Below, piece by piece: positions 1 to 64,000 of a stretch of DNA of 64,000 nucleotides. The stretch is taken from positions 124,001 through 188,000 of the forward strand of contig CALAJQ010000025.1 in assembly GCA_937922785.1 (NCBI GenBank), in the 5' to 3' direction. The notes under the pieces are model-generated. The model had not been told where the DNA came from and ran no database searches. It saw only the letters and a list, made by a program, of their open reading frames with translations. This stretch comes from an uncultured Acidimicrobiales bacterium (GTDB taxonomy: Bacteria; Actinomycetota; Acidimicrobiia; Acidimicrobiales; SZUA-35). Numbering within the stretch: position 1 is the stretch's first letter; every line of letters begins with the position of its first letter. The position numbers were made by a program, and so were the translations under genes.

Positions 1-1
1 A

Positions 2-526
2 TCGGTTGCGCCAAGCGACATCACCGCATGTGTGGATGCAGGCGCCCACTTCCTAGCAATCATGCCTTTCTGGTCGGTAAGCGAGCCCAATCGGCTGCTA
101 ATTTCCAACGGGCTTGCGACCATGGGGTATTCGGTGCCGGCAGCCATTGGTGCAGCCTTGGCCCGACCAGGCGAACCGGTGCTCAGCTTTGTGGGAGACG
201 GCGGTCTGGGTATGACGTTGGCCGAACTGGAAACCGTTGCCCGGCTGAAGCTGCCAATCACCGTGATCGTGTTTAACGACGCGGCGCTTAGCTTGATCGG
301 GGCTAAACAAGTTGACGCCAACCATGGCGGCTCCGATGCGGTTGATTACAACATGACTGACTTCGCCGTGATCGCAGAAGCGATGGGACTTCAAGCAGCC
401 GTGGCTAGTACAACTGACGAAGTGAAGGCAGCACTTGACGGCAACTGGATGACGCCCAAGTTGATCGATGCCCGCATCAACCCCAGCCCCTACAAGCATT
501 TGATCAAGGTAACCCGCGGTAGCTAG
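2..526 (+). CDS. TPP-dependent enzyme (acetolactate synthase/benzoylformate decarboxylase-like), C-terminal part
   Basis: Truncated by the left edge; the frame is open from base 2 with no start needed. The 174 visible residues are the thiamine-diphosphate-binding C-terminal domain: a GDGGLGM motif about 30 residues before the conserved ND (VIVFNDAALSLIG) forms the Mg/TPP site seen in acetolactate synthase and benzoylformate decarboxylase relatives. The exact substrate cannot be told from this domain; such enzymes decarboxylate 2-keto acids or condense the resulting aldehyde. It is followed closely on the same strand by a PPOX protein, a FAD monooxygenase and a DUF3500 protein, which suggests a catabolic role rather than branched-chain amino acid synthesis. 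Confidence 0.85.
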   Translation, partial: SVAPSDITACVDAGAHFLAIMPFWSVSEPNRLLISNGLATMGYSVPAAIGAALARPGEPVLSFVGDGGLGMTLAELETVARLKLPITVIVFNDAALSLIGAKQVDANHGGSDAVDYNMTDFAVIAEAMGLQAAVASTTDEVKAALDGNWMTPKLIDARINPSPYKHLIKVTRGS

Positions 527-559
527 GTTGAACCAACAGACAATCAAGGGGTGGTTCAT

Positions 560-1087
560 ATGGTTCAAGTCTCGAAATTCCTAGACCTACGGGAAGGGGT
601 GCAACCAAATCAGTTCACCGTAGGCGACCGCGATCAGATCGATTCGATTAGTGACCTGGACGACACATACAAGCAACTCATGGACAAGCCACTGGCCTGT
701 GTCATGGCCGTCATGGGTCGTGACGGTCGGCCAAATCTGACTCCAATGTGGTTTGACTACGAAGGTGACAAGGTCCTAATCAATGTGGCAAGTCACCGCA
801 AGAAGACTGAATGGATTCGAGAGAACCCACAAGTCTCCATTCTGATCATGAACCCCGAGAACATGTATCACTGGATGAGTCTCAAGGTCACAGTTGAGCG
901 CGAAATCCTCGAATCCGACGAAGATGGCGGCCAATGGGTAACAGATCAGCTGAACCGCATTTGGGTTAAGTACATGGGACCTGACGCTGGCGATGAGTAC
1001 GGCATTCGTGACCCTTCTTTCGATGAGAGTCGGGTTCTGTTCGAGTGCAAAGTGGACAGAATCGCCACCTTTGGCGTGCCGGGTTAA
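560..1087 (+). CDS. PPOX-class (pyridoxamine 5'-phosphate oxidase-like) FMN/F420-binding protein
   Basis: A 175-residue split-barrel flavoprotein. LACVMAVMGRDGRPNLTPMW near the N-terminus followed by VLINVASHRKKTEWIRENP is the standard pattern of actinobacterial PPOX proteins that bind FMN, F420 or heme. I chose ATG at 560 over GTG at 551 because AAGGG at 546-550 sits nine bases upstream of 560, whereas 551 directly abuts that ribosome site. It lies 33 bases after the TPP enzyme and 12 bases before the FAD monooxygenase, so the four genes look like one operon. The cofactor and substrate are not determined by sequence alone. Confidence 0.8.
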   Translation: MVQVSKFLDLREGVQPNQFTVGDRDQIDSISDLDDTYKQLMDKPLACVMAVMGRDGRPNLTPMWFDYEGDKVLINVASHRKKTEWIRENPQVSILIMNPENMYHWMSLKVTVEREILESDEDGGQWVTDQLNRIWVKYMGPDAGDEYGIRDPSFDESRVLFECKVDRIATFGVPG

Positions 1088-1099
1088 GCACCAACCGCT

Positions 1100-2281
1100 T
1101 TGGTCATTGCTCGAATAGGAATTGTTGGTGGTTCGCTAGGCGGGTTAACCGCCGCGTGCCTTTTGCGTGATGCTGGCCATGACGTAACAGTGTTCGAGCG
1201 CTCGTCATCTGAGCTTGAAGAACGGGGCGCTGGCATCGGATTCTTGGAGCCTACGTATCGATACTTGGCTCAACGAGCCGGGGCCGACGTTCGGGAGATC
1301 AGTATCGAAACCACCAACATTCGTTATCTAAACCGGGATGGCTCTGTAGCCGACGACGCAACCCATGATTACCTGTTCAGTTCCTGGAATGCGGTGTACC
1401 GCAAGATGCTCAGCGAGTTCGACAAAGATCGATACCTCCTTGGGCACGAGTGCGTAGATTTCTCGTCTACCTCGTCATCTGCCTCGGTTGCGTTTTCTAA
1501 CGGCGTGGAGTTCGAAGGTGACCTGATCGTTGCCGCCGACGGGATCGGTTCGTTGTTTCGTTCTCGTCTCTTGCCAGGCAGCTCACCTAGCTACGCCGGC
1601 TATGTGGCTTGGCGCGGAATGGTGGCCGAGTCGGAGCTACCAACGGAGATGACGGTGCGGTTAGGCGACGCAATCACTTACTACGTTTACGCCAACAGCC
1701 ACATCTTGGTGTACCCGATTCCCAGCGTCGAGGGATCGCTCGAGCCGGGGCAACGGCTGGTCAACTTCGTCTGGTATCGGAACTACTCCGACGGGGACGA
1801 TCTTGCCGACTTGCTAACCGACAAGATTGGCCGGGCCCGCGAGATGTCAGTTCCGCCTGGGGCAGTCGCCAGCCATCACGTTGCCGAAATGAAGGCACAG
1901 GCCAGAGGCCGTCTCCCGGACGTGTTAGCAGATCTTGTCGAAGCCACCCGTGAGCCATTTGTACAAGTCATTTACGACATCGAAGTTGACCAGTTGGTCT
2001 TCGATCGAGTTTGTTTACTGGGCGACGCGGCTTTTGCAGTGCGCCCTCACGCAGCCGCGGGAACGGCTAAGGCCGCCGATGATGCGTGGGTTCTGACCAC
2101 GGCGTTGGCCACAAACGATTCTGTGGACGAAGCTCTAGCCAGTTTTGAACCAACACAAGTACGTTTGGGTCATGACCTTTTGGAGCGAACTCGACGCATC
2201 GGCTATCGGTCACAAGTTGAGAACAGTTGGCTCCCGGGCGACCCCGAGTTCATCTTCGGTCTTTACCGGGCTGGCGAATGA
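1100..2281 (+). CDS. FAD-dependent aromatic monooxygenase (2,6-dihydroxypyridine hydroxylase-like)
   Basis: A class A flavoprotein hydroxylase of 393 residues starting at TTG. The N-terminal GIVGGSLGGLTAA is the dinucleotide-binding GxGxxG fold, VVAADGIGS is the DG motif, and LLGDAAFAVRPHAAAGTAKA is the GD motif with the RPH..AGTAKA variant that marks the 2,6-dihydroxypyridine 3-hydroxylase branch. Family knowledge: such enzymes use NADH or NADPH and oxygen to hydroxylate electron-rich rings. Its stop codon overlaps the next start (ATGA at 2278-2281), indicating translational coupling. The substrate could be an N-heterocycle or another phenolic; neighbours do not decide it. Confidence 0.8.
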   Translation: MVIARIGIVGGSLGGLTAACLLRDAGHDVTVFERSSSELEERGAGIGFLEPTYRYLAQRAGADVREISIETTNIRYLNRDGSVADDATHDYLFSSWNAVYRKMLSEFDKDRYLLGHECVDFSSTSSSASVAFSNGVEFEGDLIVAADGIGSLFRSRLLPGSSPSYAGYVAWRGMVAESELPTEMTVRLGDAITYYVYANSHILVYPIPSVEGSLEPGQRLVNFVWYRNYSDGDDLADLLTDKIGRAREMSVPPGAVASHHVAEMKAQARGRLPDVLADLVEATREPFVQVIYDIEVDQLVFDRVCLLGDAAFAVRPHAAAGTAKAADDAWVLTTALATNDSVDEALASFEPTQVRLGHDLLERTRRIGYRSQVENSWLPGDPEFIFGLYRAGE

Positions 2282-3405
2282 CTAGTCGCTCTGAGGCGGT
2301 GGCCAGTCAGATGGCCGAAGTAGTTGGCGAGCTATTGGACAGCATGACGCCGGACCAAAGAGAGTCAGCCACTTGGCCCTTTCCGTCAAACGACGAAAGG
2401 ATGCTTTGGTTCTACACGCCAACCAATCATGGCGGTCTGCCCTTAACTGACATGTCTTCGCCTCAACATCGGATAGTGCAGAGGCTATTGGCGTCAGCGC
2501 TCTCCGAAGCGGGCTACAACACTGCAGCGATCATCCTGGGGCAAGAGAACATCCTCGATCGAGTTGAAGGCTTCGGCGTTGACTTCGGGCGAGACCGAGG
2601 GCGAGATCCTTTGCTCTATTGGATCGCAGTGTTCGGCGAACCAGGCATGGACACATGGGGATGGCGGTTCGGAGGCCATCACGTGTCACTCCACTTCACC
2701 ATTTCCAACGGTCGGGTTGTGTCATCCACTCCGTGTTTCATGGGCGCTGACCCTGCAAGTGTGCCCCTTCTCGGCCCCCATCTTCACCGACCCTTAGGCG
2801 GCGTCGAAGACCTCGGACGGGAGCTTGTGCATTCGCTTGACGATTCACAGCTAGGAGCAGCTCTTGGGTCGCCCGCGGCACCGTCAGACATTGTGGGCTC
2901 GAACCGCTCGGAGTTGACTGAGGGTGATGAGGCTCTGCCATTGCCGCTGATCTGGCGAGGCCGATTCGAAGCTCAGATGGAGGAGGCGTTAAATCGCATG
3001 CAAGAAAACACAGACGCTGCACTTGGCATCACTGCCGAATTGTCAACGGCCATGGCGTTCACCACTAACCCAAAGGGTTTGGCTGCGAAAGACATGAATG
3101 CCAGCCAACGTGAAGTTCTGAAAGAGCTTCTCGGCACATACGTCGGTCGAATTCACGACGACTTGGCTGATCAAGAGATGGCCAAAGTCAACGCCGGATT
3201 CGACGGCCTCCACTTCTTGTGGGCAGGTGGCACAGAAGTTGGTGTACCTCACTATTACAGGGTGCAAGGTGGGAGGCTGCTAGCCGAATACGACAATGCT
3301 CAGCGGCAAGGCAACCACGTTCACACGGTTTGGCGCGATCTCTCAAATGACTTTGGTGGCGACCCTTTGGCCCAGCATTACACCGAGTCAGATCACCATC
3401 ACTAA
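2278..3405 (+). CDS. DUF3500 family protein
   Basis: The 375-residue product matches the DUF3500 pattern: an internal GWRFGGHHVSLHFTI segment, FLWAGGTEVGVPHYYRVQG, and the C-terminal NHVHTVWRDLSNDFGGDPLAQHY signature. The biochemical role of DUF3500 is not established to my knowledge. The ATG at 2278 overlaps the stop of the FAD monooxygenase by four bases; a longer in-frame reading from 2227 would sit wholly inside that gene and is less likely. Histidine-rich motifs (GGHH, HYTESDHHH at the end) suggest metal binding, which is inference. It is the last gene of the operon that enters from the left. Confidence 0.8.
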   Translation: MTSRSEAVASQMAEVVGELLDSMTPDQRESATWPFPSNDERMLWFYTPTNHGGLPLTDMSSPQHRIVQRLLASALSEAGYNTAAIILGQENILDRVEGFGVDFGRDRGRDPLLYWIAVFGEPGMDTWGWRFGGHHVSLHFTISNGRVVSSTPCFMGADPASVPLLGPHLHRPLGGVEDLGRELVHSLDDSQLGAALGSPAAPSDIVGSNRSELTEGDEALPLPLIWRGRFEAQMEEALNRMQENTDAALGITAELSTAMAFTTNPKGLAAKDMNASQREVLKELLGTYVGRIHDDLADQEMAKVNAGFDGLHFLWAGGTEVGVPHYYRVQGGRLLAEYDNAQRQGNHVHTVWRDLSNDFGGDPLAQHYTESDHHH

Positions 3406-3433
3406 GCCTCCCCCTCCCCCAAATTTCTGCCCC

Positions 3434-3493
3434 AGGTGACAATTGGTGTCACCTACAGCTGACAGAAGCCACGATTGTCACCTACAGCTGACA
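3434..3493. repeat. Two 18-bp direct repeats plus an inverted half-copy
   Basis: TGTCACCTACAGCTGACA occurs at 3447-3464 and again, identical, at 3476-3493, a 29-base period. Each copy has dyad ends (TGTCA/TGACA). AGGTGACA at 3434-3441 is the inverted partner of TGTCACCT at 3447-3454, so the first copy can fold with the upstream half-site. The block lies between convergent genes, which makes an operator less likely than a repetitive extragenic palindrome remnant. Confidence 0.75.
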
Positions 3494-3515
3494 TTTGGAC
3501 CTGGGCCTGGAGCGA

Positions 3516-3542
3516 CTAAGCCGCCGCAGGCTCGCGGCTTAG
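3516..3542. terminator. Hairpin between convergent genes
   Basis: CTAAGCCGC (3516-3524) and GCGGCTTAG (3534-3542) form a perfect nine-base stem around a nine-base loop. The right arm includes the stop codon of the secreted hydrolase. No T-tract follows on either strand, so it is at best an actinobacterial-style L-shaped terminator serving both converging transcripts. Confidence 0.5.
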
Positions 3543-6148
3543 CCTTGGAACGGGTAAGCGTTGGTGAACTCTACGTTGGCGGTCACATGAAAGACCAGCT
3601 CGTGCCTGGCCAGACTGCCGTCATCAAGTAGCCCGAGCCAATAGTCGAAGCCGGCCTGGTCATAGTCACGACCCAACACGTTTGTGTATACCGCAGCTAC
3701 GAAGTCAGCATTGCTGGCGTCTCCATAAGTGGCTGCCCACTCTTGGGAAACAGACATGGAGCCTGCGATGTCCACCACGCTGAACCCGCCGTTGTTGACG
3801 CCAATCCAATACTTGGCTCCATCAACATCTGGGTAGCGACCGAAGATGGCTTGGTATAGCCGCAGGATCGAAGCGTGAGCGGCGCTGTCATAGTCGCTAG
3901 CCGACATGATTTCGTCAACGCTGGTTGCGTTTGCCACTACTAGTGGAGGAGGTCCGCCGTCTGGGCCGAAGATCTCTTCCAGAATGGCTTCGAACTCTGC
4001 GACCGCGTCGTCAATTGGCCCCGGATCGATTGGCACGTCGCCTGTGTAGTCAATCTGGGGAAGCTCGTCGATGCAGGCCGAGTCAGGCTCGGCTGTGGGG
4101 GCAGAAAAGAACTCTGCCACCATTGCAGCCGGGCACGGATCAGCGAATGTGACTACGTGTGACAAGTTCGGGAACTCGAACAGGAAGCTGTTAGTCAGCG
4201 TCTCGGCGGTCAGAACCGACCACTCGGGCACCGTCTGAACGTCAACGTCGGTGTACAACACAAGCGACGGAATGTCGCTTGTGACTGCCTCAGTTACCTT
4301 TGGATCTTCTGGGCTTGTGCCGAACTTCTCACAATCCAGGACGATCTCTTCTAGTGAGCCTGGAGAAACTGGGAAGGCGGTTCCGTCGGCCACTTCAACG
4401 ATGGCTCCGGTCCAACCTTCGGTGCTTGGCTCGGTAGCTCCACCTTGGTCAGCAAAGGGTGCTTCCTCGGCACAGATGACTGTCAAGCTGAAGCCGTCGG
4501 AGAACATCGTTCCCGGTCCAGGCACGCCCCATTTGTCAGCAATGGTTGGGCGCTCAAGCGCTGCTCTAACTGCACTTGGAGTTTCCTCTGGAGGAGGCGG
4601 ACCTGCCGGACCTAACAAGTCGGCCAGAATCTCTTCCATTTGGGCAAGAGCTTCAAGCCGAATGTATGCGGTGGTTCGCTCAAGCCGAGCGGCCGGGTCA
4701 GGATCGGCCAGAGCGTCCAGCAACGCAGGCAGCGTCGGGTCTCCCAAGCTGCCGCTTACCACCGAGAACAACAGGAAGGGATCAACCACGATCGGGCCGC
4801 CGGCTAGGAAGTCAGCAGCTGTGTCGTCTACGACAGTTGGCTCGGCGGCGGTGTTGTCAAACGCTGCGATGATCGTGGTTCGTAGATCGGGATACTGAGC
4901 GTTGCAGTCAGCGTCTGTCTCACACCTCTCGACTACGGCGTCAAGCATCTTCAGGACGCCAATGCCTTGGTCAACAAAGTTATTGACCACTGGTGGGAAC
5001 ACCGAATCCAGTACTGAGGACCGCACGCCTTCGGGGTTATCTCGCATGATCGTTAGCCCTACGTCGGTTCCGTAAGAGCCGCCAAACAGGTTGTACTCGT
5101 CATATCCCATGGCTACACGAAGCGAGGCAACGTCGGCGCCGTTCTCAACGGTTGTGTATGCGCTGAGGTTCACTCCGGCGGCAACCAGTGATTCGCCACA
5201 GGCTTGGGCGAACTCCCCGGGGCCGTATTCGATGCCTGGGTCAAATGGGCAAACGAGATTGGGTTGGGAGTAACCGGTGCCTCGCTGATCAACAAACACA
5301 ATGTCACGTCCGTCCGCTGCTTGGCCCATGCCCAGTTCAGTGATGAGGCCGGCAACCCACATCGGTGATCCGCCAGGTCCTCCTTCGAGGTAGAAGACGG
5401 GGTCGGCATGGGTTCCGTCGCCGGGTAGCAATGCAAAGGCGATGCTAATCAGACGAGAGTTGGGGTCATCCCGCTCTTCTGGAACCGAGTAGAAACCGCA
5501 GAGAAATTCAGGGCCAAGCGCAAGCGCATCAACAGGGCAGAGGGCTGGTCTGATAAGGCTTGTGGGATCAGGGTTGTCACCAACTACGTCGACGTTGATG
5601 CACTCGGCGTAGACACTGTTTGCCGAGCTGCCGTCTCCAGCGTGAATAAGTTGAATCGCGGTGGCTGGCCCGGTCAAGTCAATTGAAGGCAACGCAAAGT
5701 CTGCGATTGGGGTGAAGTCGGGAAGGTCTGGAGTGGGATCGGTCTCGCCAACAACACTTCCATCAGCGCCAAGGAAGCGCACTGCGAAATGCTCACCAAA
5801 CTGACTGATGGTGGTGAGGAAGTCTGGGACGTCGTCGAGATGGATCTCATCGAAGGTGGTGCCCGACACCAGAATGCGGCCAGCCGGAATCGTTGCCGGT
5901 AGCTGAACAACATCGGTCTGCCCAACCGCAACACCGGGATAGCTGCTGTACGGTTCAGCGGCATCAACCAGCTTGGTTTGACTGAAATCGGCGACGTCGC
6001 ACCGGTCTAGGTCTTGAAGCGAGGCCGCTATTCCTTGCGGCGCCGGCAACTCTTGGGCGGAACTCGGACTGGCTCCCGGAATTAAGCCAGTGGCAGCGAG
6101 TGAAACCGCCACCAGAGCTCGGACGAATAGGACTAGCCGCTGCCGCAT
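3539..6148 (-). CDS. Secreted alpha/beta hydrolase (S33/TAP-like peptidase) with C-terminal DUF4214
   Basis: An 869-residue exported protein. Residues 1-31 are a signal peptide (MRQRLVLFVRALVAVSLAAT then a small-residue cleavage region). A beta-rich N-terminal part precedes the hydrolase core: FYLEGGPGGSP oxyanion region, VFVDQRGTGYS, nucleophile elbow GGSYGTD, acid LYTDVDVQTVP and base PNLSHVV, as in tripeptidyl aminopeptidase-like S33 enzymes. The last 100 residues (LYQAIFGRYPDVDGAKYWI and TNVLGRDYDQAGFDYWLGLL) are DUF4214 repeats, often attached to surface proteins. ATG at 6148 is preferred to GTG at 6175 because AAAGGGA lies five bases upstream. Likely an extracellular peptidase or esterase; substrate unknown. 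Confidence 0.85.
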   Translation of the reverse strand: MRQRLVLFVRALVAVSLAATGLIPGASPSSAQELPAPQGIAASLQDLDRCDVADFSQTKLVDAAEPYSSYPGVAVGQTDVVQLPATIPAGRILVSGTTFDEIHLDDVPDFLTTISQFGEHFAVRFLGADGSVVGETDPTPDLPDFTPIADFALPSIDLTGPATAIQLIHAGDGSSANSVYAECINVDVVGDNPDPTSLIRPALCPVDALALGPEFLCGFYSVPEERDDPNSRLISIAFALLPGDGTHADPVFYLEGGPGGSPMWVAGLITELGMGQAADGRDIVFVDQRGTGYSQPNLVCPFDPGIEYGPGEFAQACGESLVAAGVNLSAYTTVENGADVASLRVAMGYDEYNLFGGSYGTDVGLTIMRDNPEGVRSSVLDSVFPPVVNNFVDQGIGVLKMLDAVVERCETDADCNAQYPDLRTTIIAAFDNTAAEPTVVDDTAADFLAGGPIVVDPFLLFSVVSGSLGDPTLPALLDALADPDPAARLERTTAYIRLEALAQMEEILADLLGPAGPPPPEETPSAVRAALERPTIADKWGVPGPGTMFSDGFSLTVICAEEAPFADQGGATEPSTEGWTGAIVEVADGTAFPVSPGSLEEIVLDCEKFGTSPEDPKVTEAVTSDIPSLVLYTDVDVQTVPEWSVLTAETLTNSFLFEFPNLSHVVTFADPCPAAMVAEFFSAPTAEPDSACIDELPQIDYTGDVPIDPGPIDDAVAEFEAILEEIFGPDGGPPPLVVANATSVDEIMSASDYDSAAHASILRLYQAIFGRYPDVDGAKYWIGVNNGGFSVVDIAGSMSVSQEWAATYGDASNADFVAAVYTNVLGRDYDQAGFDYWLGLLDDGSLARHELVFHVTANVEFTNAYPFQG

Positions 6149-6286
6149 CAGATTCCCTTTTTGTTCGGATCCCACTAGAAGAGATCTCCCTCAACCCGAA
6201 CCTAGCCTGCTCGTAGCTCTGTGTTGAGGAATGTGGAAAAGATGACCCAGACCAGCGCAAATGCGCAATTGGCCATGCCACCAAAC

Positions 6287-6313
6287 GGGGACAGGCCTGG
6301 CTCACCTTCAACT
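6287..6313 (+). repeat. Dispersed intergenic repeat, copy A
   Basis: The unit begins GGGGACAGGCCTGGCTCACC and continues TTCAACT. The identical 27-mer recurs at 11456-11482, 26 of its bases recur at 13523-13548, and shorter copies lie near 14907 and 15238. Its core CAGGCCTG is self-complementary. It is located between the K+ channel and the secreted hydrolase, outside coding sequence. Confidence 0.85.
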
Positions 6314-6321
6314 CACAAAAA

Positions 6322-7314
6322 CTAGGAGTCTCGCAATACCACGATTGAGTCGGTTGATTGGATGTGTTCTGGCGCGGTAAGGGCTGGCCCGAGGCGCTGG
6401 CCGTCCCGGATTATGGCCACCAAAGTTGCACCGGCCGGGACAGGCTCGCCGGTGGCTTCCGGAGAGATTGCCACCAACTCAATACCCGTGCCCACATCAA
6501 GCAAGTCGTCCAACACCTGCACCGCTCCCGGGGCGTGAATGCCCATGCCCAACATTCGCCCGACGGTCGCGGTGGCGTCGATTACTTCGTTGGCGCCTCC
6601 CTGGCGAAGTAGATGCAGGTTTTCCTGATCACGCCCGGCCGCCACAACGTGAGCTGACTTGTTCAGCTCCCGCACACTGAGGGTTGCAAGAATGGCGGTG
6701 TCATCACGGTTAGGGGCAACGATCACTGACCGGGCGGTCTCAACCGAAGCCTGCTCCAAAACATCATTACGAGTTGCGTCGCCCCGCACAGCCACAAAAC
6801 CAAGACGGCTAGCTGCAGCCATCGCCTCATCGGCCATGTCGACTACGACGATGTCATCTGCGGCAACACCTCTACCCATTAAGTCCGCAGCGGCAGCTTG
6901 TCCGGTTGCCCCGAAGCCACAGATGACGGTGTGGTTTTTCACGTTTTGCCTCCAGCGGCGTTCGGCGAGCAGTTCTCGAGATTGCTCTGTCAGTACTTCA
7001 ACGGTCGTAGAGACCACGAGAATAAGAAAGAGTATGCGGGCGGGAGTTATCAGCAGGATCGTGCCCAGGCGGGCGCCGGTGCTAACCGCTGAGATGTCGC
7101 CGTAACCAGTTGTAGTGACCGTGACCGACGCGTAATAGAGAGCGTCGATGATGCCGATCTGGTTGCCCGTGACGTCCACGTAGCCATCACGTGAGAGCAG
7201 AACAACAACCGCAACAAACAAAACAAGGCTGCCAGCCAGCCCAATACGACGAGCAACAGCACTGAGCGGAGCGCGACGACGCGCTGGTAGCTGAACTAGC
7301 TCGGTGGAACCCAT
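6322..7314 (-). CDS. Potassium channel with RCK (TrkA-N/TrkA-C) domains
   Basis: A 330-residue two-transmembrane channel. A first helix (LAGSLVLFVAVVVLLS) is followed by the pore loop ASVTVTTTGYGDISA containing the K+ selectivity filter TTTGYGD, then a second helix, then a cytosolic RCK domain with the Rossmann motif VICGFGATGQAAA and a C-terminal TrkA_C-like segment. Family knowledge: RCK domains gate the pore on binding nucleotides or Ca2+. ATG at 7314 is chosen over GTG at 7323 because AGGG at 7323-7326 sits a suitable distance upstream of 7314. It stands alone, between the secreted hydrolase and a Mo oxidoreductase. Confidence 0.88.
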   Translation of the reverse strand: MGSTELVQLPARRRAPLSAVARRIGLAGSLVLFVAVVVLLSRDGYVDVTGNQIGIIDALYYASVTVTTTGYGDISAVSTGARLGTILLITPARILFLILVVSTTVEVLTEQSRELLAERRWRQNVKNHTVICGFGATGQAAAADLMGRGVAADDIVVVDMADEAMAAASRLGFVAVRGDATRNDVLEQASVETARSVIVAPNRDDTAILATLSVRELNKSAHVVAAGRDQENLHLLRQGGANEVIDATATVGRMLGMGIHAPGAVQVLDDLLDVGTGIELVAISPEATGEPVPAGATLVAIIRDGQRLGPALTAPEHIQSTDSIVVLRDS

Positions 7315-7384
7315 CGGCTGCACCCTAGTTTCCGAATAGTCCCAAGCATGGGTGGTCGAGCCAGAATCGAGAGTATTCGCTTGA

Positions 7385-8050
7385 TCAGGTGTGCTTTCTG
7401 GCAGTGCGGTCTGCTGCGTACGCGGTGGCCGGGATGATCAATCGATACGGAAGCCGAACCAGCCAGTTCGGATACTTGGGGTGACGCTCTTCTTGGGCGA
7501 CTCGACCGCGCAAGTGCATCTTGCCAAGTTTGCGGGGCTCCCTGTTTCGAAAGTCCAGGCCGGTCAGATGTTTGACGTTCTTGTATCCGTAGTGCGCAGG
7601 GGCGACCAGACGAAGCGGTCCGCCATGACGTGGCGGTAGCGGCTCGCCGTTTAGTCGAGTTGCCAAAATGACGTCGGGCGCCAAGGCATCCTCAACTATG
7701 AAATGAGCGTGTGCGCCATCGGCCGCCTTGGCTTTGACGAACGCACCGGCGCTGCTATCAAGCCCGATCGAACGAATCACCTCGGCCAAGGGCACACCTT
7801 CCCAAGTGAGGTCCTTAACCGACCAAGTAGTGACGCAGTGAAAGTCGGTCACTTGGGTCCGCACACCAATTGCCGTGAGGTCTGCCTCGGTGAGCTTCGA
7901 CACCACTTCACCGTTCACGCTTATGGCCAGTTCGGGAGGGCCCATTGGTGGCGGCGGCTTGAACGGATCGTCACTGAACCGGGGCATCTTGGTTAACAAT
8001 CGCTGACCAGGGGGCAAACCTTCGCTGCGGCGCGGCCAATAGAAAGTCAT
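7385..8050 (-). CDS. Molybdopterin-dependent oxidoreductase (sulfite oxidase family)
   Basis: A 221-residue protein carrying only the Mo-cofactor domain (PF00174 type). Cys72 in TDFHCVTTWS is the conserved thiolate ligand of Mo, followed by W..VPLAEVI and PLRLVAPAHYGYKNVKHLTGLDF. It lacks a signal peptide, heme domain and dimerisation domain, so it resembles the short cytoplasmic YedY/MsrP-like actinobacterial proteins; substrate unknown. GGAG just upstream of ATG 8050 is a good ribosome site. Its start overlaps the stop of the TetR gene by four bases (ATGA), so it is the second gene of a TetR-led operon. Confidence 0.85.
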   Translation of the reverse strand: MTFYWPRRSEGLPPGQRLLTKMPRFSDDPFKPPPPMGPPELAISVNGEVVSKLTEADLTAIGVRTQVTDFHCVTTWSVKDLTWEGVPLAEVIRSIGLDSSAGAFVKAKAADGAHAHFIVEDALAPDVILATRLNGEPLPPRHGGPLRLVAPAHYGYKNVKHLTGLDFRNREPRKLGKMHLRGRVAQEERHPKYPNWLVRLPYRLIIPATAYAADRTARKHT

Positions 8051-8649
8051 GTGTTCTCCTTTGTTAACGCGGCTAAGACACCGGTTACGGCATCGGCCAC
8101 TAACTGTTCAGAATCTTTGCTTGGGGCCTCGCCCCGACTAAGTGGCAGGCGGACTGCCGCGTATGGGATATCCATTATTGCGAACCCAAGCCGACGCTTC
8201 TGGGCTGCGGTTTTGGCTCCCACTCGCTTGCAGAGTTTGTTCTGCATGACCTGAAGCCGTTGAAGCTGGGCTTGGTTGCGTTCGATCACTTCGTCAGGCC
8301 AGCCGTCGTGAAGAAGGGCCGACGCGCTGTGTAGCAACAGAACTTGGGCGTGAAGTGGGAACTCCCGAGCCCACGTCACGACGCCGCAAGATATGCGGAC
8401 AACGTCGGAATAGGTCTCGGTGGTATCAAAGATGGGCTCGATGTGTTGGTGGAAATGTTCAACAGCGCGAAGCCACATCATGGCAATCAGCAGGTCACGA
8501 GAGTTGAAGCGGTGATAGATAGAGCCGCTGGGGGCGCCCAGGTTTCTGGCAACAGCCGACACGGTGAGGGCGGCCGGCCCGTCATCGAGCAGCAGGCCAC
8601 AAGCCACGTCGAGAATCTCGTCTGTTGAGAATTTGGAAGGCCGTGCCAT
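8047..8649 (-). CDS. TetR family transcriptional regulator
   Basis: A 200-residue regulator. The N-terminal helix-turn-helix reads TVSAVARNLGAPSGSIYHRF, typical of TetR, followed by a variable ligand-binding domain. It is co-transcribed with the Mo oxidoreductase (ATGA overlap). A perfect inverted repeat lies immediately upstream of its start codon and is the obvious autoregulatory site. The ligand is unknown. Confidence 0.88.
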   Translation of the reverse strand: MARPSKFSTDEILDVACGLLLDDGPAALTVSAVARNLGAPSGSIYHRFNSRDLLIAMMWLRAVEHFHQHIEPIFDTTETYSDVVRISCGVVTWAREFPLHAQVLLLHSASALLHDGWPDEVIERNQAQLQRLQVMQNKLCKRVGAKTAAQKRRLGFAIMDIPYAAVRLPLSRGEAPSKDSEQLVADAVTGVLAALTKENT

Positions 8650-8651
8650 AG

Positions 8652-8673
8652 TTTTAGAGACTACTCTCTAAAA
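8652..8673. promoter_or_regulatory. TetR operator (9-bp perfect inverted repeat)
   Basis: TTTTAGAGA (8652-8660) and TCTCTAAAA (8665-8673) are exact inverted repeats around CTAC. The site ends two bases before the TetR start codon, which fits repression of the TetR-Mo oxidoreductase operon, and it may also affect the divergent hydrolase fragment. Confidence 0.7.
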
Positions 8674-8723
8674 CCAATTTGCGACGTATCGGGACCCCTA
8701 GGACTGCTAAGGGTTGTGTTGGG

Positions 8724-9338
8724 GTGAGGTCGGGGGAAGCCAACAACAAACTCGTTGTGATTTCTCACGGGATCGCCGGCGCCCGAACCTCTAACGATTA
8801 CATCACGACCCGCCTCCCAGCTGAAGGGTTCACTGTTGCGGCTCCAACCCATCCAGACCTCGCCGGACTGCAAAGCAAAGACCCCAGCCTTGACCCTCTA
8901 GTACTGCGTCCTCGTCACCTGTCTTTGACCATTGATCACATGACAGACACTGCCACCGAACCGTTCGAAGAGGTGATCGTGGTTGGGCATTCGTTTGGGG
9001 GCTACAGCGCGCTTCGACTTGCCGGAGCGAACCCAACAAGTGATGGTGTAGCCCAGCACTGCGATTCAAACCCAGGCGATGAAGTTCTGTGCACACCGGC
9101 CGCCCGCAGCCGATTCGATCGCCTAGTGGGAGACGACGCCAACTTCACCGACTCACGAGTCGATGCGGCGTTGATACATGGCGGCTATTGGCCGTTGACT
9201 ATCAGGCGTCTGCCGTCAATGGGCTCACGTAGTTGGTGGGTGCGGCGGCAAAGGGAGGCGGCAGGACTTCCTTCACCTTCGATGAAGCCCACACCACAAT
9301 CGCCGATGCCGCACATCTTCTTGGCCGAGTTGGTCTGA
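8724..9338 (+). pseudogene. Truncated alpha/beta hydrolase (dienelactone hydrolase/PAF-acetylhydrolase-like)
   Basis: NKLVVISHGIAGARTSNDYI, the nucleophile elbow VVGHSFGGYSALRLAG and PLVLRPRHLSLTID clearly belong to an alpha/beta hydrolase family whose members are about twice this length. The reading frame stays hydrolase-like only to about base 9175; beyond it the residues lose any family resemblance and the acid and base of the triad are missing. The usual N-terminal strands before VVISHG are also absent. GTG 8724 or TTG 8679 could serve as start. I read it as a decayed gene whose 3' end is overlapped by an opposite-strand gene; a short active variant is less likely. Confidence 0.55.
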
Positions 9339-9496
9339 CGTTCGAGGGTGATCGCAATGCTGGATGGGTAGTAGGCAGCCCGCATGCGTTCAGCGTTGCA
9401 AGTCCAAGACCCAGTGAAGCCAATCTCAGATTCGCTGACGATCACTACTGATCCCGGATCTACTTGGACCCAATAGGCTGAGTCCGGCCCGGTCAT
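9185..9496 (-). CDS. Hypothetical protein
   Basis: A 103-residue reading frame not recognised. Its ATG at 9496 overlaps the stop of the upstream small membrane protein by four bases (ATGA), and its codons have the GC-rich third positions usual here, whereas the opposite strand over the same bases looks non-coding. It contains several cysteines (SWTCN, MCGIGDCG, SLCRR). No signal peptide or membrane helix is seen. Probably the second gene of a two-gene unit with the 9493-9711 gene. Confidence 0.4.
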   Translation of the reverse strand: MTGPDSAYWVQVDPGSVVIVSESEIGFTGSWTCNAERMRAAYYPSSIAITLERQTNSAKKMCGIGDCGVGFIEGEGSPAASLCRRTHQLREPIDGRRLIVNGQ

Positions 9497-9711
9497 GTGG
9501 CTGGCTGGAAGAACGGTGAAAACACCACAAACGCTAGGACAGCGGCAACCACCAAGAATCCGATGAGGTAGCGCTGCCGATTTGACGTCCGGACGGGCCG
9601 GGTGTGGTGTCCTGCGTCAAACGGGATTCGATGCTTCTGACTTTCTTCTCCGCGCCACCGCGCGTGCTGTTGAGCACCTAAGGGTCCGTTTCCGCCAAAG
9701 CCGTTAGCCAT
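9493..9711 (-). CDS. Small membrane protein
   Basis: 72 residues: a hydrophilic, His/Arg-rich N-terminal half (QQHARWRGEES..PFDAGHHTRPVR) and one C-terminal transmembrane helix, YLIGFLVVAAVLAFVVF, ending FFQPAT. The arrangement resembles a tail-anchored or single-span protein. Function unknown. It is coupled through an ATGA overlap to the hypothetical gene downstream. Confidence 0.5.
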   Translation of the reverse strand: MANGFGGNGPLGAQQHARWRGEESQKHRIPFDAGHHTRPVRTSNRQRYLIGFLVVAAVLAFVVFSPFFQPAT

Positions 9712-9761
9712 GATTAGCTAACGACCACAGAGGGCCACAGGTTCCCGATGGCCATTTCGGA

Positions 9762-10340
9762 CTAGCTGTCCCCGAAGATGTGGGTGGGTTTGCCGTCGTT
9801 GCTGGTCGAGTTCTTTCGCTCCCAGAATCCGTGCAGTTTCTCGTCGGACATCTTCTTGTAGAACGGCTCTAGCTCAGTCGCTCCCCTATCGGCATCAACG
9901 ACGCTCATCGTGGGGACTCCCGTTCCACACGAGTCGGCTATCCGATCGATCCGCATGTCCAGAATCTGACGAGATCCGCCATAGTCGGGGAACATCGGAG
10001 ATAGTTCTTCCCATTCAGCATCACGAGGGTGAATGACCGTGGCCTGCCCATAGATCCGAAGGATGATCGGAGTTGCCCCGAACGACATCCACATAAGCGT
10101 CATGCGTGACGACTCGGCTAGGTGGGCTGCGGTCTCGTTTCCGCTGCCGGTGAGGTTTAGCCAGACGATGCGGTCGTCGCCGATGATGCGCAAAGTATCC
10201 ATGCCTTTGGGCGACATGTTGACGGTGCCTTCGGGCGCAGCGGTCGCCACCAGGAACATCGGCTGAGCTTCGATGAACTCTTTGCGATGATCGCTAAGCG
10301 TTTCGGCCGGGGGCTTACGTTTCCACTTCGTGGTGTCCAT
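9762..10340 (-). CDS. Pyridoxamine 5'-phosphate oxidase family protein
   Basis: A 192-residue split-barrel flavoprotein: FLVATAAPEGTVNMSPKGMDTLRIIGDDRIVWLNLTGSGNET is the FMN-binding pattern of the PNPOx-like family found across actinobacteria. True vitamin B6 synthesis is unlikely because the C-terminal PNPOx dimer region is absent. The start at 10340 is preferred to ATG 10364, because the latter lies inside a perfect inverted repeat that must be the operator shared with the divergent ArsR gene. Confidence 0.8.
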   Translation of the reverse strand: MDTTKWKRKPPAETLSDHRKEFIEAQPMFLVATAAPEGTVNMSPKGMDTLRIIGDDRIVWLNLTGSGNETAAHLAESSRMTLMWMSFGATPIILRIYGQATVIHPRDAEWEELSPMFPDYGGSRQILDMRIDRIADSCGTGVPTMSVVDADRGATELEPFYKKMSDEKLHGFWERKNSTSNDGKPTHIFGDS

Positions 10341-10360
10341 ATGAAAGACACTACGCCTAT

Positions 10361-10384
10361 ACATTTCGGCCTGCGCCGAAATGT
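10361..10384. promoter_or_regulatory. ArsR operator in divergent promoter (10-bp perfect inverted repeat)
   Basis: ACATTTCGGC (10361-10370) and GCCGAAATGT (10375-10384) are exact inverted repeats around CTGC. The site lies between the divergent PPOX-family gene and the ArsR gene, 20 bases from one start and 21 from the other, ideally placed to control both. Confidence 0.75.
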
Positions 10385-10405
10385 CGGGCGCCTATTGTCG
10401 TCAGT

Positions 10406-10900
10406 ATGCAAAGCAGCCGCATCACAACTTTCGCAAGCGCACTAGCCGATCCAACCCGCGCCTCTGCGATGGCTGCCCTGCTCTCGGGAACAGCACACAC
10501 CAGCGGCGAACTGGCCCGAACATGTGGCGTTGCGCCTTCGACTATGAGCGGCCACCTAAACAAACTGATCGACGCCGGTTTGGTGATGGTTGAGCCGTCG
10601 GGCCGTCACCGCCACTACCGCATTGCATCACGAGAAGTTGCTGATCTGCTGGAACGGATGGACTCGATCGAACTGCCCGAGACAGACCCTCCCAATCGGC
10701 CGAGACCCGGGCAAGGGCTTAGTTATGCCCGAAGTTGTTACGACCATCTAGCTGGGCAACTTGGAGTTGAGATGCACAACGTGTTTCTTGACCGTGAGTG
10801 GGTGGTGGTTGATGGCCAGGTTCCTGAACTAACCGCAGCTGGTGAACAGCTGCTAACCGGCCGCAAGAATTTAAAGATGGTGTTCGGTATCGGCGGCTGA
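10406..10900 (+). CDS. ArsR family transcriptional regulator
   Basis: 164 residues with a winged helix (ALADPTRASAMAALL, HTSGELARTCGVAPSTMSGHLNKLIDAGLV, then a wing SGRHRHYRIASREVADLLE). It lacks the CxC metal site of arsenic/cadmium sensors, so it belongs to the non-metal ArsR group whose C-terminal part contains YARSCYDHLAGQLGV. That group usually has a longer C-terminus ending with a cysteine-containing LDW.ER.HLAGALG segment, which is missing here, so the protein may be a shortened form. It faces the PPOX gene across a perfect palindrome. Confidence 0.85.
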   Translation: MQSSRITTFASALADPTRASAMAALLSGTAHTSGELARTCGVAPSTMSGHLNKLIDAGLVMVEPSGRHRHYRIASREVADLLERMDSIELPETDPPNRPRPGQGLSYARSCYDHLAGQLGVEMHNVFLDREWVVVDGQVPELTAAGEQLLTGRKNLKMVFGIGG

Positions 10901-10912
10901 CACACTTGACCC

Positions 10913-11443
10913 ATGACGTGGTTCTCAATAGACATTGAAGCGAACGGTCCTGCGCCAGGACTCTATTCAATGACATCGTTTGGGGCGGTAGCAGTTCGGG
11001 GGGAACTGACCGACACGTTTTACGCCGAGCTGCAGCCCTTGCCCGGAGCCTCGGTAGATGAAGAAGCTCTTGCAGTAGCAGACCTGTCGATGGAACACCT
11101 CGAAGCCAACGGGCAGGACCCAGTTGAAGCAATGACCAAGTTTGCGGGGTGGCTGCACGAAACATCAATCAACCAGCCGGTCCTCGTCTCAGACAACCCC
11201 GGTTTCGACGCCTCGTTCATCAGCTACTACTTCGCGTACGCCGAAATCAAGAACCCGTTCGGTCACTCATCGCGACGGATAGGCGACCTGTACTCGGGCT
11301 TCCAACGAGACTCACGCCAATCGTCAGAGTGGAAGAAACTGCGAATTGCCACCCACACCCACAACGCACTTGACGACGCAATCGGCAACGCCGAAGCCAT
11401 CCTCAAGATCGGCGAGATGGGCCTAAAACTCCCACAAGGCTAA
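10913..11443 (+). CDS. DEDDh-type 3'-5' exonuclease (RNase T/DnaQ-like)
   Basis: A 176-residue exonuclease. Exo I is FSIDIEANGPAPG (Asp7, Glu9), exo II is SDNPGFDASF, and exo III is HNALDDAIGNAEA with the histidine and aspartate of the DEDDh class. Family members trim DNA or RNA 3' ends with two Mg2+ ions. There is no polymerase or helicase domain and no obvious partner gene, so the physiological substrate stays open. It starts 12 bases after the ArsR gene and may be co-transcribed. Confidence 0.82.
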   Translation: MTWFSIDIEANGPAPGLYSMTSFGAVAVRGELTDTFYAELQPLPGASVDEEALAVADLSMEHLEANGQDPVEAMTKFAGWLHETSINQPVLVSDNPGFDASFISYYFAYAEIKNPFGHSSRRIGDLYSGFQRDSRQSSEWKKLRIATHTHNALDDAIGNAEAILKIGEMGLKLPQG

Positions 11444-11455
11444 CCAAGCCGCCTC

Positions 11456-11482
11456 GGGGACAGGCCTGGCTCACCTTCAACT
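11456..11482 (+). repeat. Dispersed intergenic repeat, copy B
   Basis: Identical over 27 bases to copy A at 6287-6313 and in the same orientation. It lies 12 bases after the exonuclease stop, between converging transcripts. Confidence 0.85.
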
Positions 11483-11560
11483 AAGTTCTGGGGTTTGGGA
11501 GCAGCCAAGGCTCGCCTAGCCGACCGCTAAACGGCTGGCGCCTAACACCCATCCCAAGGG

Positions 11561-12895
11561 CTAGCCGGCTGAGATTCCGACGACTCGGAAGTCGGTTATT
11601 GCCGCAATGTCTTCGAGTTCTGGGTTCACGATGAACTCGATGGTTGTCCCTGACTGCAGGTTCGAGAAATCGAGGTTTTCACCTAGTGGCCCCGGAGTCG
11701 TTATGCCACCCTCGACGATTGTTGCGTCGGGCGAAAGGCCAAAGGCCACACCTTCGATGATCAGCCTGTACACACCGTCTTCGCCGGGTTCGACGACTTC
11801 ATCGATGATCCCGAATCCGCTACCGCTTTGGGTTTCGGCTATGTCGGCAAGCGTTCGGGTTTCGGGGCGGAGTAAGTCGTCGCTGATCCAGCCGGTCAGG
11901 CCTACGGAACCCATCGGGATTTCGATTTCGGTGTAGCCCTCCCCGTCTACCGTCGCGGTGCGACCGGTTGAACGAACGTTGTTGAGGTCGTCACCGATGT
12001 TGCCAGTCACTACCCCATCAGGACCGGGCAGGGTTGTAAGTGGCCACTGTTCGAGATCGATGCCGGCACCAACCGTTGCAATCCGACGAGGGTCGCCGTC
12101 GACAACGTTGAGCGCTTGATCTCGACCCAAGATTTCGGCGTGTTCGGTTTCGAGCTGACCTACTAGATCATCGAAGTTGTCTAACCCGGCACACTCAAGT
12201 TCGACGCCAAAAGTCTCAGTAGAAGTCTCGACTGAGTTGTCAGTGAAGAACCAGGTCTGGGTTGAACGGCGGCCGCTTGGCACAACAACCGACGCAACCT
12301 CGGCCGAACCGCCAGCACCGAGCGTGCCCGTTGTGATGACGCTGGACACTTCCTCGAAATCTGGAAGCTCTTCAAGGCTGACGAAGTCCTCCCCCTTGAA
12401 CTGGATGATCCAGAAATCTTGTGATGCTTCGGGGGCTCGGAACTCTGGACCGAAACATCGGTAAGTAGCCTCAACGTCGGCCGGTGGCGGGTTTGTGTCA
12501 GCAGGCGCCGTTGTTGGTGTGGTTGTTGTGCCTTCGTCGCCAATCTCGACTGTCTCAGGATCTTGCAGAGCAACGAAGGCGCCCACGCCGACGATCGCTG
12601 CGATGACCGCCGCTGCGGCTAGCAGAATTGGGGAACGGGTAGGTGTTGGAGCGGCTGGTGTAGTCATGTCCATGAGACGGACAACTCCATCGTCTGTATC
12701 CGAACTTTCTGAGATTGTCTCTAGACCGGCAGCGGATCCGGGTTTGTTTGCACGTTCGTCAGCAACGTCTGCGAGTCGGGCATCGATACTGTCCCAATAA
12801 GAGGCGCCTGGTTGGGGCACCTCATCTTTCAGCATGCGGCGGAGTTCGTCGTCGTTCCTGTTGTTGTCGTCGGCGCTGTTGTTTTCGTTGCTCAT
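11561..12895 (-). CDS. Putative anti-sigma factor, single-span membrane protein
   Basis: 444 residues. An acidic cytoplasmic N-terminus (DDELRRMLKDEVPQPGASYWDSIDARL) precedes one membrane helix, PILLAAAAVIAAIVGVGAFVA, a Thr/Pro linker (TTTTPTTAPADTNPPPADVE) and a large extracytoplasmic domain of unknown fold. Its ATG overlaps the stop of the ECF sigma factor by four bases, and GGAGGA lies just upstream. That coupling and topology are typical of anti-sigma factors. It lacks the zinc HxxxCxxC motif, so it would be a non-ZAS type; the sensing domain resembles nothing I know. Confidence 0.7.
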   Translation of the reverse strand: MSNENNSADDNNRNDDELRRMLKDEVPQPGASYWDSIDARLADVADERANKPGSAAGLETISESSDTDDGVVRLMDMTTPAAPTPTRSPILLAAAAVIAAIVGVGAFVALQDPETVEIGDEGTTTTPTTAPADTNPPPADVEATYRCFGPEFRAPEASQDFWIIQFKGEDFVSLEELPDFEEVSSVITTGTLGAGGSAEVASVVVPSGRRSTQTWFFTDNSVETSTETFGVELECAGLDNFDDLVGQLETEHAEILGRDQALNVVDGDPRRIATVGAGIDLEQWPLTTLPGPDGVVTGNIGDDLNNVRSTGRTATVDGEGYTEIEIPMGSVGLTGWISDDLLRPETRTLADIAETQSGSGFGIIDEVVEPGEDGVYRLIIEGVAFGLSPDATIVEGGITTPGPLGENLDFSNLQSGTTIEFIVNPELEDIAAITDFRVVGISAG

Positions 12896-13428
12896 GATTC
12901 CTCCTCCCAACGCAACAAGCGGGCACGGACGCGCCCAACACGCGAGGCTACGGTTCCCCGTTTCTCTCCAAGAATCTCGGCTGTTTCATCGAAGCTATAT
13001 CCGAGGCCTGCGGTCAACATCAACATGGCGCGTTGCTCGGGGCTGCAATCGTCCAGCACGCTCGCAAGTTCAGCTTTGCTTAAGGCAGCGGTCTCGGGCT
13101 GGACCTCGGGTGCAGCGCTTGCCACAGCCCTTAGTTCAGTTACATCGGCGTGGCTGCGTCGGTTCTCATACCGGATGTAGTCGACCGCGGTTCGATAGAT
13201 GATGGAGTGCAGCCACGTCTTCATCGAAGACCGACCATCGAACCGGTCAATCGAGCGAAAGGCACGCTCGTATCCGTCCTGCATTACGTCATCGGTCGCC
13301 GAAGCTGAACGGACCACACTCCAAGCGACACCACGCAAATCGTGGTCCCACAGTCGTAAGAGCTGCCCAAACGCGCTTGCATCGCCGCTACGGGCACGGC
13401 GTTCAAGCGAAGAGATTTCGGCGGTCAT
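12892..13428 (-). CDS. ECF RNA polymerase sigma factor
   Basis: 178 residues with region 2 (LRGVAWSVVRSASATDDVMQDGYERAFRSIDRFD..SSMKTWLHSI) and region 4 (LDDCSPEQRAMLMLTAGLGYSFDETAEILGEKRGTVASRVGRVRARL), joined by a short linker, as in sigma-70 ECF factors. ATG 13428 is preferred to GTG 13440 because GGTGA lies upstream of it. The gene overlaps the downstream membrane protein, the likely cognate anti-sigma factor. Confidence 0.88.
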   Translation of the reverse strand: MTAEISSLERRARSGDASAFGQLLRLWDHDLRGVAWSVVRSASATDDVMQDGYERAFRSIDRFDGRSSMKTWLHSIIYRTAVDYIRYENRRSHADVTELRAVASAAPEVQPETAALSKAELASVLDDCSPEQRAMLMLTAGLGYSFDETAEILGEKRGTVASRVGRVRARLLRWEEES

Positions 13429-13522
13429 AACAAAGGTCACCAGTCATTAGACGTCCAGCTATGTCCGGCGTATCCAAGAAATCTAACAAATCACGGCCGC
13501 TTGCGACGTCTACCCCTCGGTT

Positions 13523-13549
13523 GGGGACAGGCCTGGCTCACCTTCAACC
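13523..13549 (+). repeat. Dispersed intergenic repeat, copy C
   Basis: Matches copies A and B over 26 bases (13523-13548) and then differs. It sits 13 bases upstream of the hydrolase start at 13562, so here the unit lies in a 5' region and not in a 3' region. Confidence 0.85.
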
Positions 13550-13561
13550 TATTGTGTAGTG

Positions 13562-14272
13562 ATGTCGACGTTTGTTTTGGTTCATGGCGCTTGGGGTGGG
13601 TCCTACGGTTTTCGTCATTTGAGGCCGCTGCTTCAAGCCGAAGGTCACCAGGTGTTTACGCCAAGTCTGACCGGCATCGGCGAACGAGTTCACTTGGCCT
13701 CAAAGATGGACATAACACTCAGCACTCATATCGAAGACGTGGCCAACATGATCTTCCACGAAGACCTCGACGACATCACTCTGCTTGGGTTCTCCTATGG
13801 CGGAATGGTTGTGACCGGGCTTCTTGATGACCTCGCATCCAAAGTCCGCCACCTGGTCTATCTCGACGCAATTGTTCCGACCGATGGCCAAAGTGGTCTG
13901 GATGTTCTTGGTGCTCAAGGTCAAGCTTTGGAATCGATGGCCGAGGGCGGATTTGTTCCCCCGATCCCCCGCCAGCTTGACACACCCGAAGCGACGGCCT
14001 GGTCCGACGCTCGCCGGGCACCCCAGCCGCTTGGCACAATCACCGAACCCGTTCGGCTGGCTCGACCACTGGAGGAAGGTGGCTTCAGTCGCACGTTCAT
14101 CAAGGCCAGCGCCGACCCCGGCGAGGCAAACGATTCGGCATTCTGGCAAGCCGCCCACATGGCCAAAGCGTCACCGAAGTGGGGCTACCACGAGATCGAA
14201 ACCAACCACATGGTCCCGATGACTCGACCCGAAGAACTCGCAGCGATCTTGCTAGGAATCGCCAGCAGCTAA
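13562..14272 (+). CDS. Alpha/beta hydrolase (salicylate-esterase/methylesterase-like)
   Basis: A 236-residue alpha/beta hydrolase. FVLVHGAWGGSYGFRHLRPLL carries the oxyanion HGAW motif, GFSYGGMV is the nucleophile elbow, VYLDAIVP follows, and the histidine is in YHEIETNHMVPMTRPEELA. The pattern matches the plant-like methylesterase/hydroxynitrile lyase group common in actinobacteria. Substrate not predictable. ATG 13562 is used; a GTG sits immediately before it at 13559. Confidence 0.82.
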   Translation: MSTFVLVHGAWGGSYGFRHLRPLLQAEGHQVFTPSLTGIGERVHLASKMDITLSTHIEDVANMIFHEDLDDITLLGFSYGGMVVTGLLDDLASKVRHLVYLDAIVPTDGQSGLDVLGAQGQALESMAEGGFVPPIPRQLDTPEATAWSDARRAPQPLGTITEPVRLARPLEEGGFSRTFIKASADPGEANDSAFWQAAHMAKASPKWGYHEIETNHMVPMTRPEELAAILLGIASS

Positions 14273-14398
14273 GCGGTCCGAGCGAGCTGCAGTGGTGTGT
14301 CCCAGCGACCCAGGCGCTCACAGGCGATAGCCCCAATTCGCTTGGCTACGCGAACCTGCAATATCGTCACCTCAACGCACTGACCCCAAGGAGCCACT

Positions 14399-14872
14399 TT
14401 GTCCCAAAAATCTGCCACTCAAGGATCTGCCACAGTTCGAGTGGAAGCGTCACCCGAGGCCGTGTATGCGTACCTGACAAACCTCGAGTTGCTGCCCGGC
14501 CTTAGCCCAGAGAACGTGCGTTGTGAGTTTCTAGACGACGCCACCGAGCTAGCAGTTGGCGTGAGGTTCCGAGGCCACAACGAGGCGAGGGCGATCGACT
14601 ACAAGTGGCATGCCGATTGTGAAGTCACGGTGCTGGAGGCTAACCGAGAGTTCGCATACGAGGTTCCACCCGGCTTCGAACACGCAACGACGTGGTCATA
14701 CACAATCGAGCCCGACGGGACCGGGTCGATTGTGACCGAGCGTTTTGATGCACCCATGCTGGCGATGCCTGACGTTTACCCCGGCAAGATCGAGGGTCGC
14801 CGCGACAACTTAGAGAAGGCGTGTGAGATCACGATGGCCAGGCTCAAAGAAGCACTGGAAGCCAGCGCTTAA
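14399..14872 (+). CDS. SRPBCC (polyketide cyclase/START-like) family protein
   Basis: 157 residues with the helix-grip fold signature: ATVRVEASPEAVYAYLTNLELLPGLSP at the N-terminus and a C-terminal long helix RRDNLEKACEITMARLKEALEA. The start is TTG at 14399, seven bases after AAGGAG at 14387-14392. Such proteins bind hydrophobic ligands; many in actinobacteria have no known role. It is monocistronic as far as can be seen. Confidence 0.78.
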   Translation: MSQKSATQGSATVRVEASPEAVYAYLTNLELLPGLSPENVRCEFLDDATELAVGVRFRGHNEARAIDYKWHADCEVTVLEANREFAYEVPPGFEHATTWSYTIEPDGTGSIVTERFDAPMLAMPDVYPGKIEGRRDNLEKACEITMARLKEALEASA

Positions 14873-14906
14873 CCGGGCACGTCGGCTAGGTGCGCTGGCG
14901 CGCAAG

Positions 14907-14924
14907 GGGGACAGGCCTGGCTCA
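14907..14924 (+). repeat. Dispersed intergenic repeat, copy D (short)
   Basis: Eighteen bases, GGGGACAGGCCTGGCTCA, identical to the first part of copies A-C, then diverging. It contains the stop codon of the small opposite-strand reading frame at 14922 and faces copy E, 313 bases away, in inverted orientation. Confidence 0.8.
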
Positions 14925-15233
14925 TCTGATGTTTGTAGGCACCGCTATCAAGGCAACGGCAACCGCGCCCCAGACGAACGGATTCGCTCCGTTGTTCGAG
15001 GCAGGTTTGAGCAACCGTTTGGAAGTAGGGCCCAACATGGCGGTGTTTGCCGCCTCGTCGTGGAAGCGCCGCTTGCCCTTGCTAATCATGAGTACAGAAC
15101 GACACAGGAGCGCCTCCGGTCCCAGCTGTTCGGGTTGGCGTCGAGCGATCTGGCGCTCCGTACGGACGAAAGTCTCGCTGGGCGGGATTTCAGCCGTATC
15201 TTTTTGCTTTTGTGGGGGTTGCAGTTGAGCCAA
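14922..15233 (-). CDS. Putative small membrane protein inside an inverted-repeat-bounded segment
   Basis: A 103-residue frame starting at TTG 15233 (or 55 residues from ATG 15089). The C-terminal part has one hydrophobic helix, NPFVWGAVAVALIAVPTNIR. Codons look like those of nearby genes. Both ends of the 14873-15267 gap carry copies of the dispersed repeat in opposite orientation, and the frame terminates within one of them. No homologue recognised; coding status uncertain. Confidence 0.35.
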   Translation of the reverse strand: MAQLQPPQKQKDTAEIPPSETFVRTERQIARRQPEQLGPEALLCRSVLMISKGKRRFHDEAANTAMLGPTSKRLLKPASNNGANPFVWGAVAVALIAVPTNIR

Positions 15234-15237
15234 ATAG

Positions 15238-15258
15238 AGGTGAGCCAGGCCTGTCCCC
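15238..15258 (-). repeat. Dispersed intergenic repeat, copy E (inverted)
   Basis: The reverse complement of the first 21 bases of copy A, located nine bases after the dnaE2 stop codon. With copy D it forms an inverted pair bounding about 350 bases. Confidence 0.8.
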
Positions 15259-15267
15259 GTTAATGCG

Positions 15268-18200
15268 CTAGCGGAAGTCTCGGCTCATTGAGCCTGTGCC
15301 TAGCGGGAGGGGTTCTAGCTTTTCCGCTACCAGGTTTACTACTGCGCCTTGGCGTTCTACACGGCCCTTTACTAACAACGCTGGGGCGGTGGTCGCCACC
15401 CGCAGGAAGCGTTGGTAACAGCCCACGCTTATCACCACGTTGATGAGTCCCGTCTCATCTTCCATGCTCATGAACGTCACACCCATCGCCGTCGCAGGAC
15501 GCTGACGATGAGTCACCACTCCCCCAACGGTCGCCTTTGTCCCGTCCTCGGCCTTGGCCAAACCAGCAGCCGACAACACGCCACGTTCATCCAACTGCGA
15601 CCGCAAGAACTTTGTTGGGTGACCATCGGCCGCTACCCCGGTCGCCCACAAATCAGCCAGCGCCACTTCCCTATCGCTCATGCCCGGCAACTGCGGCGCC
15701 TCGACTCCGGTGATGATCCCACTTAACTTCTGAGACGACGCTTCGGCCAACGCACCCGCGCTCCACAACATGGCCCGCCTATCGTCGTTGATTGACCCGG
15801 TAGCAAAACAGTCGAATGCACCGGCAGTCGCCATTGCTTCCAACACGTCTTTCTTGGCTCCGATGTGGCGGGCCACTTCTTCTACCGATTCATAAGGCGC
15901 GCCGGCTTCGATCAACTCGGCCAAGTCGTCGCCGACACCTCGTATCGAGTTCAAGCCAAGGCGCACACCCCAGCCGTGGTCACGCCTCTGGTCAGCCGTC
16001 TCGTATTCGACATTCGGCAACTGAGCATCAGAAACCTGTTCCAACACAGCACCGGCCGACGATGCGTTTACACACGGAGGCAACGTCGGCACGCCATGAC
16101 GCCTTGCGTCTTGGGCCAACGAATGGGGCGAGTAGAAACCCATTGGCTGGGCGTTCAACAACGAAGCCAAGAACGCCGCCGGGTAATAAAGCTTGATCCA
16201 AGACGACGAATACACCAGGTAGGCAAAGCTGATCGAGTGGCTTTCGGGGAAACCGAAGTTGGCAAAGGCCGCCAGCTTCATCCAGATCTGGTCGGCCTCC
16301 AAACCGGTGATGCCTCGCTCGGCCATGCCCTCATAGAACCGAGCGCCAAGCGCGGCCATTCGTTCGGCGCTTCGCTTGGAACCCATGGCTTGTCGCAGCT
16401 CGTCGGCCTCGCCTGCTGAGAACCCGCCAACGTCGATCGCTATTTGCATCAACTGTTCTTGGAACAGCGGGATGCCCAACGTCTTCTCCAACGCCGGCTT
16501 CAACAACGGGTGCAGGTAGGTCACGGGTTCTTCGCCGTTGCGACGCCTTATATATGGGTGCACCGATCCGCCTTGGATGGGGCCGGGCCGAATCAAGGCG
16601 ACCTCAACTACCAAGTCATAGAAGGTGCGGGGTTTGAGGCGAGGCAGCGTGGCCATCTGCGCCCGGCTTTCTACCTGGAACACGCCGACCGAATCGGCCC
16701 GGCACAACATGTCATAGACGGCTTCTTCTTGTTCGAGAAGTGAAAGGTCTATTTCGACGTCGTGATATTCGGCCACCATGTCGACGGCGTAGTGGAGGGC
16801 GCTGAGCATGCCGAGGCCCAATAGATCGAACTTGACTAGGCCCGCGGCGGCGCAATCTTCTTTGTCCCACTGAAGGACCGTGCGGTTTTCCATGCGGGCT
16901 TGTTCGACCGGGCACACTTCGATGACGGGCCGATCGCACATGACCATGCCGCCCGAGTGGATGCCGAGGTGGCGTGGCAGGTGTCTGAATTCGGCTGCCA
17001 ACTCCAACACATCAACCGGGGAGTCTTGGGGAACTTTGGCGAATGCGTCTTGTTGACCGGGCGCGTATCCCAAGGCTTTGGCGGCGTCTCTTAGGGCCGA
17101 CTTCTTTCGGTAGGTGATGACGTTGGCAACCTGAGCGGCGTGGCGTCGACCGTGTCTTTCATAGACATATTGGATGGCTTCTTCCCGACGGTCCGATTCG
17201 ATGTCTAGGTCGATGTCGGGCGGGCCGTCACGGTCTGGTGAGAGGAATCGTTCGAACAACAGGCCGAGGCTGACGGCGTCGGCTTTGGTTACGCCAAGCA
17301 CATAACAGACGGCACTGTTGGCGGCGGAGCCTCGGCCTTGGCAGTAGATGTCGGAGCGGCGGCAGAACTCGACGATGTCCCACACCACGAGGAAGTAGCC
17401 GGGGAAGCCGAGGGTTTCGATGAGGTCGAGCTCGTGGTCCAGTTGTTTCCAGGCGCCGGGCATTCGTTCCCGGTGGCGGGGTCCGTAACGTTTGGCTCCG
17501 CCTTCTTCTACCAGCCGCCGTAGGTACTGCATTTCGGTGAGTCCGTCGGGGCATGGGTAGGGCGGGAGGTTGGGGGCCATTAGTGACAGGTCGAACGCGC
17601 AGTTGCGTCCAAATTCTGCTGCTCGTTCGACGACTCCCGGGAAGCGGGCGAAGCGGCGGGCTTGTTCGTCGCCGGATCGGATGTGGGCGACGGCGCCGGC
17701 GGGTAGCCAGCCTTGGAGTTCGTCTAACGACTTGCGGCTGCGGACTGCGGCGAGGGCGGTTGCGAGGCGGCGGTCTTTGGTGGCGGCGTAGTGCACGTTG
17801 TTGGTGGCGATGGGTTCGACGCCGGCCCGCATGGCGATTTGGGCGAGGGCGTCGTTGCGGACGCTGTCTAATGGTGCGCCGTGGTCCCACAGTTCGACGG
17901 CGACGTTGTGTTTGCCGAAGCGGTCGATGAGTTTGTGCAGCTCTTGTTGGGCGGCGGCTGGTCCGTTGGTTTCGAGTGCTTTGGGGACGGCACCTTTGCG
18001 GCATCCGGTGAGGACAAGGAGGTGGTCTACTTCGCCCGGGTTGAGCCAGCGGTCAAAGTCGTTGTAGGTGAGGCGGGGTGCGCCTTTGTCGCCCGCGAGT
18101 TGTGCTTCGGATATGACTCTTGCAAGCGCCGCGTAACCGGTGGTGTCTCGAGCGAGAACAAGGAGGTGTTCGCCGTGCGGGTCGGGTTGTGGGATTGGTG

Positions 18201-18621
18201 CGGTGTTGGGTTTGGGTGGTCGGGCTGCGCCGATGGTTAGTTCGGAGCCGAAGACTGTGGGTAGGCCGTGCTTTCGGGCCGCTTCAGCGAAACGGACGAC
18301 GCCGTAGAAGCCGTCATGGTCGGTGATGGCGAGCGCTTCGAGGCCTTGGCGGACGCCCTCTTCAACCAGGGCCTCGGGCGAGGATGCGCCGTCGAGGAAG
18401 CTGAAGTTCGAGTGACAGTGAAGCTCGGCATAAGGGGTGGTTGAGTTATGCCTTATTAATGGGGGCGCTTCGTAAGTGCTGCGCTTGTTAGCCCAAGCCG
18501 GAGCGTCAGAGCCGTCGGCCCCTTCAGGTCTGCCCCTTGCTGGGGGTCGATCTTTGGGTCGACGATCAGAAAGTGTCGACTCCAGCTCTCTCCAAGTAAT
18601 CGGCCCGTTGTCCCAACCCAT
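15268..18621 (-). CDS. dnaE2: Error-prone DNA polymerase III alpha subunit DnaE2 (ImuC)
   Basis: 1117 residues. The N-terminus MGWDNGPITWRELESTLS is characteristic of DnaE2, followed by a PHP domain (YAELHCHSNFSFLDGAS, ITDHDGFYG), the C-family polymerase core with DGPPDIDLDIES and RPGPIQGGSVHPYI, helix-hairpin-helix and a C-terminal OB domain (ATVGGVVTHRQRPATAMGVTF). Family knowledge: DnaE2 performs SOS-induced mutagenic translesion synthesis with ImuA/ImuB. Those partners are not adjacent here. ATG 18621 lies 31 bases downstream of a LexA box. High GC3 in the PHP region produces long shadow frames that are not genes. Confidence 0.95.
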   Translation of the reverse strand: MGWDNGPITWRELESTLSDRRPKDRPPARGRPEGADGSDAPAWANKRSTYEAPPLIRHNSTTPYAELHCHSNFSFLDGASSPEALVEEGVRQGLEALAITDHDGFYGVVRFAEAARKHGLPTVFGSELTIGAARPPKPNTAPIPQPDPHGEHLLVLARDTTGYAALARVISEAQLAGDKGAPRLTYNDFDRWLNPGEVDHLLVLTGCRKGAVPKALETNGPAAAQQELHKLIDRFGKHNVAVELWDHGAPLDSVRNDALAQIAMRAGVEPIATNNVHYAATKDRRLATALAAVRSRKSLDELQGWLPAGAVAHIRSGDEQARRFARFPGVVERAAEFGRNCAFDLSLMAPNLPPYPCPDGLTEMQYLRRLVEEGGAKRYGPRHRERMPGAWKQLDHELDLIETLGFPGYFLVVWDIVEFCRRSDIYCQGRGSAANSAVCYVLGVTKADAVSLGLLFERFLSPDRDGPPDIDLDIESDRREEAIQYVYERHGRRHAAQVANVITYRKKSALRDAAKALGYAPGQQDAFAKVPQDSPVDVLELAAEFRHLPRHLGIHSGGMVMCDRPVIEVCPVEQARMENRTVLQWDKEDCAAAGLVKFDLLGLGMLSALHYAVDMVAEYHDVEIDLSLLEQEEAVYDMLCRADSVGVFQVESRAQMATLPRLKPRTFYDLVVEVALIRPGPIQGGSVHPYIRRRNGEEPVTYLHPLLKPALEKTLGIPLFQEQLMQIAIDVGGFSAGEADELRQAMGSKRSAERMAALGARFYEGMAERGITGLEADQIWMKLAAFANFGFPESHSISFAYLVYSSSWIKLYYPAAFLASLLNAQPMGFYSPHSLAQDARRHGVPTLPPCVNASSAGAVLEQVSDAQLPNVEYETADQRRDHGWGVRLGLNSIRGVGDDLAELIEAGAPYESVEEVARHIGAKKDVLEAMATAGAFDCFATGSINDDRRAMLWSAGALAEASSQKLSGIITGVEAPQLPGMSDREVALADLWATGVAADGHPTKFLRSQLDERGVLSAAGLAKAEDGTKATVGGVVTHRQRPATAMGVTFMSMEDETGLINVVISVGCYQRFLRVATTAPALLVKGRVERQGAVVNLVAEKLEPLPLGTGSMSRDFR

Positions 18622-18652
18622 GCCATGACCCTACCGAGGGGGTATGACAAAA

Positions 18653-18668
18653 TCGAACGTATGTTCGG
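18653..18668. promoter_or_regulatory. LexA (SOS) box upstream of dnaE2
   Basis: TCGAAC-GTAT-GTTCGG matches the actinobacterial SOS box TCGAACnnnnGTTCGA at 11 of 12 specified positions. It lies 31 bases upstream of the dnaE2 start, the expected place for repression. Confidence 0.88.
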
Positions 18669-18780
18669 ATCCTGTTGTTTGTGTGGGTGATTTCTAAGCC
18701 AGTTGCCCGCGTCCGATACAGTCACCTAGCTTAGGAACCCAAAATCAGCGGTCCTAGCACCGATAGATAGCGATTGGTCC

Positions 18781-19572
18781 ATGCCATGGTTGTCCAACGA
18801 TCGAAGGTTTGGTAAAACTCAGAGTATGACGATGGGAAAAGGCGGGCAGCGTCTCGCTGAAGCCAAGACAAACCTAGAAGGTAGCGCTGCCTCCCTCGAT
18901 CGCCTGAGATCCCAAATGCTTCTCGTCGACGAAGCTCTGCAAAAATCCGCGGCGGAGATCGGCATCAAGCACCTGTCGACGCTTTGCATCAAGACCTGCC
19001 GCGAACTCGCGATTCAGATGCGTTCTGACGCTAGAAAGGCGTCGCCAGAGAATATGGGTCTCTTGAAACGAGCGGGCCTTGGTACCGCAGCACTCGCGTC
19101 ATGGGTGATCGTAGGTGCTTCAACCGGAGCTGCTGGTGCCCTAGTAACTGAATCACTCCGCAAGGACGCCCAAGCGGCAGTTGTCGAGGTTGAGGGAAGT
19201 TGCCGACCTGGAAGTGTCGAGAGTGGCAACTCTGGGGATTTACCTATAGCGCGAGGTGCGGATCGGGCGCTTAACACTAGCCACGATAAGGGTGATGTAG
19301 CGATCAGGCGAGCAATGAAGGCACTCCAATCAATGAACTTAGTCGACTACAGCGCCAACGATCTCCAAACCATACGCGACATTGGCGATGCGATCGAGGA
19401 GACCGCTGCCGACGCTGCAATAGCGGCTAATAGCGACGACGGTAGTAGGCGGCTGCTGTCGAACTTCGCACCGGAGCTGGAGGCCATGCGCAGTTCATGG
19501 GCAAATGGCGACGCCGATGCTGTGTCCGAGGCGAGCGCTCAGTTGATTAGTCGCCTCGAACACTATCGATAG
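18781..19572 (+). CDS. Hypothetical protein with one hydrophobic segment
   Basis: 263 residues from ATG 18781; ATG 18826 or 18832 are alternative starts and none has a clear ribosome site. The N-terminal third is a long, alanine/leucine-rich helical stretch (AEAKTNLEGSAASLDRLRSQ..LVDEALQKSAAEIG) likely to form a coiled coil. A hydrophobic segment, GLGTAALASWVIVGASTGAAGALV, follows, then an acidic helical C-terminal region. Not recognised. It opens the accessory zone after dnaE2 and is separated from its neighbours by gaps. Confidence 0.6.
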   Translation: MPWLSNDRRFGKTQSMTMGKGGQRLAEAKTNLEGSAASLDRLRSQMLLVDEALQKSAAEIGIKHLSTLCIKTCRELAIQMRSDARKASPENMGLLKRAGLGTAALASWVIVGASTGAAGALVTESLRKDAQAAVVEVEGSCRPGSVESGNSGDLPIARGADRALNTSHDKGDVAIRRAMKALQSMNLVDYSANDLQTIRDIGDAIEETAADAAIAANSDDGSRRLLSNFAPELEAMRSSWANGDADAVSEASAQLISRLEHYR

Positions 19573-19862
19573 GGTTGTTTCATAGAGTATTACGACCCGC
19601 AGTCAAAGAACGTTACTGTCGAACCGCCAGCTCAAACGGGCCCGGTCTGCCGTCAAGCAAAACGCATGGTCTTTTCTGATACCCGACGTTAGCTTTTTCT
19701 GGCCGCAACGGAGCGCGGGTAGCGGAGTAGACACCGTCACCGAATGCAATCAAAGCGCACGACCCAATCAAGTACAAACGACGACAATGCCTTCAAACTG
19801 TTGACCAGCATCCTATAAGCTGTAGCTCGTGCGACAAGTTAGCCCGGTGGGTTTCCCGCGAC
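19573..19862. other. Gap with no recognisable gene
   Basis: About 290 bases between two plus-strand genes. A TATAAG at 19814-19819 could be a -10 box for the downstream gene, with a poor -35 (CTTCAA at 19791). The frame of the downstream gene is open back to a stop at 19728 but holds no ATG, GTG or TTG. No tRNA or strong hairpin seen. Confidence 0.5.
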
Positions 19863-20582
19863 ATTCGAGAGGGGGGCAATCTAGATCTCTGGCTTCTGCT
19901 TGCTGCCGCCATCGTCGCCACCCTTCTCGGCTTCTTCGGACTCGCCGACGCGGCCGATCTTTCGTCGGTTGTACTGGCTCTGTTAGCGCTGCTGGCGGTT
20001 TCACAGATTCGTGGACGACAGGAACTGGGCAAGGCACTAACACTACACGCACAAGCGCGGTCGAGCTTACTGGCATCGAACTTCCCGCCCGAGTACTACG
20101 AACGACGGGATCGCACTACGTCGACCTTCTTTTTCTTCGGTTCAACGATGCAGAGAACACTGTCAACGAGTCGTTCCTCTATTGAGTCGCTCCTGCGAAA
20201 AGGCGGCAGCGTTTCGATCGTCCTACCTGACCCCGCGAACGAGATCCTTATGCGCATGATCGCGGAAACATATAGGCACGACGACGGCCCCGGCAAAATT
20301 AGGGAGACCATTCTGGCGACGCTGCAGACACTCGAGACGATGGAGCAGCAAACCGGTGGGTCGCTAGCCATTCGACTTTGCAGTTTCCCGCCGAGAGTCG
20401 GGATGAATGGCCTTGACGCGGATCTCGCAGGCGGAGCGATAATGGTTCAGCACTACGAGTTTAGACCCGATTCAGAGTCAGCGCCTATTCTGTTCCTGAC
20501 CGCAGAGCGAGATGAGCCTTGGTACTCGCACTTCGTGAGGGAAGCCGAGCGAACTTGGGCGGCCGCCACGCCGTGGCCATAG
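19863..20582 (+). CDS. Two-helix membrane protein with DUF5919/PLD-like cytosolic domain; no canonical start
   Basis: Read in the frame that ends at TAG 20580, the protein begins ..KLARWVSRDIREGGNLDLW, continues through two membrane helices (LWLLLAAAIVATLLGFFGLA and SSVVLALLALLAVSQI), then FFFFGSTMQRTLSTSRSSIE, VSIVLPDPANEILMRMIAE and, near the end, WYSHFVREAERTWAAA. This last pattern resembles DUF5919 (PLD-like fold without HKD catalytic residues), found in actinobacterial sensory proteins. From the upstream stop at 19728 to ATG 20148, in the cytosolic domain, there is no in-frame ATG, GTG or TTG. ATT 19863 is given as a placeholder; a frameshift in the G-run at 19871-19876, joining GTG 19829, is the other option. 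It overlaps the next gene by ten bases. Confidence 0.6.
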   Translation: MREGGNLDLWLLLAAAIVATLLGFFGLADAADLSSVVLALLALLAVSQIRGRQELGKALTLHAQARSSLLASNFPPEYYERRDRTTSTFFFFGSTMQRTLSTSRSSIESLLRKGGSVSIVLPDPANEILMRMIAETYRHDDGPGKIRETILATLQTLETMEQQTGGSLAIRLCSFPPRVGMNGLDADLAGGAIMVQHYEFRPDSESAPILFLTAERDEPWYSHFVREAERTWAAATPWP

Positions 20583-21199
20583 GACCCGATTTTGGCGATT
20601 TCGTTGAGCGGGCCGAGGCGTTCCTAAGTGCCTGGGAACTGGACTACGCAATTCGTCACATCAATCCCGACAAGTTGATGTGGCACCCAACAGGTTTCAT
20701 GGCGCTCCACACAACGGCTCGTTTCGAAGGAATGCCGGTGAGGATGCACTTTTGGCCACGCGGAAATCGTCCAATTGATCCTGCTCACCCACCGATTCAC
20801 AATCATGTATGGCCCCTAGCAGGCCTGGTTGTGACAGGCACATATTCCGAGGCCATCTACCAACTCGAAGAATCCGAGACCGGACCCCTAGCCTGCTATA
20901 AAGTCAATTATCACAGCCGGGACGACTCGACTGTGAGAGCTGATGCACTTCGGTATCGCGTGGACCAGCGAGATTTCTATTCATATCAGGCTGGCGAAAT
21001 CCACAGCGTGGCCGCAGGCACGTGGCACGAAACGGTGATTTCAAGTTCCGATCGCGTCATAACCGTCATGGTTACCGGACAACAGCGGCTAGCGGCGCCT
21101 CACCTGGTGGGCCCTCCTGGGTTCGTAAGCGGAAGGCGTACAAGACTGCAAGTTACACGGAACTCGTTTGTCGAGCAGTTTGGTGATCTGATTCAGTGA
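20573..21199 (+). CDS. Cupin-fold metalloprotein (cysteine dioxygenase-like barrel)
   Basis: 208 residues from GTG 20573, overlapping the upstream stop by ten bases. PIHNHVWPLAGLVVTGTYSEAIYQ carries cupin motif 1 (two His plus a Glu), and YSYQAGEIHSVAAGTWHETVI carries motif 2 with its His. The barrel resembles cysteine-dioxygenase-type cupins but lacks the features needed to name a substrate. The overlap with the membrane protein gene suggests the two products work together; a sensor-plus-enzyme or sensor-plus-ligand-binding unit is inference. Confidence 0.65.
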   Translation: MAIGPDFGDFVERAEAFLSAWELDYAIRHINPDKLMWHPTGFMALHTTARFEGMPVRMHFWPRGNRPIDPAHPPIHNHVWPLAGLVVTGTYSEAIYQLEESETGPLACYKVNYHSRDDSTVRADALRYRVDQRDFYSYQAGEIHSVAAGTWHETVISSSDRVITVMVTGQQRLAAPHLVGPPGFVSGRRTRLQVTRNSFVEQFGDLIQ

Positions 21200-21560
21200 C
21201 GCTGGCTCTGCCTTGCCCATTGGCAGCCGAGTCAACGAGACATCTCTTACGTTTGCTCTCAGGCGACACAATCAAGAACACGTTGATCGCATCCTCAGTG
21301 GCCCCAATCACACCGTCAAACCACTTCTGGCCGGTGGCCACAACAACAGGAACACCCGTCGGTTCAAGCACAGCCCGCACACGTTCCACCCACCGCGGCA
21401 ACGTCGGACCCGAACGTTGTCTCAATCTCGAATGTGTTCATGCCCACCTCACCGAATGCTTCAACCAACGTTGCCCGACCACCTCCGCCAGCACGCCGAC
21501 CCTGGTAGCGGGCAAATATTTCCACGCATGTGAGGTACCGGTCCAAATTACACTGGTGCA
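21200..21560. other. Gap with possible remnants of a minus-strand gene
   Basis: 361 bases. On the minus strand two overlapping frames look coding by composition: one from TTG 21561 down to about 21400 (VEIFARYQGRR..ATLVEAFGEVG) and, one frame over, one from about 21400 down to 21153 (VERVRAVLEPTGVPVVVATG, DAINVFLIVSPESKRK). Joined by a frameshift near 21395-21415 they would give a protein of about 135 residues. Not recognised; could be a decayed gene or chance. Confidence 0.3.
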
Positions 21561-22241
21561 ATGAAAAGAATCTCCAACCGATTGGACCGGCTAAACAGGG
21601 CCATGGATTCCGTGGCAGCCGCCAAGTCTGAATTTGACCTGGAAGCCGGTTTCGACCAGCTGAGCGAAGCTGGGCAAAACCTGGTCAACTCCTTTAGGAA
21701 CGAGTTTGCCGGTCAAGCTTGGTTTGACAAGTGGTTTGGAGCCAGTCACCAAAACGCGAAGAAGCACTTTCCAGACATGGACAAAGCTGCTTGGGAAATA
21801 TGGGTCGCCGAAACTCGCAACGGCAAAATGATGGCAGACCCTCTGATGAAATGGTTCTTTGATCTTCGGAAAGAGGTCGTCCACGATGGCGGCAACCCAG
21901 ATCTATTTGTTTCGTCCACGTATATAAACGCACTAGCAATCGGCGATCTTCCGTCCGACGTCTCCATCGCGATTGGATCTCAAGGGGTGACAGTGACCGA
22001 AGGTACCGGTACGGCTGAGGAGAGAAGCAGGATGGCCACTACCGAGTCCCCTGGCGTCGAGACCGTTTCTTACGAAACCCACACCCACGTCGCCTGCCCT
22101 CCCGATATGCACATGGGAATCATTCTTCTCAATGTCTCACCTGTTGCATTGGCTACCTCGTTCACGCAATATCTTGCTCGGCTTTATGCAGACGTCTGCA
22201 GTATAGGCCTAGCATCCGGCGCCATTTCGGACGTGCGTTGA
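21561..22241 (+). CDS. Hypothetical protein with HEPN-like RxxxxH motif
   Basis: 226 residues, not recognised as a named family. The N-terminal 110 residues are helical (SNRLDRLNRAMDSVAAAKSE, FDQLSEAGQNLVNSFRNEF) and end in KWFFDLRKEVVHDGG, where Arg103 and His108 form the Rx4H pattern typical of HEPN-fold RNases and their inactive relatives. The rest is mixed and ends in a helix-rich segment. HEPN assignment is inference from one motif and helical content. The stop overlaps a possible 50-residue downstream frame (TTGA). ATG 21561 has no strong ribosome site. Confidence 0.55.
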   Translation: MKRISNRLDRLNRAMDSVAAAKSEFDLEAGFDQLSEAGQNLVNSFRNEFAGQAWFDKWFGASHQNAKKHFPDMDKAAWEIWVAETRNGKMMADPLMKWFFDLRKEVVHDGGNPDLFVSSTYINALAIGDLPSDVSIAIGSQGVTVTEGTGTAEERSRMATTESPGVETVSYETHTHVACPPDMHMGIILLNVSPVALATSFTQYLARLYADVCSIGLASGAISDVR

Positions 22242-22390
22242 AGCCCACCACTCAGCTTCTTGACCAACGTGGAAAGGCTCGGACGGAAATCAAGCTGGCA
22301 TCAGTCGAAGTGAAGCGTATCGAAGTGACTGCCAGCGGTGGTTGGCAGATCCTACTTAGACTCGACGCGAGATCACTAGCCTGGGAGTAG
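22238..22390 (+). CDS. Possible 50-residue protein overlapping the HEPN-like gene
   Basis: A frame from TTG 22238, sharing TTGA with the preceding stop, to TAG 22390. The sequence (MKPTTQLLDQRGKARTEIKL..KRIEVTASGGWQILLRLD) looks like a short beta-strand protein and the codons fit the neighbours. It ends 28 bases before the next start. Too short to be sure; a non-coding leader is the alternative. Confidence 0.35.
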   Translation: MKPTTQLLDQRGKARTEIKLASVEVKRIEVTASGGWQILLRLDARSLAWE

Positions 22391-22418
22391 AAGGCTTGAG
22401 CGTCCTAAGATCCCCAAC

Positions 22419-23852
22419 GTGAATGGTCCAGGCAAAGCTGAGGGTTGGTACCCGGACCCTTCTGATCCGAACCAGCTTCGGTGGTGGAACTCTGTTGAGT
22501 GGACCGACCACACCCAGCCCGCACCAGCGGCTCCGGCCCCGCCTGTTCGTCGGTTCGCCAAGCCCGCTCCCCCAACGCGTCCTCGATCATCTGACGGCAC
22601 TCCTCCTCCGCCCGCTCGGCCGGTTTCCATCAACCCGCCTCCCCCAGACTCCAACGACACTGGAACCAAGAAGGGCTGGGCCATCGCCCTCGCAGTCGCC
22701 GCCTTGATTGTTGTGGCCATCGTCGGGTCCGCACTTTCAGATGACCCCGATGACACCACGCTTGCCCGGCCCGAGACATCAGCCTCAACCCCAACCACCG
22801 ACTCATCGGCCGACTCGGACACAACCACTCCCTCACAACCAACCACCACTTCGCCTTCCGACACGACCGGCGCCACGTCATCACAGCAACCAGCCGACAC
22901 CGAGACAGCAACCGAGCGCCTGGCCGAACTCGTTGTGGCCCAACTGACCACTCCCCCGAGCCCCTACATTCGTGACCAGTATCAGCCCGGCGGGTGGAGC
23001 GACTTTGACAACGACTGTCAATCGACTCGCCATGAAGTGCTTCAGGCAAGATCAAACGAACGTGTCGTGATGAGCGCCGACGGGTGCAGAGTGAGCGAAG
23101 GCCTATGGATCGATTCCTTCAACGGCGACCGACTGACCACAGCCGAAGAAGCAACAATCGACCATCTCGTTCCGTTGGCCGAAGCCCATCGATCTGGCGG
23201 CTGGCAGTGGGACCAAGCAACCAAAGAACGCTTCGCCAACGACGACACCGCCATCAACTTCCGCATCGTCGGGTCAGACATCAACCAAGCCAAAGCCGAC
23301 AGCCGGCCCGACCAATGGCTCCCGCCCGATGAAGCCTCACACTGCGCCTATGCAGTCGACTGGATTGCAGTGAAGCATCGCTGGCAGCTCACAGTCACGG
23401 CATCCGAATCGGCGAAGCTTGCCGACATTCTCGAGGGTTGCCCGGCTGGCGATTCGGTCCAACCGTTCACCAGCGCACCGCCGGTCATCGTCACCACGAC
23501 CGTTGCGCCGTCGACGACTGTCGCGATTCCCGAGTCGGCGGGTCCCGGCGTTCTGACCCTCGTGTCGTGTGACCGGTACTCAGAGCGTGTGGTCATAGCG
23601 AACACCGGAGGCGAGCCAGTCAGCCTGTCGGGCTACAACCTCCACGACGAAGGCTTCAAACACACCCACACACTCGGCCAATACGGAACCCTCGAAGCCG
23701 GCGAAACGATCACAATCATCTCCGGCGAAGACGCAGCAGCCGACGCCGACACCAACACCCACGTCTGGAAACGAAGCCACGTCTGGAACAACGACGGCGA
23801 CATCGCCCACCTAGTCACCCCCGCCGGAACCACAACCACGGCGGGTTGCTGA
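22419..23852 (+). CDS. DUF2510 - TM - HNH-type nuclease (DUF1524-like) - lamin-tail domain protein
   Basis: 477 residues from GTG 22419. Residues 6-30 (EGWYPDPSDPNQLRWWNSVE) are a DUF2510 segment, 35-80 are Pro-rich, 86-106 a membrane helix, 107-165 a Thr/Ser/Pro linker. Residues 180-345 match secreted HNH nucleases of the DUF1524 type: DFDNDCQSTRHEVL, Asp248-His249 in TIDHLVPLAEAH, NFRIVGSDINQAKADSRPDQW, then conserved cysteines. Residues 380-477 (VVIANTGGEPVSLSGYNLHD, LEAGETITI) form a lamin-tail (LTD) beta-sandwich. With the C-terminus outside, this would be a membrane-anchored extracellular DNase with a binding domain, useful for DNA scavenging or defence; the choice between them is open. 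Confidence 0.82.
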   Translation: MNGPGKAEGWYPDPSDPNQLRWWNSVEWTDHTQPAPAAPAPPVRRFAKPAPPTRPRSSDGTPPPPARPVSINPPPPDSNDTGTKKGWAIALAVAALIVVAIVGSALSDDPDDTTLARPETSASTPTTDSSADSDTTTPSQPTTTSPSDTTGATSSQQPADTETATERLAELVVAQLTTPPSPYIRDQYQPGGWSDFDNDCQSTRHEVLQARSNERVVMSADGCRVSEGLWIDSFNGDRLTTAEEATIDHLVPLAEAHRSGGWQWDQATKERFANDDTAINFRIVGSDINQAKADSRPDQWLPPDEASHCAYAVDWIAVKHRWQLTVTASESAKLADILEGCPAGDSVQPFTSAPPVIVTTTVAPSTTVAIPESAGPGVLTLVSCDRYSERVVIANTGGEPVSLSGYNLHDEGFKHTHTLGQYGTLEAGETITIISGEDAAADADTNTHVWKRSHVWNNDGDIAHLVTPAGTTTTAGC

Positions 23853-23934
23853 GCCTCGGTCCGGTTGGCTGAGCCATCTGTACGGGCCAACGCCCGCCTG
23901 AGTGAGCGTGTACATCTGATCCAAAGCCAACTTC

Positions 23935-25686
23935 CTACGCCTGGCTGACTCCCAGATCACTGGCGCATGCGTGACATAGAACATACGGGGACCAATCTCG
24001 GATGAACACCAAATAGGCCGCCTTAGTCCCACCGTTGCGGCGAAGGATCTCCTTCATCAACTCTTCGGTCCTAAAGAACCACGGGGAGACGCTAAGACAG
24101 CTGCTAGTGGTTGCGTCCTTGATACACCAGTCGCACGTGAAGCCATCAACTTCCGCCAAATATGCGATGCGGTCTGCGCTACTAAACATTGGATGTGCTT
24201 GTTCGTAATAGGGGTCATAGCGAAAGTCGACGAGTTCAGCAATTTTGGCCTCGGCGAACGCTGTCTCGGCATCGAGCATTACTCGATGCCGCCGACCAGA
24301 CAACATCAGCTTGGTGATTGGAGCGTAGTAGTTAGCTACAGTCATGTTGTTGTCTCGGTCAGGCAACGCCACTGCCGAGTTAGGGCTGTTGTCAGCCCAG
24401 ACAGTTGCCCACCACCATCGGCTGAGTGGGGTTTCGGGACCCTCGGTGTCGTGGTATCCAAATAGCTGCGTCCACGCGCCCATTTCAGGTTCGAAGCTTG
24501 CTCCGTGAGGCGCAACTTGGACGATGAGCGGATCTAAGGCATCGACTGTTGCCGAAAACGACAAGGGATCACAGACGTGCTGCGGGCTCTCTTCTAGAAG
24601 CGTTCGGAGCGCACGTCGGCTTTGGTTGATGCCCGTGAGGAACTTACTTACAACCTCGTCCGCTCCAGCACCGCTCACCGAATCAATTAGTTCCTGTTCT
24701 GCTTCGAGATCCGCATCGAATTCCTCCAAGATTGTTCTGCCCCACAGACTGGTGCACACATCGTTTACCGCGTCCCAAGCGTCCCCAAAATCCCAAGTCC
24801 GCATCTCGGCTTCACGTCCCTGAAAGGCGGCAAGAAGACCCGGTAGGCGGTAAGAGGGTCGCGCCGAGCCGTGCACGACGTCCCCGCCGGTCTCTAAAAC
24901 TTGCTCCTGGCCGTAGTGTCGGCTCATCAGGCTGGCGACTAATAGCGGCCCCAATAATGTGATCCCAGTTACGACAACCTGTTCTTTACCGTCCTGATCC
25001 TCGGTGACGGCCCTCATGCCCGTGATGCCAAGGTCAGCCGTCAAGCGATGCAACCACTCATAGCGCATGTCCGGTCTCCCAAACCTCCGCCTTAGGTCCC
25101 TGTCGGCATCGAGCACATCATTCATCGGGAACACCACGTTAGAAACAGCCTTCTGGGAGAGGAAGGCCAGGGCCTCGAGCTGAGACTCGCCACCGAATCC
25201 AATTGCACCTTGCCCGTATTTAATGGCCATGCGATCTTCGCTGATCCAGCGGCCCATAGAGGCTAGATTGGAACCCAATTTCGCGAGATCGGGGTTCTCT
25301 TTCACTCCCAACTGACGCATCCGTACAGAATCAGCATAGGTGCTCAGAGGAAAGACAAGCTCGCCGGCCTCGGCGCTGATCGGACCAAGGATCGACTGCA
25401 TGTTTATGTAGACACGCCAAAACTGCCGGACGCGAAATGCGCCGTAGTTGGTCAACAGAAGGTCGAGAAAATGTCGCTTCTCGTGCCAGATCGTCTCCGC
25501 CAACTGGACGCCACGAGGCCGCGACTCCGTCGGCAAACCATCGATAGAGGCCATCAGATCTGCCCGGTCGCCATTTATCGCCTGTTCAATGACCGCTGTG
25601 TAGATATGTCCGTTAGGCGACCGTGACAGGGCTGTCGAGTTATACCAGAGAGTCAGCGAGGCAGGGTCGAGCTGCGCAACCTCCAT
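23935..25686 (-). CDS. Putative zinc metallopeptidase-like protein (HExxH) with C-terminal zinc ribbon
   Basis: 583 residues, no family recognised. His68-Glu-Lys-Arg-His72 in AETIWHEKRHFLDLL has the HExxH form of zincin active sites and sits in a predicted helix. Two CxxC pairs at the end (Cys518/521 in FTCDWCIKD and Cys571/574 in LCHACASDLG) look like a zinc ribbon. The middle is helical with no clear membrane span. The third zinc ligand of a protease is not identifiable, so peptidase activity is inference. It starts seven bases after a small gene with effector-associated features, forming a two-gene operon. Confidence 0.6.
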   Translation of the reverse strand: MEVAQLDPASLTLWYNSTALSRSPNGHIYTAVIEQAINGDRADLMASIDGLPTESRPRGVQLAETIWHEKRHFLDLLLTNYGAFRVRQFWRVYINMQSILGPISAEAGELVFPLSTYADSVRMRQLGVKENPDLAKLGSNLASMGRWISEDRMAIKYGQGAIGFGGESQLEALAFLSQKAVSNVVFPMNDVLDADRDLRRRFGRPDMRYEWLHRLTADLGITGMRAVTEDQDGKEQVVVTGITLLGPLLVASLMSRHYGQEQVLETGGDVVHGSARPSYRLPGLLAAFQGREAEMRTWDFGDAWDAVNDVCTSLWGRTILEEFDADLEAEQELIDSVSGAGADEVVSKFLTGINQSRRALRTLLEESPQHVCDPLSFSATVDALDPLIVQVAPHGASFEPEMGAWTQLFGYHDTEGPETPLSRWWWATVWADNSPNSAVALPDRDNNMTVANYYAPITKLMLSGRRHRVMLDAETAFAEAKIAELVDFRYDPYYEQAHPMFSSADRIAYLAEVDGFTCDWCIKDATTSSCLSVSPWFFRTEELMKEILRRNGGTKAAYLVFIRDWSPYVLCHACASDLGVSQA

Positions 25687-25693
25687 GATGCCC

Positions 25694-26068
25694 TCAACCG
25701 TCCGCCGAATACAGCCGAAACAGCGCGTCCAGATTCTCGGCGCTGCGAAGCCTCAGCAGCTCAGCGTTCGTCAGCGAATTCCTAACCACGAGTGTCTCCG
25801 TCTCATCTTCTTTGTTACTGGAATCGCCAGATGACTTGAACATTGCCTTCAACTGCTTAGCGAGCGCTGCCATACCTCCGGCGGTGGAGATGAAAACCGC
25901 CACCATTTCCAGCGTCTCACGGATCTCATCGACTCCTAGCGGTGAATCGAGGACGTCGGCGCCACTGCCAGCAGGCCGAGGTTCACCAATCTCTAGACCT
26001 TCATCTTCGAGCTGAGCCAGCTTGGCCAGCATCGATCCTGGACCCTCAAGAACCAAGTCGAGTCCCAT
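25694..26068 (-). CDS. Small effector-associated (EACC1-like) protein
   Basis: 124 residues. Layout: a short acidic start, then PLGVDEIRETLEMVAVFIST, a hydrophobic helix AGGMAALAKQLKAMF, a charged stretch (SSGDSSNKEDETETLVV), and NAELLRLRSAENLDALFRL. This order (leader, hydrophobic helix, charged strand) resembles the EACC1-type components that accompany proteases or caspases in predicted conflict systems of multicellular bacteria (Kaur, Burroughs, Iyer and Aravind). The resemblance is to architecture, not to a strong sequence match. It is transcribed just ahead of the HExxH protein. Confidence 0.45.
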   Translation of the reverse strand: MGLDLVLEGPGSMLAKLAQLEDEGLEIGEPRPAGSGADVLDSPLGVDEIRETLEMVAVFISTAGGMAALAKQLKAMFKSSGDSSNKEDETETLVVRNSLTNAELLRLRSAENLDALFRLYSADG

Positions 26069-26704
26069 CCAAGCTCCCTACTATTCGAGTCAGGTGATCT
26101 GACCGCTCTAGCGCCATCCTATGCAATTGGCCATCCAACAATCAAGCAGTAGCTTGCTGCTTCAATTACTTCGCTTACAATTGCGCGTCTTCAAGACGAC
26201 GCTACGCCTGACTTTGAGCAGCCTCTTTCTGACGCCTGTCCAGGTCGTTCACTTACGGTCGAGCTTGCAGAATGACTACTCAGGCGCGAGCGATCAAACC
26301 AGCCGCAGCGTCCGCTTTGCAACGATGATCGTGGCGGTTTGGCCCCACCTGAGGTCTATGCGATCAGACTCGATCCCGTCACCAAAAATATTACGAGACT
26401 GTCTGCCTGACACCTGACCTCAAGACACCCCCTGGTTCCAACAAACCAGCCGTCAACCCACACCCAGCCCACGGCGACGGCCACGCCTCACGCACAAACC
26501 ACGCCAACGCCGCCTCAGGCAAACCCCACCCCAAATCACGCCCGGACCAAACCGATTTACACCAACCAGGCTCCCAAACCGAAGTTGTCATAGGTGCTGG
26601 TTAGTGTGGTTAGTGCCGGTGGTTTGGTCCGCTGGTGGTGCTCGACGCCCACCTTAGTTTGTTGGCTGTCCTCTCTAGATCCTTCTGCTACTCCGAGGAC
26701 CTTC
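26069..26704. other. Intergenic region between divergent genes
   Basis: 636 bases between the EACC1-like gene and the broken HNH gene. No gene is supported: several short frames are low-complexity or lack coding composition. A small perfect dyad, CGTCTTCAAGACG, occurs near 26184. The part from about 26420 is C-rich and repetitive (CACGCC, ACCCCA), similar in style to the adjacent DUF222 gene. Confidence 0.5.
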
Positions 26705-27934
26705 ATGCCCACAGCCACCCTGCCGTCCAGACTTCTTGATGCCGACGCTCTCCCCGATCAGTACCTGTCCACTGTCGAACAATTGGCCGCGTTGGGATCC
26801 GAACTCAACACCAACCAATACCGAGCCGTCCATCTCGCAGCCCACTATGACTGCGAACGCGAGTGGTTCACCCAGGGATACAAAAGCGCAGCGTTCGCAA
26901 TCTCAAAACGACTCGACATCCAAACATCAACCGCCCGCGAATGGATCCGAGTTGGCTACTCACTCCAATATCTGCCACTAATCGACACCGCGTTCGAAAC
27001 GAACACGATTTCCTACGCCAAAGCCAGAATCCTCACCCGCTGGGCAGACCCAGACAACGAACAACAACTCCTCTAACTATCCCAAGACTGCTCCGCCAAC
27101 CGACTCACAACCGCCATCGCTAGAGTCCTCGCCGCAAACGATCCCGACGACGACCAACGAGATCTACGCCAGCACCAAGACCGCTCCGTCACCACTTACA
27201 CAGACGGCGATGGCATGACCATCATCCGCATCGCCCTACCCCCGGCCGTAGCCAAACCCGTCATCGCCGCCATCGACAAACTCGTCACCGAAATCGCCCA
27301 AACCCCAGCAACCGAACCAGCGCCTGAACTCGCGGACACTCCCGCGGGCGCGCCTGACCCGTGCAACGGCACCAACCCGGATGACACAACAAGCATCAAC
27401 CCATGCGCGCCCGCGGACGCACCACCGCAAGAAACAGGGCAGCCACTCGCCGCCCGACTAGCCGAAATCGCTAGACGCTGGCACTCCGAACCCGCTGATG
27501 ACTGGGTCTTCCCGACAATGGCTCAACAACGAGCCGACGCGTTCACCCTACTCTTCAACGACCTCAACATCGATCTCACAACCGAAATCATCATTCACGT
27601 CCGAGGCGACGGAAACACCTTCGACGACGGCACCCCCATCACCACATCAGCAATATGCCGCCAACTCGATGGTGCCTATATGCGGCTCATGATCCACGAC
27701 ACACACCGCAAACCCATCGACGCCACAAACCGACGCCGCCACCCAACCACCCGCCAAAAACGAGTCGCCCTCGAAACGCATAACCACCAATGCACCGACT
27801 GCCAAACAACCGACCTACTCGAACTAGACCACAACCCGCCCTACGAACAAACCAAACACACAATCACCAGCCAACTCGAACCCCGATGCGCCCCCTGCCA
27901 CCGAGCGCGCCACCGGACCGAAAAGGAAGCCTGA
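26705..27934 (+). pseudogene. DUF222/HNH endonuclease (13E12-type), interrupted by one stop codon
   Basis: A single reading frame from ATG 26705 to TGA 27934 apart from TAA at 27074-27076 (CTC CTC TAA CTA TCC). The first part is DUF222 (STVEQLAALGSELNTNQYRAV, SARE-like TSTAREWIRVGYSLQYLP). The second continues in the same frame and ends with an intact HNH domain: NHQCTDCQTTDLLELDHNPP and RCAPCHRARH. No frameshift is needed; one G-to-T change of a GAA codon would explain the stop. Family knowledge: 13E12 proteins are repetitive, mobile HNH genes of unknown function in actinobacteria. Readthrough, reinitiation at ATG 27215 or a sequencing error are alternatives. Confidence 0.8.
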
Positions 27935-27947
27935 CCTCGTTGGCCAA

Positions 27948-29477
27948 CTAGCGTTCAGATGTTATGGAAAACCGCGCGTAGTCAGCTGCGCTGACCAGGG
28001 CGTCGGCTAGTTGGTCGGTTAGCTCGTGGCGAAGATCTCTGCCATCGGACTTGTCGAAGAGATTGGTGCGCTCCCCTCGGTCGGCGGACAGATCGTACAG
28101 CTCGCCTTCGCCGGTTGAATAGCGGGTCATGCGGGCGTTGCCGGTTACGAGAGTGCGGGAGTGTTCGGGCACAGCGTTTGACCAAAGCCCGTAATCTGGC
28201 ACGTCTTCTTCGATCAACACATGATCACGGACTTCAGCTTGCGTGCCTTCAAGCAGTGGCACGAGACTGACTCCCTGCACTCCGTCATAGGACTCTGCCC
28301 CGACCAGATCAAGAATGGTCGAACCGATGTCAAGCGATGACGCTAGGGACGAGGTTCGAGCACCCGTTGCGCCAGGACGAGAGATCACCAAAGGCACTCG
28401 GGTTGTTCCCTCAAACGAGAAGCCACCTTTGAGCATGAATCCGTGGTCGCCGAACATGTCGCCGTGGTCAGCGGTGAAGACGATGATGGTCTCGTCAAGC
28501 TGACCGGAAGCCTCAAGCGCTGCCAACATCCGGCCTATCCCCTCGTCAATCATTTCTATCGATCCGTACTGGGCCGCCATTGCATCCTTCAACGCTGCCG
28601 CCCCAATCCGCATCGGACCCCGTGCCCCAGCATCGGCCGACATGTCTCGTAGGAAATCCGGCAGCTGATCAACCGGGTCGTGGAACGATTCAGGCAACTC
28701 CATGTCGGCCGGGTTGTGCCGGTCGAACCAGTCTCCGGGCGGGGTGAACGGATGATGGGGATCGGGGTAGGACGCAAACAAGAACCACGGTGTTTGGTCA
28801 TCACCGGCCGACTCGATGAACTCGACCGACCTTGAGGTTACAAACTCGGTGGAATGGAACTGTTCGTCATAGGCGGGCTTAGACACCTGCCACCAATGCT
28901 CGGAACGAAACAGCGCCGGCGAGTCCGGTCCGCCGCCAGCGGCCGCAGGGTCGAACCCGCGCTCGATCGCCCATGGAAGATGATGGCCGCCAACCGCCGA
29001 TCCGTGGCCAAGGCAGAACTCGGCCTCATCAAACCCGTAGAAGTTTTCCACTGGTCCTGGATCGCCGTTTACATAGCGGGCGAAGCTCTCAAGACCGTCC
29101 CAGTTTGGCCTGTCCGAGTCCCAGCCGACTGGGCTGCCCTCACCGTCAGCAAACATGTGAGCGGCGTGGATCTGAATGTGGGCCTTGCCGATGTGTTGGG
29201 TCCGATATCCGGCAGCAGACAGCCGCCTCACAAACGTGTTTGACCCCCACTCGAGTGACCGGTCATTAAACACAACGCCGTGCGCTGACGGAAGACGGCC
29301 GGTGAGAATACTGGACCGGTTCGGCATACACACCGGGTTAGCCACATAGGCTCGATCAAACACCGTTCCTCGGGCAGCCAACCCGTCGAGGTTGGGAGTC
29401 CGGACGACCTCGTTGCCTCCAAAGCCCACGTGGTCGGCTCGGTGTTGGTCGGTGCAGATGAATAGGACATTGTTCAT
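27948..29477 (-). CDS. Type I (formylglycine) sulfatase
   Basis: 509 residues of the alkaline-phosphatase-fold sulfatase family. DQHRADH near residue 10 gives metal ligands, and Cys50 in PVCMPNRSSILTGRLPSAHG is the CxPxR site converted to formylglycine. FTADHGDMFGDHGFML supplies the other metal ligands. No signal peptide, so it acts in the cytoplasm. It removes sulfate from an organic sulfate ester; substrate not set by sequence. A formylglycine-generating enzyme is not in the window. It is the last gene of the long minus-strand operon, six bases after an AtsA-like gene, and is a paralogue of the sulfatase at 48581. Confidence 0.9.
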   Translation of the reverse strand: MNNVLFICTDQHRADHVGFGGNEVVRTPNLDGLAARGTVFDRAYVANPVCMPNRSSILTGRLPSAHGVVFNDRSLEWGSNTFVRRLSAAGYRTQHIGKAHIQIHAAHMFADGEGSPVGWDSDRPNWDGLESFARYVNGDPGPVENFYGFDEAEFCLGHGSAVGGHHLPWAIERGFDPAAAGGGPDSPALFRSEHWWQVSKPAYDEQFHSTEFVTSRSVEFIESAGDDQTPWFLFASYPDPHHPFTPPGDWFDRHNPADMELPESFHDPVDQLPDFLRDMSADAGARGPMRIGAAALKDAMAAQYGSIEMIDEGIGRMLAALEASGQLDETIIVFTADHGDMFGDHGFMLKGGFSFEGTTRVPLVISRPGATGARTSSLASSLDIGSTILDLVGAESYDGVQGVSLVPLLEGTQAEVRDHVLIEEDVPDYGLWSNAVPEHSRTLVTGNARMTRYSTGEGELYDLSADRGERTNLFDKSDGRDLRHELTDQLADALVSAADYARFSITSER

Positions 29478-29483
29478 TAGCTG

Positions 29484-30341
29484 CTACCCCAGGGTGTAGG
29501 AGTCAAGGTCGTCGGCAACGACTAGTTCGCCCGTGTACCCACCGGCACGGACCTCGTCGGCGAACAGTTGCTTATCTTCTGGGCTCTTGGGCCCGGGGAT
29601 TAGGTGGGTGAGGATCAGAGTGGGGACTTGCAGCTCTTGAGCTTGCGCACCAATCAAGGGGGTGTCCGCGTGGTAGTCCATCACAAAATCACGGCCAAGG
29701 TTCTCGCCACGAACAGCTGAGAACCTCATCGCCTCATAAAGAAGAACGTCTGCTCCCTCGGCCAAGCGGGCAACTTCAGCGCAAACCTTTGTGTCACCGG
29801 TGATAGCGATTACGCCTTCGGGCGTTTCGATTCGGTAGCCGACCGCCGGGCTGACTGGTTCGTGCCGAACCTGACCGGCAAGCACCCGGACATCGCCTTC
29901 GGACCAAACCTCGACGACGTCTGTGGGGCCAGGTATCGGGAAGGCAATCAGATTATGACTTGGTTCTGTTGTTCGTCCGCTGTGCTGACGCCGTATGTCG
30001 AGGTCGTGAGTCCACGGGTCGAGCATCCGGTTTACGAAGTCGACACAGGGGCCCTCAGGCACGACGATTGGTAGAGGCTGGCTTTCGTCGCGGCGGTCAA
30101 CGTTCCATCTCGTAAGCACGAGGTCTTGAAGTCCGGTGAGGTGATCACTGTGATGATGCGTCGCAAAGAACGCCGTGAGCTTGGGTGGCCACACCCCCGC
30201 TCCAGACAAGCGTTGGACCGTGCTTCTACCCGCGTCGAACTGGAGTGTGATATCGCCGCGACGTACTAACGCGCCCGGACCAGCTCGGTTTGCGTCGGGC
30301 GTTGGAAACCCTGTTCCAGTAACGATCAGTTCGGTCTTCAT
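29484..30341 (-). CDS. AtsA-like MBL-fold hydrolase, paralogue 1
   Basis: 285 residues of the RNase Z-like metallo-beta-lactamase superfamily. TGTGFPTPDANRAGPGALV, LQFDAGRSTVQRL, THHHSDHLTGLQDLVLTRW, QVRHEP and the late ILTHLIP together match the arylsulfatase AtsA group of MBL proteins, whose founder from Pseudoalteromonas cleaves aryl sulfates with two zinc ions. The HxHxDH site is intact (HHHSDH). It shares its start with the FAH gene stop (TAATG at 30341). Desulfation is inferred; lactonase-type activity is possible. It is the most divergent of the three copies in this operon. Confidence 0.8.
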   Translation of the reverse strand: MKTELIVTGTGFPTPDANRAGPGALVRRGDITLQFDAGRSTVQRLSGAGVWPPKLTAFFATHHHSDHLTGLQDLVLTRWNVDRRDESQPLPIVVPEGPCVDFVNRMLDPWTHDLDIRRQHSGRTTEPSHNLIAFPIPGPTDVVEVWSEGDVRVLAGQVRHEPVSPAVGYRIETPEGVIAITGDTKVCAEVARLAEGADVLLYEAMRFSAVRGENLGRDFVMDYHADTPLIGAQAQELQVPTLILTHLIPGPKSPEDKQLFADEVRAGGYTGELVVADDLDSYTLG

Positions 30342-31210
30342 TAGTTGTCCAACTTCCTCGACTCGTCGATGACAGGGTTAGTGAGCGTACCGACGCCTGG
30401 GACAGACACCGAGATCTCGGCGCCAGGCGTAAGCCCACGGGGTGGGTCCTGGGCGTAACCAACTCCTCCCGGCGTTCCAGTAGCAATTACATCACCGGGT
30501 TCAAGCGTCGTAAACGTCGAGCAGTAGGTCACAATCGCTTCGATGTCGAAGATGAGTTGTGTGGTGGCTGCCGATTGCATCTCCTCACCGTCGAGGGTCG
30601 TCGTGAGGGTGAGGCCGTACGGATCCCCAACTTCGTCAGCGGTGACAATCCACGGGCCCCACGAGCCAGAGCGTTCGAAGTTCTTACCTGGAATGAACTG
30701 TGAGGTATGACGCTGGTAGTCACGCAAAGTGCCGTCCATAAGGCAGCTATAACCGGCGATTACGCCAAGAGCGTCGGACCGCTTCGCATACCGGCTGGCG
30801 CGGCCAATGACAATCGCCAGTTCGCCCTCGTAGTCGAACTTGGTACTTACCGGCGGGCGTTCTATCGGCTGGCCGTGGCCAACAAGAGAGGATGGAAAGC
30901 GAGTAAAGATCATCGGGTGCTCCGGGGCCTCGATGACGCGGTCAGACTCAGCCACGTGGGCGCGGTAGTTGGTTCCTACGCAGAGAATTCGCCGCGGCTG
31001 CAAAATTGGCGGCAGGTATTCGACATCGGCCAAAGCGAAGGCTTTCGCACCATCGGTGGCGCTGGCAATCTCGGCCCTGCCTTCGGCCGTCGTTGCCAGA
31101 CTCATCACCTGCCCTAGGTCCGAGGTGAGTACACGAAGGTCAAGCAGATAGTCCCCATCCACCACCCCGGGAACGACCTCTCTGTTAGCGAGAACGGTTG
31201 CAAGCTTCAT
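30341..31210 (-). CDS. Fumarylacetoacetate hydrolase (FAH) family protein
   Basis: 289 residues. LCVGTNYRAHVAES, the metal-binding FDYEGELAIVIG, GYSCLMDGTLRDYQ, GKNFERSGSWGPWIV and DVIATGTPGGVGYAQDPPRGL are textbook FAH-family motifs. Members hydrolyse acylpyruvates, decarboxylate 2-oxo dienoates or hydrate them in the lower part of aromatic degradation. Lying two bases after the intradiol dioxygenase, it probably handles a product of ring cleavage. The exact reaction is not set by the sequence. Confidence 0.88.
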   Translation of the reverse strand: MKLATVLANREVVPGVVDGDYLLDLRVLTSDLGQVMSLATTAEGRAEIASATDGAKAFALADVEYLPPILQPRRILCVGTNYRAHVAESDRVIEAPEHPMIFTRFPSSLVGHGQPIERPPVSTKFDYEGELAIVIGRASRYAKRSDALGVIAGYSCLMDGTLRDYQRHTSQFIPGKNFERSGSWGPWIVTADEVGDPYGLTLTTTLDGEEMQSAATTQLIFDIEAIVTYCSTFTTLEPGDVIATGTPGGVGYAQDPPRGLTPGAEISVSVPGVGTLTNPVIDESRKLDN

Positions 31211-31212
31211 AA

Positions 31213-32043
31213 CTATCCGGTTCTTTCCGGAGCCAACACGAAGTCAAACTCGCAAGTCCCATCGCTCATGTCGACCACAAGCGAGTCGCGAACACCAAAC
31301 ACCGCATCACCATCGATGTAGTTACTCTCGCTATCAAACAGGTGGGTGATCACACTGCGATACCCCGGCGCCGACACAACGAAATGAAAGTGCGCTGGCC
31401 TCCAGTTGTGACGTCCGTTGTTAAACAGCAATTCACCGCCTGGACCGTCATCGGGGATGGTGTAGTCGACCGGACGAACACCGTGGATTTCAAACCGACC
31501 ATCTGCTGCAGTTGTGTACACGCCGCGCATGTTCATCTCAGACTGAGCTTGATCTTGAACGTCGTAGAAACCGTTCGACGCTGTCTCCCACACATCCAGC
31601 TCGGCTCCTTCAATTGGGTTGCCGTCAAGGTCTAGCACCGACCCAGTTACAACAAGGTTCTGATCGGTGTCCATGACATCAACGATGATGCTCTCCCCCA
31701 TCTCTTTCCGGGGAGCTCCTTCTAAGTGGAAAGGGCCAAAGACCGTTGGTTCGGTGCCACCAGCATCACCGTGATTGAGCATCTCAACCAGCATGGATAC
31801 GCCGAGAGTGTCGGAGAGAAGAACAAACTCCTGACGCTCGTCGGTGCACAGCTGGCCAGCGCGCCTTAGCTCTTCGATGCCGCGGAACCATTCCTCGCGA
31901 GTTAAGCCAACTTCGGTTACAAACTCATGCATGTGGCGCACCAGCGATCGGGTGATCTCCGCCAAACGTTCATTTGGCGAGTCGTCGTAGCTCGCCAAAA
32001 CCTCGGCCAGGTGCTCTTCGGGAGTTACTCGTTTGGTGGTCAT
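31213..32043 (-). CDS. Intradiol ring-cleavage dioxygenase (catechol/hydroxyquinol 1,2-dioxygenase type)
   Basis: 276 residues. The N-terminal helical linker (ITRSLVRHMHEFVTEVGLTREEW) and GTEPTVFGPFHLEGAP are typical of catechol and hydroxyquinol dioxygenases. The four Fe(III) ligands are visible: Tyr in SNGFYDVQ, Tyr in PVDYTIPDDGP, and two His in RHNWRPAHFHF. The reaction is insertion of O2 between two adjacent ring hydroxyls to give a muconate. The long PVDYTIPDDGPGG loop favours hydroxyquinol over simple catechol, which is inference. ATG 32043 with AGGA upstream is preferred to TTG 32064. Confidence 0.88.
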   Translation of the reverse strand: MTTKRVTPEEHLAEVLASYDDSPNERLAEITRSLVRHMHEFVTEVGLTREEWFRGIEELRRAGQLCTDERQEFVLLSDTLGVSMLVEMLNHGDAGGTEPTVFGPFHLEGAPRKEMGESIIVDVMDTDQNLVVTGSVLDLDGNPIEGAELDVWETASNGFYDVQDQAQSEMNMRGVYTTAADGRFEIHGVRPVDYTIPDDGPGGELLFNNGRHNWRPAHFHFVVSAPGYRSVITHLFDSESNYIDGDAVFGVRDSLVVDMSDGTCEFDFVLAPERTG

Positions 32044-32064
32044 CGGATTAGTCCTATCTCTCAA

Positions 32065-33369
32065 TCATGCGTCGCCTAGCAGATTCTCTCGTAGGGTTGA
32101 TCCCGCATACCCTCGGCGAACTCGTCCTCGCCGCTGCAGTTCTGGGACAAGGTCATCCACGATGGTGGCATAACAATCTGGCGGATAGTAGGTGGGCGCA
32201 AACTGGAAACCATCGCAGTCGGTGAAGTCCTGGAGGGCCTCAAGCTCATCGGCGATGTCTGTGGCTGTACCTACGAATCGCGAGTCGGCCGCGAGATTCC
32301 GGAAGCGGCTAGCAAACTCGGCAAGTGTCGGGTTGTCGTCTTCAACTGCTTTCTCGAATGGGCCGCGCATGCCGGTGACCTGCGGCAAGATTTCCGACAG
32401 CGGAGTCTCTGGCTCTATATGGCTAAGGTCGATCCCTGCAGGCGGGCGCAGTGCAGCGATGTCGGCTGCATAGCCTGGCCGGGCCAAGATCTGTTCCTGG
32501 ATCGCCGTCGCCTCAGCGGCAGTTGGCGCCACGATCGGTCCATGGGTGAACACGATCTTAAGATCATAGGGATCCCGGCCGTGATCTGATGCCCTCGATC
32601 TAAGATCAGCCACCATGTCTCGGCGTTGCGTGTCGTTGGCAGCAGGAGCAAACACCATCTCAGCGTGTTTGGCTGCAAATGACATGCCAGCATTCGAAGC
32701 TCCAGCCTGGGTCAGGACCGGCTTGCCTTGTGGACCTGGCATCACACTGAGCGGGCCAGCACTCGAATGCCAACGGCCGTCGAAGTCAATCCGATGAACC
32801 TTGTTCGGGTCGGTCATGATTCGTTTCTCGTGGTCCATCACAAGCGCATCGGGCTCAAACGAATCCCAAAGCGCCTGAACCACATCCATATATTCGTGCG
32901 CTCGTTCATACCGTTCGTCGTGAGCGGGCAGCTCGACACCAAGGTTGTCGCCCTCGTGAGGATTGGTGGAGGTGACGATGTTCCAACCGATTCGACCTTC
33001 AGTGACATGGTCAAGCGTCTGCATCGTTCGGGCCAGCGCATAGGGCGCGGTGAACGTGGTTGACATGGTCACGACGAAACCGAGGTTGTTGGTTTTTGCT
33101 GCTAGCCGGGGCACGAGTACGGCCGGGTCGAGAAGAGGGAAGTGCATGCCGTATTTGACCGAGTCCGCATCACCACCGTAACCACCCATGTTGTCGGCAA
33201 AGAACAAGGCGTCAAAGGAACCGCGTTCAAGTGTGCTGCCAATTTCTTCCCAGTAGGCCATCTCCCACCATTGATGACGGATCTTGTCCTCTGGATACAC
33301 CCAGCTCAGGCGGGTTACCGGCGCCGGACAGAACAGGACAAAAGCGTTCAGGTGCATCTGTCTTGTCAT
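32065..33369 (-). CDS. LLM-class FMN-dependent monooxygenase (NtaA/DszA/DmoA family)
   Basis: 434 residues of the bacterial luciferase-like superfamily, NtaA/SnaA/DszA branch: MHLNAFVLFCPAPVTRLSWVYP at the N-terminus, FDALFFADN, LDHVTEGRIGWNIVTSTNPHEGDNLGV, PVLTQAGASNAGMSFAAKHAE, and a C-terminal DGFQFAPTYYP. Family knowledge: two-component monooxygenases using FMNH2 from a separate reductase to cleave C-N or C-S bonds. No reductase gene is next to it. ATG 33369 overlaps the stop of the SMP-30 gene by four bases. A longer in-frame reading runs into that gene and is rejected. Confidence 0.88.
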   Translation of the reverse strand: MTRQMHLNAFVLFCPAPVTRLSWVYPEDKIRHQWWEMAYWEEIGSTLERGSFDALFFADNMGGYGGDADSVKYGMHFPLLDPAVLVPRLAAKTNNLGFVVTMSTTFTAPYALARTMQTLDHVTEGRIGWNIVTSTNPHEGDNLGVELPAHDERYERAHEYMDVVQALWDSFEPDALVMDHEKRIMTDPNKVHRIDFDGRWHSSAGPLSVMPGPQGKPVLTQAGASNAGMSFAAKHAEMVFAPAANDTQRRDMVADLRSRASDHGRDPYDLKIVFTHGPIVAPTAAEATAIQEQILARPGYAADIAALRPPAGIDLSHIEPETPLSEILPQVTGMRGPFEKAVEDDNPTLAEFASRFRNLAADSRFVGTATDIADELEALQDFTDCDGFQFAPTYYPPDCYATIVDDLVPELQRRGRVRRGYAGSTLRENLLGDA

Positions 33370-34262
33370 TTGGCACTCCCGCTTCGCCACGGCCCGAGAC
33401 CGTCGGAATCCAATAGTGACGCCATTCGCCACAGCTCGCCGGACGCGCCCGTCACGTAGAGGTCTCGTTTCTCTTCGCCGCCGAAACAGAGATTGGAAGG
33501 ATTTGCCGGTGTCGGGAATTCGACGGCGAGCTGTCGGTCGGGTCCGAACACCGCAATGCGAGGACCCGGGCCGCTGTTTGTCCAGCCGCACGCCACCAGC
33601 AACGAACCGTCCGGAGCTGTGGCCATGCCATCAACACCTCGGTGATCTCCAAAGTCGTACATCACCTCATAGCGGCCCAGCGTGTGATCCGGTTCGATCT
33701 CATAAGCTCGGAGTTCACGGCATTCGGCAGGCGGAGGCATGTGGGTTTGGGCCACAAACAAGTTCTGGCGGTCGACACTAAGCAGCACGCCGTTCGGCCG
33801 GGTGGTGTCGGATGCGGCGCGGCGCAGATCCCAGCTGAAGTCGTCTCCATCTATGGGTGTGGCCACATAGACCGACTCATGGTCAAGTTCTAAGTCATCA
33901 CGGTTAGGGCCATATCTAGGGTCGCTAAACCAAATACGACCTTCGCCATCGATTGAAAGGTCGTTCGGGCTGTTCAGGCGTCTGCCTTCGAAACTGTCGG
34001 CCACGACGGTGCGGGTTCCGTCGGCCTCAAAGCGGATAACCGACCGACCTTCGTCTTGGCAGGCGTACAGCCGACCTTGTGAGTCAAGCGCCAGCCCGTT
34101 CGCCTTGCCGGTTCCTTCGTGCAGGACCACGGTCTCGCTGGTACGGGGATCAAACGCCATAATCCGGCTCGAGGGAATGTCAGTAAAGATGATCCGCGAG
34201 CCATCCCAGACTGGGCCTTCGGTGAAAGAGAACGGCCCTGCGACGGTCTCGAAGCCAGTCAT
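33366..34262 (-). CDS. SMP-30/gluconolactonase family protein
   Basis: 298 residues, six-bladed beta-propeller. Metal ligands are recognisable: Glu in FSFTEGPVWD, Asn in RLNSPNDLSIDG, Asp in RGVDGMATAPDG, plus IWFSDPRYG and NGVLLSVDRQNLFVAQT. The family hydrolyses lactones, including sugar and aromatic-pathway lactones, with Ca2+ or Zn2+. In this operon it may open a lactone formed after ring cleavage (inference). It overlaps genes on both sides by four bases. Confidence 0.86.
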   Translation of the reverse strand: MTGFETVAGPFSFTEGPVWDGSRIIFTDIPSSRIMAFDPRTSETVVLHEGTGKANGLALDSQGRLYACQDEGRSVIRFEADGTRTVVADSFEGRRLNSPNDLSIDGEGRIWFSDPRYGPNRDDLELDHESVYVATPIDGDDFSWDLRRAASDTTRPNGVLLSVDRQNLFVAQTHMPPPAECRELRAYEIEPDHTLGRYEVMYDFGDHRGVDGMATAPDGSLLVACGWTNSGPGPRIAVFGPDRQLAVEFPTPANPSNLCFGGEEKRDLYVTGASGELWRMASLLDSDGLGPWRSGSAK

Positions 34263-35137
34263 ATGCTCGCCCTAAATACCGAACCGTTCTCGAGCACGAC
34301 TGAGTCCAAATCGTCGCAAACCATAATCTCACCCTGGTAGCCGCCTTCTCTAACCTCATCGACATAGGCCTGGCGATCCGCTTCTGACTTAGGCGCAGGA
34401 ATGAGGTGGGTGAGCATGAGCATCGGAACTTCAAGCTCGGCCATCTGTTTGCCAATCAACCGAGTGTCAGCGTGATAGGCCATGATGTACTGCTTGTCTG
34501 GTGGTCGCTTGGCGATCACGTCCATCCGCAACGCTTCATAAACCACGACGTCTGCTCCTCGGGCCAACTCGGCCATCTCATCGCAGACCACGGTGTCACC
34601 GCTGATCGCCACAACACCATCTGGGGTTTCAACGCGGTAGCCGACTGCCCCAACAATGGGCTCATGACGCACCTGACCAGCAATCACTCGAACGTCGCTG
34701 CTGGACCAGACTTCGGTTAGGACGTCGGGGACGTCAAAGCCCCTGATGTCAATCTTGGGCTTGGGCTCACGCATGTTGTGTAGCGCTCGCACCTCGAGGT
34801 CGTCATCCCAAAGGTCAAGCATGCGTTCGCAAAAGCGGGTTGTGGGTCCGTTCGGCGCAAAGATTGGCAACCGGCCAAACTCGTCGTAGACGTCCATGGT
34901 CCAATGCGACAGCACTAGGTCTTGCAAACCGACAAGGTGATCAGAGTGATAATGAGTAAGAAACAACGCCGTTAGATCTGCGGGTGAGGAACCAGCGGCA
35001 AACAGGCGAGGAACAGTCGCACGGCCAGCATCAAATTGCAGGTGAGTTTCGGCGTGACAAACAAGCGCGCCTGCTCCGGCCCGGTCAGCCGTTGCCAGTG
35101 GCGTTCCTGTGCCTGTAACAGTGACTTTGGTCGTCAT
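34259..35137 (-). CDS. AtsA-like MBL-fold hydrolase, paralogue 2
   Basis: 292 residues. TGTGTPLATADRAGAGALV, LQFDAGRATVPRLFAAG, THYHSDHLVGLQDLVLSHW and MLTHLIPAPK give the same AtsA-like signature as the other two copies, with intact zinc ligands. It is closest to the adjacent paralogue 3, from which it is separated by a four-base overlap, pointing to tandem duplication. Likely a cytosolic sulfatase or related hydrolase with its own substrate preference. Confidence 0.8.
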   Translation of the reverse strand: MTTKVTVTGTGTPLATADRAGAGALVCHAETHLQFDAGRATVPRLFAAGSSPADLTALFLTHYHSDHLVGLQDLVLSHWTMDVYDEFGRLPIFAPNGPTTRFCERMLDLWDDDLEVRALHNMREPKPKIDIRGFDVPDVLTEVWSSSDVRVIAGQVRHEPIVGAVGYRVETPDGVVAISGDTVVCDEMAELARGADVVVYEALRMDVIAKRPPDKQYIMAYHADTRLIGKQMAELEVPMLMLTHLIPAPKSEADRQAYVDEVREGGYQGEIMVCDDLDSVVLENGSVFRASI

Positions 35138-36015
35138 GAGGGTTCACCTTCAGAGTTGGTTCGGTCCAGGGTGATCTTGTCGAGGTCGTTGCAGACAATC
35201 ACCTTCCCGGTGTAGCCACCGGCTCGCACGTCGGTCTCAAAACCGTCACCGCCTTCCTGATTCACCGGAGGAATCAGGTGAGTAAGCATCAACATTGGAA
35301 TCTCAAGCGATTGCATCTGTTCACCGATCCCGCGTGCGTCAGCGTGATACTCGGTGATGTAGTGCATGGCTGGTGGAAAATTGTTCAGAACGAACTCGCT
35401 ACGCATTGCTTCATACACAACAACATCTGCGCCTTGGGATAGCTCTGCAACCTCTTTGCAAACGACTGTGTCACCGGTGATCACAACTACACCGTCGGGT
35501 GTCTCAACCCGATAGCCCACCGCGCCCTCGACGGGTTCATGTCTCACCTGTCCGGCAAGAACCCGCACATCTCCGCGTGACCAAACTTCGGTCGGAGTGT
35601 CGGGGACGTCAAAACCGACGATGTCAAACTTCGGATGCGGCTGTCGCTCGTCACCGTGCGCGGACCTGACGGCCAAATCGTCGCCCCAGGCATCAAGCAT
35701 TCGTTGGCAGAATCGTTCCGTTGCTCCGTTTGGCGCGACAACGTCAAACCGGCCGTAGTTGTCTTCGAAGTCGTGTACCCAATGTGACAGCACAATGTCC
35801 TGCAAACCAACGACGTGATCAGAGTGGTAGTGGGTCAGAAAGATTGCGCTTAGGTCCTTGATGTGGGTGCCGGTGGCAGTCATTCGAGCCAGAGTGTTGC
35901 GGCCGGCATCAAACTGGAGATTCAGATCCCCGTAGCGAATAAGAACGCCCGGGCCGGCAATCTCGGCTTGGACGAGCGGCATGCCTGTACCGGTGATTAT
36001 CACCTCGGTTGTCAT
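35134..36015 (-). CDS. AtsA-like MBL-fold hydrolase, paralogue 3
   Basis: 293 residues. TGTGMPLVQAEIAGPGVLI, LQFDAGRNTLARMTATG, THYHSDHVVGLQDIVLSHW, ITGDTVVC and MLTHLIPPVN match paralogue 2 along the length. The usual RAGP at the start has become EIAGP, otherwise the metal site is complete. It overlaps the arylsulfotransferase stop and the paralogue 2 start by four bases each, so the stoichiometry of these products is probably coupled. Confidence 0.8.
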   Translation of the reverse strand: MTTEVIITGTGMPLVQAEIAGPGVLIRYGDLNLQFDAGRNTLARMTATGTHIKDLSAIFLTHYHSDHVVGLQDIVLSHWVHDFEDNYGRFDVVAPNGATERFCQRMLDAWGDDLAVRSAHGDERQPHPKFDIVGFDVPDTPTEVWSRGDVRVLAGQVRHEPVEGAVGYRVETPDGVVVITGDTVVCKEVAELSQGADVVVYEAMRSEFVLNNFPPAMHYITEYHADARGIGEQMQSLEIPMLMLTHLIPPVNQEGGDGFETDVRAGGYTGKVIVCNDLDKITLDRTNSEGEPS

Positions 36016-37793
36016 TGGTTTAGAACCATTTCCAGCCCTGGGTGGTCAGCCGCTATTGGCACGGCTCTAAAGGTCCGGCCAGGGCCGCCAGGCAGAAAGT
36101 CCAGAACGGTCTCACCTCCTGGAGTTACCTCACGAATACGTTTGTTGTAACCAAGTGCGGTAACGGTGTTTCCGTTCGGGCGTCGTCGGGCGCCCGACAT
36201 AAACGGTGAAAACCAGTCCTTGGATCCGTCGGCGTTGTAGTCCCACACGATCTCTGCACCATTCATTGGGTCGTCCTCATCCCAAGCCCAGACGCCTTCG
36301 GCATCAACTGGGAGTTTCACTTCCAGGATCTCGGAATACCCACCATTCATGAACGACAGTCGTTCCGGGCTTGGGTTCGGGGAAGAGTCCGCTGGCCGCC
36401 TTGACCCGTTGTTGAATATGAGCACGTCACCGGCACGAGGAACATCGTCTGGAATCCAGTGGATGTCGTGTTGCCAATCGAGCACCTTGTCCGTGGCTGG
36501 CCCTGCGCCGTAGGCCGACGTGTTCCCCCATCGATAGAGCAAGTCGCCTTTCTCGCCTTTGGCCTCGTCGGTCGTTGTGGCATGGTCGATAACCCACAGT
36601 TCGCCGTGCATAGCCGAGCTCAACATGATCTGGTCACGCTGTGGGTCATAGCTGACCGTGTTGACGTGCATGATCTGACCCATGTTGAATCGGTAGCTCG
36701 GGTACTTCGTGTAGTTAATATCGATCTTGCGGCAACCGGGACCGAGCGGACCGAAATGTGGCTTCGCTGGATCCTTGTCCTGTACAAGGTGATCGGCCGA
36801 TCGCCACTCCCACACAACCCGTGTATCCCCAGTCTCTAGGTTGGGTTCGAGTTCAAGAATTGTCTCGGTCCACCAGCGCTGAAGGTCCGGCGGTCTCATC
36901 AACACTTCGGTTGGTTGGGTTTCCCACCCAAATTCAGCCGCCTCTGCAAAAGTCTTGCCTTCGTACACGGTCACCAGAATGTTGCCGTTAGGCATCGGCT
37001 CAAAGTCATGATGCATTACACGAACACCGGGCTCAAACAACCGGTACTGCCACAGCAGCGTGCCATCAGGTTCTTCGATGCTGATAATGCCGTGTGCTCC
37101 CACTGGGAAGCAGAGCACTTCGAGCCACAGATCAGGGCAGCTGGTCCGTATTAGCCGGCCGTCGTCTCGCAAGTAAGCCGTTACAGTTTCAGACGCATGG
37201 TTGCGGTGTGGCCAGTGATGTACACGCGCTCCGTCTGGCGCCTGCAGAAAGAGATCTTTCCCCACCCAAACGTCACCCGCGTTGCAGTGCTCGTACACAA
37301 GTAGGTAGCCATCGTCCTGGCGACTGTCCGAGCCTGGCATGACGGCACCGTTCGGCTCATCTTGGTAGTTTCGGAGAAGATCGAAGTGTCTTAATGTTTC
37401 AGCTGGACCACTGTGGGCCTGAGCCAGAATCGGATTCCACTTCGGACGATCGTCGGTGGGTAACAGGTGACCTCGATCGAGACGATCTAGCCGCCGTAAC
37501 CGATTCGGTGCATCGGCGATGTCTTCGGCCGTGATGATGCCGTCAGCATCCTGATCGAGGATGCGGACGATCGCGCTGCGGCGTTCGCCGCCCGGCCAAC
37601 GGAACGGTCCACCAATCTCATCAGCGCATAGTTCTCCGTCTCTGTTTAGATCGAGCGCTTGGAGCGACTCCGACGCTGCCGCAATTTCTTCGCTGGAGAG
37701 AACATCGTCACCGTCTCGGTCAAGAGCTCTCCAGATTGTTCCGACGCGCCGAGCTTCGGCGCCGAGAATCGCCTTCGCTTCGTCGTTAGTCAC
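36012..37793 (-). CDS. EF-hand arylsulfotransferase (ASST) family protein
   Basis: 593 residues. The N-terminal 110 residues contain three EF-hand loops: DRDGDDVLSSEE, DLNRDGELCADE and DQDADGIITAED. The remaining 480 residues form a beta-propeller of the arylsulfotransferase family: HHDFEPMPNGNILVTVYE, WQHDIHWIPDDVPRAGDVLIFNNG, FSPFMSGARRRPNGNTVT. Family knowledge: ASST moves sulfate from one phenol to another without PAPS. No signal peptide is seen, unlike classical periplasmic ASST, and the start is GTG immediately after the ABC ATPase stop (TAAGTG). Some family members have lost transferase activity, so the reaction is likely but not certain. Confidence 0.8.
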   Translation of the reverse strand: MTNDEAKAILGAEARRVGTIWRALDRDGDDVLSSEEIAAASESLQALDLNRDGELCADEIGGPFRWPGGERRSAIVRILDQDADGIITAEDIADAPNRLRRLDRLDRGHLLPTDDRPKWNPILAQAHSGPAETLRHFDLLRNYQDEPNGAVMPGSDSRQDDGYLLVYEHCNAGDVWVGKDLFLQAPDGARVHHWPHRNHASETVTAYLRDDGRLIRTSCPDLWLEVLCFPVGAHGIISIEEPDGTLLWQYRLFEPGVRVMHHDFEPMPNGNILVTVYEGKTFAEAAEFGWETQPTEVLMRPPDLQRWWTETILELEPNLETGDTRVVWEWRSADHLVQDKDPAKPHFGPLGPGCRKIDINYTKYPSYRFNMGQIMHVNTVSYDPQRDQIMLSSAMHGELWVIDHATTTDEAKGEKGDLLYRWGNTSAYGAGPATDKVLDWQHDIHWIPDDVPRAGDVLIFNNGSRRPADSSPNPSPERLSFMNGGYSEILEVKLPVDAEGVWAWDEDDPMNGAEIVWDYNADGSKDWFSPFMSGARRRPNGNTVTALGYNKRIREVTPGGETVLDFLPGGPGRTFRAVPIAADHPGLEMVLNQ

Positions 37794-38852
37794 TTAGACC
37801 TCGACGCAGCCTTTGGCTTGGGACTTAATGAACTCAACCACAGATTCGCCACCGAGCGCTGGCCCCGACGTATGAAGATGACACCGAGCAACCCCGCCAT
37901 GATGCACGACCGATGTTGGCGGCATTTCCTCACGACATATGTCCATTGCAACGGGACACCGATTCTCAAAGGGACATCCAGGCGGAAGATTCGCTGGTGA
38001 CGGAGGCTCGGCTGTCTTGAATGACTGGCGTAGGAGCCTGCGCTTTGCCTGCTCTCGCGGATTTGGGAACGGAATCGAGGCAACCAACATCTCGGTATAT
38101 GGGTGGGTTGGCGCCTGGTATACAGCCTCGGCGGCCCCACTCTCAACTAGATAGCCCAAGTACATGACACCAACCTCATGGCTCATGTGGCTGACAACCT
38201 CGAGGTCGTGGGCGATGAAGAGAAAAGCAACACCGCGTTCACGTTGGATGTCCTGTAGCAGGTTGATCACCTGGCTCTGGATCGACACATCGAGTGCGCT
38301 AGTCGCTTCATCGGCGATCACTAGGTCGGGCTCGACTGCAAGAGCCCGGGCTATCGAGATCCGCTGCCGCTGTCCGCCAGACATCTCGTAGGGGTACCGG
38401 TCTAGGTAGTCGCGACCAAGACCAACCAGATCGAGTAAGGCACCAACAAGATCTCGACGTTCGTTACCGGGTTTAACTCCACGATGTCGGGTTATCGGGT
38501 CACCGACGATGGTTTCAGTGGTGTGCACCTGATTAAGGGACGAGAACGGGTCCTGTAGCACGGCCTGCACGCGCTTGCGGAAGCCGAGCTCGGCAGAGCG
38601 CTGAACGTGGGTGACATCAGTGCCATCGAGATGAATTGAACCGGCGTGGATATCTACCAGCTGAAGAATGGCGCGGGCCACAGTTGACTTACCCGAACCC
38701 GACTCACCGACAAGCCCGAACGTTCGCTGCGAGTCGATCTTGAACGACACATCGTTGACAGCCTTCACCGTAGGAGCCGCAGCGCCGAAGAGCTTGCTTC
38801 GTCCTCCAAAATGAACAGCCAACCGATCAACTGACAACAGCGAATCTGTCAT
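37794..38852 (-). CDS. Oligopeptide-type ABC transporter ATP-binding protein (OppF-like)
   Basis: 352 residues. Walker A GESGSGKSTVARA, signature EMSGGQRQRISIARAL, Walker B DLVIADEAT, and the C-terminal oligopeptide-transporter domain with its iron-sulfur-like cysteines (PPGCPFENRCPVAMDIC). It pairs with the permease-ATPase fusion, overlapping it by four bases, to supply the second nucleotide-binding half of the importer. Confidence 0.92.
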   Translation of the reverse strand: MTDSLLSVDRLAVHFGGRSKLFGAAAPTVKAVNDVSFKIDSQRTFGLVGESGSGKSTVARAILQLVDIHAGSIHLDGTDVTHVQRSAELGFRKRVQAVLQDPFSSLNQVHTTETIVGDPITRHRGVKPGNERRDLVGALLDLVGLGRDYLDRYPYEMSGGQRQRISIARALAVEPDLVIADEATSALDVSIQSQVINLLQDIQRERGVAFLFIAHDLEVVSHMSHEVGVMYLGYLVESGAAEAVYQAPTHPYTEMLVASIPFPNPREQAKRRLLRQSFKTAEPPSPANLPPGCPFENRCPVAMDICREEMPPTSVVHHGGVARCHLHTSGPALGGESVVEFIKSQAKGCVEV

Positions 38853-40816
38853 AGAGTTACCTCAGTCCATTCAGAAGCAAGCAGTTCTCTCAGCTCACCG
38901 TGGTGATGGCACCGCACAACCTCGCCAGGGGCAAGAACTTCAAGGCCAGGCAATTCGTCTCGACAACGATCGGTGGCGTGTTCGCATCGAGGCGCAAATC
39001 GACAGCCGGCAGGCCAGTCGGTAGGTGATGGAACTACACCTGGAATCACGGCCAACGGCGAATCGTCGCCGTGGTGATTCTGCGGCATCGTGTCAAGGAG
39101 GGCCTTGGTGTACGGATGACGAGGCCGAAGAAAGATGTCATCGACCGCTCCACCTTCAACAACCTGGCCGCCATACATGACAATTACCCGATCGGCGACT
39201 TCGGCAATCACACCAAGGTCATGGGTGATAATGACAATGCTCGTACCGCGCTCTTCTTGGATCTCCATAAGAAGGTCCAAGATCTGACCCTGAACTGTTA
39301 CGTCGAGAGCAGTTGTCGGTTCATCAGCGATCAACAATTTGGGGCTACACGCCAGGGCCATTGCAATTCCGACACGTTGTGCCATGCCACCAGAGAATTC
39401 GTGCGGATACTGGTCTATTCGGCGGCGCGGATCAGGCACCTTGACCTCGGCGAGCAATTCGACCGCTCGCTCGCGAGCCGCCTTCTTGTCCATATCGGTA
39501 TGTAGCAGAAGGGGCTCCATGATCTGCCGGCCGACCTTCAGGGCCGGGTTAAGCACAGCAATCGGCTCCTGGAAGATAACTCCGATGTCCTTGCCTCTGA
39601 TCTTCTGCCACTCTCGCTCGGAAATCGACGTAACGTCCTGGCCGTCAAACTTGACCGACCCACGGGTCATACGGCCCGGTGCAGGAGTTAGCCCTAGAGC
39701 CGACAACACTGTCATGCTTTTGCCAGAGCCGGACTCTCCAACGACACCGAGCGTCTCACCCGGTTGAACTGCCATCGACACGCCATTCAAGATCTGAACT
39801 GGGTCGCCTCCACCAGTGGGAAACTCGACGTCCATCGTACGGATCGAGAGCAATGAGTCTTCACGGTGAGGCCGGTCGGTCGGCGTTATCGACACTCGCT
39901 TGGAAACGGTGAGAGCGTTGCTGGTTTTGTCGCGACCAAGAGAGTCTCGTATCGCGTCGCCAAGAAGATTAAAGGAAAGAACTGTGAGCACCAAAGCACC
40001 AGCCGGCGGAACAATCTGCCAGATTCCGACGCGACGGAATTCAACCCGAGATCGAGACAGCATGACACCCCAATCGGGATCGTCCAGATTGGCGCCCACA
40101 CCGAGAAAGCTCAGGGTCGCGCCGATCAGGATGATTGCGCCAGCGATTATCGCAAACTGAACAATCAGAGAGGGCAGCAGATTGGGCGCGATGTAGCGCC
40201 GCAATATCGTCGGCGTAGACAAACCCGTGATGCGAGCGGCGTCGACGTAGAGCTCTTCCTTCTCTGCCAAGGTGACTGCGCGGGTCAGCCGTGTGAACCG
40301 GGTTGACATTGCTATGCCGACACCAACCATTGCGCTGTTTAGAGATGGAGTCAGGACAATGACGACAGCAAAAGCCAAGAGAACGATGGGTAGCGAGAAG
40401 ATGACGTCGTTGAACCACATGATCGTCCGGTCGATCCGACCGCCTCTCCAGCCCGAGAACAAGCCAAGTGGTACGCCGATGCCGACCGCAATCGACATGG
40501 CAATGAATATCGACTGAAAGGCGAAACCAGCGCCGTGAATGACACGGCTGAAGTAATCGCGCCCGAATCCGTCGGTTCCGAGCCAGTACTCGCCATTGGG
40601 TGTGAGGAAGATGTCTTGCAAGGTGGGATCACCCTTAAAGGGGTCCTTGGTTGCCACAAGTTCGGGCCAGATCCATGAGAGAACCAAGAACGCAATCCAC
40701 AGCATCGAAAGCACAGCAAGCGGATTGCGAAACATGCGCCTCCAAAACCTGCGGCGCTGGGACTGCGGCTTGTCAGGCAGTGCTTCGGCTTCTACCGGAG
40801 AATGGGCGGCTGTCAC
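38849..40816 (-). CDS. Fused ABC importer subunit: DppC-like permease plus DppD-like ATPase
   Basis: 655 residues joining two normally separate proteins. Residues 1-310 are a peptide-type permease with an N-terminal cytoplasmic arm (WRRMFRNPLAVLSMLWIAFLV), GTDGFGRDYFSRVIHGA and several membrane helices. Residues 330-655 are an ATPase with Walker A GESGSGKSMTVLSALG, signature EFSGGMAQRVGIAMAL and a C-terminal cysteine cluster (CRFAPRCEHATDRC). Such fusions exist in actinobacteria but are less common than separate genes. Four-base overlaps on both sides tie it to the rest of the importer. Confidence 0.9.
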   Translation of the reverse strand: MTAAHSPVEAEALPDKPQSQRRRFWRRMFRNPLAVLSMLWIAFLVLSWIWPELVATKDPFKGDPTLQDIFLTPNGEYWLGTDGFGRDYFSRVIHGAGFAFQSIFIAMSIAVGIGVPLGLFSGWRGGRIDRTIMWFNDVIFSLPIVLLAFAVVIVLTPSLNSAMVGVGIAMSTRFTRLTRAVTLAEKEELYVDAARITGLSTPTILRRYIAPNLLPSLIVQFAIIAGAIILIGATLSFLGVGANLDDPDWGVMLSRSRVEFRRVGIWQIVPPAGALVLTVLSFNLLGDAIRDSLGRDKTSNALTVSKRVSITPTDRPHREDSLLSIRTMDVEFPTGGGDPVQILNGVSMAVQPGETLGVVGESGSGKSMTVLSALGLTPAPGRMTRGSVKFDGQDVTSISEREWQKIRGKDIGVIFQEPIAVLNPALKVGRQIMEPLLLHTDMDKKAARERAVELLAEVKVPDPRRRIDQYPHEFSGGMAQRVGIAMALACSPKLLIADEPTTALDVTVQGQILDLLMEIQEERGTSIVIITHDLGVIAEVADRVIVMYGGQVVEGGAVDDIFLRPRHPYTKALLDTMPQNHHGDDSPLAVIPGVVPSPTDWPAGCRFAPRCEHATDRCRDELPGLEVLAPGEVVRCHHHGELRELLASEWTEVTL

Positions 40817-41769
40817 TTTTCCAACCTCACCTTCGGGTTGAGGAATCCGTAGCTGATGTCAACCAGCAGGTTCACCGTCGCAACGGCCAAACCAACCACG
40901 ATCATGCCCCCTTGGAGCACAGTTACGTTCCGGTTGACGATTGACGTGACCAGCAACTCGCCCATGCCCCTTATGCCAAAGACAACTTCTACCGCAACAG
41001 TGAGACCGATTGCAGCGGCGGCTCTGAACCCAATGACAGTGATTGTCGGGATCATGGCGTTTGGAAGTGCGTGGCTAACAATGAGTTTTGAGGACCGAAC
41101 GCCACGCGCCCTAGCGGCGAGAACATAACGAGACTGCAGCGCATTCGCCATAGAGCTACGAAGCTGACGCTGAACAATGGCGAGCGTCGGCAGAGCTAGC
41201 GCTATGCCAGGGAGCGTGATCGACTTGAGCCATCCAGATGTCGATTCGCCCATCGACACATAGCCAACTGGATCGAACCAGCCCCAGCGGACCGCCAGCC
41301 ACCACGACAACAGCATGCCGAGGATGAAACCGGGAGCAGCGATGACGCTCGCTGCGACAATCGACAAGGTTCGGTCAAGGAGCCCGCCCGGACGAATCGC
41401 GGCTGAGATTCCGAAAAACATTCCCAAAGAAATGCCAATCAGCAAACTGAGCGACACGATGCTCAATGTGGGCCAGATCCGCTCGCCGATTAGGTCACCG
41501 ACCAGCTGATTGCGGTTAGACAGTGAGGTTCCAAGATCGCCCTGAACAACATCACCGAGCCAGTTGACAAACCTTGTTGGCAATGGATCGTCAAGGCCAA
41601 GGGCGGCCTCAACTTCAGTGACACACTCCTGGGTTGCTCCCTCACCACATACAGAAACCGCTATCGAACCGCGGCCTTCCATGGCCACCGATATGCCGAA
41701 CGTAAGCACCGCAATAGCTAGCAGCAGTGGGATGGTCGCCAAAACTCTGAATGCGATGTATTTCGCCAT
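40813..41769 (-). CDS. ABC importer permease (DppB-like)
   Basis: 318 residues with six predicted membrane helices. The N-terminus YIAFRVLATIPLLLAIAVLTF and the C-terminal RARGVRSSKLIVSHALPNAM (the EAA loop contacting the ATPase) are typical of peptide/nickel-type permeases. It lies 98 bases after the solute-binding lipoprotein gene and overlaps the fusion gene. Confidence 0.9.
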   Translation of the reverse strand: MAKYIAFRVLATIPLLLAIAVLTFGISVAMEGRGSIAVSVCGEGATQECVTEVEAALGLDDPLPTRFVNWLGDVVQGDLGTSLSNRNQLVGDLIGERIWPTLSIVSLSLLIGISLGMFFGISAAIRPGGLLDRTLSIVAASVIAAPGFILGMLLSWWLAVRWGWFDPVGYVSMGESTSGWLKSITLPGIALALPTLAIVQRQLRSSMANALQSRYVLAARARGVRSSKLIVSHALPNAMIPTITVIGFRAAAAIGLTVAVEVVFGIRGMGELLVTSIVNRNVTVLQGGMIVVGLAVATVNLLVDISYGFLNPKVRLEK

Positions 41770-41867
41770 AGTGCTTCTACCCCCTGACTAGTTGGGTCGA
41801 TAGTACGCAACGGGGTCCCCGACTTGAAAGCCGAGGACCCCAATTGCAATGCGACATGCGCAGTTTG

Positions 41868-43538
41868 TTAACCCTTGGTCACGCCGTGTGGCCAGTAAGC
41901 GATTGGAATACCACCGGTGTGGTTGACGCCCTGCACGTCGGCTGGGTCATAACCAATGCTGGTTGTGAGCACGTTGTTGATAATGAAGATGCACTCTTCG
42001 ATCAGAATCTTCCAAGCAGCAGCCACGTCGGCCTCGCCGTCTTCGAAGCTCTTGGTTCGTGCAGCGGCAACCAACTCATCTACACCATCAGGCGAAACTC
42101 CAGACGGGTTGAACGCTGCGGAACCTGTTCGAGCGATCAACGACATCAAGGCGTTTGGCTCGTTGTAAGCAATGATCTGAACTGGGTAGGTCCCCTTCGC
42201 CAGGTTCGCAAACATCTCACCAGCGCTGTTTGGCTCGAGAACCTCGTTCTCCATGGTGATGCCAAGCTCAGCGAGGGCTGTTGCGAACGCCGAGGATGTA
42301 GCTGGCCAGAAGCCACCTCGAATGTGACCGTTCTTGAATGTGAATGGCTCCTCGCCAGTCGAATCGAATAGTGCCTTCGCTGCCTCCAGGTCGAAGTCAG
42401 GCGCTGCCAGATCGTCGATGTAGGCATAGTCGGCGGGACTAGCAGCGAACTGCTTGATTGCCGAAACCGGGTCGTTGTTTCCAGCGGCCTGGATGCCCTC
42501 ACGGTTTAGTGCGCCAGCCATTGCACAGCGCACGTCCTTGTTAGCAAGTTGAGGAATCTGTTCTCCCTGCCAGTCAGTTACAACAAAGCCGATACGAACA
42601 GTTGTGTTCTGACTTACTGCCGGCGCAGCGTCGGCCTGAGCGGTATTCACTACTGCCACGTCAAACTGGCCAGCATTCAGACCGTCAAGGTTGGCTTGAA
42701 TGTCACCAGTGGAAGTGATGGTGACGGTCTCAAGGCCAACTAGTCCTGGCTGCCAGTAATCCTCAAACGCCACGAGTTCGATTGTTGTCAGATCGGTACT
42801 GGTGTTGGAGATCATGTAGGGCGAGGTTCCCATCGGTGACGCTCCAGCGTTACCGAGCGAGTCTGGCGAGACCATGAAGCCCGAGTGACGAATAAGACCG
42901 CTCAGAAGCAGCGCTTCACCCGGTGCGTTGAGGTTGAACTTAACGGTTAGATCGTCAACGACTTCGACAGAATCGACCACAGCCATTTGGTTAGCTACCG
43001 GCGGAAGAACCTCAGGCGGGCCAGCGGTCTTGATGTGTTCAATGTTGGCCTTGACGGCTTCGGCATTAAACGCTGCGCCGTCGTGGAAGACCACGCCGTC
43101 ATGCAGGAAGAAAGTGATTTCGTTGCCGGCTTCGTTGGACTCCCAGCATTTCGCCAACCAAGGAACAACCGTGCCCTCAACTGATTGGCGGACCAAACCT
43201 TCATACATCCACCCGTAGTAGGCGAAGCTTGCGGGGCCCTGTTCATCGTGTGGGTTCAACGTGCCCAAGGAAATCGCAATTGCATTCTGAAGATCTCCGC
43301 TCGGGGCGTAAGTTCCACGATCAAGCTCGACCTCAGACGCACAGTTTGCGGTCTCATCAACTTCAACGTTGCCTAGTGCCTCGTCATCTTCGGGTTCGTC
43401 GGCAGGCGCAGCTGTAGTAGCAGTAGTTTCTGCACCGTTATCTGTGTCGGCGTTGTCATCACCGTCACCACAGGCCGCAGCGACCATCGCCATGGCTAGC
43501 AACACGGCAAGCAGCCGCATCAGACTCGAGTTTCGCAT
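41868..43538 (-). CDS. Family 5 extracellular solute-binding lipoprotein
   Basis: 556 residues. MRNSSLMRLLAVLLAMAMVA leads to a lipobox AAAC, followed by a Thr/Asp-rich linker (DNADTDNGAETTATTA) and a SBP_bac_5 body (GTLNPHDEQGPASFAYYGWM, YEGLVRQ, WLAKCWES, FHDGAAFNAEAVKANIEHI). ATG 43538 is preceded by AAAGGGG; longer in-frame readings begin in non-coding sequence. Family 5 binders take peptides, nickel, opines, sugars and other organics; here the operon points to an aromatic sulfate or its conjugate (inference). First gene of the 13-gene operon. Confidence 0.9.
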   Translation of the reverse strand: MRNSSLMRLLAVLLAMAMVAAACGDGDDNADTDNGAETTATTAAPADEPEDDEALGNVEVDETANCASEVELDRGTYAPSGDLQNAIAISLGTLNPHDEQGPASFAYYGWMYEGLVRQSVEGTVVPWLAKCWESNEAGNEITFFLHDGVVFHDGAAFNAEAVKANIEHIKTAGPPEVLPPVANQMAVVDSVEVVDDLTVKFNLNAPGEALLLSGLIRHSGFMVSPDSLGNAGASPMGTSPYMISNTSTDLTTIELVAFEDYWQPGLVGLETVTITSTGDIQANLDGLNAGQFDVAVVNTAQADAAPAVSQNTTVRIGFVVTDWQGEQIPQLANKDVRCAMAGALNREGIQAAGNNDPVSAIKQFAASPADYAYIDDLAAPDFDLEAAKALFDSTGEEPFTFKNGHIRGGFWPATSSAFATALAELGITMENEVLEPNSAGEMFANLAKGTYPVQIIAYNEPNALMSLIARTGSAAFNPSGVSPDGVDELVAAARTKSFEDGEADVAAAWKILIEECIFIINNVLTTSIGYDPADVQGVNHTGGIPIAYWPHGVTKG

Positions 43539-43662
43539 TTGGTCCCCTTTAAGATCCGTCCGTGAGTCGTTCACGAACGTTAGTAATTTCCCGTCACCAT
43601 CATCGACGCTGGTGTGACGATTGTCAACAACTGCGAAAGTCACCTGCAAAAGGGGGCGAAGT

Positions 43663-44199
43663 TCAGCCGTTATTCAACTTTGCTTGAAGCACAGCGGCCC
43701 AGTCCTGGGAAGGTGGGGGCGGGTCGGGCAGCCCATTGTCACGCATTTCAACGTTAACGCGATCCAATAGTTCGCTCAGCTGAGAGACCTCATCCTTGCT
43801 CAGGATCGCAAAAACGTGGTCGTAGACAATGCGCTCGCGGGCGTTGATGTCTGACCCAATCTCTTGCCCTGCTTTGGTTGATGTCAACATCGTGCGGCGC
43901 CGATCCTCTGGATCGGGATTGGCCTCGACCAGACCCTTCTTTTTCAGTCCCGCAACTGCCCGGCTCACGTTCATCACGTTGAGTCCCTGGCTTAGCGCAA
44001 TTTCGCCTTGGGAGACTCCAGGCTGAAGAAGGACCGACCGAAGCACTCGCCACTCAGGCAAGCTAACGCCAAAGGGTTGTTCTGTGCGGCGAAAGAAGTG
44101 TCCCGAAATCATGTTACTGAACGCGTGAATGCGTTGGCCGAGAAGCCGCTCAGATGTCAGGTGTTGTTGAGTTGACGCCGAGTCATCGATGTTGGTCAT
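43663..44199 (-). CDS. MarR family transcriptional regulator
   Basis: 178 residues with winged-helix motifs: PEWRVLRSVLLQPGVSQGEIALSQGLNVMNVSRAVAGLKKKGLV followed by the wing NPDPEDRRRTMLTSTKAG. MarR proteins commonly sense phenolic compounds, which fits the genes on both sides. The start is placed at ATG 44199; an upstream in-frame start would run through the promoter region. It faces the MFS gene across an 86-base intergenic region with an imperfect palindrome, and is transcribed toward the ABC importer operon, 124 bases ahead of it. Confidence 0.88.
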   Translation of the reverse strand: MTNIDDSASTQQHLTSERLLGQRIHAFSNMISGHFFRRTEQPFGVSLPEWRVLRSVLLQPGVSQGEIALSQGLNVMNVSRAVAGLKKKGLVEANPDPEDRRRTMLTSTKAGQEIGSDINARERIVYDHVFAILSKDEVSQLSELLDRVNVEMRDNGLPDPPPPSQDWAAVLQAKLNNG

Positions 44200-44227
44200 C
44201 GACCACGATGTTAGAAGGCAGGACGAA

Positions 44228-44252
44228 ATTGTGCGCCATCTAGCCACACAAT
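44228..44252. promoter_or_regulatory. Likely MarR operator
   Basis: A 25-base imperfect palindrome, beginning ATTGTG and ending CACAAT, with 8 of 12 pairs complementary. ATTG...CAAT ends are common in MarR sites. Its location between the divergent marR and MFS genes suggests shared control. Confidence 0.55.
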
Positions 44253-44285
44253 CGGTGCGGAGCGGGCAGAGCTAGACTCGCCCCA

Positions 44286-45731
44286 ATGACGCCGAAGGAA
44301 CCCGCGACTCCTTCGAAGTGGTCAGTCTTTGCCGCCGTCGGCCTCTCTTACTTCATAACCGTGATGACAACGATGCTGTCCATCCTTGCCCTTCGCGCTA
44401 TCGCCGAGGACTTTGGGGTAACACTCCGAACGGTCGGCTGGGTAGTAATAATCGAATCGCTCATCATCGCCGCACTGCTTTTGCCTTTCGGCGGCTTGGC
44501 GGACCTAGTCGGCAAACACCGCACGCTACGCTCCGGCATTGCGCTGTTCGGATTGGGCCTCGTACTAACAGGTTTGTCATCATCGTTTCCTTTGCTGATC
44601 GGCGCGCGAGTTGTTACAGCCTTAGGCAACACTCTGGTGCAGTCGGTCAGCACGGGCATCCTCGTCGGTGCGTTTCCGTCAGAGGAAAGGGGCCTCGCCC
44701 TCGGCGCGCAAACAACAGCAGTGGCGGCCGGAGCGGCACTCGGCCCGCTGCTAGGCGGAATGTTACTGGGCGTGCTCAACTGGCAAATTCTGTTCTTTCT
44801 CTTGGCGATTCCGACGGCAGCTACCTATTTGGTTGTACATCGTGTTCTCGACCCAGAGCCTCGGACAATGCGTTCGAACTACAACGGGTTCGACCTCGCT
44901 GGAGCGGCGCTCGCTGCTGGCTTCATAACCTTGCTCGTATTCACAGTCAATGACCCGTTCGAGTTCGGCCTTACATCGCCGGTAACGATCGCTGGGGCCA
45001 TCGTCTCGGCGGCGCTATTGGTTCTGTTCGTTCGGGTCGAACTTGGCCAGCCGGCTCCGATTCTCGACGTGCGAATCTTCAAGATCGCTGACTTTCGTCG
45101 AGCAGTCGCAATACGGGTTGTGGCCTTCGTAGCCTCATCGTCAATCATGTTCTTGATTCCCGTATATCTGTTGAGCGTTCTCGATCTAAGCACGCGCTCT
45201 ACTGGCTTTATCGTCACCCTCTTTGCCTTAGGAATGATTCTTGGAGCACAAGCTTCAGGCCGACTGTATGACCGGCTAGGGGCCCGCCTGCCGATGATGG
45301 TCGGTCTTGTTCTTCAGTGTGGGGTGCTTGTAATGCTGTCACAGGTTGGCGAGACCTCACCAACAGTTCTGGTGGCGCTTGCTTCCCTCGGCAACGGGCT
45401 CAGCCAAGGTCTATGGAATGTTCCGGCCAACAGCATCATGATGGGGGCTATGCCAACCACGGCGTTAGGCGTCGGAGGCGCATTCACCAACGTAACCCGA
45501 ACGGTCGGAAGCGTGATGGGCCAGGCTGGGGCAACTGCAGTGGTTGCAAGCGTCATGGTGTCAAGGGGGTTCGACATTCCGCTCGGAGACATCGCCGATA
45601 CTTCCGGAGCCGGTAGCGCATTTGTTGACGGCTGGGCATTCACTTACCTCATCGGGGCGGTTGTTGCCGCAGTCGCCTTAGTGATCGCGTTCCGCATCAC
45701 TCCCCGCCCTCAAGATGGTAACGTCCGTTAG
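44286..45731 (+). CDS. MFS transporter (DHA2/EmrB-like)
   Basis: 481 residues with about 14 membrane helices. GGLADLVGKHRTLRSGIALF is the major-facilitator loop 2-3 motif, and ARVVTALGNTLVQSVSTGIL with RGLALGAQTTAVAAGAALGPLLGG corresponds to motif C of proton-driven exporters. It could export toxic aromatics or import the substrate; the motif C pattern favours export. First gene of the plus-strand LigAB operon, divergent from marR. No strong ribosome site precedes ATG 44286. Confidence 0.88.
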   Translation: MTPKEPATPSKWSVFAAVGLSYFITVMTTMLSILALRAIAEDFGVTLRTVGWVVIIESLIIAALLLPFGGLADLVGKHRTLRSGIALFGLGLVLTGLSSSFPLLIGARVVTALGNTLVQSVSTGILVGAFPSEERGLALGAQTTAVAAGAALGPLLGGMLLGVLNWQILFFLLAIPTAATYLVVHRVLDPEPRTMRSNYNGFDLAGAALAAGFITLLVFTVNDPFEFGLTSPVTIAGAIVSAALLVLFVRVELGQPAPILDVRIFKIADFRRAVAIRVVAFVASSSIMFLIPVYLLSVLDLSTRSTGFIVTLFALGMILGAQASGRLYDRLGARLPMMVGLVLQCGVLVMLSQVGETSPTVLVALASLGNGLSQGLWNVPANSIMMGAMPTTALGVGGAFTNVTRTVGSVMGQAGATAVVASVMVSRGFDIPLGDIADTSGAGSAFVDGWAFTYLIGAVVAAVALVIAFRITPRPQDGNVR

Positions 45732-45799
45732 GTTTGATCGTTAATGGGATCAGACTGTACGTTCGCTTCAAACACAATTTCGACCTTTAGGCAGCCATC

Positions 45800-47085
<1,286 letters not shown>

Positions 47086-47086
47086 G

Positions 47087-47800
47087 ATGAGCCTTACCCA
47101 ATTTGGGCTAGTCACGCTGCTCTCAATGATGGGCGCAACCACCCAAGGGGCTGTAGGTATCGGATATGGACTTGTCGCAGGCGCTGGCCTGGTTGCGATA
47201 GATCCGGCATTCGTACCCGGACCACTGCTGGTAATCGGGATCGTTGTGGGGTGTCGTCACCTTTTGGTCGAACGCAGCGAGATCGACCGTAAGGCTTGGG
47301 TCCGGTGCATGACCGGCTTGCCGTTCGGACTAGTTGGGGGACTGATTGTTTTGGAGGCCATGACCGATCGAGCCCTCAGTCTGGCAATCGGTGTAGGCAT
47401 CGTTCTGGCATCAGGAGCACTTCTTTCGGGCGTAAGCATTAACCGCACTCCCGCCGTCGAGGTAGCCAGTGGTGCGGCCAGCGCCTTTGGCGCAGTAACT
47501 GCCAGCCTGCCCGGCCCACCCTTTGTGATCGCGTTTAGTGATCTTCGGCCAGCAGCCATGCGAGCCACGTCTACGTCATTCCTGATCGTCCTAACGATGA
47601 TCAGCTGGGTGGGCCTGATTCTCACTGGCAACTTTGGCGAAGAGGAGTTCACACTGCTCGCGCTTCTGTTTCCAGGCTGCATCTGCGGGCTCATCGCTTC
47701 TCGATATGTTCGCCCGTACCTCGAACACGCATGGTTCCGGCCGCTCATTCTTGTTATGGCCGCTGCTGGCGGAATCGCACTAATCCTACGCAACACCTAA
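47087..47800 (+). CDS. TSUP family membrane transporter (TauE/SafE)
   Basis: 237 residues, mostly hydrophobic, with about seven or eight membrane helices (FGLVTLLSMMGATTQGAVGIG, PFGLVGGLIVLEAMTDRALS, ASLPGPPFVIAFSD). The duplicated TQGAVGIG/LPGPPFVI halves are TauE/SafE features. The family exports sulfite, sulfoacetate or related anions. Next to sulfatase genes it could remove sulfite or sulfate released from substrates, though it may carry an organic acid instead. It starts one base after ligB. Confidence 0.82.
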   Translation: MSLTQFGLVTLLSMMGATTQGAVGIGYGLVAGAGLVAIDPAFVPGPLLVIGIVVGCRHLLVERSEIDRKAWVRCMTGLPFGLVGGLIVLEAMTDRALSLAIGVGIVLASGALLSGVSINRTPAVEVASGAASAFGAVTASLPGPPFVIAFSDLRPAAMRATSTSFLIVLTMISWVGLILTGNFGEEEFTLLALLFPGCICGLIASRYVRPYLEHAWFRPLILVMAAAGGIALILRNT

Positions 47801-47822
47801 TCGACCATTGGAAGGGATCGAC

Positions 47823-48575
47823 ATGTCAATCGAGGGATCAACCGTAGTTATCACCGGTGGAGCTTCGGGCATTGGGAAAGGCATGGGTGAGCGGTTCGCC
47901 GCAATGGGCGCCAACGTCGTCATCGCCGACTTGAACCTAGATGGCGCCAACGAGGTTGCCGCGTCCATCGGCGGAACGGCTCGGGAATGCGACGTCAGCT
48001 CCGACGCGTCAGTGGCATCGCTGGTAAACGACACGATTGCTGACACCGGCCGAATCGACTACTTCTTTGCCAACGCAGGGGTGGGCGTGGGCGGAGACAT
48101 AACCGCAAGCGACGAACTGTGGGACTTGTCTTTGAAGGTCAATGTCATGGGGCCGGTCATCGCAGCTCGGCACGTCGTTCCCCATATGCAATCCAACGGT
48201 GGCGGCACCTTTGTTGTTACGGCGTCTGCTGCGGGCCTGACCACTGGGCCGGTGTCGTTCAACTACGCAGTCAGCAAGCATGCTGCCGTTGGGGTTGCCG
48301 AATGGTTGGCGATAAACCACGGACCTACCGTGAAGGTCCACGCGATTTGCCCCACGATCGTTGATACGCCGATGGCGCCCGATTTCGGAGAGGTGATGTT
48401 CCAACCGCTTTCGGTTGCTGAGGTAGTCGACTCGGTCGTGGCTGGTCTCGATGCGGGCACCTTCATCATTGCCCCCAACGAACAGCCAATGGCAATGTTC
48501 CTGGCGAAGGCCCACGACTACGACGGCTTCTTATCGAATCTGCAACACCGAGTGCAGGGTTTAGGCAACAGCTGA
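47823..48575 (+). CDS. Short-chain dehydrogenase/reductase (SDR)
   Basis: 250 residues of the classical SDR fold: cofactor motif TGGASGIGKG, acidic DLNLDG after strand 2 (NAD preference), NAGVGVGG, and the active-site Tyr and Lys in NYAVSKHAAVG. GGAAGGG-like GGAAGGG at 47810-47816 precedes ATG 47823. It is the last gene of the LigAB operon and may oxidise a side-chain alcohol or the ring-cleavage semialdehyde hemiacetal. Confidence 0.86.
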   Translation: MSIEGSTVVITGGASGIGKGMGERFAAMGANVVIADLNLDGANEVAASIGGTARECDVSSDASVASLVNDTIADTGRIDYFFANAGVGVGGDITASDELWDLSLKVNVMGPVIAARHVVPHMQSNGGGTFVVTASAAGLTTGPVSFNYAVSKHAAVGVAEWLAINHGPTVKVHAICPTIVDTPMAPDFGEVMFQPLSVAEVVDSVVAGLDAGTFIIAPNEQPMAMFLAKAHDYDGFLSNLQHRVQGLGNS

Positions 48576-48580
48576 GTTCG

Positions 48581-50146
48581 CTAGGCGATGTAGTTGGGTC
48601 GATACCCAGGATCTGCTGCAGCGATCATGTGCTCTGTCAGCCGCTCGCCCATCTCACGTCTCAACTCAACGCTGCCTGAATCCGCCCAGCGATTCTCAAG
48701 CTCGTCGGGGTCTTTAGCGCGATCATAGAGATCGTGATGGTCAAGGTTCTGATACCGAGTGATGCGGGCGTCCTTTGTGACCAGCGTTCGCATACGGGGC
48801 TGCACCCCAGCGTTCAGCCCGTCACGAATTTGATCTTCTTCAATGAGAAGCTCCTGGCGCCCCTCAAGACTTGGATCAGCGATGTTCGGCGCAAGGCTCA
48901 AGCCTTGTGAACCGTAGTAACTTTCCACTTCGCACAGATCAAGAATGGTCTCGCCAAGGTCGAGAGTGTTACACAGTGCACCTGACTCGCCAGGAGTTAT
49001 GCCGGGCCCACTAATTGTGAAAGGCACCCGAAGAACGCCGTCGTAGTGAGTGAACATCTTGAGGATCAGACCATGGTCACCAAACATGTCGCCGTGATCG
49101 GATGTGAATATCACGATCGTGTCTTCGGATTGACCAGAAGCCTTTAGCGCAGCTAGCACGTCAGCAACGGCATCGTCGATCATCGAAATGGCGCCGTACT
49201 CAAACGCCAAGGCATGACGAAGTTGATGCTCGTTTGGAGCCTGGAGCATCGGTGTGTCGTTCATGTTGCCCCGCTGACCGACTATGCGCTTGATATGGGC
49301 CGCAGACTTGCGGTGCGGATCGTTGAACGTTTCCGGCAACACAACGTCGGCAGGGTCGTACATGTCGGCGTAGTGTCCGGGCGGAGTAAAGGGGTGATGG
49401 GGATCAGGAAAGGAGCATTGGAGAAACCAGGGATCCTCATCGGCCGATCGTGACTTGATCCAATCGACCGACCGCTCGGCCACAAACGTGGTTGGATACA
49501 ACTCTGGTGGCGCCTTCGGCTTGCGAACCTCGCCCCATCCCTCGAGAACCCACTCGGCGTTCTCAAGCCCAGCGATGTCGTGCCAGTTGTAGCCCTTGTC
49601 GCGCAGCCAGCCAACGTAATGGCCAGTGACCTTGTCGCCGTGATTAGAAAGGATCTCAACGTGGTCGAATCCGTAATAGTCGTCCGGGAAGATGACGTGC
49701 TCTACAAGGTTTCGTTCGATTGATTCGTGACTATCCCAGTTGTTGGTGCCCGGCAGGCCGCTAAGGCGGGCCTGTTCGTCGAGTGAGAAATCAAACTGCT
49801 TGCGCGCAATGTCGGGGAAAAGTTCGAAGTTCTGGAAGTGACCCTTGCCTACAAGTCCGGTTCGATATCCGGTTGATCGCAGACGACGAACAAAGGTGTT
49901 CGCGTCCCAGTCGAGCGCAATACCGTTGTGGCGTGTTCCGTGCACCGACGGGTAGCGCATCGTCAACATCGAACATCGGTTCGGTTGACATAGTGGATTA
50001 GCCACGAAGGCGTTGGTAAACCTCATGCTCTCGGCTGCCAGTGAGTCGAGCGAAGGTGTCTGAACTACAGGATTTCCACCGAACCCAACATGGTCAGGGC
50101 GGTGTTGATCAGTGACGATCAGTAGAACGTTGGGCCGTCTCTCCAT
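48581..50146 (-). CDS. Type I (formylglycine) sulfatase, second copy
   Basis: 521 residues. DQHRPDHVGFGGNPVVQTP, the formylglycine Cys53 in ANPLCQPNRCSMLT, and FTSDHGDMFGDHGLILKMF mark an active sulfatase. It resembles the sulfatase at 27948 closely, including DQHR.DHVGFGGN.VV.TP and the PDPHHPFTPPG segment, so the two are paralogues bracketing the aromatic genes. No signal peptide. It converges with the SDR gene (five bases apart) and appears monocistronic or the end of the unit that starts at 54869. Confidence 0.9.
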   Translation of the reverse strand: MERRPNVLLIVTDQHRPDHVGFGGNPVVQTPSLDSLAAESMRFTNAFVANPLCQPNRCSMLTMRYPSVHGTRHNGIALDWDANTFVRRLRSTGYRTGLVGKGHFQNFELFPDIARKQFDFSLDEQARLSGLPGTNNWDSHESIERNLVEHVIFPDDYYGFDHVEILSNHGDKVTGHYVGWLRDKGYNWHDIAGLENAEWVLEGWGEVRKPKAPPELYPTTFVAERSVDWIKSRSADEDPWFLQCSFPDPHHPFTPPGHYADMYDPADVVLPETFNDPHRKSAAHIKRIVGQRGNMNDTPMLQAPNEHQLRHALAFEYGAISMIDDAVADVLAALKASGQSEDTIVIFTSDHGDMFGDHGLILKMFTHYDGVLRVPFTISGPGITPGESGALCNTLDLGETILDLCEVESYYGSQGLSLAPNIADPSLEGRQELLIEEDQIRDGLNAGVQPRMRTLVTKDARITRYQNLDHHDLYDRAKDPDELENRWADSGSVELRREMGERLTEHMIAAADPGYRPNYIA

Positions 50147-50214
50147 ACTGTCGGTTCACGGTAGCGGATATCGCTAACGAACGGTAACGACTCGTTTGCA
50201 GGCGATCATCCCGG

Positions 50215-51126
50215 TTACCCACCTAGACCCAAGACGTTAATCGCGTTCTCTTTCATTATTAGCGGAATGACTTCGGGCCGCATTTCAAGTTCGTCGAAGC
50301 TCGCCCGCCAACGGTCAGGGTTGATAACTGGATAGTCGGAGCCAAACAGAACCTTGTTTCGCAGTTGACGGTTGGCGGCGTGAACGAGCTGGGTCGGGAA
50401 GTATTTTGGCAACCAACCGGACAGGTCGATGTAGACGTTCGCCTTGTGGGTTGCCATCGAGATTGCCGAGTCCTGCCATGGCACCGAAGGGTGGGCGAGG
50501 ATAATTGTTAGGCCTGGAAAGTCGGCGGCAACATCGTCAAGCAACATGGGGTCTGAGTACCGCAGCTTGATTCCACGACCACCAGGAAGACCAGCACCGA
50601 TTCCGGTCTGGCCAGTATGGAACACCGCCGGTAAACCAAACTCTTCCAGTCGCTCGTACAACGGGTAGTAAGTCTGATCGTTTGGCTCAAACGCCTGAAG
50701 ACTGGGGTGGAATTTGAACCCACGGACGCCATGTTGTTCAACGAGCGAGGTTGCTCGCGAGACCGCCGATGCGCCGGCCAACGGGTCAACTGAGCCGAAC
50801 GGAATGAGAATGTCAGCGTCTGCAGCCGCCAGCTCGGCGATCTCTTCGCTGCTAATTGCTGGATGGCCCAGTCCAGTGGAAGCATCGACAGTGAAGATAA
50901 CGGCCGCCGTGTTGCGTGACCTGTAGTAGCTGGCCAAGTGCTCAACGGTTGGAGTTCGTTCGTCACCTGACTTGAAGTACTTGGCTGAGGCGTCCAACAA
51001 CTCCTGATCGAGAGCACAGCAGCCATGGGCGTCTTGCTCCACGTGAACATGCATATCGATCGCTTCGATTGCATCCAGGTCGATTGCGGGTCCGGGGTAG
51101 GTCATCGTGTCTCGTGTCTCGTTCAT
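50215..51126 (-). CDS. Amidohydrolase-2 family protein (ACMSD/decarboxylase-like)
   Basis: 303 residues of the TIM-barrel amidohydrolase-2 group: DMHVHVE gives the first metal-binding His pair, GVRGFKFHPSLQAF, AVFHTGQTG, TIILAHPSVPW and VLFGSDYPVINPDRW supply the rest. This family includes aromatic decarboxylases (gamma-resorcylate, aminocarboxymuconate) and 4-oxalomesaconate or dicarboxylate hydrolases. In this location it may decarboxylate or hydrolyse a ring-derived acid. Start ATG 51126 is used; ATG 51105 is possible. Confidence 0.85.
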   Translation of the reverse strand: MNETRDTMTYPGPAIDLDAIEAIDMHVHVEQDAHGCCALDQELLDASAKYFKSGDERTPTVEHLASYYRSRNTAAVIFTVDASTGLGHPAISSEEIAELAAADADILIPFGSVDPLAGASAVSRATSLVEQHGVRGFKFHPSLQAFEPNDQTYYPLYERLEEFGLPAVFHTGQTGIGAGLPGGRGIKLRYSDPMLLDDVAADFPGLTIILAHPSVPWQDSAISMATHKANVYIDLSGWLPKYFPTQLVHAANRQLRNKVLFGSDYPVINPDRWRASFDELEMRPEVIPLIMKENAINVLGLGG

Positions 51127-51142
51127 TGGGGCCGCGTTCGCT

Positions 51143-52099
51143 TTAGGATGGCTTGTTTTCGGGCAAGTGTTGGGCAGCGGCTTTGGCGCTAAGTAGTTGT
51201 TCTAGCAGCCGGTCACGGTCTGCCATCATGCCAGCTTGGTCGATGCCGTCCAGTTCTTCGTCCATTCCAGTGACCAGTGTTGACTTAAGCGACTCAGTCC
51301 ACTCGGGTTCTTGCAAGGTCTGCCACCAGCCAACCATTGGTGGACCGAGGTGCTCAAGCACGTGGGCCAGGCCGTCTCGTCCGCCGGAAAGGTGTTGATT
51401 AGCAAACGGTCCGAGAACCGACCACCGGAGACCAGGCCCGGCGCTAATGGCCTTGTCTAGGTCATTCACGCTTACGGCGCCTCGCTCCACCAGCGAATAG
51501 GCCTCTCGCCATAGTGCCGCTTGCAGGCGGTTGGCAATATGGCCAGGAAGTTCCATCTGCACGCGAATTGGCTGCTTGCCGATAGCGGCGTAGAAGTCCA
51601 TGGCCCGATCGACGGTTTTTGTGTCGGTCCGATCACCGCCAACCACTTCAACCAGAGGTATGAGGTGAGGCGGATTGAAGGGATGGGCGACGATCACCCG
51701 ACTGGGGGCGACTGCGCAATTCTCCGAAATTGCCGTTGGGCCAAAACCGGAAGAACTTGACGCCAATATGGTGTTGGATTGAGCTTGTGCGTCCATCTGG
51801 CTGAACAGATCTTGCTTGAAGTCGAGACGCTCGGGACCGTTCTCCTGTACCAAATCGACGTTTGCAACGGCTTCACCTAAATCAGTTGTGAAGCTAAGGC
51901 GATCCAGCGAGGCACCGGGCTTAAGTCCGAACCGTTCCATCAGAGGCCAATGGCTAGCTACGTCGGATCGAAGGCGGTCTTCTGCTCCCTCGGCTGGATC
52001 GGTGGCGATCACATCAAGCCCGGCCGCCAAGAACTGTGCACTCCAACTGGCGCCTATTACTCCGGCGCCCACGACCGCAACTCTGCTGACGTCAGGCAT
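51143..52099 (-). CDS. 3-hydroxyacyl-CoA dehydrogenase NAD-binding family (carnitine 3-dehydrogenase-like)
   Basis: 318 residues. VAVVGAGVIGASWSAQFLAAG is the NAD-binding motif, and VIVAHPFNPPHLIPLVEVVGG is typical of the carnitine/L-gulonate 3-dehydrogenase branch, as is the length near 320. It oxidises a 3-hydroxy acid or its CoA ester. With acetoacetate-CoA ligase upstream, a product of the acetoacetate type is plausible (carnitine dehydrogenase yields 3-dehydrocarnitine). It starts five bases after the ligase stop. Confidence 0.82.
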   Translation of the reverse strand: MPDVSRVAVVGAGVIGASWSAQFLAAGLDVIATDPAEGAEDRLRSDVASHWPLMERFGLKPGASLDRLSFTTDLGEAVANVDLVQENGPERLDFKQDLFSQMDAQAQSNTILASSSSGFGPTAISENCAVAPSRVIVAHPFNPPHLIPLVEVVGGDRTDTKTVDRAMDFYAAIGKQPIRVQMELPGHIANRLQAALWREAYSLVERGAVSVNDLDKAISAGPGLRWSVLGPFANQHLSGGRDGLAHVLEHLGPPMVGWWQTLQEPEWTESLKSTLVTGMDEELDGIDQAGMMADRDRLLEQLLSAKAAAQHLPENKPS

Positions 52100-52104
52100 A
52101 GCTA

Positions 52105-54072
52105 CTAACGACCTTCGGCGTAGGCCAGGTATTCATCCAGGCTGTCCGGGTTGACCATTGCGTCACGGCTGATAACAGCTGCGGTCTCGGCGCCCTGCAA
52201 TATCTTCTTCACCGGCAGCTCCAGTTTCTTGCCAGTCATGTTGCGAGGCACCGCGGTCATGGTCACCACGGTGTCAGGCGAATGGCGAGGCGAAAGTGCC
52301 TGACGCAGAGCCGAGCGAAGGTCGTCATGCAGATTTGGATCCTCCACACCGCGAGCGACCACAAAGAGAATGAGCTCCCCTGCGCCTCCACCCCCGGTGT
52401 CTTCGAGGTGCACAACCAGGCTGTCATTGACTCTTGGGTCTTCTTCAACGACTCGATACAGCTCGGCGGTACCAAGCCGCACTCCCCCACGGTTTAAGGT
52501 GGCATCGGATCGGCCCGTTATGACGCAGCTGGCATGTTCGGTGAAGCGGATCCAGTCACCGAAGCGGAAGACGCCCGGGTACTGATCGAAGTAGGTATTG
52601 AGATAACGCGAGCCGTCGGTGTCGCCCCAGAAGGCGACCGGCATGGAGGGCATTGGTTTGGTGATTACCAACTCGCCTAACTCGTCAACGACCTCGTTGC
52701 CAACGGTGTCGAACGCGTAGACGGCAACGCCGAGGCAACGCCCAGACATCTCGCCGACATAGACGGGAATAGTCGGGTTGCCCTGCACAATTCCAGTGCA
52801 CACATCCGTTCCCCCGCTGCCGACGTTCAGCGGCGCCTGATCTCCAAACTGATCATGCACCCAAGTAAACCCCTCGGCATTTAGTGGCGAACCGGCTGCA
52901 GCCAGGTAGCGCAGGGACGACAGGTCGTGATCGGCTGCGGGGTTCAGCCCTTCTTTGCGGCACGACATTATGAACGCGGGGCTAAGCCCCATAAACGTGG
53001 CCTTTGTTTCGGCTGCCATTCGCCACTGGTTGTTGAGATCCGGATACATGGGATTTCCGTCGACCATCACAATGGACGCGCCGACCAGTAATGCCGAGAC
53101 AGTCGAGTTCCAGATCATCCAAGCCGTGGTACTGAACCACAACATCGTGTCACCCTCGCCAAGGTCCCAACTGAAGTGGTGAGACTTCAAGTGTTCGATC
53201 AAGATTCCTCCGTGGCCGTGAACGATCGCCTTGGGGAGGCCAGTTGTTCCCGAAGAAAAGAGAATGAACAGCGGGTGGGCGAACTCGACCGCCTCGAATT
53301 CAAGCGGCGCAGTTTCGGCCAAGAGTTCACCCCAGGTGGAGTCACCGTCGCAACCGTAGGGACCATACGGAACGGCCACGGTGTGTTCAACCGATGGAAG
53401 GCCAGCGCGAATGTCGGCCACTCGCTCAGTGCAATCGATTGACTTGTCGCCGAACTTGTAGCCGCCAATAACCAGCAGAACTTTGGGGGCAGTCTGAGAG
53501 AACCGGTCGATCACGGCCGGAGCCCCGAACTCGGGCGCACAGGATGACCAAATTGCGCCAAGGCTGGCGGCGGCCAGGAACGCTATGAGGGCTTCGGGGG
53601 CATTGGGCAAATAGCCGGCAACCCGGTCGCCCTTCTCCACGCCCAGTCGCTTAAGGCCGACGCGGGCTCGCGCAACCTGGTCTTCGAGTTCAGCGAAAGT
53701 TAGCTCGAACGGGTCTCGGGTTTGCGATCGCGACAGCACCGCCACTTCGTCTGGTCGTTTCCGAACCTGGGTAATGAGGTGACGGGTGTAGTTGACCGTT
53801 GCGCCAGGAAACCAGTCGGCCCCGGGCATCGTTTCTTCGGCTAGAACGGCGCTGTGTCGCGTGTCTGACTCGATCTCGAAGTAGTCCCAGACCGACTGCC
53901 AGAACCCTGGCTGGTCATCCACAGACCACTGCCACAACTCGTCGTGTCCGTCAAAGCTGAGATCGTGATTTACCTCTAACCAGTCCATGTATGGGCCAAC
54001 TCGGGAAGTTGCTCGCCAGTCAGGCGCTGGTGCCCACAGGACGTCTCCATCGGCAGGAGTGTCTCTATTCAT
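52105..54072 (-). CDS. Acetoacetate-CoA ligase
   Basis: 655 residues of the ANL superfamily. The N-terminal Acs-like cap (WDYFEIESDTRHSAVL, WFPGATVNYTRHLI), the core P-loop ILFSSGTTGLPKAIVHGHGG, TAWMIWNS, VGSGGTDVCTGI and the C-terminal GRSDATLNRGGVRLGTAELY fit acetoacetyl-CoA synthetases rather than acetyl-CoA synthetases (length and cap). It activates acetoacetate or a similar 3-oxo acid with ATP. It overlaps the enoyl-CoA hydratase stop by four bases. Confidence 0.88.
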   Translation of the reverse strand: MNRDTPADGDVLWAPAPDWRATSRVGPYMDWLEVNHDLSFDGHDELWQWSVDDQPGFWQSVWDYFEIESDTRHSAVLAEETMPGADWFPGATVNYTRHLITQVRKRPDEVAVLSRSQTRDPFELTFAELEDQVARARVGLKRLGVEKGDRVAGYLPNAPEALIAFLAAASLGAIWSSCAPEFGAPAVIDRFSQTAPKVLLVIGGYKFGDKSIDCTERVADIRAGLPSVEHTVAVPYGPYGCDGDSTWGELLAETAPLEFEAVEFAHPLFILFSSGTTGLPKAIVHGHGGILIEHLKSHHFSWDLGEGDTMLWFSTTAWMIWNSTVSALLVGASIVMVDGNPMYPDLNNQWRMAAETKATFMGLSPAFIMSCRKEGLNPAADHDLSSLRYLAAAGSPLNAEGFTWVHDQFGDQAPLNVGSGGTDVCTGIVQGNPTIPVYVGEMSGRCLGVAVYAFDTVGNEVVDELGELVITKPMPSMPVAFWGDTDGSRYLNTYFDQYPGVFRFGDWIRFTEHASCVITGRSDATLNRGGVRLGTAELYRVVEEDPRVNDSLVVHLEDTGGGGAGELILFVVARGVEDPNLHDDLRSALRQALSPRHSPDTVVTMTAVPRNMTGKKLELPVKKILQGAETAAVISRDAMVNPDSLDEYLAYAEGR

Positions 54073-54869
54073 TTGGAGTCCTGGCTATCTAGATTCGACG
54101 CCTCAACCTTGGCCGCCCGACCCTCCAAGAACGCTTGCATCCGGGCCTTCGCCTCATCGGTTGACTGCGCAATGGCGGACATCATTGACTCCATCAGGTA
54201 GCCGTCAGCCGGGTGGGCGTTGGCGATGCGGGGCAACGCGTTGATGATTGCAAAGTTAGTGACAGGTGAGTTCTCAGCAACCGTCGCGGCCAACTCAAGA
54301 GCCTTTCCGAGACCGGCACCCTCTTCAACCAAGTAGTTGGATATGCCAAGCTGCTGACCCTCATCTGAAGACAGCACTCGACCCGTCAGCATCATGTCGG
54401 CCATGCGGTGAGCACCAATGATCTCCGGTAACCGTACCGATCCTCCGCCACCAACAAAAAGACCGCGCCGACCTTCGGGGAAGGCGTAGAACGCTGAGGG
54501 CTCGGCGACTCGGATGTGAGCTGCCGCCGCCAACTCAAGCCCGCCGCCAATAACTGCGCCTTTGAGAACGGCAATTACTGGGACACGACAGTTGGCTAAC
54601 TTGGCGAAGGCTTCGTGCCAAGACCTGCTGTGGAGCATGCCTCCAAACGCATCCAGGTCGCCAAGGCTGGCAAGGTCTAAGCCAGCTGAGAAGTGGTCGC
54701 CGTCGGCGTGGAGGACAACTGCGCCAACTCCGTCACCGATGTTGCCGAAGAAGTCTCCGATGGCTGCGACCATCTCGTCACTTAACGCGTTTCGCTTGGC
54801 GGCACGGTCGAGAACGACGTGAGCCAGGGGCCCATCGATCTCAATCCGGATGAGGATTTCAGAACTCAT
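54069..54869 (-). CDS. Enoyl-CoA hydratase/isomerase family protein
   Basis: 266 residues of the crotonase superfamily: RNALSDEMV, oxyanion-hole motifs HFSAGLDLASLG and VIGGGLELAAAAHIRV, and FPEGRRGLFVGGGGSVRLPE. The catalytic pair of glutamates is partly changed (Glu in FPEGR.. region present, GGGG in place of one), so the exact reaction, hydration, isomerisation or hydrolysis, is uncertain. ATG 54869 is chosen because the upstream in-frame extension begins in the promoter region near the 52-base palindrome. First gene of a four-gene operon. Confidence 0.85.
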   Translation of the reverse strand: MSSEILIRIEIDGPLAHVVLDRAAKRNALSDEMVAAIGDFFGNIGDGVGAVVLHADGDHFSAGLDLASLGDLDAFGGMLHSRSWHEAFAKLANCRVPVIAVLKGAVIGGGLELAAAAHIRVAEPSAFYAFPEGRRGLFVGGGGSVRLPEIIGAHRMADMMLTGRVLSSDEGQQLGISNYLVEEGAGLGKALELAATVAENSPVTNFAIINALPRIANAHPADGYLMESMMSAIAQSTDEAKARMQAFLEGRAAKVEASNLDSQDSK

Positions 54870-54911
54870 GGCACAATCCAAACACGGTATGCAGCCCCAG
54901 TCCAAACACCT

Positions 54912-54963
54912 GCTTCTGTCATAGGTTTATCGGTCTATAGACCGATAAACCTATGACAGAAGC
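54912..54963. promoter_or_regulatory. 52-base perfect palindrome upstream of the enoyl-CoA hydratase operon
   Basis: Both 26-base arms are exact inverted repeats with no spacer: from GCTTCTGTCATAGGTT at 54912 to the centre CGGTCTATAGACCG at 54931-54944 and out to AACCTATGACAGAAGC at 54963. It lies 43 bases before the hydratase start and 24 bases after the sucrose phosphorylase stop on the same strand. No T-tract follows, so it is a poor terminator and fits a regulator site (GTCTATAGAC centre, GntR- or TetR-like) or a cruciform. Confidence 0.8.
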
Positions 54964-54986
54964 GTTTGTGGCGTTTCGCTCTTCGC

Positions 54987-56546
54987 TCAGCCGTAGGTCA
55001 AGACGGTTGTGTCGCCAGCCTCGACGTGAGTAATTGCGAACGTCTCTGCCTCAAGGTCAGCCTCGAGAGTGGCGTGGGTCTCGCCGCTTACCCAGCGGAG
55101 ACTAAGTCGGTGCGGTTCTGTGTCAAGAACCGTCAACTCGCCAGAGAACGCAGGTGACGTATTGCGGAGACGCATCATCTCCAGTTGGTCCAGAACCACC
55201 GAACGCTTGAGGCCAGCTTCGATGTCGGCCGCTGTCAGGTTGGTTCGGTTGATTTCCTTGTGGCCGCCGCTTCCGCCTCGGTCAGCTGCTTCGATGTCGT
55301 TCGCTCCTGCGAATAGATCGAGATACCAAACCTGAGGCGTGCCCGGCATGAAAAGCTGGATGGCCCGAGCAAGACGAAGGCGAGACTCGCTCTCGCCCAA
55401 AGCGCTGAAGAACGTCGCGTTTACCTGGTAGTAAGAAATCTTGGTGCCGTCGGGACCGTAAAGATTCTTTACCCGTCCGCCACGCTCTAGCAATCGTTCG
55501 ATTACTGCCTCGATAGTGGCATCGTCAACTAGACCTCCACCAGCAACGTCTCCACCTTTCAGGTCGATAACTGGTATGCCGTCGTGGCAGCCCAACATGT
55601 TCACTGTCTTTAGGTCTCGCTCGACAATCTCGCCAATCCATCTCAGCAGGGCGGCGCTTTTGCCCGTGTCGATCGCGTCGATAACTAGGCCTGGCAGGAA
55701 GAAGTCATATATCGGATAGTCCTGATCCGACAGTTCTTCATGAAGCCCCGTGCCGTACTCGGAATGAATCTCTGGCAGCAAAATCAGCCCGCACTCTTCG
55801 GCGATGGAGCGCAGACGGTTCAGATAGTCCCAAGTGCCTGGGGTGTTAAAGAAATTGGACTGCCCAACTTCCTTGTGAAGGTACGCAAAGGCGTCAAGCC
55901 GAAGCACGGTTGCTCCGAATCCAGCAAGGTTCTGCAGCGTTTCGCGGTAAAAGTCCCAGACCTTTTCTGACTGCGCGTTTAAGTCCATCTGACCGAGGTA
56001 GGTCCGTTCGCCGTCGACGATGTCGACCTGCTGATAGAACGTGTTCCAGTAGAAGCGGTCGGATCCGTCGGGGAAACGGACCGCCAGTATAGGCAGCCCG
56101 GGCTTGCGCATGAAGAGTTGGTCGAGGTGCTCTGGCGACGGCACGACGTAGCCATCTTCGTGAAGCTCGCCCTCCCCTTCCCAGAACTGGTTCCAGTCGA
56201 TGAAGAAGTCGGCGAATTCAGACTGATCGCCGTTGGCCAGCATGTCTTGGAACTGAGGTGAGCCCACCGAAAGATGGTTCAGAACCAGGTCAAACTTCAG
56301 CAGGACTCCAAGCTGCTCTAAAGCTTCGAGGTCTGACGGTGCTACAAGTTCGGCGTTCAGGTCGTAGTCGATAACCGAGAACCCACGGTCAAGATCGCTG
56401 TTAAAGACCGTTGGAAGTATGTAGAAAAGCGAGAACACGTCGGCCAGCTCGGCCCGTTGAAGCATGCGTACTGTGCCAGCGAGATCGCCGTCGAGACTGT
56501 CCGGATAGGCGTTCAACATCACCCCGTTGGGCAAGTCGTGCTTCAT
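54987..56546 (-). CDS. Sucrose phosphorylase family enzyme (GH13_18)
   Basis: 519 residues of the GH13 subfamily 18 phosphorylases. VMLNAYPDSLDGDLAGTVRML at the N-terminus, FDLVLNHLSVGSPQF, the nucleophile Asp in VLRLDAFAYLHKE, the acid/base Glu in LLPEIHSEYG and the transition-state Asp in LGCHDGIPVIDLKG are all present. These enzymes cleave sucrose, glucosylglycerate or glucosylglycerol with phosphate to give glucose 1-phosphate. The exact substrate is not fixed; glucosylglycerate is plausible because of the linked kinase and known subfamily. The start overlaps the kinase stop by four bases. Confidence 0.9.
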   Translation of the reverse strand: MKHDLPNGVMLNAYPDSLDGDLAGTVRMLQRAELADVFSLFYILPTVFNSDLDRGFSVIDYDLNAELVAPSDLEALEQLGVLLKFDLVLNHLSVGSPQFQDMLANGDQSEFADFFIDWNQFWEGEGELHEDGYVVPSPEHLDQLFMRKPGLPILAVRFPDGSDRFYWNTFYQQVDIVDGERTYLGQMDLNAQSEKVWDFYRETLQNLAGFGATVLRLDAFAYLHKEVGQSNFFNTPGTWDYLNRLRSIAEECGLILLPEIHSEYGTGLHEELSDQDYPIYDFFLPGLVIDAIDTGKSAALLRWIGEIVERDLKTVNMLGCHDGIPVIDLKGGDVAGGGLVDDATIEAVIERLLERGGRVKNLYGPDGTKISYYQVNATFFSALGESESRLRLARAIQLFMPGTPQVWYLDLFAGANDIEAADRGGSGGHKEINRTNLTAADIEAGLKRSVVLDQLEMMRLRNTSPAFSGELTVLDTEPHRLSLRWVSGETHATLEADLEAETFAITHVEAGDTTVLTYG

Positions 56547-57196
56547 GGAACAGCTATAACTTCATAGTCACGTGTAATCACGAAGTCAGCCAGCTGTTTG
56601 TGCCCGGCAATAATCTTGTGTTCAAGTTTCAGGACATTCTCGATGAACGGATCGCCGACCTCGTTGCCTCGATTGCGTTTCTGACGATGCTCAAGCGTGT
56701 CAACGCGGTTTCTGGCGATGAACACTTTGGTGTCGACGTTCTTCAACAGAGACGTGTAGGTGCCTTCGGCAATTACTACTTTGATTCCGGTTAGGTCAAT
56801 CGTTTCGTCTTCGACGGAGTTCTCGTCGTAGTCAATGAGAGGTTTGGTGATCTCGTTTGCACCGTTGATGGCGTCGATCAGGTTCTGTTCGAGCACATCA
56901 AGGCTCACCTCCACGTGGGGACCGAGCCAGCTGTCGTCTTCGCGGCGCTTGGCGTCGTTGGACATTGGAGGAAGCTTGAAGTAGTCATCCTGACCAAGAA
57001 GGACGGCGAAAATGCCGGCCTTTTGAAGCTCGTCGGCGATGGCCTTGCCAGTCTCAGACTTACCGCTGCCAGATTCGCCAGCAACGGTAATTGTGTAGCG
57101 CCCGTCCTTCGCCTTAACTGCATCAAGAATGCCAGGCACAATCGCCTGAGCTGCGGTTATGTGGTGTTCTTCAAGAACAATGATGTCACCCTTCAC
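56543..57196 (-). CDS. P-loop kinase of the uridine kinase/AAA kinase type
   Basis: 217 residues. ITVAGESGSGKSETGKAIAD is a Walker A motif, LLGQDDYFKLPPMSNDAKR carries a uridine/phosphoribulokinase-like DxxY, and VVIAEGTYTSLLKNVDTKVFI and RNRVDTLEHRQKRNR complete a small-molecule kinase. Uridine is not the likely acceptor given that it overlaps the phosphorylase gene by four bases; a sugar or glycerate acceptor is inferred. It would phosphorylate the other product released by phosphorolysis. Confidence 0.8.
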   Translation of the reverse strand: MKGDIIVLEEHHITAAQAIVPGILDAVKAKDGRYTITVAGESGSGKSETGKAIADELQKAGIFAVLLGQDDYFKLPPMSNDAKRREDDSWLGPHVEVSLDVLEQNLIDAINGANEITKPLIDYDENSVEDETIDLTGIKVVIAEGTYTSLLKNVDTKVFIARNRVDTLEHRQKRNRGNEVGDPFIENVLKLEHKIIAGHKQLADFVITRDYEVIAVP

Positions 57197-57223
57197 CTGA
57201 TTGAGGCTACCGACATAATGGGG

Positions 57224-58750
57224 TCAAGAGTTCTCGCCTTGGGCTGATAGGGCGGTTGTTGTCCGGAGCTCGAGCTCGGGTAGGAACCAGCTGGACACAA
57301 TTAGGATTGCCATGATCGGCAGAGCGACGACAAATATGTCGTGTGTGCCTACGGCGACGGCGTTTTCCACCGCCACCCGGAGTGCAGGTTCTAGGGCCTT
57401 GATGTCTTCGGGGGTTGACAGCAAGTCTGCTGTATCTACCGAGGAGTCAAGGTCGGCTAGCTCTCGGCTAATCCGTCCGGTGAGCAAGGCACCGAAGGCT
57501 CCAACTCCAACGGTTTGGCCAAGCGTCCGGAAGAAGTTTATGGCCGCAGTCCCGGCTCCGAGATCGGGCAGCGCCAGGCTGTTCTGAGTAGCGGTGGTCA
57601 TAGTGGGGAATGCCATACCCATCGATAGTCCTAGTAGCGACAACCAAGGAATGGTGGCCATTGCGTCGCTGTTGCGGTCAAGAAACGTGAACGATGCAAG
57701 ACCGATGAACGACATGATCGGGGCGACTTGAACGATGCGACGATAGCGTCCGGTTCCTGTAGTGATCTTGCCTGCGGCGTAAGAACCCACCGTTACCGCA
57801 ATACTCATCGACGCCAAGATAAGTCCGGCTCTGGTGGGTGACTCCCCCAACGACACTTGGAAAAACAGCGGGATGAAGGCCAGGACTCCCATGGCGGCCA
57901 TGCCATAAGCCGTGTTGCCAGCAATCATGATCCGAAACGTCGGGTTGGAAAACAACCTCATCGGTAGCAGCGGTTCGGGCGCTCGCAGCTCCCAGGCCAC
58001 GAACCCAATCGCACCGACTATCGCTACACCAAGCTGACAGACGATCTGCCAAGACGACCAGGCATAAGAGTCTCCACCTAGCGCCAATCCGAGAATCAGG
58101 GAGGTGACAGCAGCAACAAGAATTGCCGCACCTACGAGGTCAAGGCGATGCTCACGCACCGGAAGCTGGAACGTCAGCTGACGGTGAACGATCAAGGCTG
58201 CCAACGCGCCGAGGGGAATGTTGATCAGGAAGATCCAACGCCATGACGCAATCTCAACAAAGACTCCGCCGATAACCGGACCCACAATTGAAGAGAACGT
58301 GAAGTTCATCGTGTAGTAGGCCATATAGCGGCCGCGTTCTCGGGGCGAGAAGATGTCGCCAATTACGATGAAACCCATCGCCATCAAGCCGCCGGCCCCG
58401 ATGCCTTGAACACCGCGAGACCCGATTAGTTGCCACATGGTCTGCGAGACACCGGCAAGAACAGACCCAGCTACGAAGAACGCAAGCGCTACTTGGGTAA
58501 GCGCTCGCCGCCCGTATAGGTCACTAAGTTTCCCGTACAAAGGTGTGGCCGCAACAGACCCGAGTAGAAAAGCCGTGAGCACCCACGGGAGCTGATCGAT
58601 GCCGCCAAGGTCACCGGCAATTGTGGGCAGCGCAGTTGAAACAGCGGTGCCATCCAACGACGCCAGGAACGTTGCCATCAACATGCCCGCAAAGATCAGG
58701 TGGGTTTGGCGGCGAGTGAGTTCGCCACCCGCGGTTGGTCCTGCGGTCAT
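57224..58750 (-). CDS. MFS drug exporter (EmrB/QacA family, 14 TM)
   Basis: 508 residues. LDGTAVSTALPTIAGDLGGIDQLPWVLTAFLL is motif D1, YGKLSDLYGRRALTQVALAFFVAGSVL motif A, and GVQGIGAGGLMAMGFIVIGDIFSPRERGRYMAY is typical of the DHA2 drug efflux group. Proton-driven export of organic compounds is expected. No regulator is adjacent. It is 27 bases from the kinase start and may follow it or its own promoter. Confidence 0.9.
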   Translation of the reverse strand: MTAGPTAGGELTRRQTHLIFAGMLMATFLASLDGTAVSTALPTIAGDLGGIDQLPWVLTAFLLGSVAATPLYGKLSDLYGRRALTQVALAFFVAGSVLAGVSQTMWQLIGSRGVQGIGAGGLMAMGFIVIGDIFSPRERGRYMAYYTMNFTFSSIVGPVIGGVFVEIASWRWIFLINIPLGALAALIVHRQLTFQLPVREHRLDLVGAAILVAAVTSLILGLALGGDSYAWSSWQIVCQLGVAIVGAIGFVAWELRAPEPLLPMRLFSNPTFRIMIAGNTAYGMAAMGVLAFIPLFFQVSLGESPTRAGLILASMSIAVTVGSYAAGKITTGTGRYRRIVQVAPIMSFIGLASFTFLDRNSDAMATIPWLSLLGLSMGMAFPTMTTATQNSLALPDLGAGTAAINFFRTLGQTVGVGAFGALLTGRISRELADLDSSVDTADLLSTPEDIKALEPALRVAVENAVAVGTHDIFVVALPIMAILIVSSWFLPELELRTTTALSAQGENS

Positions 58751-58821
58751 TTGACCAAAGCCTAGGAAGAGACCTGCCCTCCGCCCAAATCGGCCATCAT
58801 CGGCCGCAGCTAGCCGGGAAC

Positions 58822-61494
58822 CTAACTACTTCTGAGACTTGACCCCCTTTGAAGCCACGTTTGGGCTTCAACCAGAATCTCTTCAATGGTCGTGTCGTCA
58901 AGTGGGTTGTAGTCAACCAATCCGACGACTGAACGATGGACGCGGTAGACCCCGATCGAGATGCCGGTGCCCAGTACGCCTTCGCCTTGGCGGATTGCAG
59001 TTAACCAGCGCCGGCAAAGCTCTTTCTCGCCAAGCGCATTCGCAAGGGTTAGGTACGGCAAGAGGATGTCAGGCAACCCGTCCATTCTTGACTCTTCCAA
59101 CAACACCGTGATGCGGTCGATGCAGGCAATCGTGCCCTCGATGTCACCTGTGGCGGCAACCCCGCTGGAGCGATGGAGCTCCATGAACCAATCATGGTCC
59201 AGGCCGTGATCAGTCGTGATCTCAACCAACTCTTCAACCGCCGCCCGAGACCTTGACGGGTCATCCAAGAGATCAACCTGCATTGTGGCTTCGAGTGCCA
59301 TCACCCTGACCTGGTCAGCGCGGCCTGCATTCGGCCGTGAAGCCAACTCTTCAAGAACAAGCCGCGTCTCAGGGAACCTGTGGGCCAAGGCAAGGTAGTT
59401 AGCCCGGTAACCCAAAGTGGCTGCCGCCAGAGTCTCATCTCCGATATCGAGCGCCACGTGATAGGCCTCATCCAGCAATTCATAGGCCGTCTCGGGGTCA
59501 TTGACTATCCGATCAAACGTGGCCCCAATCAGTGCGCTTACAAGTTCCGGCGACGGTCCAAGCGGCCGCAGTAGGCCTATCGCAGTTTCAGCACCGGTTC
59601 GATACCAACGAATACTTCGCGCCGCACGAGCCGCGCGGCCAGCCACAACGTGAAGCGTGGCCGACTGAGTGTCGGTCAGGCCGGTTTCGGCTATGTATCG
59701 TTCCAGGCGCTCAATCAGTTGGGATGCTCGCTGGGGAAGTTCACGGCTGTAGGGCCACCGCAGGTACCAAAGCAACTCGGCTAGCTCGTCAAACCGAGCC
59801 GCGGCCGCCAGCCGATCTTCAACCGCCCGGTGATCGTCATAATGCAGCATTGACCAGCCAGCCAACGCAATGGACAAACCAGCATTATCAGCGCCTTCAG
59901 TTCGAGCGTGATTGAGAATCCACTCGGTGTGCTGGTCTTCGAAATCTGGTGACGTAGGATCATCGGCCCATCGATCACGAACAAACAGCTTCACTGTCTC
60001 CAGCAGTTTGAGACCGCCATGACCGTCGTTGGCCACAAGCCCGCGGTCGACGATGCCTCCCAGCGAATGAACCACAGACATTTCCTTGCTGGCCTCTTCG
60101 AGGTCGGCAAGGGTGAACGAAGATGGGAACGCTGCTGCCAGTTTCAGTAGTGATTGCTCGGCCTCATCAAGCATCGCCCACGAATCAGATAAGACGTCAA
60201 TCAGGCTGGAATGGCGGCCGCGACGGCGGCGGCCGCCTCTCGACAACAACTGGAACCTCTGGTCAAGACGGTCCTCAAGCTGGGTGAGGGTTAGCTGTCT
60301 AAGTTGGGCTGCCGCTAGCTCGATTGACAACGGAAGCCCGTCGAGATGCCGACAAATGTTGGCCACCTGCTCGGTGTGATCGGCACCTAAATCGGCTCCG
60401 ACTCGATTGGCAGCCTCAACGAAGAGCCTGATCGCAGGTGAGCCAGAAGAGGAAGCCACCGCCAAGGGCTGGACGCGTATTTGATGCTCGTCTTGAAGCT
60501 CTAAAGGTTCACGACTCGTGACGATAATGTGAACGTTGCTTGAGCGTTCCAGCAGGTGATCGATAACGTCGGCCACGTCATCAGTGAGGTGTTCACAGTT
60601 GTCAAAGACCAGCAGCATTTGGCGTTGCGCAACCTGTTCGGCCAGGGCTTCAACCAGGTAACTACCGGTGAGTCGCAATCCAGACGCGCTCGCAGCAGCT
60701 TCGGCGACGCTGTTGGCATCAGTCGCCGGCACAAGATCAACGAACCAGGTTCCACCCTCAAATCGATCTGCAACTTCAGCCGCGACTGCAAGCGCCAACC
60801 GAGTCTTTCCAGTGCCGCCAATGCCCAACAAGGACACCAGCCGATGTTCAAGCACCGTCTTTGCTATCTCAATGACTTCATCGGTTCGCCCGACCAGGGG
60901 CGTGCGCTCGACAGGCAGATTGTGACGGGCGGCGGCCAAGGTGCGCAACGCAGGAAACGTGTCGGTTCCGAGTTGCCAGATTCGCTCTGCCTCGGCCAGA
61001 TCCTTTAGACGATGTTCGCCCAAGTCGGTCAGCACAACATCGCGGGCTAGCGGAGCGGCAGCGGCCGACAGCAGGGTCTGGCCGCCGTGAGCTGCGGACA
61101 CGATCCGTGCCGTGCGGTTGAGGACTTGTCCGAAGTAGTCGTTGTCTCGTTCCTCGGCGACTCCAACATGGATTCCAATCCGCACCGCAATTGGAGTGAG
61201 ATCTGACCATTCCTCCTGCTGTATTGCCAGCTGAGCGGCGCTCGCTGCAGCAAGGGCATTCGGGACGTGGTGGAACGCAGCGACGAACTGGTCGCCAGCG
61301 AGGGAGAACACGTAACCGTCGTTCGACTCAATGGAGGCTCGCAGAATCGCGTCGTGGCGTCGTAGAGCAGCCCGCATATGTTCAGGATGAGCTTCCCAAA
61401 GCCGAGTCGAACCCTCAATGTCAGAGAAAAAGAATGTGACCGTACCCGTGGGAATGCCAGGAACCGCGTCCGCTGTAAGGTCCCCCATTCCCAT
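58822..61494 (-). CDS. Class III nucleotidyl cyclase domain - NB-ARC-like ATPase - TPR regulator
   Basis: 890 residues. Residues 15-180 are a class III cyclase domain: TVTFFFSDIEGSTRLWEAHP, FSLAGDQFVAAFHH, GIHVGVAEERDNDYFGQVLNRTARI. Next, TPLVGRTDEVIEI leads to a STAND/NB-ARC ATPase with Walker A LLGIGGTGKTRLALAV, Walker B MLLVFDNCEHL and IIVTSREPL. The C-terminal 400 residues are alpha-helical repeats. Such cyclase-ATPase proteins are abundant in actinobacteria as signalling or transcription-related proteins; this one lacks a LuxR helix-turn-helix at the end. A start at GTG 61545 directly after the DUF1992 stop is possible, but ATG 61494 gives the usual distance to the cyclase motif. Confidence 0.85.
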   Translation of the reverse strand: MGMGDLTADAVPGIPTGTVTFFFSDIEGSTRLWEAHPEHMRAALRRHDAILRASIESNDGYVFSLAGDQFVAAFHHVPNALAAASAAQLAIQQEEWSDLTPIAVRIGIHVGVAEERDNDYFGQVLNRTARIVSAAHGGQTLLSAAAAPLARDVVLTDLGEHRLKDLAEAERIWQLGTDTFPALRTLAAARHNLPVERTPLVGRTDEVIEIAKTVLEHRLVSLLGIGGTGKTRLALAVAAEVADRFEGGTWFVDLVPATDANSVAEAAASASGLRLTGSYLVEALAEQVAQRQMLLVFDNCEHLTDDVADVIDHLLERSSNVHIIVTSREPLELQDEHQIRVQPLAVASSSGSPAIRLFVEAANRVGADLGADHTEQVANICRHLDGLPLSIELAAAQLRQLTLTQLEDRLDQRFQLLSRGGRRRRGRHSSLIDVLSDSWAMLDEAEQSLLKLAAAFPSSFTLADLEEASKEMSVVHSLGGIVDRGLVANDGHGGLKLLETVKLFVRDRWADDPTSPDFEDQHTEWILNHARTEGADNAGLSIALAGWSMLHYDDHRAVEDRLAAAARFDELAELLWYLRWPYSRELPQRASQLIERLERYIAETGLTDTQSATLHVVAGRAARAARSIRWYRTGAETAIGLLRPLGPSPELVSALIGATFDRIVNDPETAYELLDEAYHVALDIGDETLAAATLGYRANYLALAHRFPETRLVLEELASRPNAGRADQVRVMALEATMQVDLLDDPSRSRAAVEELVEITTDHGLDHDWFMELHRSSGVAATGDIEGTIACIDRITVLLEESRMDGLPDILLPYLTLANALGEKELCRRWLTAIRQGEGVLGTGISIGVYRVHRSVVGLVDYNPLDDTTIEEILVEAQTWLQRGSSLRSS

Positions 61495-61545
61495 GGCCGA
61501 AGTATTGCAGATCACGGGCCGAGCAGCAGGCCCGGCCAGTAACAC

Positions 61546-61917
61546 TTAGAGTTCGCGGCGCAGCCTCAGCCACTCCCCTGCCACAAAGTCTGCATCAACC
61601 AAGTTGCGGGGGTTCCAGTGGGTGGTCCGGTTGTATTCGCTAATCGAAGTGTTGATCTCGGCAACTCGAAGACGAACGGCAGCTTCAGTATCGGAACGCA
61701 TCGCTGCCGCTAGCGCCAACCGAATCTCAACTTCTAGGTCTTCGGCATTGATCTTGCTGCGCTCCCGCCGGGCCAGGCGGGCGGCAAACCAGCCCGGGGG
61801 ACGCTCAGTTCCTAGGTCAGCAATGGGCTTACCAGCTCCGGCCAGGTTGTCGAACAACCCGGCCTGCTGGCCTGCTTTGATGTGCCTGTCGGCTATCGAC
61901 TCAAAGATGCTCACCAC
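61546..61917 (-). CDS. DUF1992 (DnaJ homologue subfamily C member 28-like) protein
   Basis: 123 residues. FESIADRHIKAGQQAGLFDNLAGAGKPI and SEYNRTTHWNPRNLVDADFVAGEWLRL form the DUF1992 signature. Function is unknown; the domain also occurs in eukaryotic DNAJC28. The gene ends directly against the cyclase-ATPase open frame (TAAGTG), so the two are probably co-transcribed. Confidence 0.85.
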   Translation of the reverse strand: MVSIFESIADRHIKAGQQAGLFDNLAGAGKPIADLGTERPPGWFAARLARRERSKINAEDLEVEIRLALAAAMRSDTEAAVRLRVAEINTSISEYNRTTHWNPRNLVDADFVAGEWLRLRREL

Positions 61918-62117
61918 CTCAAGGTTAGACCAGCTACTTCCTGGCTACCTCTACCTCGATCTCGGTGACGTGGCTCTTCCCGATTGTCATTTGCGAATAG
62001 GCCTAGCTTCGGGAGGCGTCAGGTCAAACTTTTCGTTAAGAGCGGTCAGCTGTACCCTCGGCGCCAATGACAGATCTAGTGAGGCCGGGCGACTCACTTC
62101 AATACGGGGTGACCACA

Positions 62118-63383
62118 ATGAACCAGGCACGCACCCGTGCCGCTATTCGCCGCAGGCGGTTACCACCAGGTGACCTCCAGAACCTTGACGTTCTCGAGAA
62201 ATCCAATCGCGCAGTCCTGATCCACGAAGCTGCGCAACATGGTCCCGTCTTTAAGGTGGAGGCGTACGGCCGCTTCTGGGTATGTGTTGTCGGCCTTGAT
62301 GTGGCGCGTCGCTTCATCAAATCGGTTGGAGAGTCCATCCGGCCCGTCACTATGGATCTTGAGCCACTGGTCCCGGGTGGATTCATGCGCCAGATGACGG
62401 GGGACTTCCACCGGAAGTATCGCCAGCGACTTGGTCGAGCACTTAGTCAAACTGACTTAGCTGGTCAGGTTGGTGTCCTTGAGGCGATCACCCGGCAGCA
62501 CCTGGCAACGTATGCAGAATCACAGATGCCCGGAGCTATGCGAACAAAGCTGTCTGACTCATTGCACGCCATGACCACAGACTTGCTGCTGCACATTCTG
62601 TTCGGCGCTGAACCAGGCACGGACTACCACGGTCGTCTGATTCTGGGTTATGCCGAGATGGGTAGCGATGGCCTGGCGTGGACTATTGGCGATCCCCAGA
62701 CTCGTGGTTTCTCGACTGTGGCTGAGACTGTGCGAGACCGCTGCGAAGAGCTCGCCTCGACGGCCCAGACAGACTTCGGCGGCCTTGCTTTCCAAGCGTT
62801 CGGGGACGGTGGTTTGGACGACACGATGCTTGGAAATCTGATCTACATGGTCGAGATGGGACGCGACGACACAACGGTGCTATTTCGATGGTTAACAAAG
62901 TACGCAACCGAACAGGCTGAGTACTTCTCGAACCTGGCTTCCTGTGTCGAGGATCCGTCGTTCAAGACTCGGGCCCGAGCCTTCGTTTCAGAGACGTTGA
63001 GGACCGATCAGAGCTACCGACTTCTGCGTATCACGACCAGCAACGTCATGTTCGACGGGTACTTCATTCCCAAGGGTTCGATGGTTCGGATTTGTATGTG
63101 GGAGTCTCATCGGGCACCTGAGGTGTTCGACCGCCCGTTCGAATTCGACGCCAACCGGTTCGTGGCTGAATCCTACGGAGCTTCTGAGTTCACACCATTC
63201 GGTATCGACCAACACCAGTGTCCATTCGCCGCTGTCTCGGTGCTGATGGGTGAGGCGTTTCTCCGCTCGTTAGCTGACACCTACGTTCTGTCCCCATTGG
63301 GCGAATCCCAAGCCGTTCGCGGGCCCTACCACTGGGAACCAGCCCCCGGGTTTGAGATCTGCCTGAATCGGCGGGATCACTAG
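62118..63383 (+). CDS. Cytochrome P450
   Basis: 421 residues from ATG 62118, which has GGGGTGA seven bases upstream; ATG 62067 is a weaker in-frame start. ETLR in FVSETLRTDQSYRLLR is the K-helix ExxR, and FTPFGIDQHQCPFAAVSVLM holds the heme-binding cysteine. The I-helix reads YMVEMGRDDTTVLFRWL, where the usual AGxxT is altered, which can go with non-standard oxygen chemistry. It ends directly before the NRPS start, so it likely oxidises a peptide-bound amino acid or the released product. Confidence 0.88.
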   Translation: MNQARTRAAIRRRRLPPGDLQNLDVLEKSNRAVLIHEAAQHGPVFKVEAYGRFWVCVVGLDVARRFIKSVGESIRPVTMDLEPLVPGGFMRQMTGDFHRKYRQRLGRALSQTDLAGQVGVLEAITRQHLATYAESQMPGAMRTKLSDSLHAMTTDLLLHILFGAEPGTDYHGRLILGYAEMGSDGLAWTIGDPQTRGFSTVAETVRDRCEELASTAQTDFGGLAFQAFGDGGLDDTMLGNLIYMVEMGRDDTTVLFRWLTKYATEQAEYFSNLASCVEDPSFKTRARAFVSETLRTDQSYRLLRITTSNVMFDGYFIPKGSMVRICMWESHRAPEVFDRPFEFDANRFVAESYGASEFTPFGIDQHQCPFAAVSVLMGEAFLRSLADTYVLSPLGESQAVRGPYHWEPAPGFEICLNRRDH

Positions 63384-64000
63384 ATGAACGAACACCCTGA
63401 CGAATTGGCGGCCGGCTCCGAATCGAATCTCTTCGGCTTGTTCCAAAACCAAGCCCGCCAGACCCCTGCTGCAGTCGCCGTGGTGTCCAACACTGGGGAA
63501 ACTACATACGCCGAACTCCTGAGTCTTGCCAACCAGATCCGTTCAGGACTCCATCGCCTAGACCTCCCGTTGGAGGAACCTGTCGGCGTGTGCATGAGTC
63601 GAACTGTCAACATGATCGCCACAATCTTGGCGGTTGTTGGTTCCGGCCTCGCTCACGTGCCGATGGACCCGGCCAGCCCGACCAAACGGCTTCAGCGGAT
63701 CATCGACAACTCAGCGTGTCGGGTTGTGATCACCGACCATCAGTCCAGCTGGCTTTTCGAATCCGAAGACGCTGCGGTTCCCGAGACCCTCCTGTCACTT
63801 AATTCCCTGCTTGGCGAGAGTCTCCAAACCGCAGATATCCCGGTGCCTCCGGGTGACACCAACCGGGCGTACATTATCTACACGTCAGGTTCGACCGGAA
63901 TCCCTAAGGGCGTAGACACAGCCCACCGCGGCGTAATCAATCTGCTGACAAACCTCCGGGACTCCCTGCAAATCTCGGCTGAAGACCGAGTGCTTGCCGT
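63384..64000 (+). CDS. Nonribosomal peptide synthetase, adenylation domain start (partial)
   Basis: Begins with ATG 63384 immediately after the P450 stop and is open to the window edge, about 205 residues visible. LFGLFQNQARQTPAAVAVVS, TTYAELLSLANQIRSGL, LAHVPMDPASPTKRLQRII and the A3 core AYIIYTSGSTGIPKGVDTAH are NRPS adenylation-domain motifs. There is no condensation domain in front, so this is a loading or stand-alone module. The residues that fix amino-acid specificity lie beyond the window. Confidence 0.92.
   Translation, partial: MNEHPDELAAGSESNLFGLFQNQARQTPAAVAVVSNTGETTYAELLSLANQIRSGLHRLDLPLEEPVGVCMSRTVNMIATILAVVGSGLAHVPMDPASPTKRLQRIIDNSACRVVITDHQSSWLFESEDAAVPETLLSLNSLLGESLQTADIPVPPGDTNRAYIIYTSGSTGIPKGVDTAHRGVINLLTNLRDSLQISAEDRVLA

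Follow-up and report, generated by a model that had tools for sequence, protein, structure and literature searches.

Within the window, the whole 64-kb stretch of DNA analysed here (on contig C25), a short repeat recurs five times between positions 6287 and 15258 and raises the question of what kind of repeat it is and which enzyme, if any, scattered it. The repeat is referred to as TIR1, and its copies are as follows.

6287..6313, plus strand: TIR1 copy, short form, from a motif scan and alignment of copies.
11456..11482, plus strand: TIR1 copy, short form, with a same-strand stop codon 13 bp upstream.
13523..13548, plus strand: TIR1 copy, short form, in which the last base of the unit differs.
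14907..14926, plus strand: TIR1 copy, divergent past GGCTCA.
15223..15258, minus strand: TIR1 copy of the long form, which follows the stop of a 1117-aa gene (15268-18621) by about 10 bp.
14907..15258, no strand: segment of 352 bp bounded by two inward-facing TIR1 copies.

The motif GGGGACAGGCCTGGCTCACC is exact at 6287, 11456 and 13523 on the plus strand and at 15239-15258 on the minus strand, and has one mismatch at 14907 (plus strand). The five dispersed copies in 9 kb claimed by a first-pass annotation are therefore present, against 0.01 expected in shuffles, and its positions are confirmed except that of the inverted copy, which had been placed at 15238. Two copies said to be identical over 27 bases are indeed identical, with a measured length of 28 nt (6286-6313 and 11455-11482). 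The description of the copies as lying at gene borders also agrees with our gene calls, since all five fall outside called genes; these calls come from our own codon-usage gene caller, by which 91% of the window is coding. A scan for GGGGACAGGCCTGGCTCACC from 15.3 kb to 64 kb returned no copy, as had been stated. The segment between the inverted pair at 14907-15258 was inspected for a remnant of a transposase and contains no transposase-like frame, and a PF01797 search of the genome placed no Y1 transposase in the window, again as the annotation had it.

Elsewhere in the genome, two Y1 (IS200-like, HUH) transposase genes match PF01797 above the cut-off, both on contig C12. One encodes TIRYT1, a 292-aa HUH nuclease with catalytic tyrosine Tyr119, and is bracketed by two inward-facing TIR1 copies whose starts are 949 bp apart. 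Residues H60, H62, Y119, N123 and P124 are invariant across 24 aligned proteins of the transposase family. A profile of these 24 proteins matches DnaA structures through the C-terminal region (E = 2.4e-7), and Bac_DnaA_C is matched at E ≤ 1 in seven of the 24 (best 9.2e-5). TIRYT1 by itself gives a weak DnaA-like match (E = 0.19); its C-terminal stretch is probably related to DnaA domain IV. A search of the TIRYT1 sequence against PDB sequences identified no match, and its score with the NCBIfam REP-transposase model was 39.8 bits, under the cut-off of 80. The second gene, TIRYT2, is flanked by a different inverted repeat of its own that likewise has a dispersed family, TIR2.

A genome-wide count of the repeat, proposed in the first-pass annotation, came out far above its reversed-pattern control. 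GGACAGGCCTGGCTCA, searched with one mismatch permitted, gave 15 matches, all exact, and GGGGACAGGCCT gave 15 (control 0 in each case); their union is 16 TIR1 copies in a genome of 4.9 Mb. The core is nearly invariant across the 16 aligned copies, 15 of which start with GGGG and one with AGGG. Five of the 16 lie within 9 kb, a clustering matched by none of 200,000 random placements. Genome-wide, the copies again sit between genes rather than inside them, as had been anticipated, with one of the 16 inside a called gene or ORF. A same-strand stop codon lies no more than 13 bp upstream of nine copies, where the placement null has a mean of 2.6 and 0 of 2000 trials reached nine. At these gene ends it is the GGGG side that adjoins the stop codon; three copies have an opposite-strand gene upstream. 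AAC directly precedes five of the 16 (p = 7e-6, against a background of all window positions unmatched to gene ends). Three inverted pairs were found, one at C20:100874-100939 and two that face each other across the 352-bp segment of the window and across TIRYT1; the remaining copies are single.

Similar arrangements occur in relatives. At E ≤ 1e-4, flanking inverted repeats were identified at 19 of 28 transposase loci, the genome's own two included, and in 2 of 140 mismatched upstream/downstream control pairs; nine loci have no flanking repeat at this threshold, and at E ≤ 0.05 the control is no longer clean (22/140). The TIRYT genes of the relatives bear other TIRs than TIR1. A TIR1-related end, GGGACAGGCHCC, flanks the transposase gene in two genomes of one genus, G028 (20 occurrences, control 4) and G010 (9, control 3), where it also forms five inverted pairs 28-56 bp apart. 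Three more genomes of that genus hold GGGACAGGCHCC at counts not above control (0 v 0, 1 v 6, 2 v 1). Relatives of TIRYT1 were found at 21 loci of named genomes, with best segments 23-41% identical; these loci were scanned for motif letters only. The looser pattern GGGGWCA..TGTGGATAA gave three matches in 118 other genomes and two in the reversed control, and exact GGGGACAGGCCTGGCTCA was absent from the viral contigs searched.

TIR1 and TIRYT1 fit a known kind of element, termed TIR/TIRYT (TIRtron), in which a Y1 transposase gene is flanked by inverted repeats with GGGGWSAS in common (Di Nocera and colleagues 2013, PMC3733652). According to that paper, GGGGWSAS forms the ends of the majority of published TIRs, some TIR families are dispersed as singles, dimers and groups, and different TIRYT genes of one genome have different TIRs. 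The TIR1 end GGGGACAG fits this consensus. The likeness extends to the HUH Y1 transposase with its catalytic tyrosine, the flanking non-REP inverted repeats, the dispersal of the repeats and a separate repeat for each transposase gene in one genome; what differs here is that the 16 copies show a quantified preference for the bases past stop codons. Taken together, the pairing of gene and repeat, the 16 copies with a near-invariant core, the stop-codon bias and the inverted pairs are best read, at a probability of about 0.84, as the signature of a TIRYT element whose terminal inverted repeat is TIR1 and whose ends TIRYT1 would have scattered as small pieces.

No move of TIR1 itself was observed, and the 118 other genomes searched hold no exact copy; such movement would proceed as follows. 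TIRYT1 would recognise the GGGGACAGGC.. end on single-stranded DNA, cut it by way of a 5'-phosphotyrosine link, and move or copy single ends and pairs of ends in trans. Insertions would persist mainly where genes stay unbroken. The short flanks, AAC before TIR1 and TAG before TIR2, may guide the choice of insertion site, a choice that would of itself make stop codons favoured targets. IS608 and ISDra2 of the IS200/IS605 group, which belong to the same nuclease family as TIRYT1, also insert next to specific short flanks, but their hairpins are subterminal and they lack terminal inverted repeats. Their flank-specific insertion is partly covered in PMC8266576.

The sister family TIR2 offers a second view of such an element. 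Its start, GGGGTCAA, agrees with seven of the eight GGGGWSAS positions and misses the last. Most TIR2 copies carry a perfect DnaA box at their inner end, 35-36 nt in, and 47 of the 61 perfect DnaA boxes of the genome sit in TIR2 copies. TIR2 supplants the end of a GlcF-like gene which continues for 6 or more residues in all 22 relatives read; because it replaces this gene end, TIR2 can be said to move. No transposase remnant was found inside the two inward-facing TIR2 pairs (C7, C15). The ORFs within these pairs presumably resemble GNAT and SURF1 proteins. The window holds one TIR2 copy, which is worn.

58820..58846, minus strand: worn TIR2 copy without a DnaA box; the upstream gene runs into the copy and stops there.

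The first-pass annotation likened TIR1 to the REP/REPIN families, hairpin units with a GTAG-type tag that a RAYT binds and mobilises. Part of that comparison holds: TIR1 is dispersed, mostly intergenic and tied to an IS200-like transposase that may act in trans, with inverted copies around its gene, features shared with the RAYT-REP/REPIN systems of PMC2817692 and PMC8266576. The pair at C20:100874-100939, the only REPIN-like one, forms a 66-nt hairpin (-30.7 kcal/mol, z -9.25). The self-complementary core is likewise real in that the TIR1 centre, CAGGCCTG, is a DNA palindrome, but a single unit forms no stable hairpin, folding at -0.7 kcal/mol, a value reached or bettered by 195 of 200 shuffles. 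A GTAG (or CGTC) tag is absent from the aligned units, and the 16 copies fall short of the more than 100 per genome usual for REP families (PMC2817692). In addition, a DnaA-like C-terminal region is a trait of TnpA-Y1 subclass 2.1, for which PMC6006769 reports that no REPs were found. Since a single copy is unfolded and lacks the tag, TIR1 is not a REP, and the low copy number was a further ground for dropping that membership; a REP/REPIN family is an unlikely explanation. The search for a TnpA-REP gene did lead to a Y1 gene between two repeat copies on C12, of the TIRYT kind rather than REP.

A near-invariant core, a palindromic centre and clustering at gene 3' ends could also reflect a site for a host regulator or nucleoid protein, selected at gene ends, with the copies beside the transposase serving as its operator. 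This is very improbable given that TIR1 copies face inward on both sides of the transposase gene, that at the corresponding position TIRYT2 and the transposases of relatives are flanked by inverted repeats of other sequence, that TIR2 supplants the end of a conserved gene, and that exact TIR1 is absent from all 118 other genomes searched, including 37 that carry the same family label. The position of TIR1 directly past stop codons, in the orientation of the gene, would also suit a transcription terminator or mRNA 3'-end element. That role was rejected because the single unit has no hairpin; the aligned units also lack a T run and there are 16 copies in the whole genome, which leaves a terminator hardly credible.

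TIRYT1 also resembles TnpA-Y1 subclass 2.1, which corresponds to RAYT group 1 of Bertels 2017 in 291 of 292 sequences according to PMC6006769. Shared features are the HUH and Y---NP signatures, a C-terminal Bac_DnaA_C/HTH-like region and no REP hairpins. In that paper, GGGG[AT][CG]A[CG] ends are considered unlike DnaA boxes, whereas most TIR2 copies here hold a perfect one. The inner-end box of TIR2 is also unmentioned in the accessible text of PMC3733652, and no report of DnaA boxes in TIRYT ends was found among the titles searched, mostly non-subscription literature.

With these boxes in mind, a tentative and rather doubtful proposal is that TIRYT elements take advantage of the replication-initiator system. 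TIR2 would have a bipartite end, with an outer GGGGTCAAGTCTC block and an inner DnaA box read by host DnaA, by the DnaA-like C-terminal region of the transposase, or by both, and transposition would therefore be coupled to replication. The dispersed TIR2 ends, with their 47 perfect boxes, would constitute a DnaA reservoir. TIR1 would follow the same design, its inner block (TCAACT or GGCTCAACT) fitting the DnaA-like region of TIRYT1, which has diverged. A search of the 16 TIR1 units for a DnaA box, with up to two mismatches allowed, gave none.

What was an anonymous intergenic repeat is now tied to a specific transposase, TIRYT1, and the two pairs of transposase and repeat in one genome make a naturally occurring test of cognate recognition. 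Through its DnaA boxes, TIR2 offers a testable answer to the question, not settled in PMC6006769, of why these transposases carry a DnaA-like region, and it suggests that the supply of DnaA boxes in a genome can be altered by a mobile repeat.

The first-pass annotation had placed five copies of a dispersed repeat, here TIR1, at 6287, 11456, 13523, 14907 and, inverted, 15238 of the window, with none past 15.3 kb. Both claims hold for GGGGACAGGCCTGGCTCACC, which occurs five times (four exact, one with one mismatch; 0.01 expected), the inverted copy spanning 15239-15258. The window spans C25:124001-188000 of a genome of 4,913,539 bases in 45 contigs. When that whole genome was searched, GGACAGGCCTGGCTCA gave 15 matches, every one exact with one mismatch permitted, and GGGGACAGGCCT gave 15 as well, so the suggested genome-wide count stands at 15 against 0 for the reversed control with each of two patterns. 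The second search gains an inverted partner at C20:100928 and loses a copy starting AGGG at C20:194764, and the union is 16 copies. Five of 16 falling inside 9 kb was reached in 0 of 200,000 random placements. The exact core is absent from all 118 other genomes; with one mismatch, 16 matches are spread over 15 of them (reversed control 6).

The genome contains two IS200-like Y1-domain genes, both on contig C12, each between inverted repeats. The second is assigned to a sister family, TIR2.

L017:991-1869, minus strand: transposase gene TIRYT1, between two inward-facing TIR1 copies with starts 949 bp apart
L016:1468-2460: transposase gene TIRYT2, between a different 44-bp inverted repeat (86% identical), GGGTCAAGTCTC..TGTGGATAA
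Window 58820-58846: TIR2 copy without a DnaA box

Both proteins keep the HxH, tyrosine and Y---NP signature, which is invariant across 24 aligned proteins, and the protein family is found in 16 of the 118 other genomes at E<=1e-20. At E<=1e-4, flanking inverted repeats are present at 19 of 28 transposase loci, this genome's two included, compared to 2 of 140 mismatched pairs; at a looser E<=0.05 the figures are 20/28 and 22/140. Many of these flanking repeats start GGG(G)[AT]C, and their sequence varies from gene to gene. Two genomes of another genus hold the nearest kin of TIR1: the transposase gene there is flanked by GGGACAGGC, and GGGACAGGCHCC is counted 9 and 20 times (controls 3 and 4) and forms five inverted pairs spaced by 28-56 bp. 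In three more genomes of that genus the counts are 0, 1 and 2 (controls 0, 6 and 1).

Such units, a Y1 transposase gene between terminal inverted repeats (TIRs), were named TIRtrons by Di Nocera and colleagues, who describe many TIRs with GGGGWSAS and some scattered as singles, dimers or groups (PMC3733652). Most TIRtrons are assigned to subclass 2.1, in which a Bac_DnaA_C or HTH region lies at the C terminus and REP structures are lacking (PMC6006769). TIR1 and TIRYT1 share these features. A profile of the 24 transposase proteins matches DnaA structures (E=2.4e-7), and TIRYT1 alone matches weakly (E=0.19). A single TIR1 unit folded as single-stranded DNA forms no hairpin. The first-pass annotation was right about a transposase-linked repeat, which is non-random and has TIRYT1 between its copies. 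Its likening of the repeat to REP/REPIN-type families is rejected: TIR1 is not a REP.

Seven of the 16 copies terminate as GGGGACAGGCCTGGCTCACCTTCAAC(T), four are longer by about 9 bases ahead of GGCTCAACT, one is a variant (CTCCAACT), and the others diverge after GGCTCA (three) or GGCCT (one). An inverted pair at C20:100874-100939 forms a 66-nt hairpin (-30.7 kcal/mol, z -9.25). The window copies at 14907 and 15258 face inward over 352 bp with no transposase-like frame between them; on the right side of this segment, about 98 bp recur at C8 with 85% identity. Beside the 15258 copy, 15160-15204 recurs at C8, C26, C22 and C23 (82-93% identity) and is possibly a further dispersed repeat.

A perfect 52-bp palindrome lies in the window at 54912-54963, and a similar one, 92% identical, at L002 761-808 (C8), close to a TIR2 copy; the surroundings at locus L106 are nearly identical and contain a far shorter palindrome. 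One stretch of the window is present in three diverged copies (60-74%), at 29592-29970, 34394-34772 and 35266-35647, which are probably paralogous genes, and L008 holds related sequence.

TIR1 had been reported always at gene borders. A gene caller based on codon usage, with 24 long window ORFs as its training set, puts 15 of the 16 copies outside genes, while 8% of window 12-mers are intergenic; copies are not inside genes as often as between them, with one in a called ORF. That copy (L020, C10:107885) is on the opposite strand to an ORF whose call may be overlong. When gene calling was repeated with somewhat stricter settings, a same-strand stop lay at most 13 bp upstream of GGGG in nine copies. 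Of the others, one is reached by the upstream gene's frame, two come 20 and 34 bp after a stop, three have an opposite-strand gene upstream and one falls within a gene. With copies placed at random in the same gaps and free to take either orientation, the mean was 2.6 and 9 was never reached in 2000 trials. The gene-end bias may reflect target preference in addition to selection; AAC precedes 5/16 copies (p=7e-6 relative to every window position, without matching of that background to gene ends).

The gene-end habit is common to both families. A same-strand stop lies at most 13 bp upstream in 17 of 54 TIR2 copies (null mean 8.0; 0/2000 trials as high), and in 14 more the gene reads into the repeat and terminates there, with tails such as GSSLKSS. 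TAG immediately precedes 9/54 copies (p=5e-10 against window positions), and, read by eye, 4 of the 14 with an opposite-strand gene upstream. One gene running into TIR2 is presumably GlcF-like, with homologues in 30 of 41 genomes, this one included. Most of the alignments listed end at, or a few residues from, the TIR2 border. Of 23 relatives with available loci, 22 were readable and all 22 continue for at least 6 residues, so in this gene TIR2 replaced a native end; none of the three frames following the repeat showed the missing residues. Two TIR2 pairs, L135 (C7:56335-57237) and L111 (C15:2982-3905), face inward across about 900 bp and enclose ordinary-looking genes and no transposases.

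The DnaA-box consensus is given as TT[AT]TNCACA (PMC6006769). The TIR2 sequence GGTCAAGTCTCNNAAGT with up to one mismatch has 44 genome matches (control 4); among 43 examined, selected without use of the box, TGTGGATAA is perfect in 33 and within one mismatch in 37. In the larger set of 54, some retrieved by a box-requiring pattern, 43 have the box, always starting 35 or 36 nt past the first G. Perfect TGTGGATAA occurs 61 times genome-wide (control 13); 45 of these are no more than 50 bases from a TIR2 pattern match, and another two sit in worn copies recognised by eye (L214, L220). The majority of perfect DnaA boxes in the genome (47/61) belong to the transposase-linked TIR2 family. Near the host dnaA gene there is one perfect box plus a TGTGGACAA. 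GGGGWCA..TGTGGATAA has 39 matches here against 0 for the control; the 118 other genomes give three (control 2).

The analysis shows the gene-repeat pairing, the dispersal, the placement and, in TIR2 only, the replaced gene end. By known Y1 enzyme chemistry (PMC8266576), the end would be recognised on single-stranded DNA, cut by the tyrosine and rejoined behind a short flank. The TIR2 box might be read by host DnaA or by the transposase's own DnaA-like region. The host DnaA residues RDHTTV are missing from TIRYT2 at the aligned place, which argues for host DnaA or for a changed contact. TIR1 is a real, non-random repeat of a published but little-studied kind, and the surprise lies in the DnaA boxes that the sister family TIR2 contains.

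Follow-up and report, generated by a model that had tools for sequence, protein, structure and literature searches.

Known ASST-fold proteins and the present locus

The physiological roles of most arylsulfotransferases (ASSTs) are poorly understood (PMC13426309). The enzyme of E. coli CFT073 (EcASST; PDB 3elq, 3ets, 3ett and 4p07) is periplasmic, carries an N-terminal beta-sandwich and needs DsbL/DsbI, and its active-site residues, including Arg374 and Thr501, are reported to be conserved in all published ASSTs (2026 review, PMC13426309). Cpz4, the caprazamycin sulfotransferase of Streptomyces (PDB 9kf4/9kf6), is actinobacterial and PAPS-independent (PMC13426309). A further relative, WP_331736608.1 from Streptomyces sp. 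NBC_01001, has no signal peptide and is encoded in an ABC cassette directly behind a substrate-binding protein (SBP) of the NrtA/SsuA type; this gene (L056, positions 1228-2337, on a Streptomyces plasmid) lies between the SBP gene and an ABC permease gene.

The window, i.e. the whole stretch of 64,000 nucleotides analysed here, is from an uncultured Acidimicrobiales bacterium (assembly GCA_937922785.1, contig CALAJQ010000025.1, positions 124,001 to 188,000) and includes a gene for an ASST-like protein, here called EF-ASST. EF-ASST has the propeller fold in common with EcASST but, unlike EcASST, it has EF-hands, has neither a signal peptide nor an N-terminal beta-sandwich, and has other residues in place of Arg374 and Thr501. 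Cpz4 is the closest solved fold, though at only 16 % identity and with no EF-hands seen in the match. As proposed below, EF-ASST would, like Cpz4, be an actinobacterial PAPS-independent enzyme, but its setting is catabolic whereas that of Cpz4 is biosynthetic. WP_331736608.1 shares the lack of a signal peptide, but has no EF-hands, consists of a short propeller only, is paired with a sulfonate-type SBP and, by eye, has Met at the His356 position.

The gene and its N-terminus

The gene (36012..37793, minus strand, as are all features within it) begins with GTG and encodes a protein of 593 aa. Residues 254-550 match PF05935 (Arylsulfotrans) in Pfam with E=3e-14 and 53.1 bits, exceeding the curated cut-off of 24.2 and placing the protein in the ASST superfamily. 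The matches to EF-hand_1 (26.0, cut-off 25.4) and EF-hand_6 (26.7, cut-off 25) are both just over threshold. The original prediction, made from this DNA by itself, was of an ASST-family propeller with three EF-hands and no signal peptide, and Pfam matches, loop motifs, hydropathy and the codon preceding the start all agree with it.

There is no hydrophobic stretch within the first 60 residues. The GTG, which has a GAGG Shine-Dalgarno-like motif just 5' of it, is immediately preceded in the same frame by the TAA with which the ABC ATPase gene ends, an abutment that had also been noted originally. Hence, no N-terminal extension is possible, and an overlooked signal peptide is ruled out in the window gene. 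The same possibility was considered for the Acidimicrobiales relatives described below. In L002, it is ruled out by an in-frame stop two codons ahead of the ATG, and in L003, L004, L020 and L023 the upstream open frame is only short or non-hydrophobic. EF-ASST thus lacks the export trait of EcASST, and a cytosolic location, as first suggested, is the one to be inferred from every sequence criterion at hand.

Relatives and a probable loss of export

Three Acidimicrobiales MAGs contain close orthologues that are 78-82 % identical (L002, L003 and L004; L008 and L009 share their contigs with L002 and L004, respectively). Orthologues are rare, with one other genome among those sampled from the family and one other full-length copy among 397 sampled genomes of the order. 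Two further EF-ASST paralogues, L020 and L023, are in genome G741. There are also 16 gammaproteobacterial EF-hand members and, judged from the sequences, the EF-hand/ASST fusion is a family and not unique to the window gene.

All 16 of the gammaproteobacterial proteins have signal-like hydrophobic N-termini, as called by hydropathy and by eye without a dedicated predictor, and none of the six Acidimicrobiales members does. In a tree built from the propeller columns, the six signal-less Acidimicrobiales proteins form one clade (support 98/97), and the signal peptide and the EF domain need to have changed only once each. As the outgroup, which has no EF-hands, also has signal-like N-termini, the simplest reading is that export was lost once, in an Acidimicrobiales ancestor. 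The original prediction had allowed that a signal peptide might have been missed in related proteins; this concern does not apply to the window gene or the other Acidimicrobiales members, but the gammaproteobacterial members do appear to have one.

Signal-less ASST relatives without EF-hands occur in other Actinomycetota (WP_331736608.1 and proteins from G691 and G701), so the predicted lack of a signal peptide is by itself not new for ASST relatives. A tblastn search against plasmids revealed distant relatives only (24-39 %). The gammaproteobacterial MAGs G743 (L005) and G744 (L006) contain 11 and 7 PF05935-type paralogues, respectively, an unusual expansion; many of these are EF-hand-fused with signal-like N-termini, and in G743 not all have EF-hands. 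Searches of an open-access library of papers yielded no relevant work on EF-hand ASSTs and nothing usable on an intracellular arylsulfotransferase of pseudomonads, and no substrate or activity was found for any EF-hand member.

The EF-hand module

Residues 1-125 form helical EF-hand units in both structure models. Three canonical loops follow the EF-hand rule (12 residues between two helices, acidic ligands being at positions 1, 3, 5 and 12) in the sequence and in the model, namely loop 1 (residues 25-36, DRDGDDVLSSEE, 37686..37721), loop 2 (residues 48-59, DLNRDGELCADE, 37617..37652) and loop 3 (residues 80-91, DQDADGIITAED, 37521..37556). A fourth EF-hand-like unit (residues 103-114, 37452..37487), absent from the original list, is degenerate here, but the paralogues L020 and L023 as well as the gammaproteobacterial members have it in canonical form. 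The dN of the EF region is ~0.15-0.19 with dS saturated, comparable to the propeller and pointing to purifying selection. Because of this, and because the side-chain ligands of loops 1 and 3 are identical in four orthologues, metal binding has probably been kept.

When the isolated EF domain was compared to known structures using Foldseek, there was no match below E 0.001, and the listed matches were nearly all EF-hand proteins or constructs. The best but weak match was lanmodulin (8fns, E 0.012, probability 1.00). Lanmodulin is selective for lanthanides, has Asp at position 9 of its loops and spaces these loops compactly. EF-ASST resembles lanmodulin and other compact EF-hand proteins in spacing, its paired loops (residues 25-114) being ~12 residues apart, but its EF module is fused to an enzyme, and position 9 of loops 1-3 is Ser, Cys or Thr in the four orthologues. 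As the Asp of lanmodulin is missing, calcium is our first guess for the metal. A degenerate DNA search for the loop 1 sequence returned no match, and this search carries no weight.

The propeller and its active site

An AF2 model built with 32 homologues (pLDDT 88, pTM 0.89) has helix-loop-helix units over ~125 residues followed by an ASST-fold beta-propeller (residues 146-593, 36015..37358), which is the architecture anticipated in the original prediction. The best structural matches to the model are Cpz4 (9kf6, Z 32.5 over 340 residues, 3.2 A) and EcASST (3ets, 3elq and 4p07, Z ~26), and other propellers among the matches listed have a Z of at most 21.1. Comparing a propeller profile to PDB sequences also identified EcASST as best and Cpz4 as next. 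A single-sequence PDB search yielded almost only EF-hand matches with E > 0.1 and was uninformative for the propeller.

In the alignment, H376 (36666..36668) and N378 correspond to His356 and Asn358 of EcASST, and H442 (36468..36470), which is within a QHD motif aligned to both 3elq and 9kf4, corresponds to the sulfated histidine, His436. H262 (37008..37010) was assigned as the equivalent of His252 from the H-x5-PNG spacing; the HMM alignment slips one blade there, making this a softer assignment. The Arg374 position is occupied by A394 (36612..36614), in a register backed by L010, which has kept Arg there, and Thr501 is aligned with M532. Hence, four of the six active-site residues of EcASST are present. 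Seven residues (H261, H262, H376, N378, R421, H442 and R537) are identical in 32/32 homologues. R421, the arginine of an RWG/RLG motif, is common to the family and Cpz4, as is the QHD with the sulfo-histidine, whereas R537 is Leu in Cpz4.

The absence of catalytic residues, such as the His and Arg of the ASST active site, had been named at the outset as a finding that would count against the prediction. The three His and the Asn equivalents are invariant, and it is the Arg374 and Thr501 equivalents that have been replaced, so this objection holds in part only. Given these two replacements, the active site is on alignment evidence a variant one, and transfer of the classical kind may be weaker or may have changed to hydrolysis.

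The gene neighbourhood

EF-ASST is within a tight operon in which several gene joints overlap by 4 nt. On the 5' side, and also on the minus strand, are genes for a MarR-type regulator (43663..44247), an SBP_bac_5 substrate-binding protein (41868..43649), ABC permease B (40813..41769), permease C fused to an OppD-type ATPase (38849..40816) and the OppF/DppF-type importer ATPase (37794..38852) whose stop abuts the EF-ASST start. The importer is of the oligopeptide type; its permease C/ATPase fusion is a single polypeptide of 655 aa, and these domains are also fused in L002 and L003. On the 3' side, still on the minus strand, the start of the gene for a first MBL-fold enzyme (35134..36015; best PDB match 8gyg 'Arysulfatase', E=8e-13) overlaps the EF-ASST stop by 4 nt. 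This is followed by genes for a second MBL-fold enzyme of the same type (34259..35137), an SMP-30/gluconolactonase-like lactonase (SGL; 33366..34262), an NtaA/DmoA-family FMN monooxygenase (32065..33591, with the true start probably downstream of the called one), an intradiol ring-cleavage dioxygenase of the catechol/hydroxyquinol type (31213..32064), a fumarylacetoacetate hydrolase family protein (FAH; 30341..31210), a third MBL-fold enzyme (29484..30341) and a type I sulfatase with the formylglycine motif CMPNR (27948..29477). Beyond the regulator are LigA and LigB of the protocatechuate 4,5-dioxygenase type (45800..47085, plus strand; protocatechuate 4,5-dioxygenase and class III extradiol models over cut-off), a TauE/SafE-type exporter (47087..47800, plus strand) and a second type I sulfatase (CQPNR, 48581..50146, minus strand). 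The C-x-P-x-R motif is present in both sulfatases, which, like the neighbouring MBL-fold enzymes and dioxygenases, have no signal peptide. Two of the 11 sulfatases in the 4.9 Mb genome are within 11 kb of the EF-ASST gene, an association with a chance of about twice in a thousand by our own Poisson estimate.

The core order, SBP, permease B, permease C/ATPase, ATPase, EF-ASST, first MBL, second MBL, (third MBL), SGL, recurs in L002 and L003; in L002, further genes separate the second MBL gene from SGL. The L023 copy has an alkyl-sulfatase-like MBL enzyme, a sulfatase, an FMN monooxygenase and an MFS gene as neighbours, and the L020 copy is near a 4-oxalomesaconate tautomerase (over cut-off). 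A sulfatase-like ORF and LigB are within 10 kb in L005, and a gentisate dioxygenase (over cut-off) and FAH are near the L052 copy, though such sulfatase and ring-cleavage company is not found at every gammaproteobacterial locus (L051, L053). The coupling to the importer that had been suggested from the abutting start is therefore a conserved link, but one that extends to a whole operon for sulfate-ester and aromatic catabolism and not to the importer only. The cluster appears to import sulfated compounds, remove the sulfate and open the aromatic rings.

Elsewhere in the window, the 907-aa product of 58822-61545 has a nucleotide cyclase domain and, after it, an NB-ARC/STAND-type ATPase, and the product of 22419-23852 has DUF2510, GmrSD_C nuclease-like and Lamin Tail domains together. 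Two long ORFs, 23935-25686 (583 aa) and 54987-56546 (519 aa), have no Pfam match at 1e-4.

Possible functions

EF-ASST probably takes part in breaking down sulfated phenolics within the cell. The reading we favour, with some confidence, is that it is a cytosolic, PAPS-independent sulfuryl-transfer enzyme with the PF05935 (ASST/Cpz4) fold acting on imported aryl sulfates; catalysis, the direction of transfer and the class of substrate are what we infer. In the proposed scheme, the SBP and ABC importer would take up a sulfated (poly)phenol, and the propeller would move the sulfuryl group onto H442 in a ping-pong reaction, freeing the phenol, and then hand it on to water or a phenolic acceptor. 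The released phenol would be passed on for hydroxylation and ring cleavage by the FMN monooxygenase, intradiol dioxygenase, LigAB, FAH and lactonase, while leftover or relocated sulfate esters would be removed by the formylglycine sulfatases and MBL-fold arylsulfatase-like enzymes encoded alongside. The EF-hand module would occupy the place of the EcASST beta-sandwich. It may be an inheritance from exported ancestors that were exposed to higher extracellular calcium, and in the cytosol could be a structural domain stabilised by metal or a low-level calcium sensor. In a more elaborate version, which is in our opinion doubtful, EF-ASST would be a sulfuryl-relay enzyme of the cytosol, gated by a metal (calcium or, conceivably, a lanthanide) and rebuilt in its active site, that couples aryl sulfate import to desulfation and ring cleavage.

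One point against a transferase is that the operon already includes redundant sulfatases, which leaves a specific need for a transferase unexplained. Indeed, three MBL-fold enzymes and two formylglycine sulfatases accompany EF-ASST in a degradative operon, and the Arg374 and Thr501 equivalents are lost across the whole EF clade while H442 is retained. As these are residues of the acceptor/sulfuryl pocket, their replacement could allow water to attack the sulfo-histidine, making EF-ASST a hydrolase, i.e. a sulfatase on an ASST propeller. However, Cpz4, an active transferase, is also without the Thr501 residue in the aligned stretch, so loss of Thr501 alone does not imply hydrolysis. We know of no PF05935 member that is a dedicated sulfatase, and consider a hydrolase a real but unlikely alternative.

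Alternatively, EF-ASST could have a protective role, using imported aryl sulfate as the donor to sulfate toxic catechols or phenols arising from ring cleavage, with the product exported by a neighbouring MFS pump. Catechol is the favoured acceptor of cluster I ASST enzymes (PMC13426309), and MFS genes adjoin both the window locus (44286-45731) and the L023 copy. However, the operon content is mostly desulfating and degradative, and sulfation would work against ring cleavage, making protection less probable still than hydrolysis. Finally, EF-ASST could be a scaffold, as the original prediction also suggested, or an adaptor that serves the importer in a calcium-dependent manner without catalysing a reaction. 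In favour of this, EF-hands often mediate interactions, the EF-ASST gene starts where the ATPase gene stops, and the Arg374 and Thr501 equivalents have been lost. It is nevertheless very improbable, given that the active-site His and Asn do not vary among 32 diverged homologues of both the exported and the signal-less type, and that no ABC importer was found beside the exported gammaproteobacterial relatives examined.

Implications

EF-ASST is a new form within the ASST superfamily, EF-hand-fused and signal-less, with an altered active site and encoded in a sulfate-ester/aromatic catabolic operon. It represents an ASST active site without two of the residues conserved in all published members, and its family is a natural comparison of one EF-hand enzyme with and without an export signal. 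The gene context gives the ASST fold a concrete putative role, in the breakdown of imported sulfated aromatics, and supplies testable candidate genes for how sulfated phenolics, zosteric acid or sulfated algal phenols for example, are turned over. If the metal-gated relay reading were true, the ASST fold would have a catabolic function in the cytosol.
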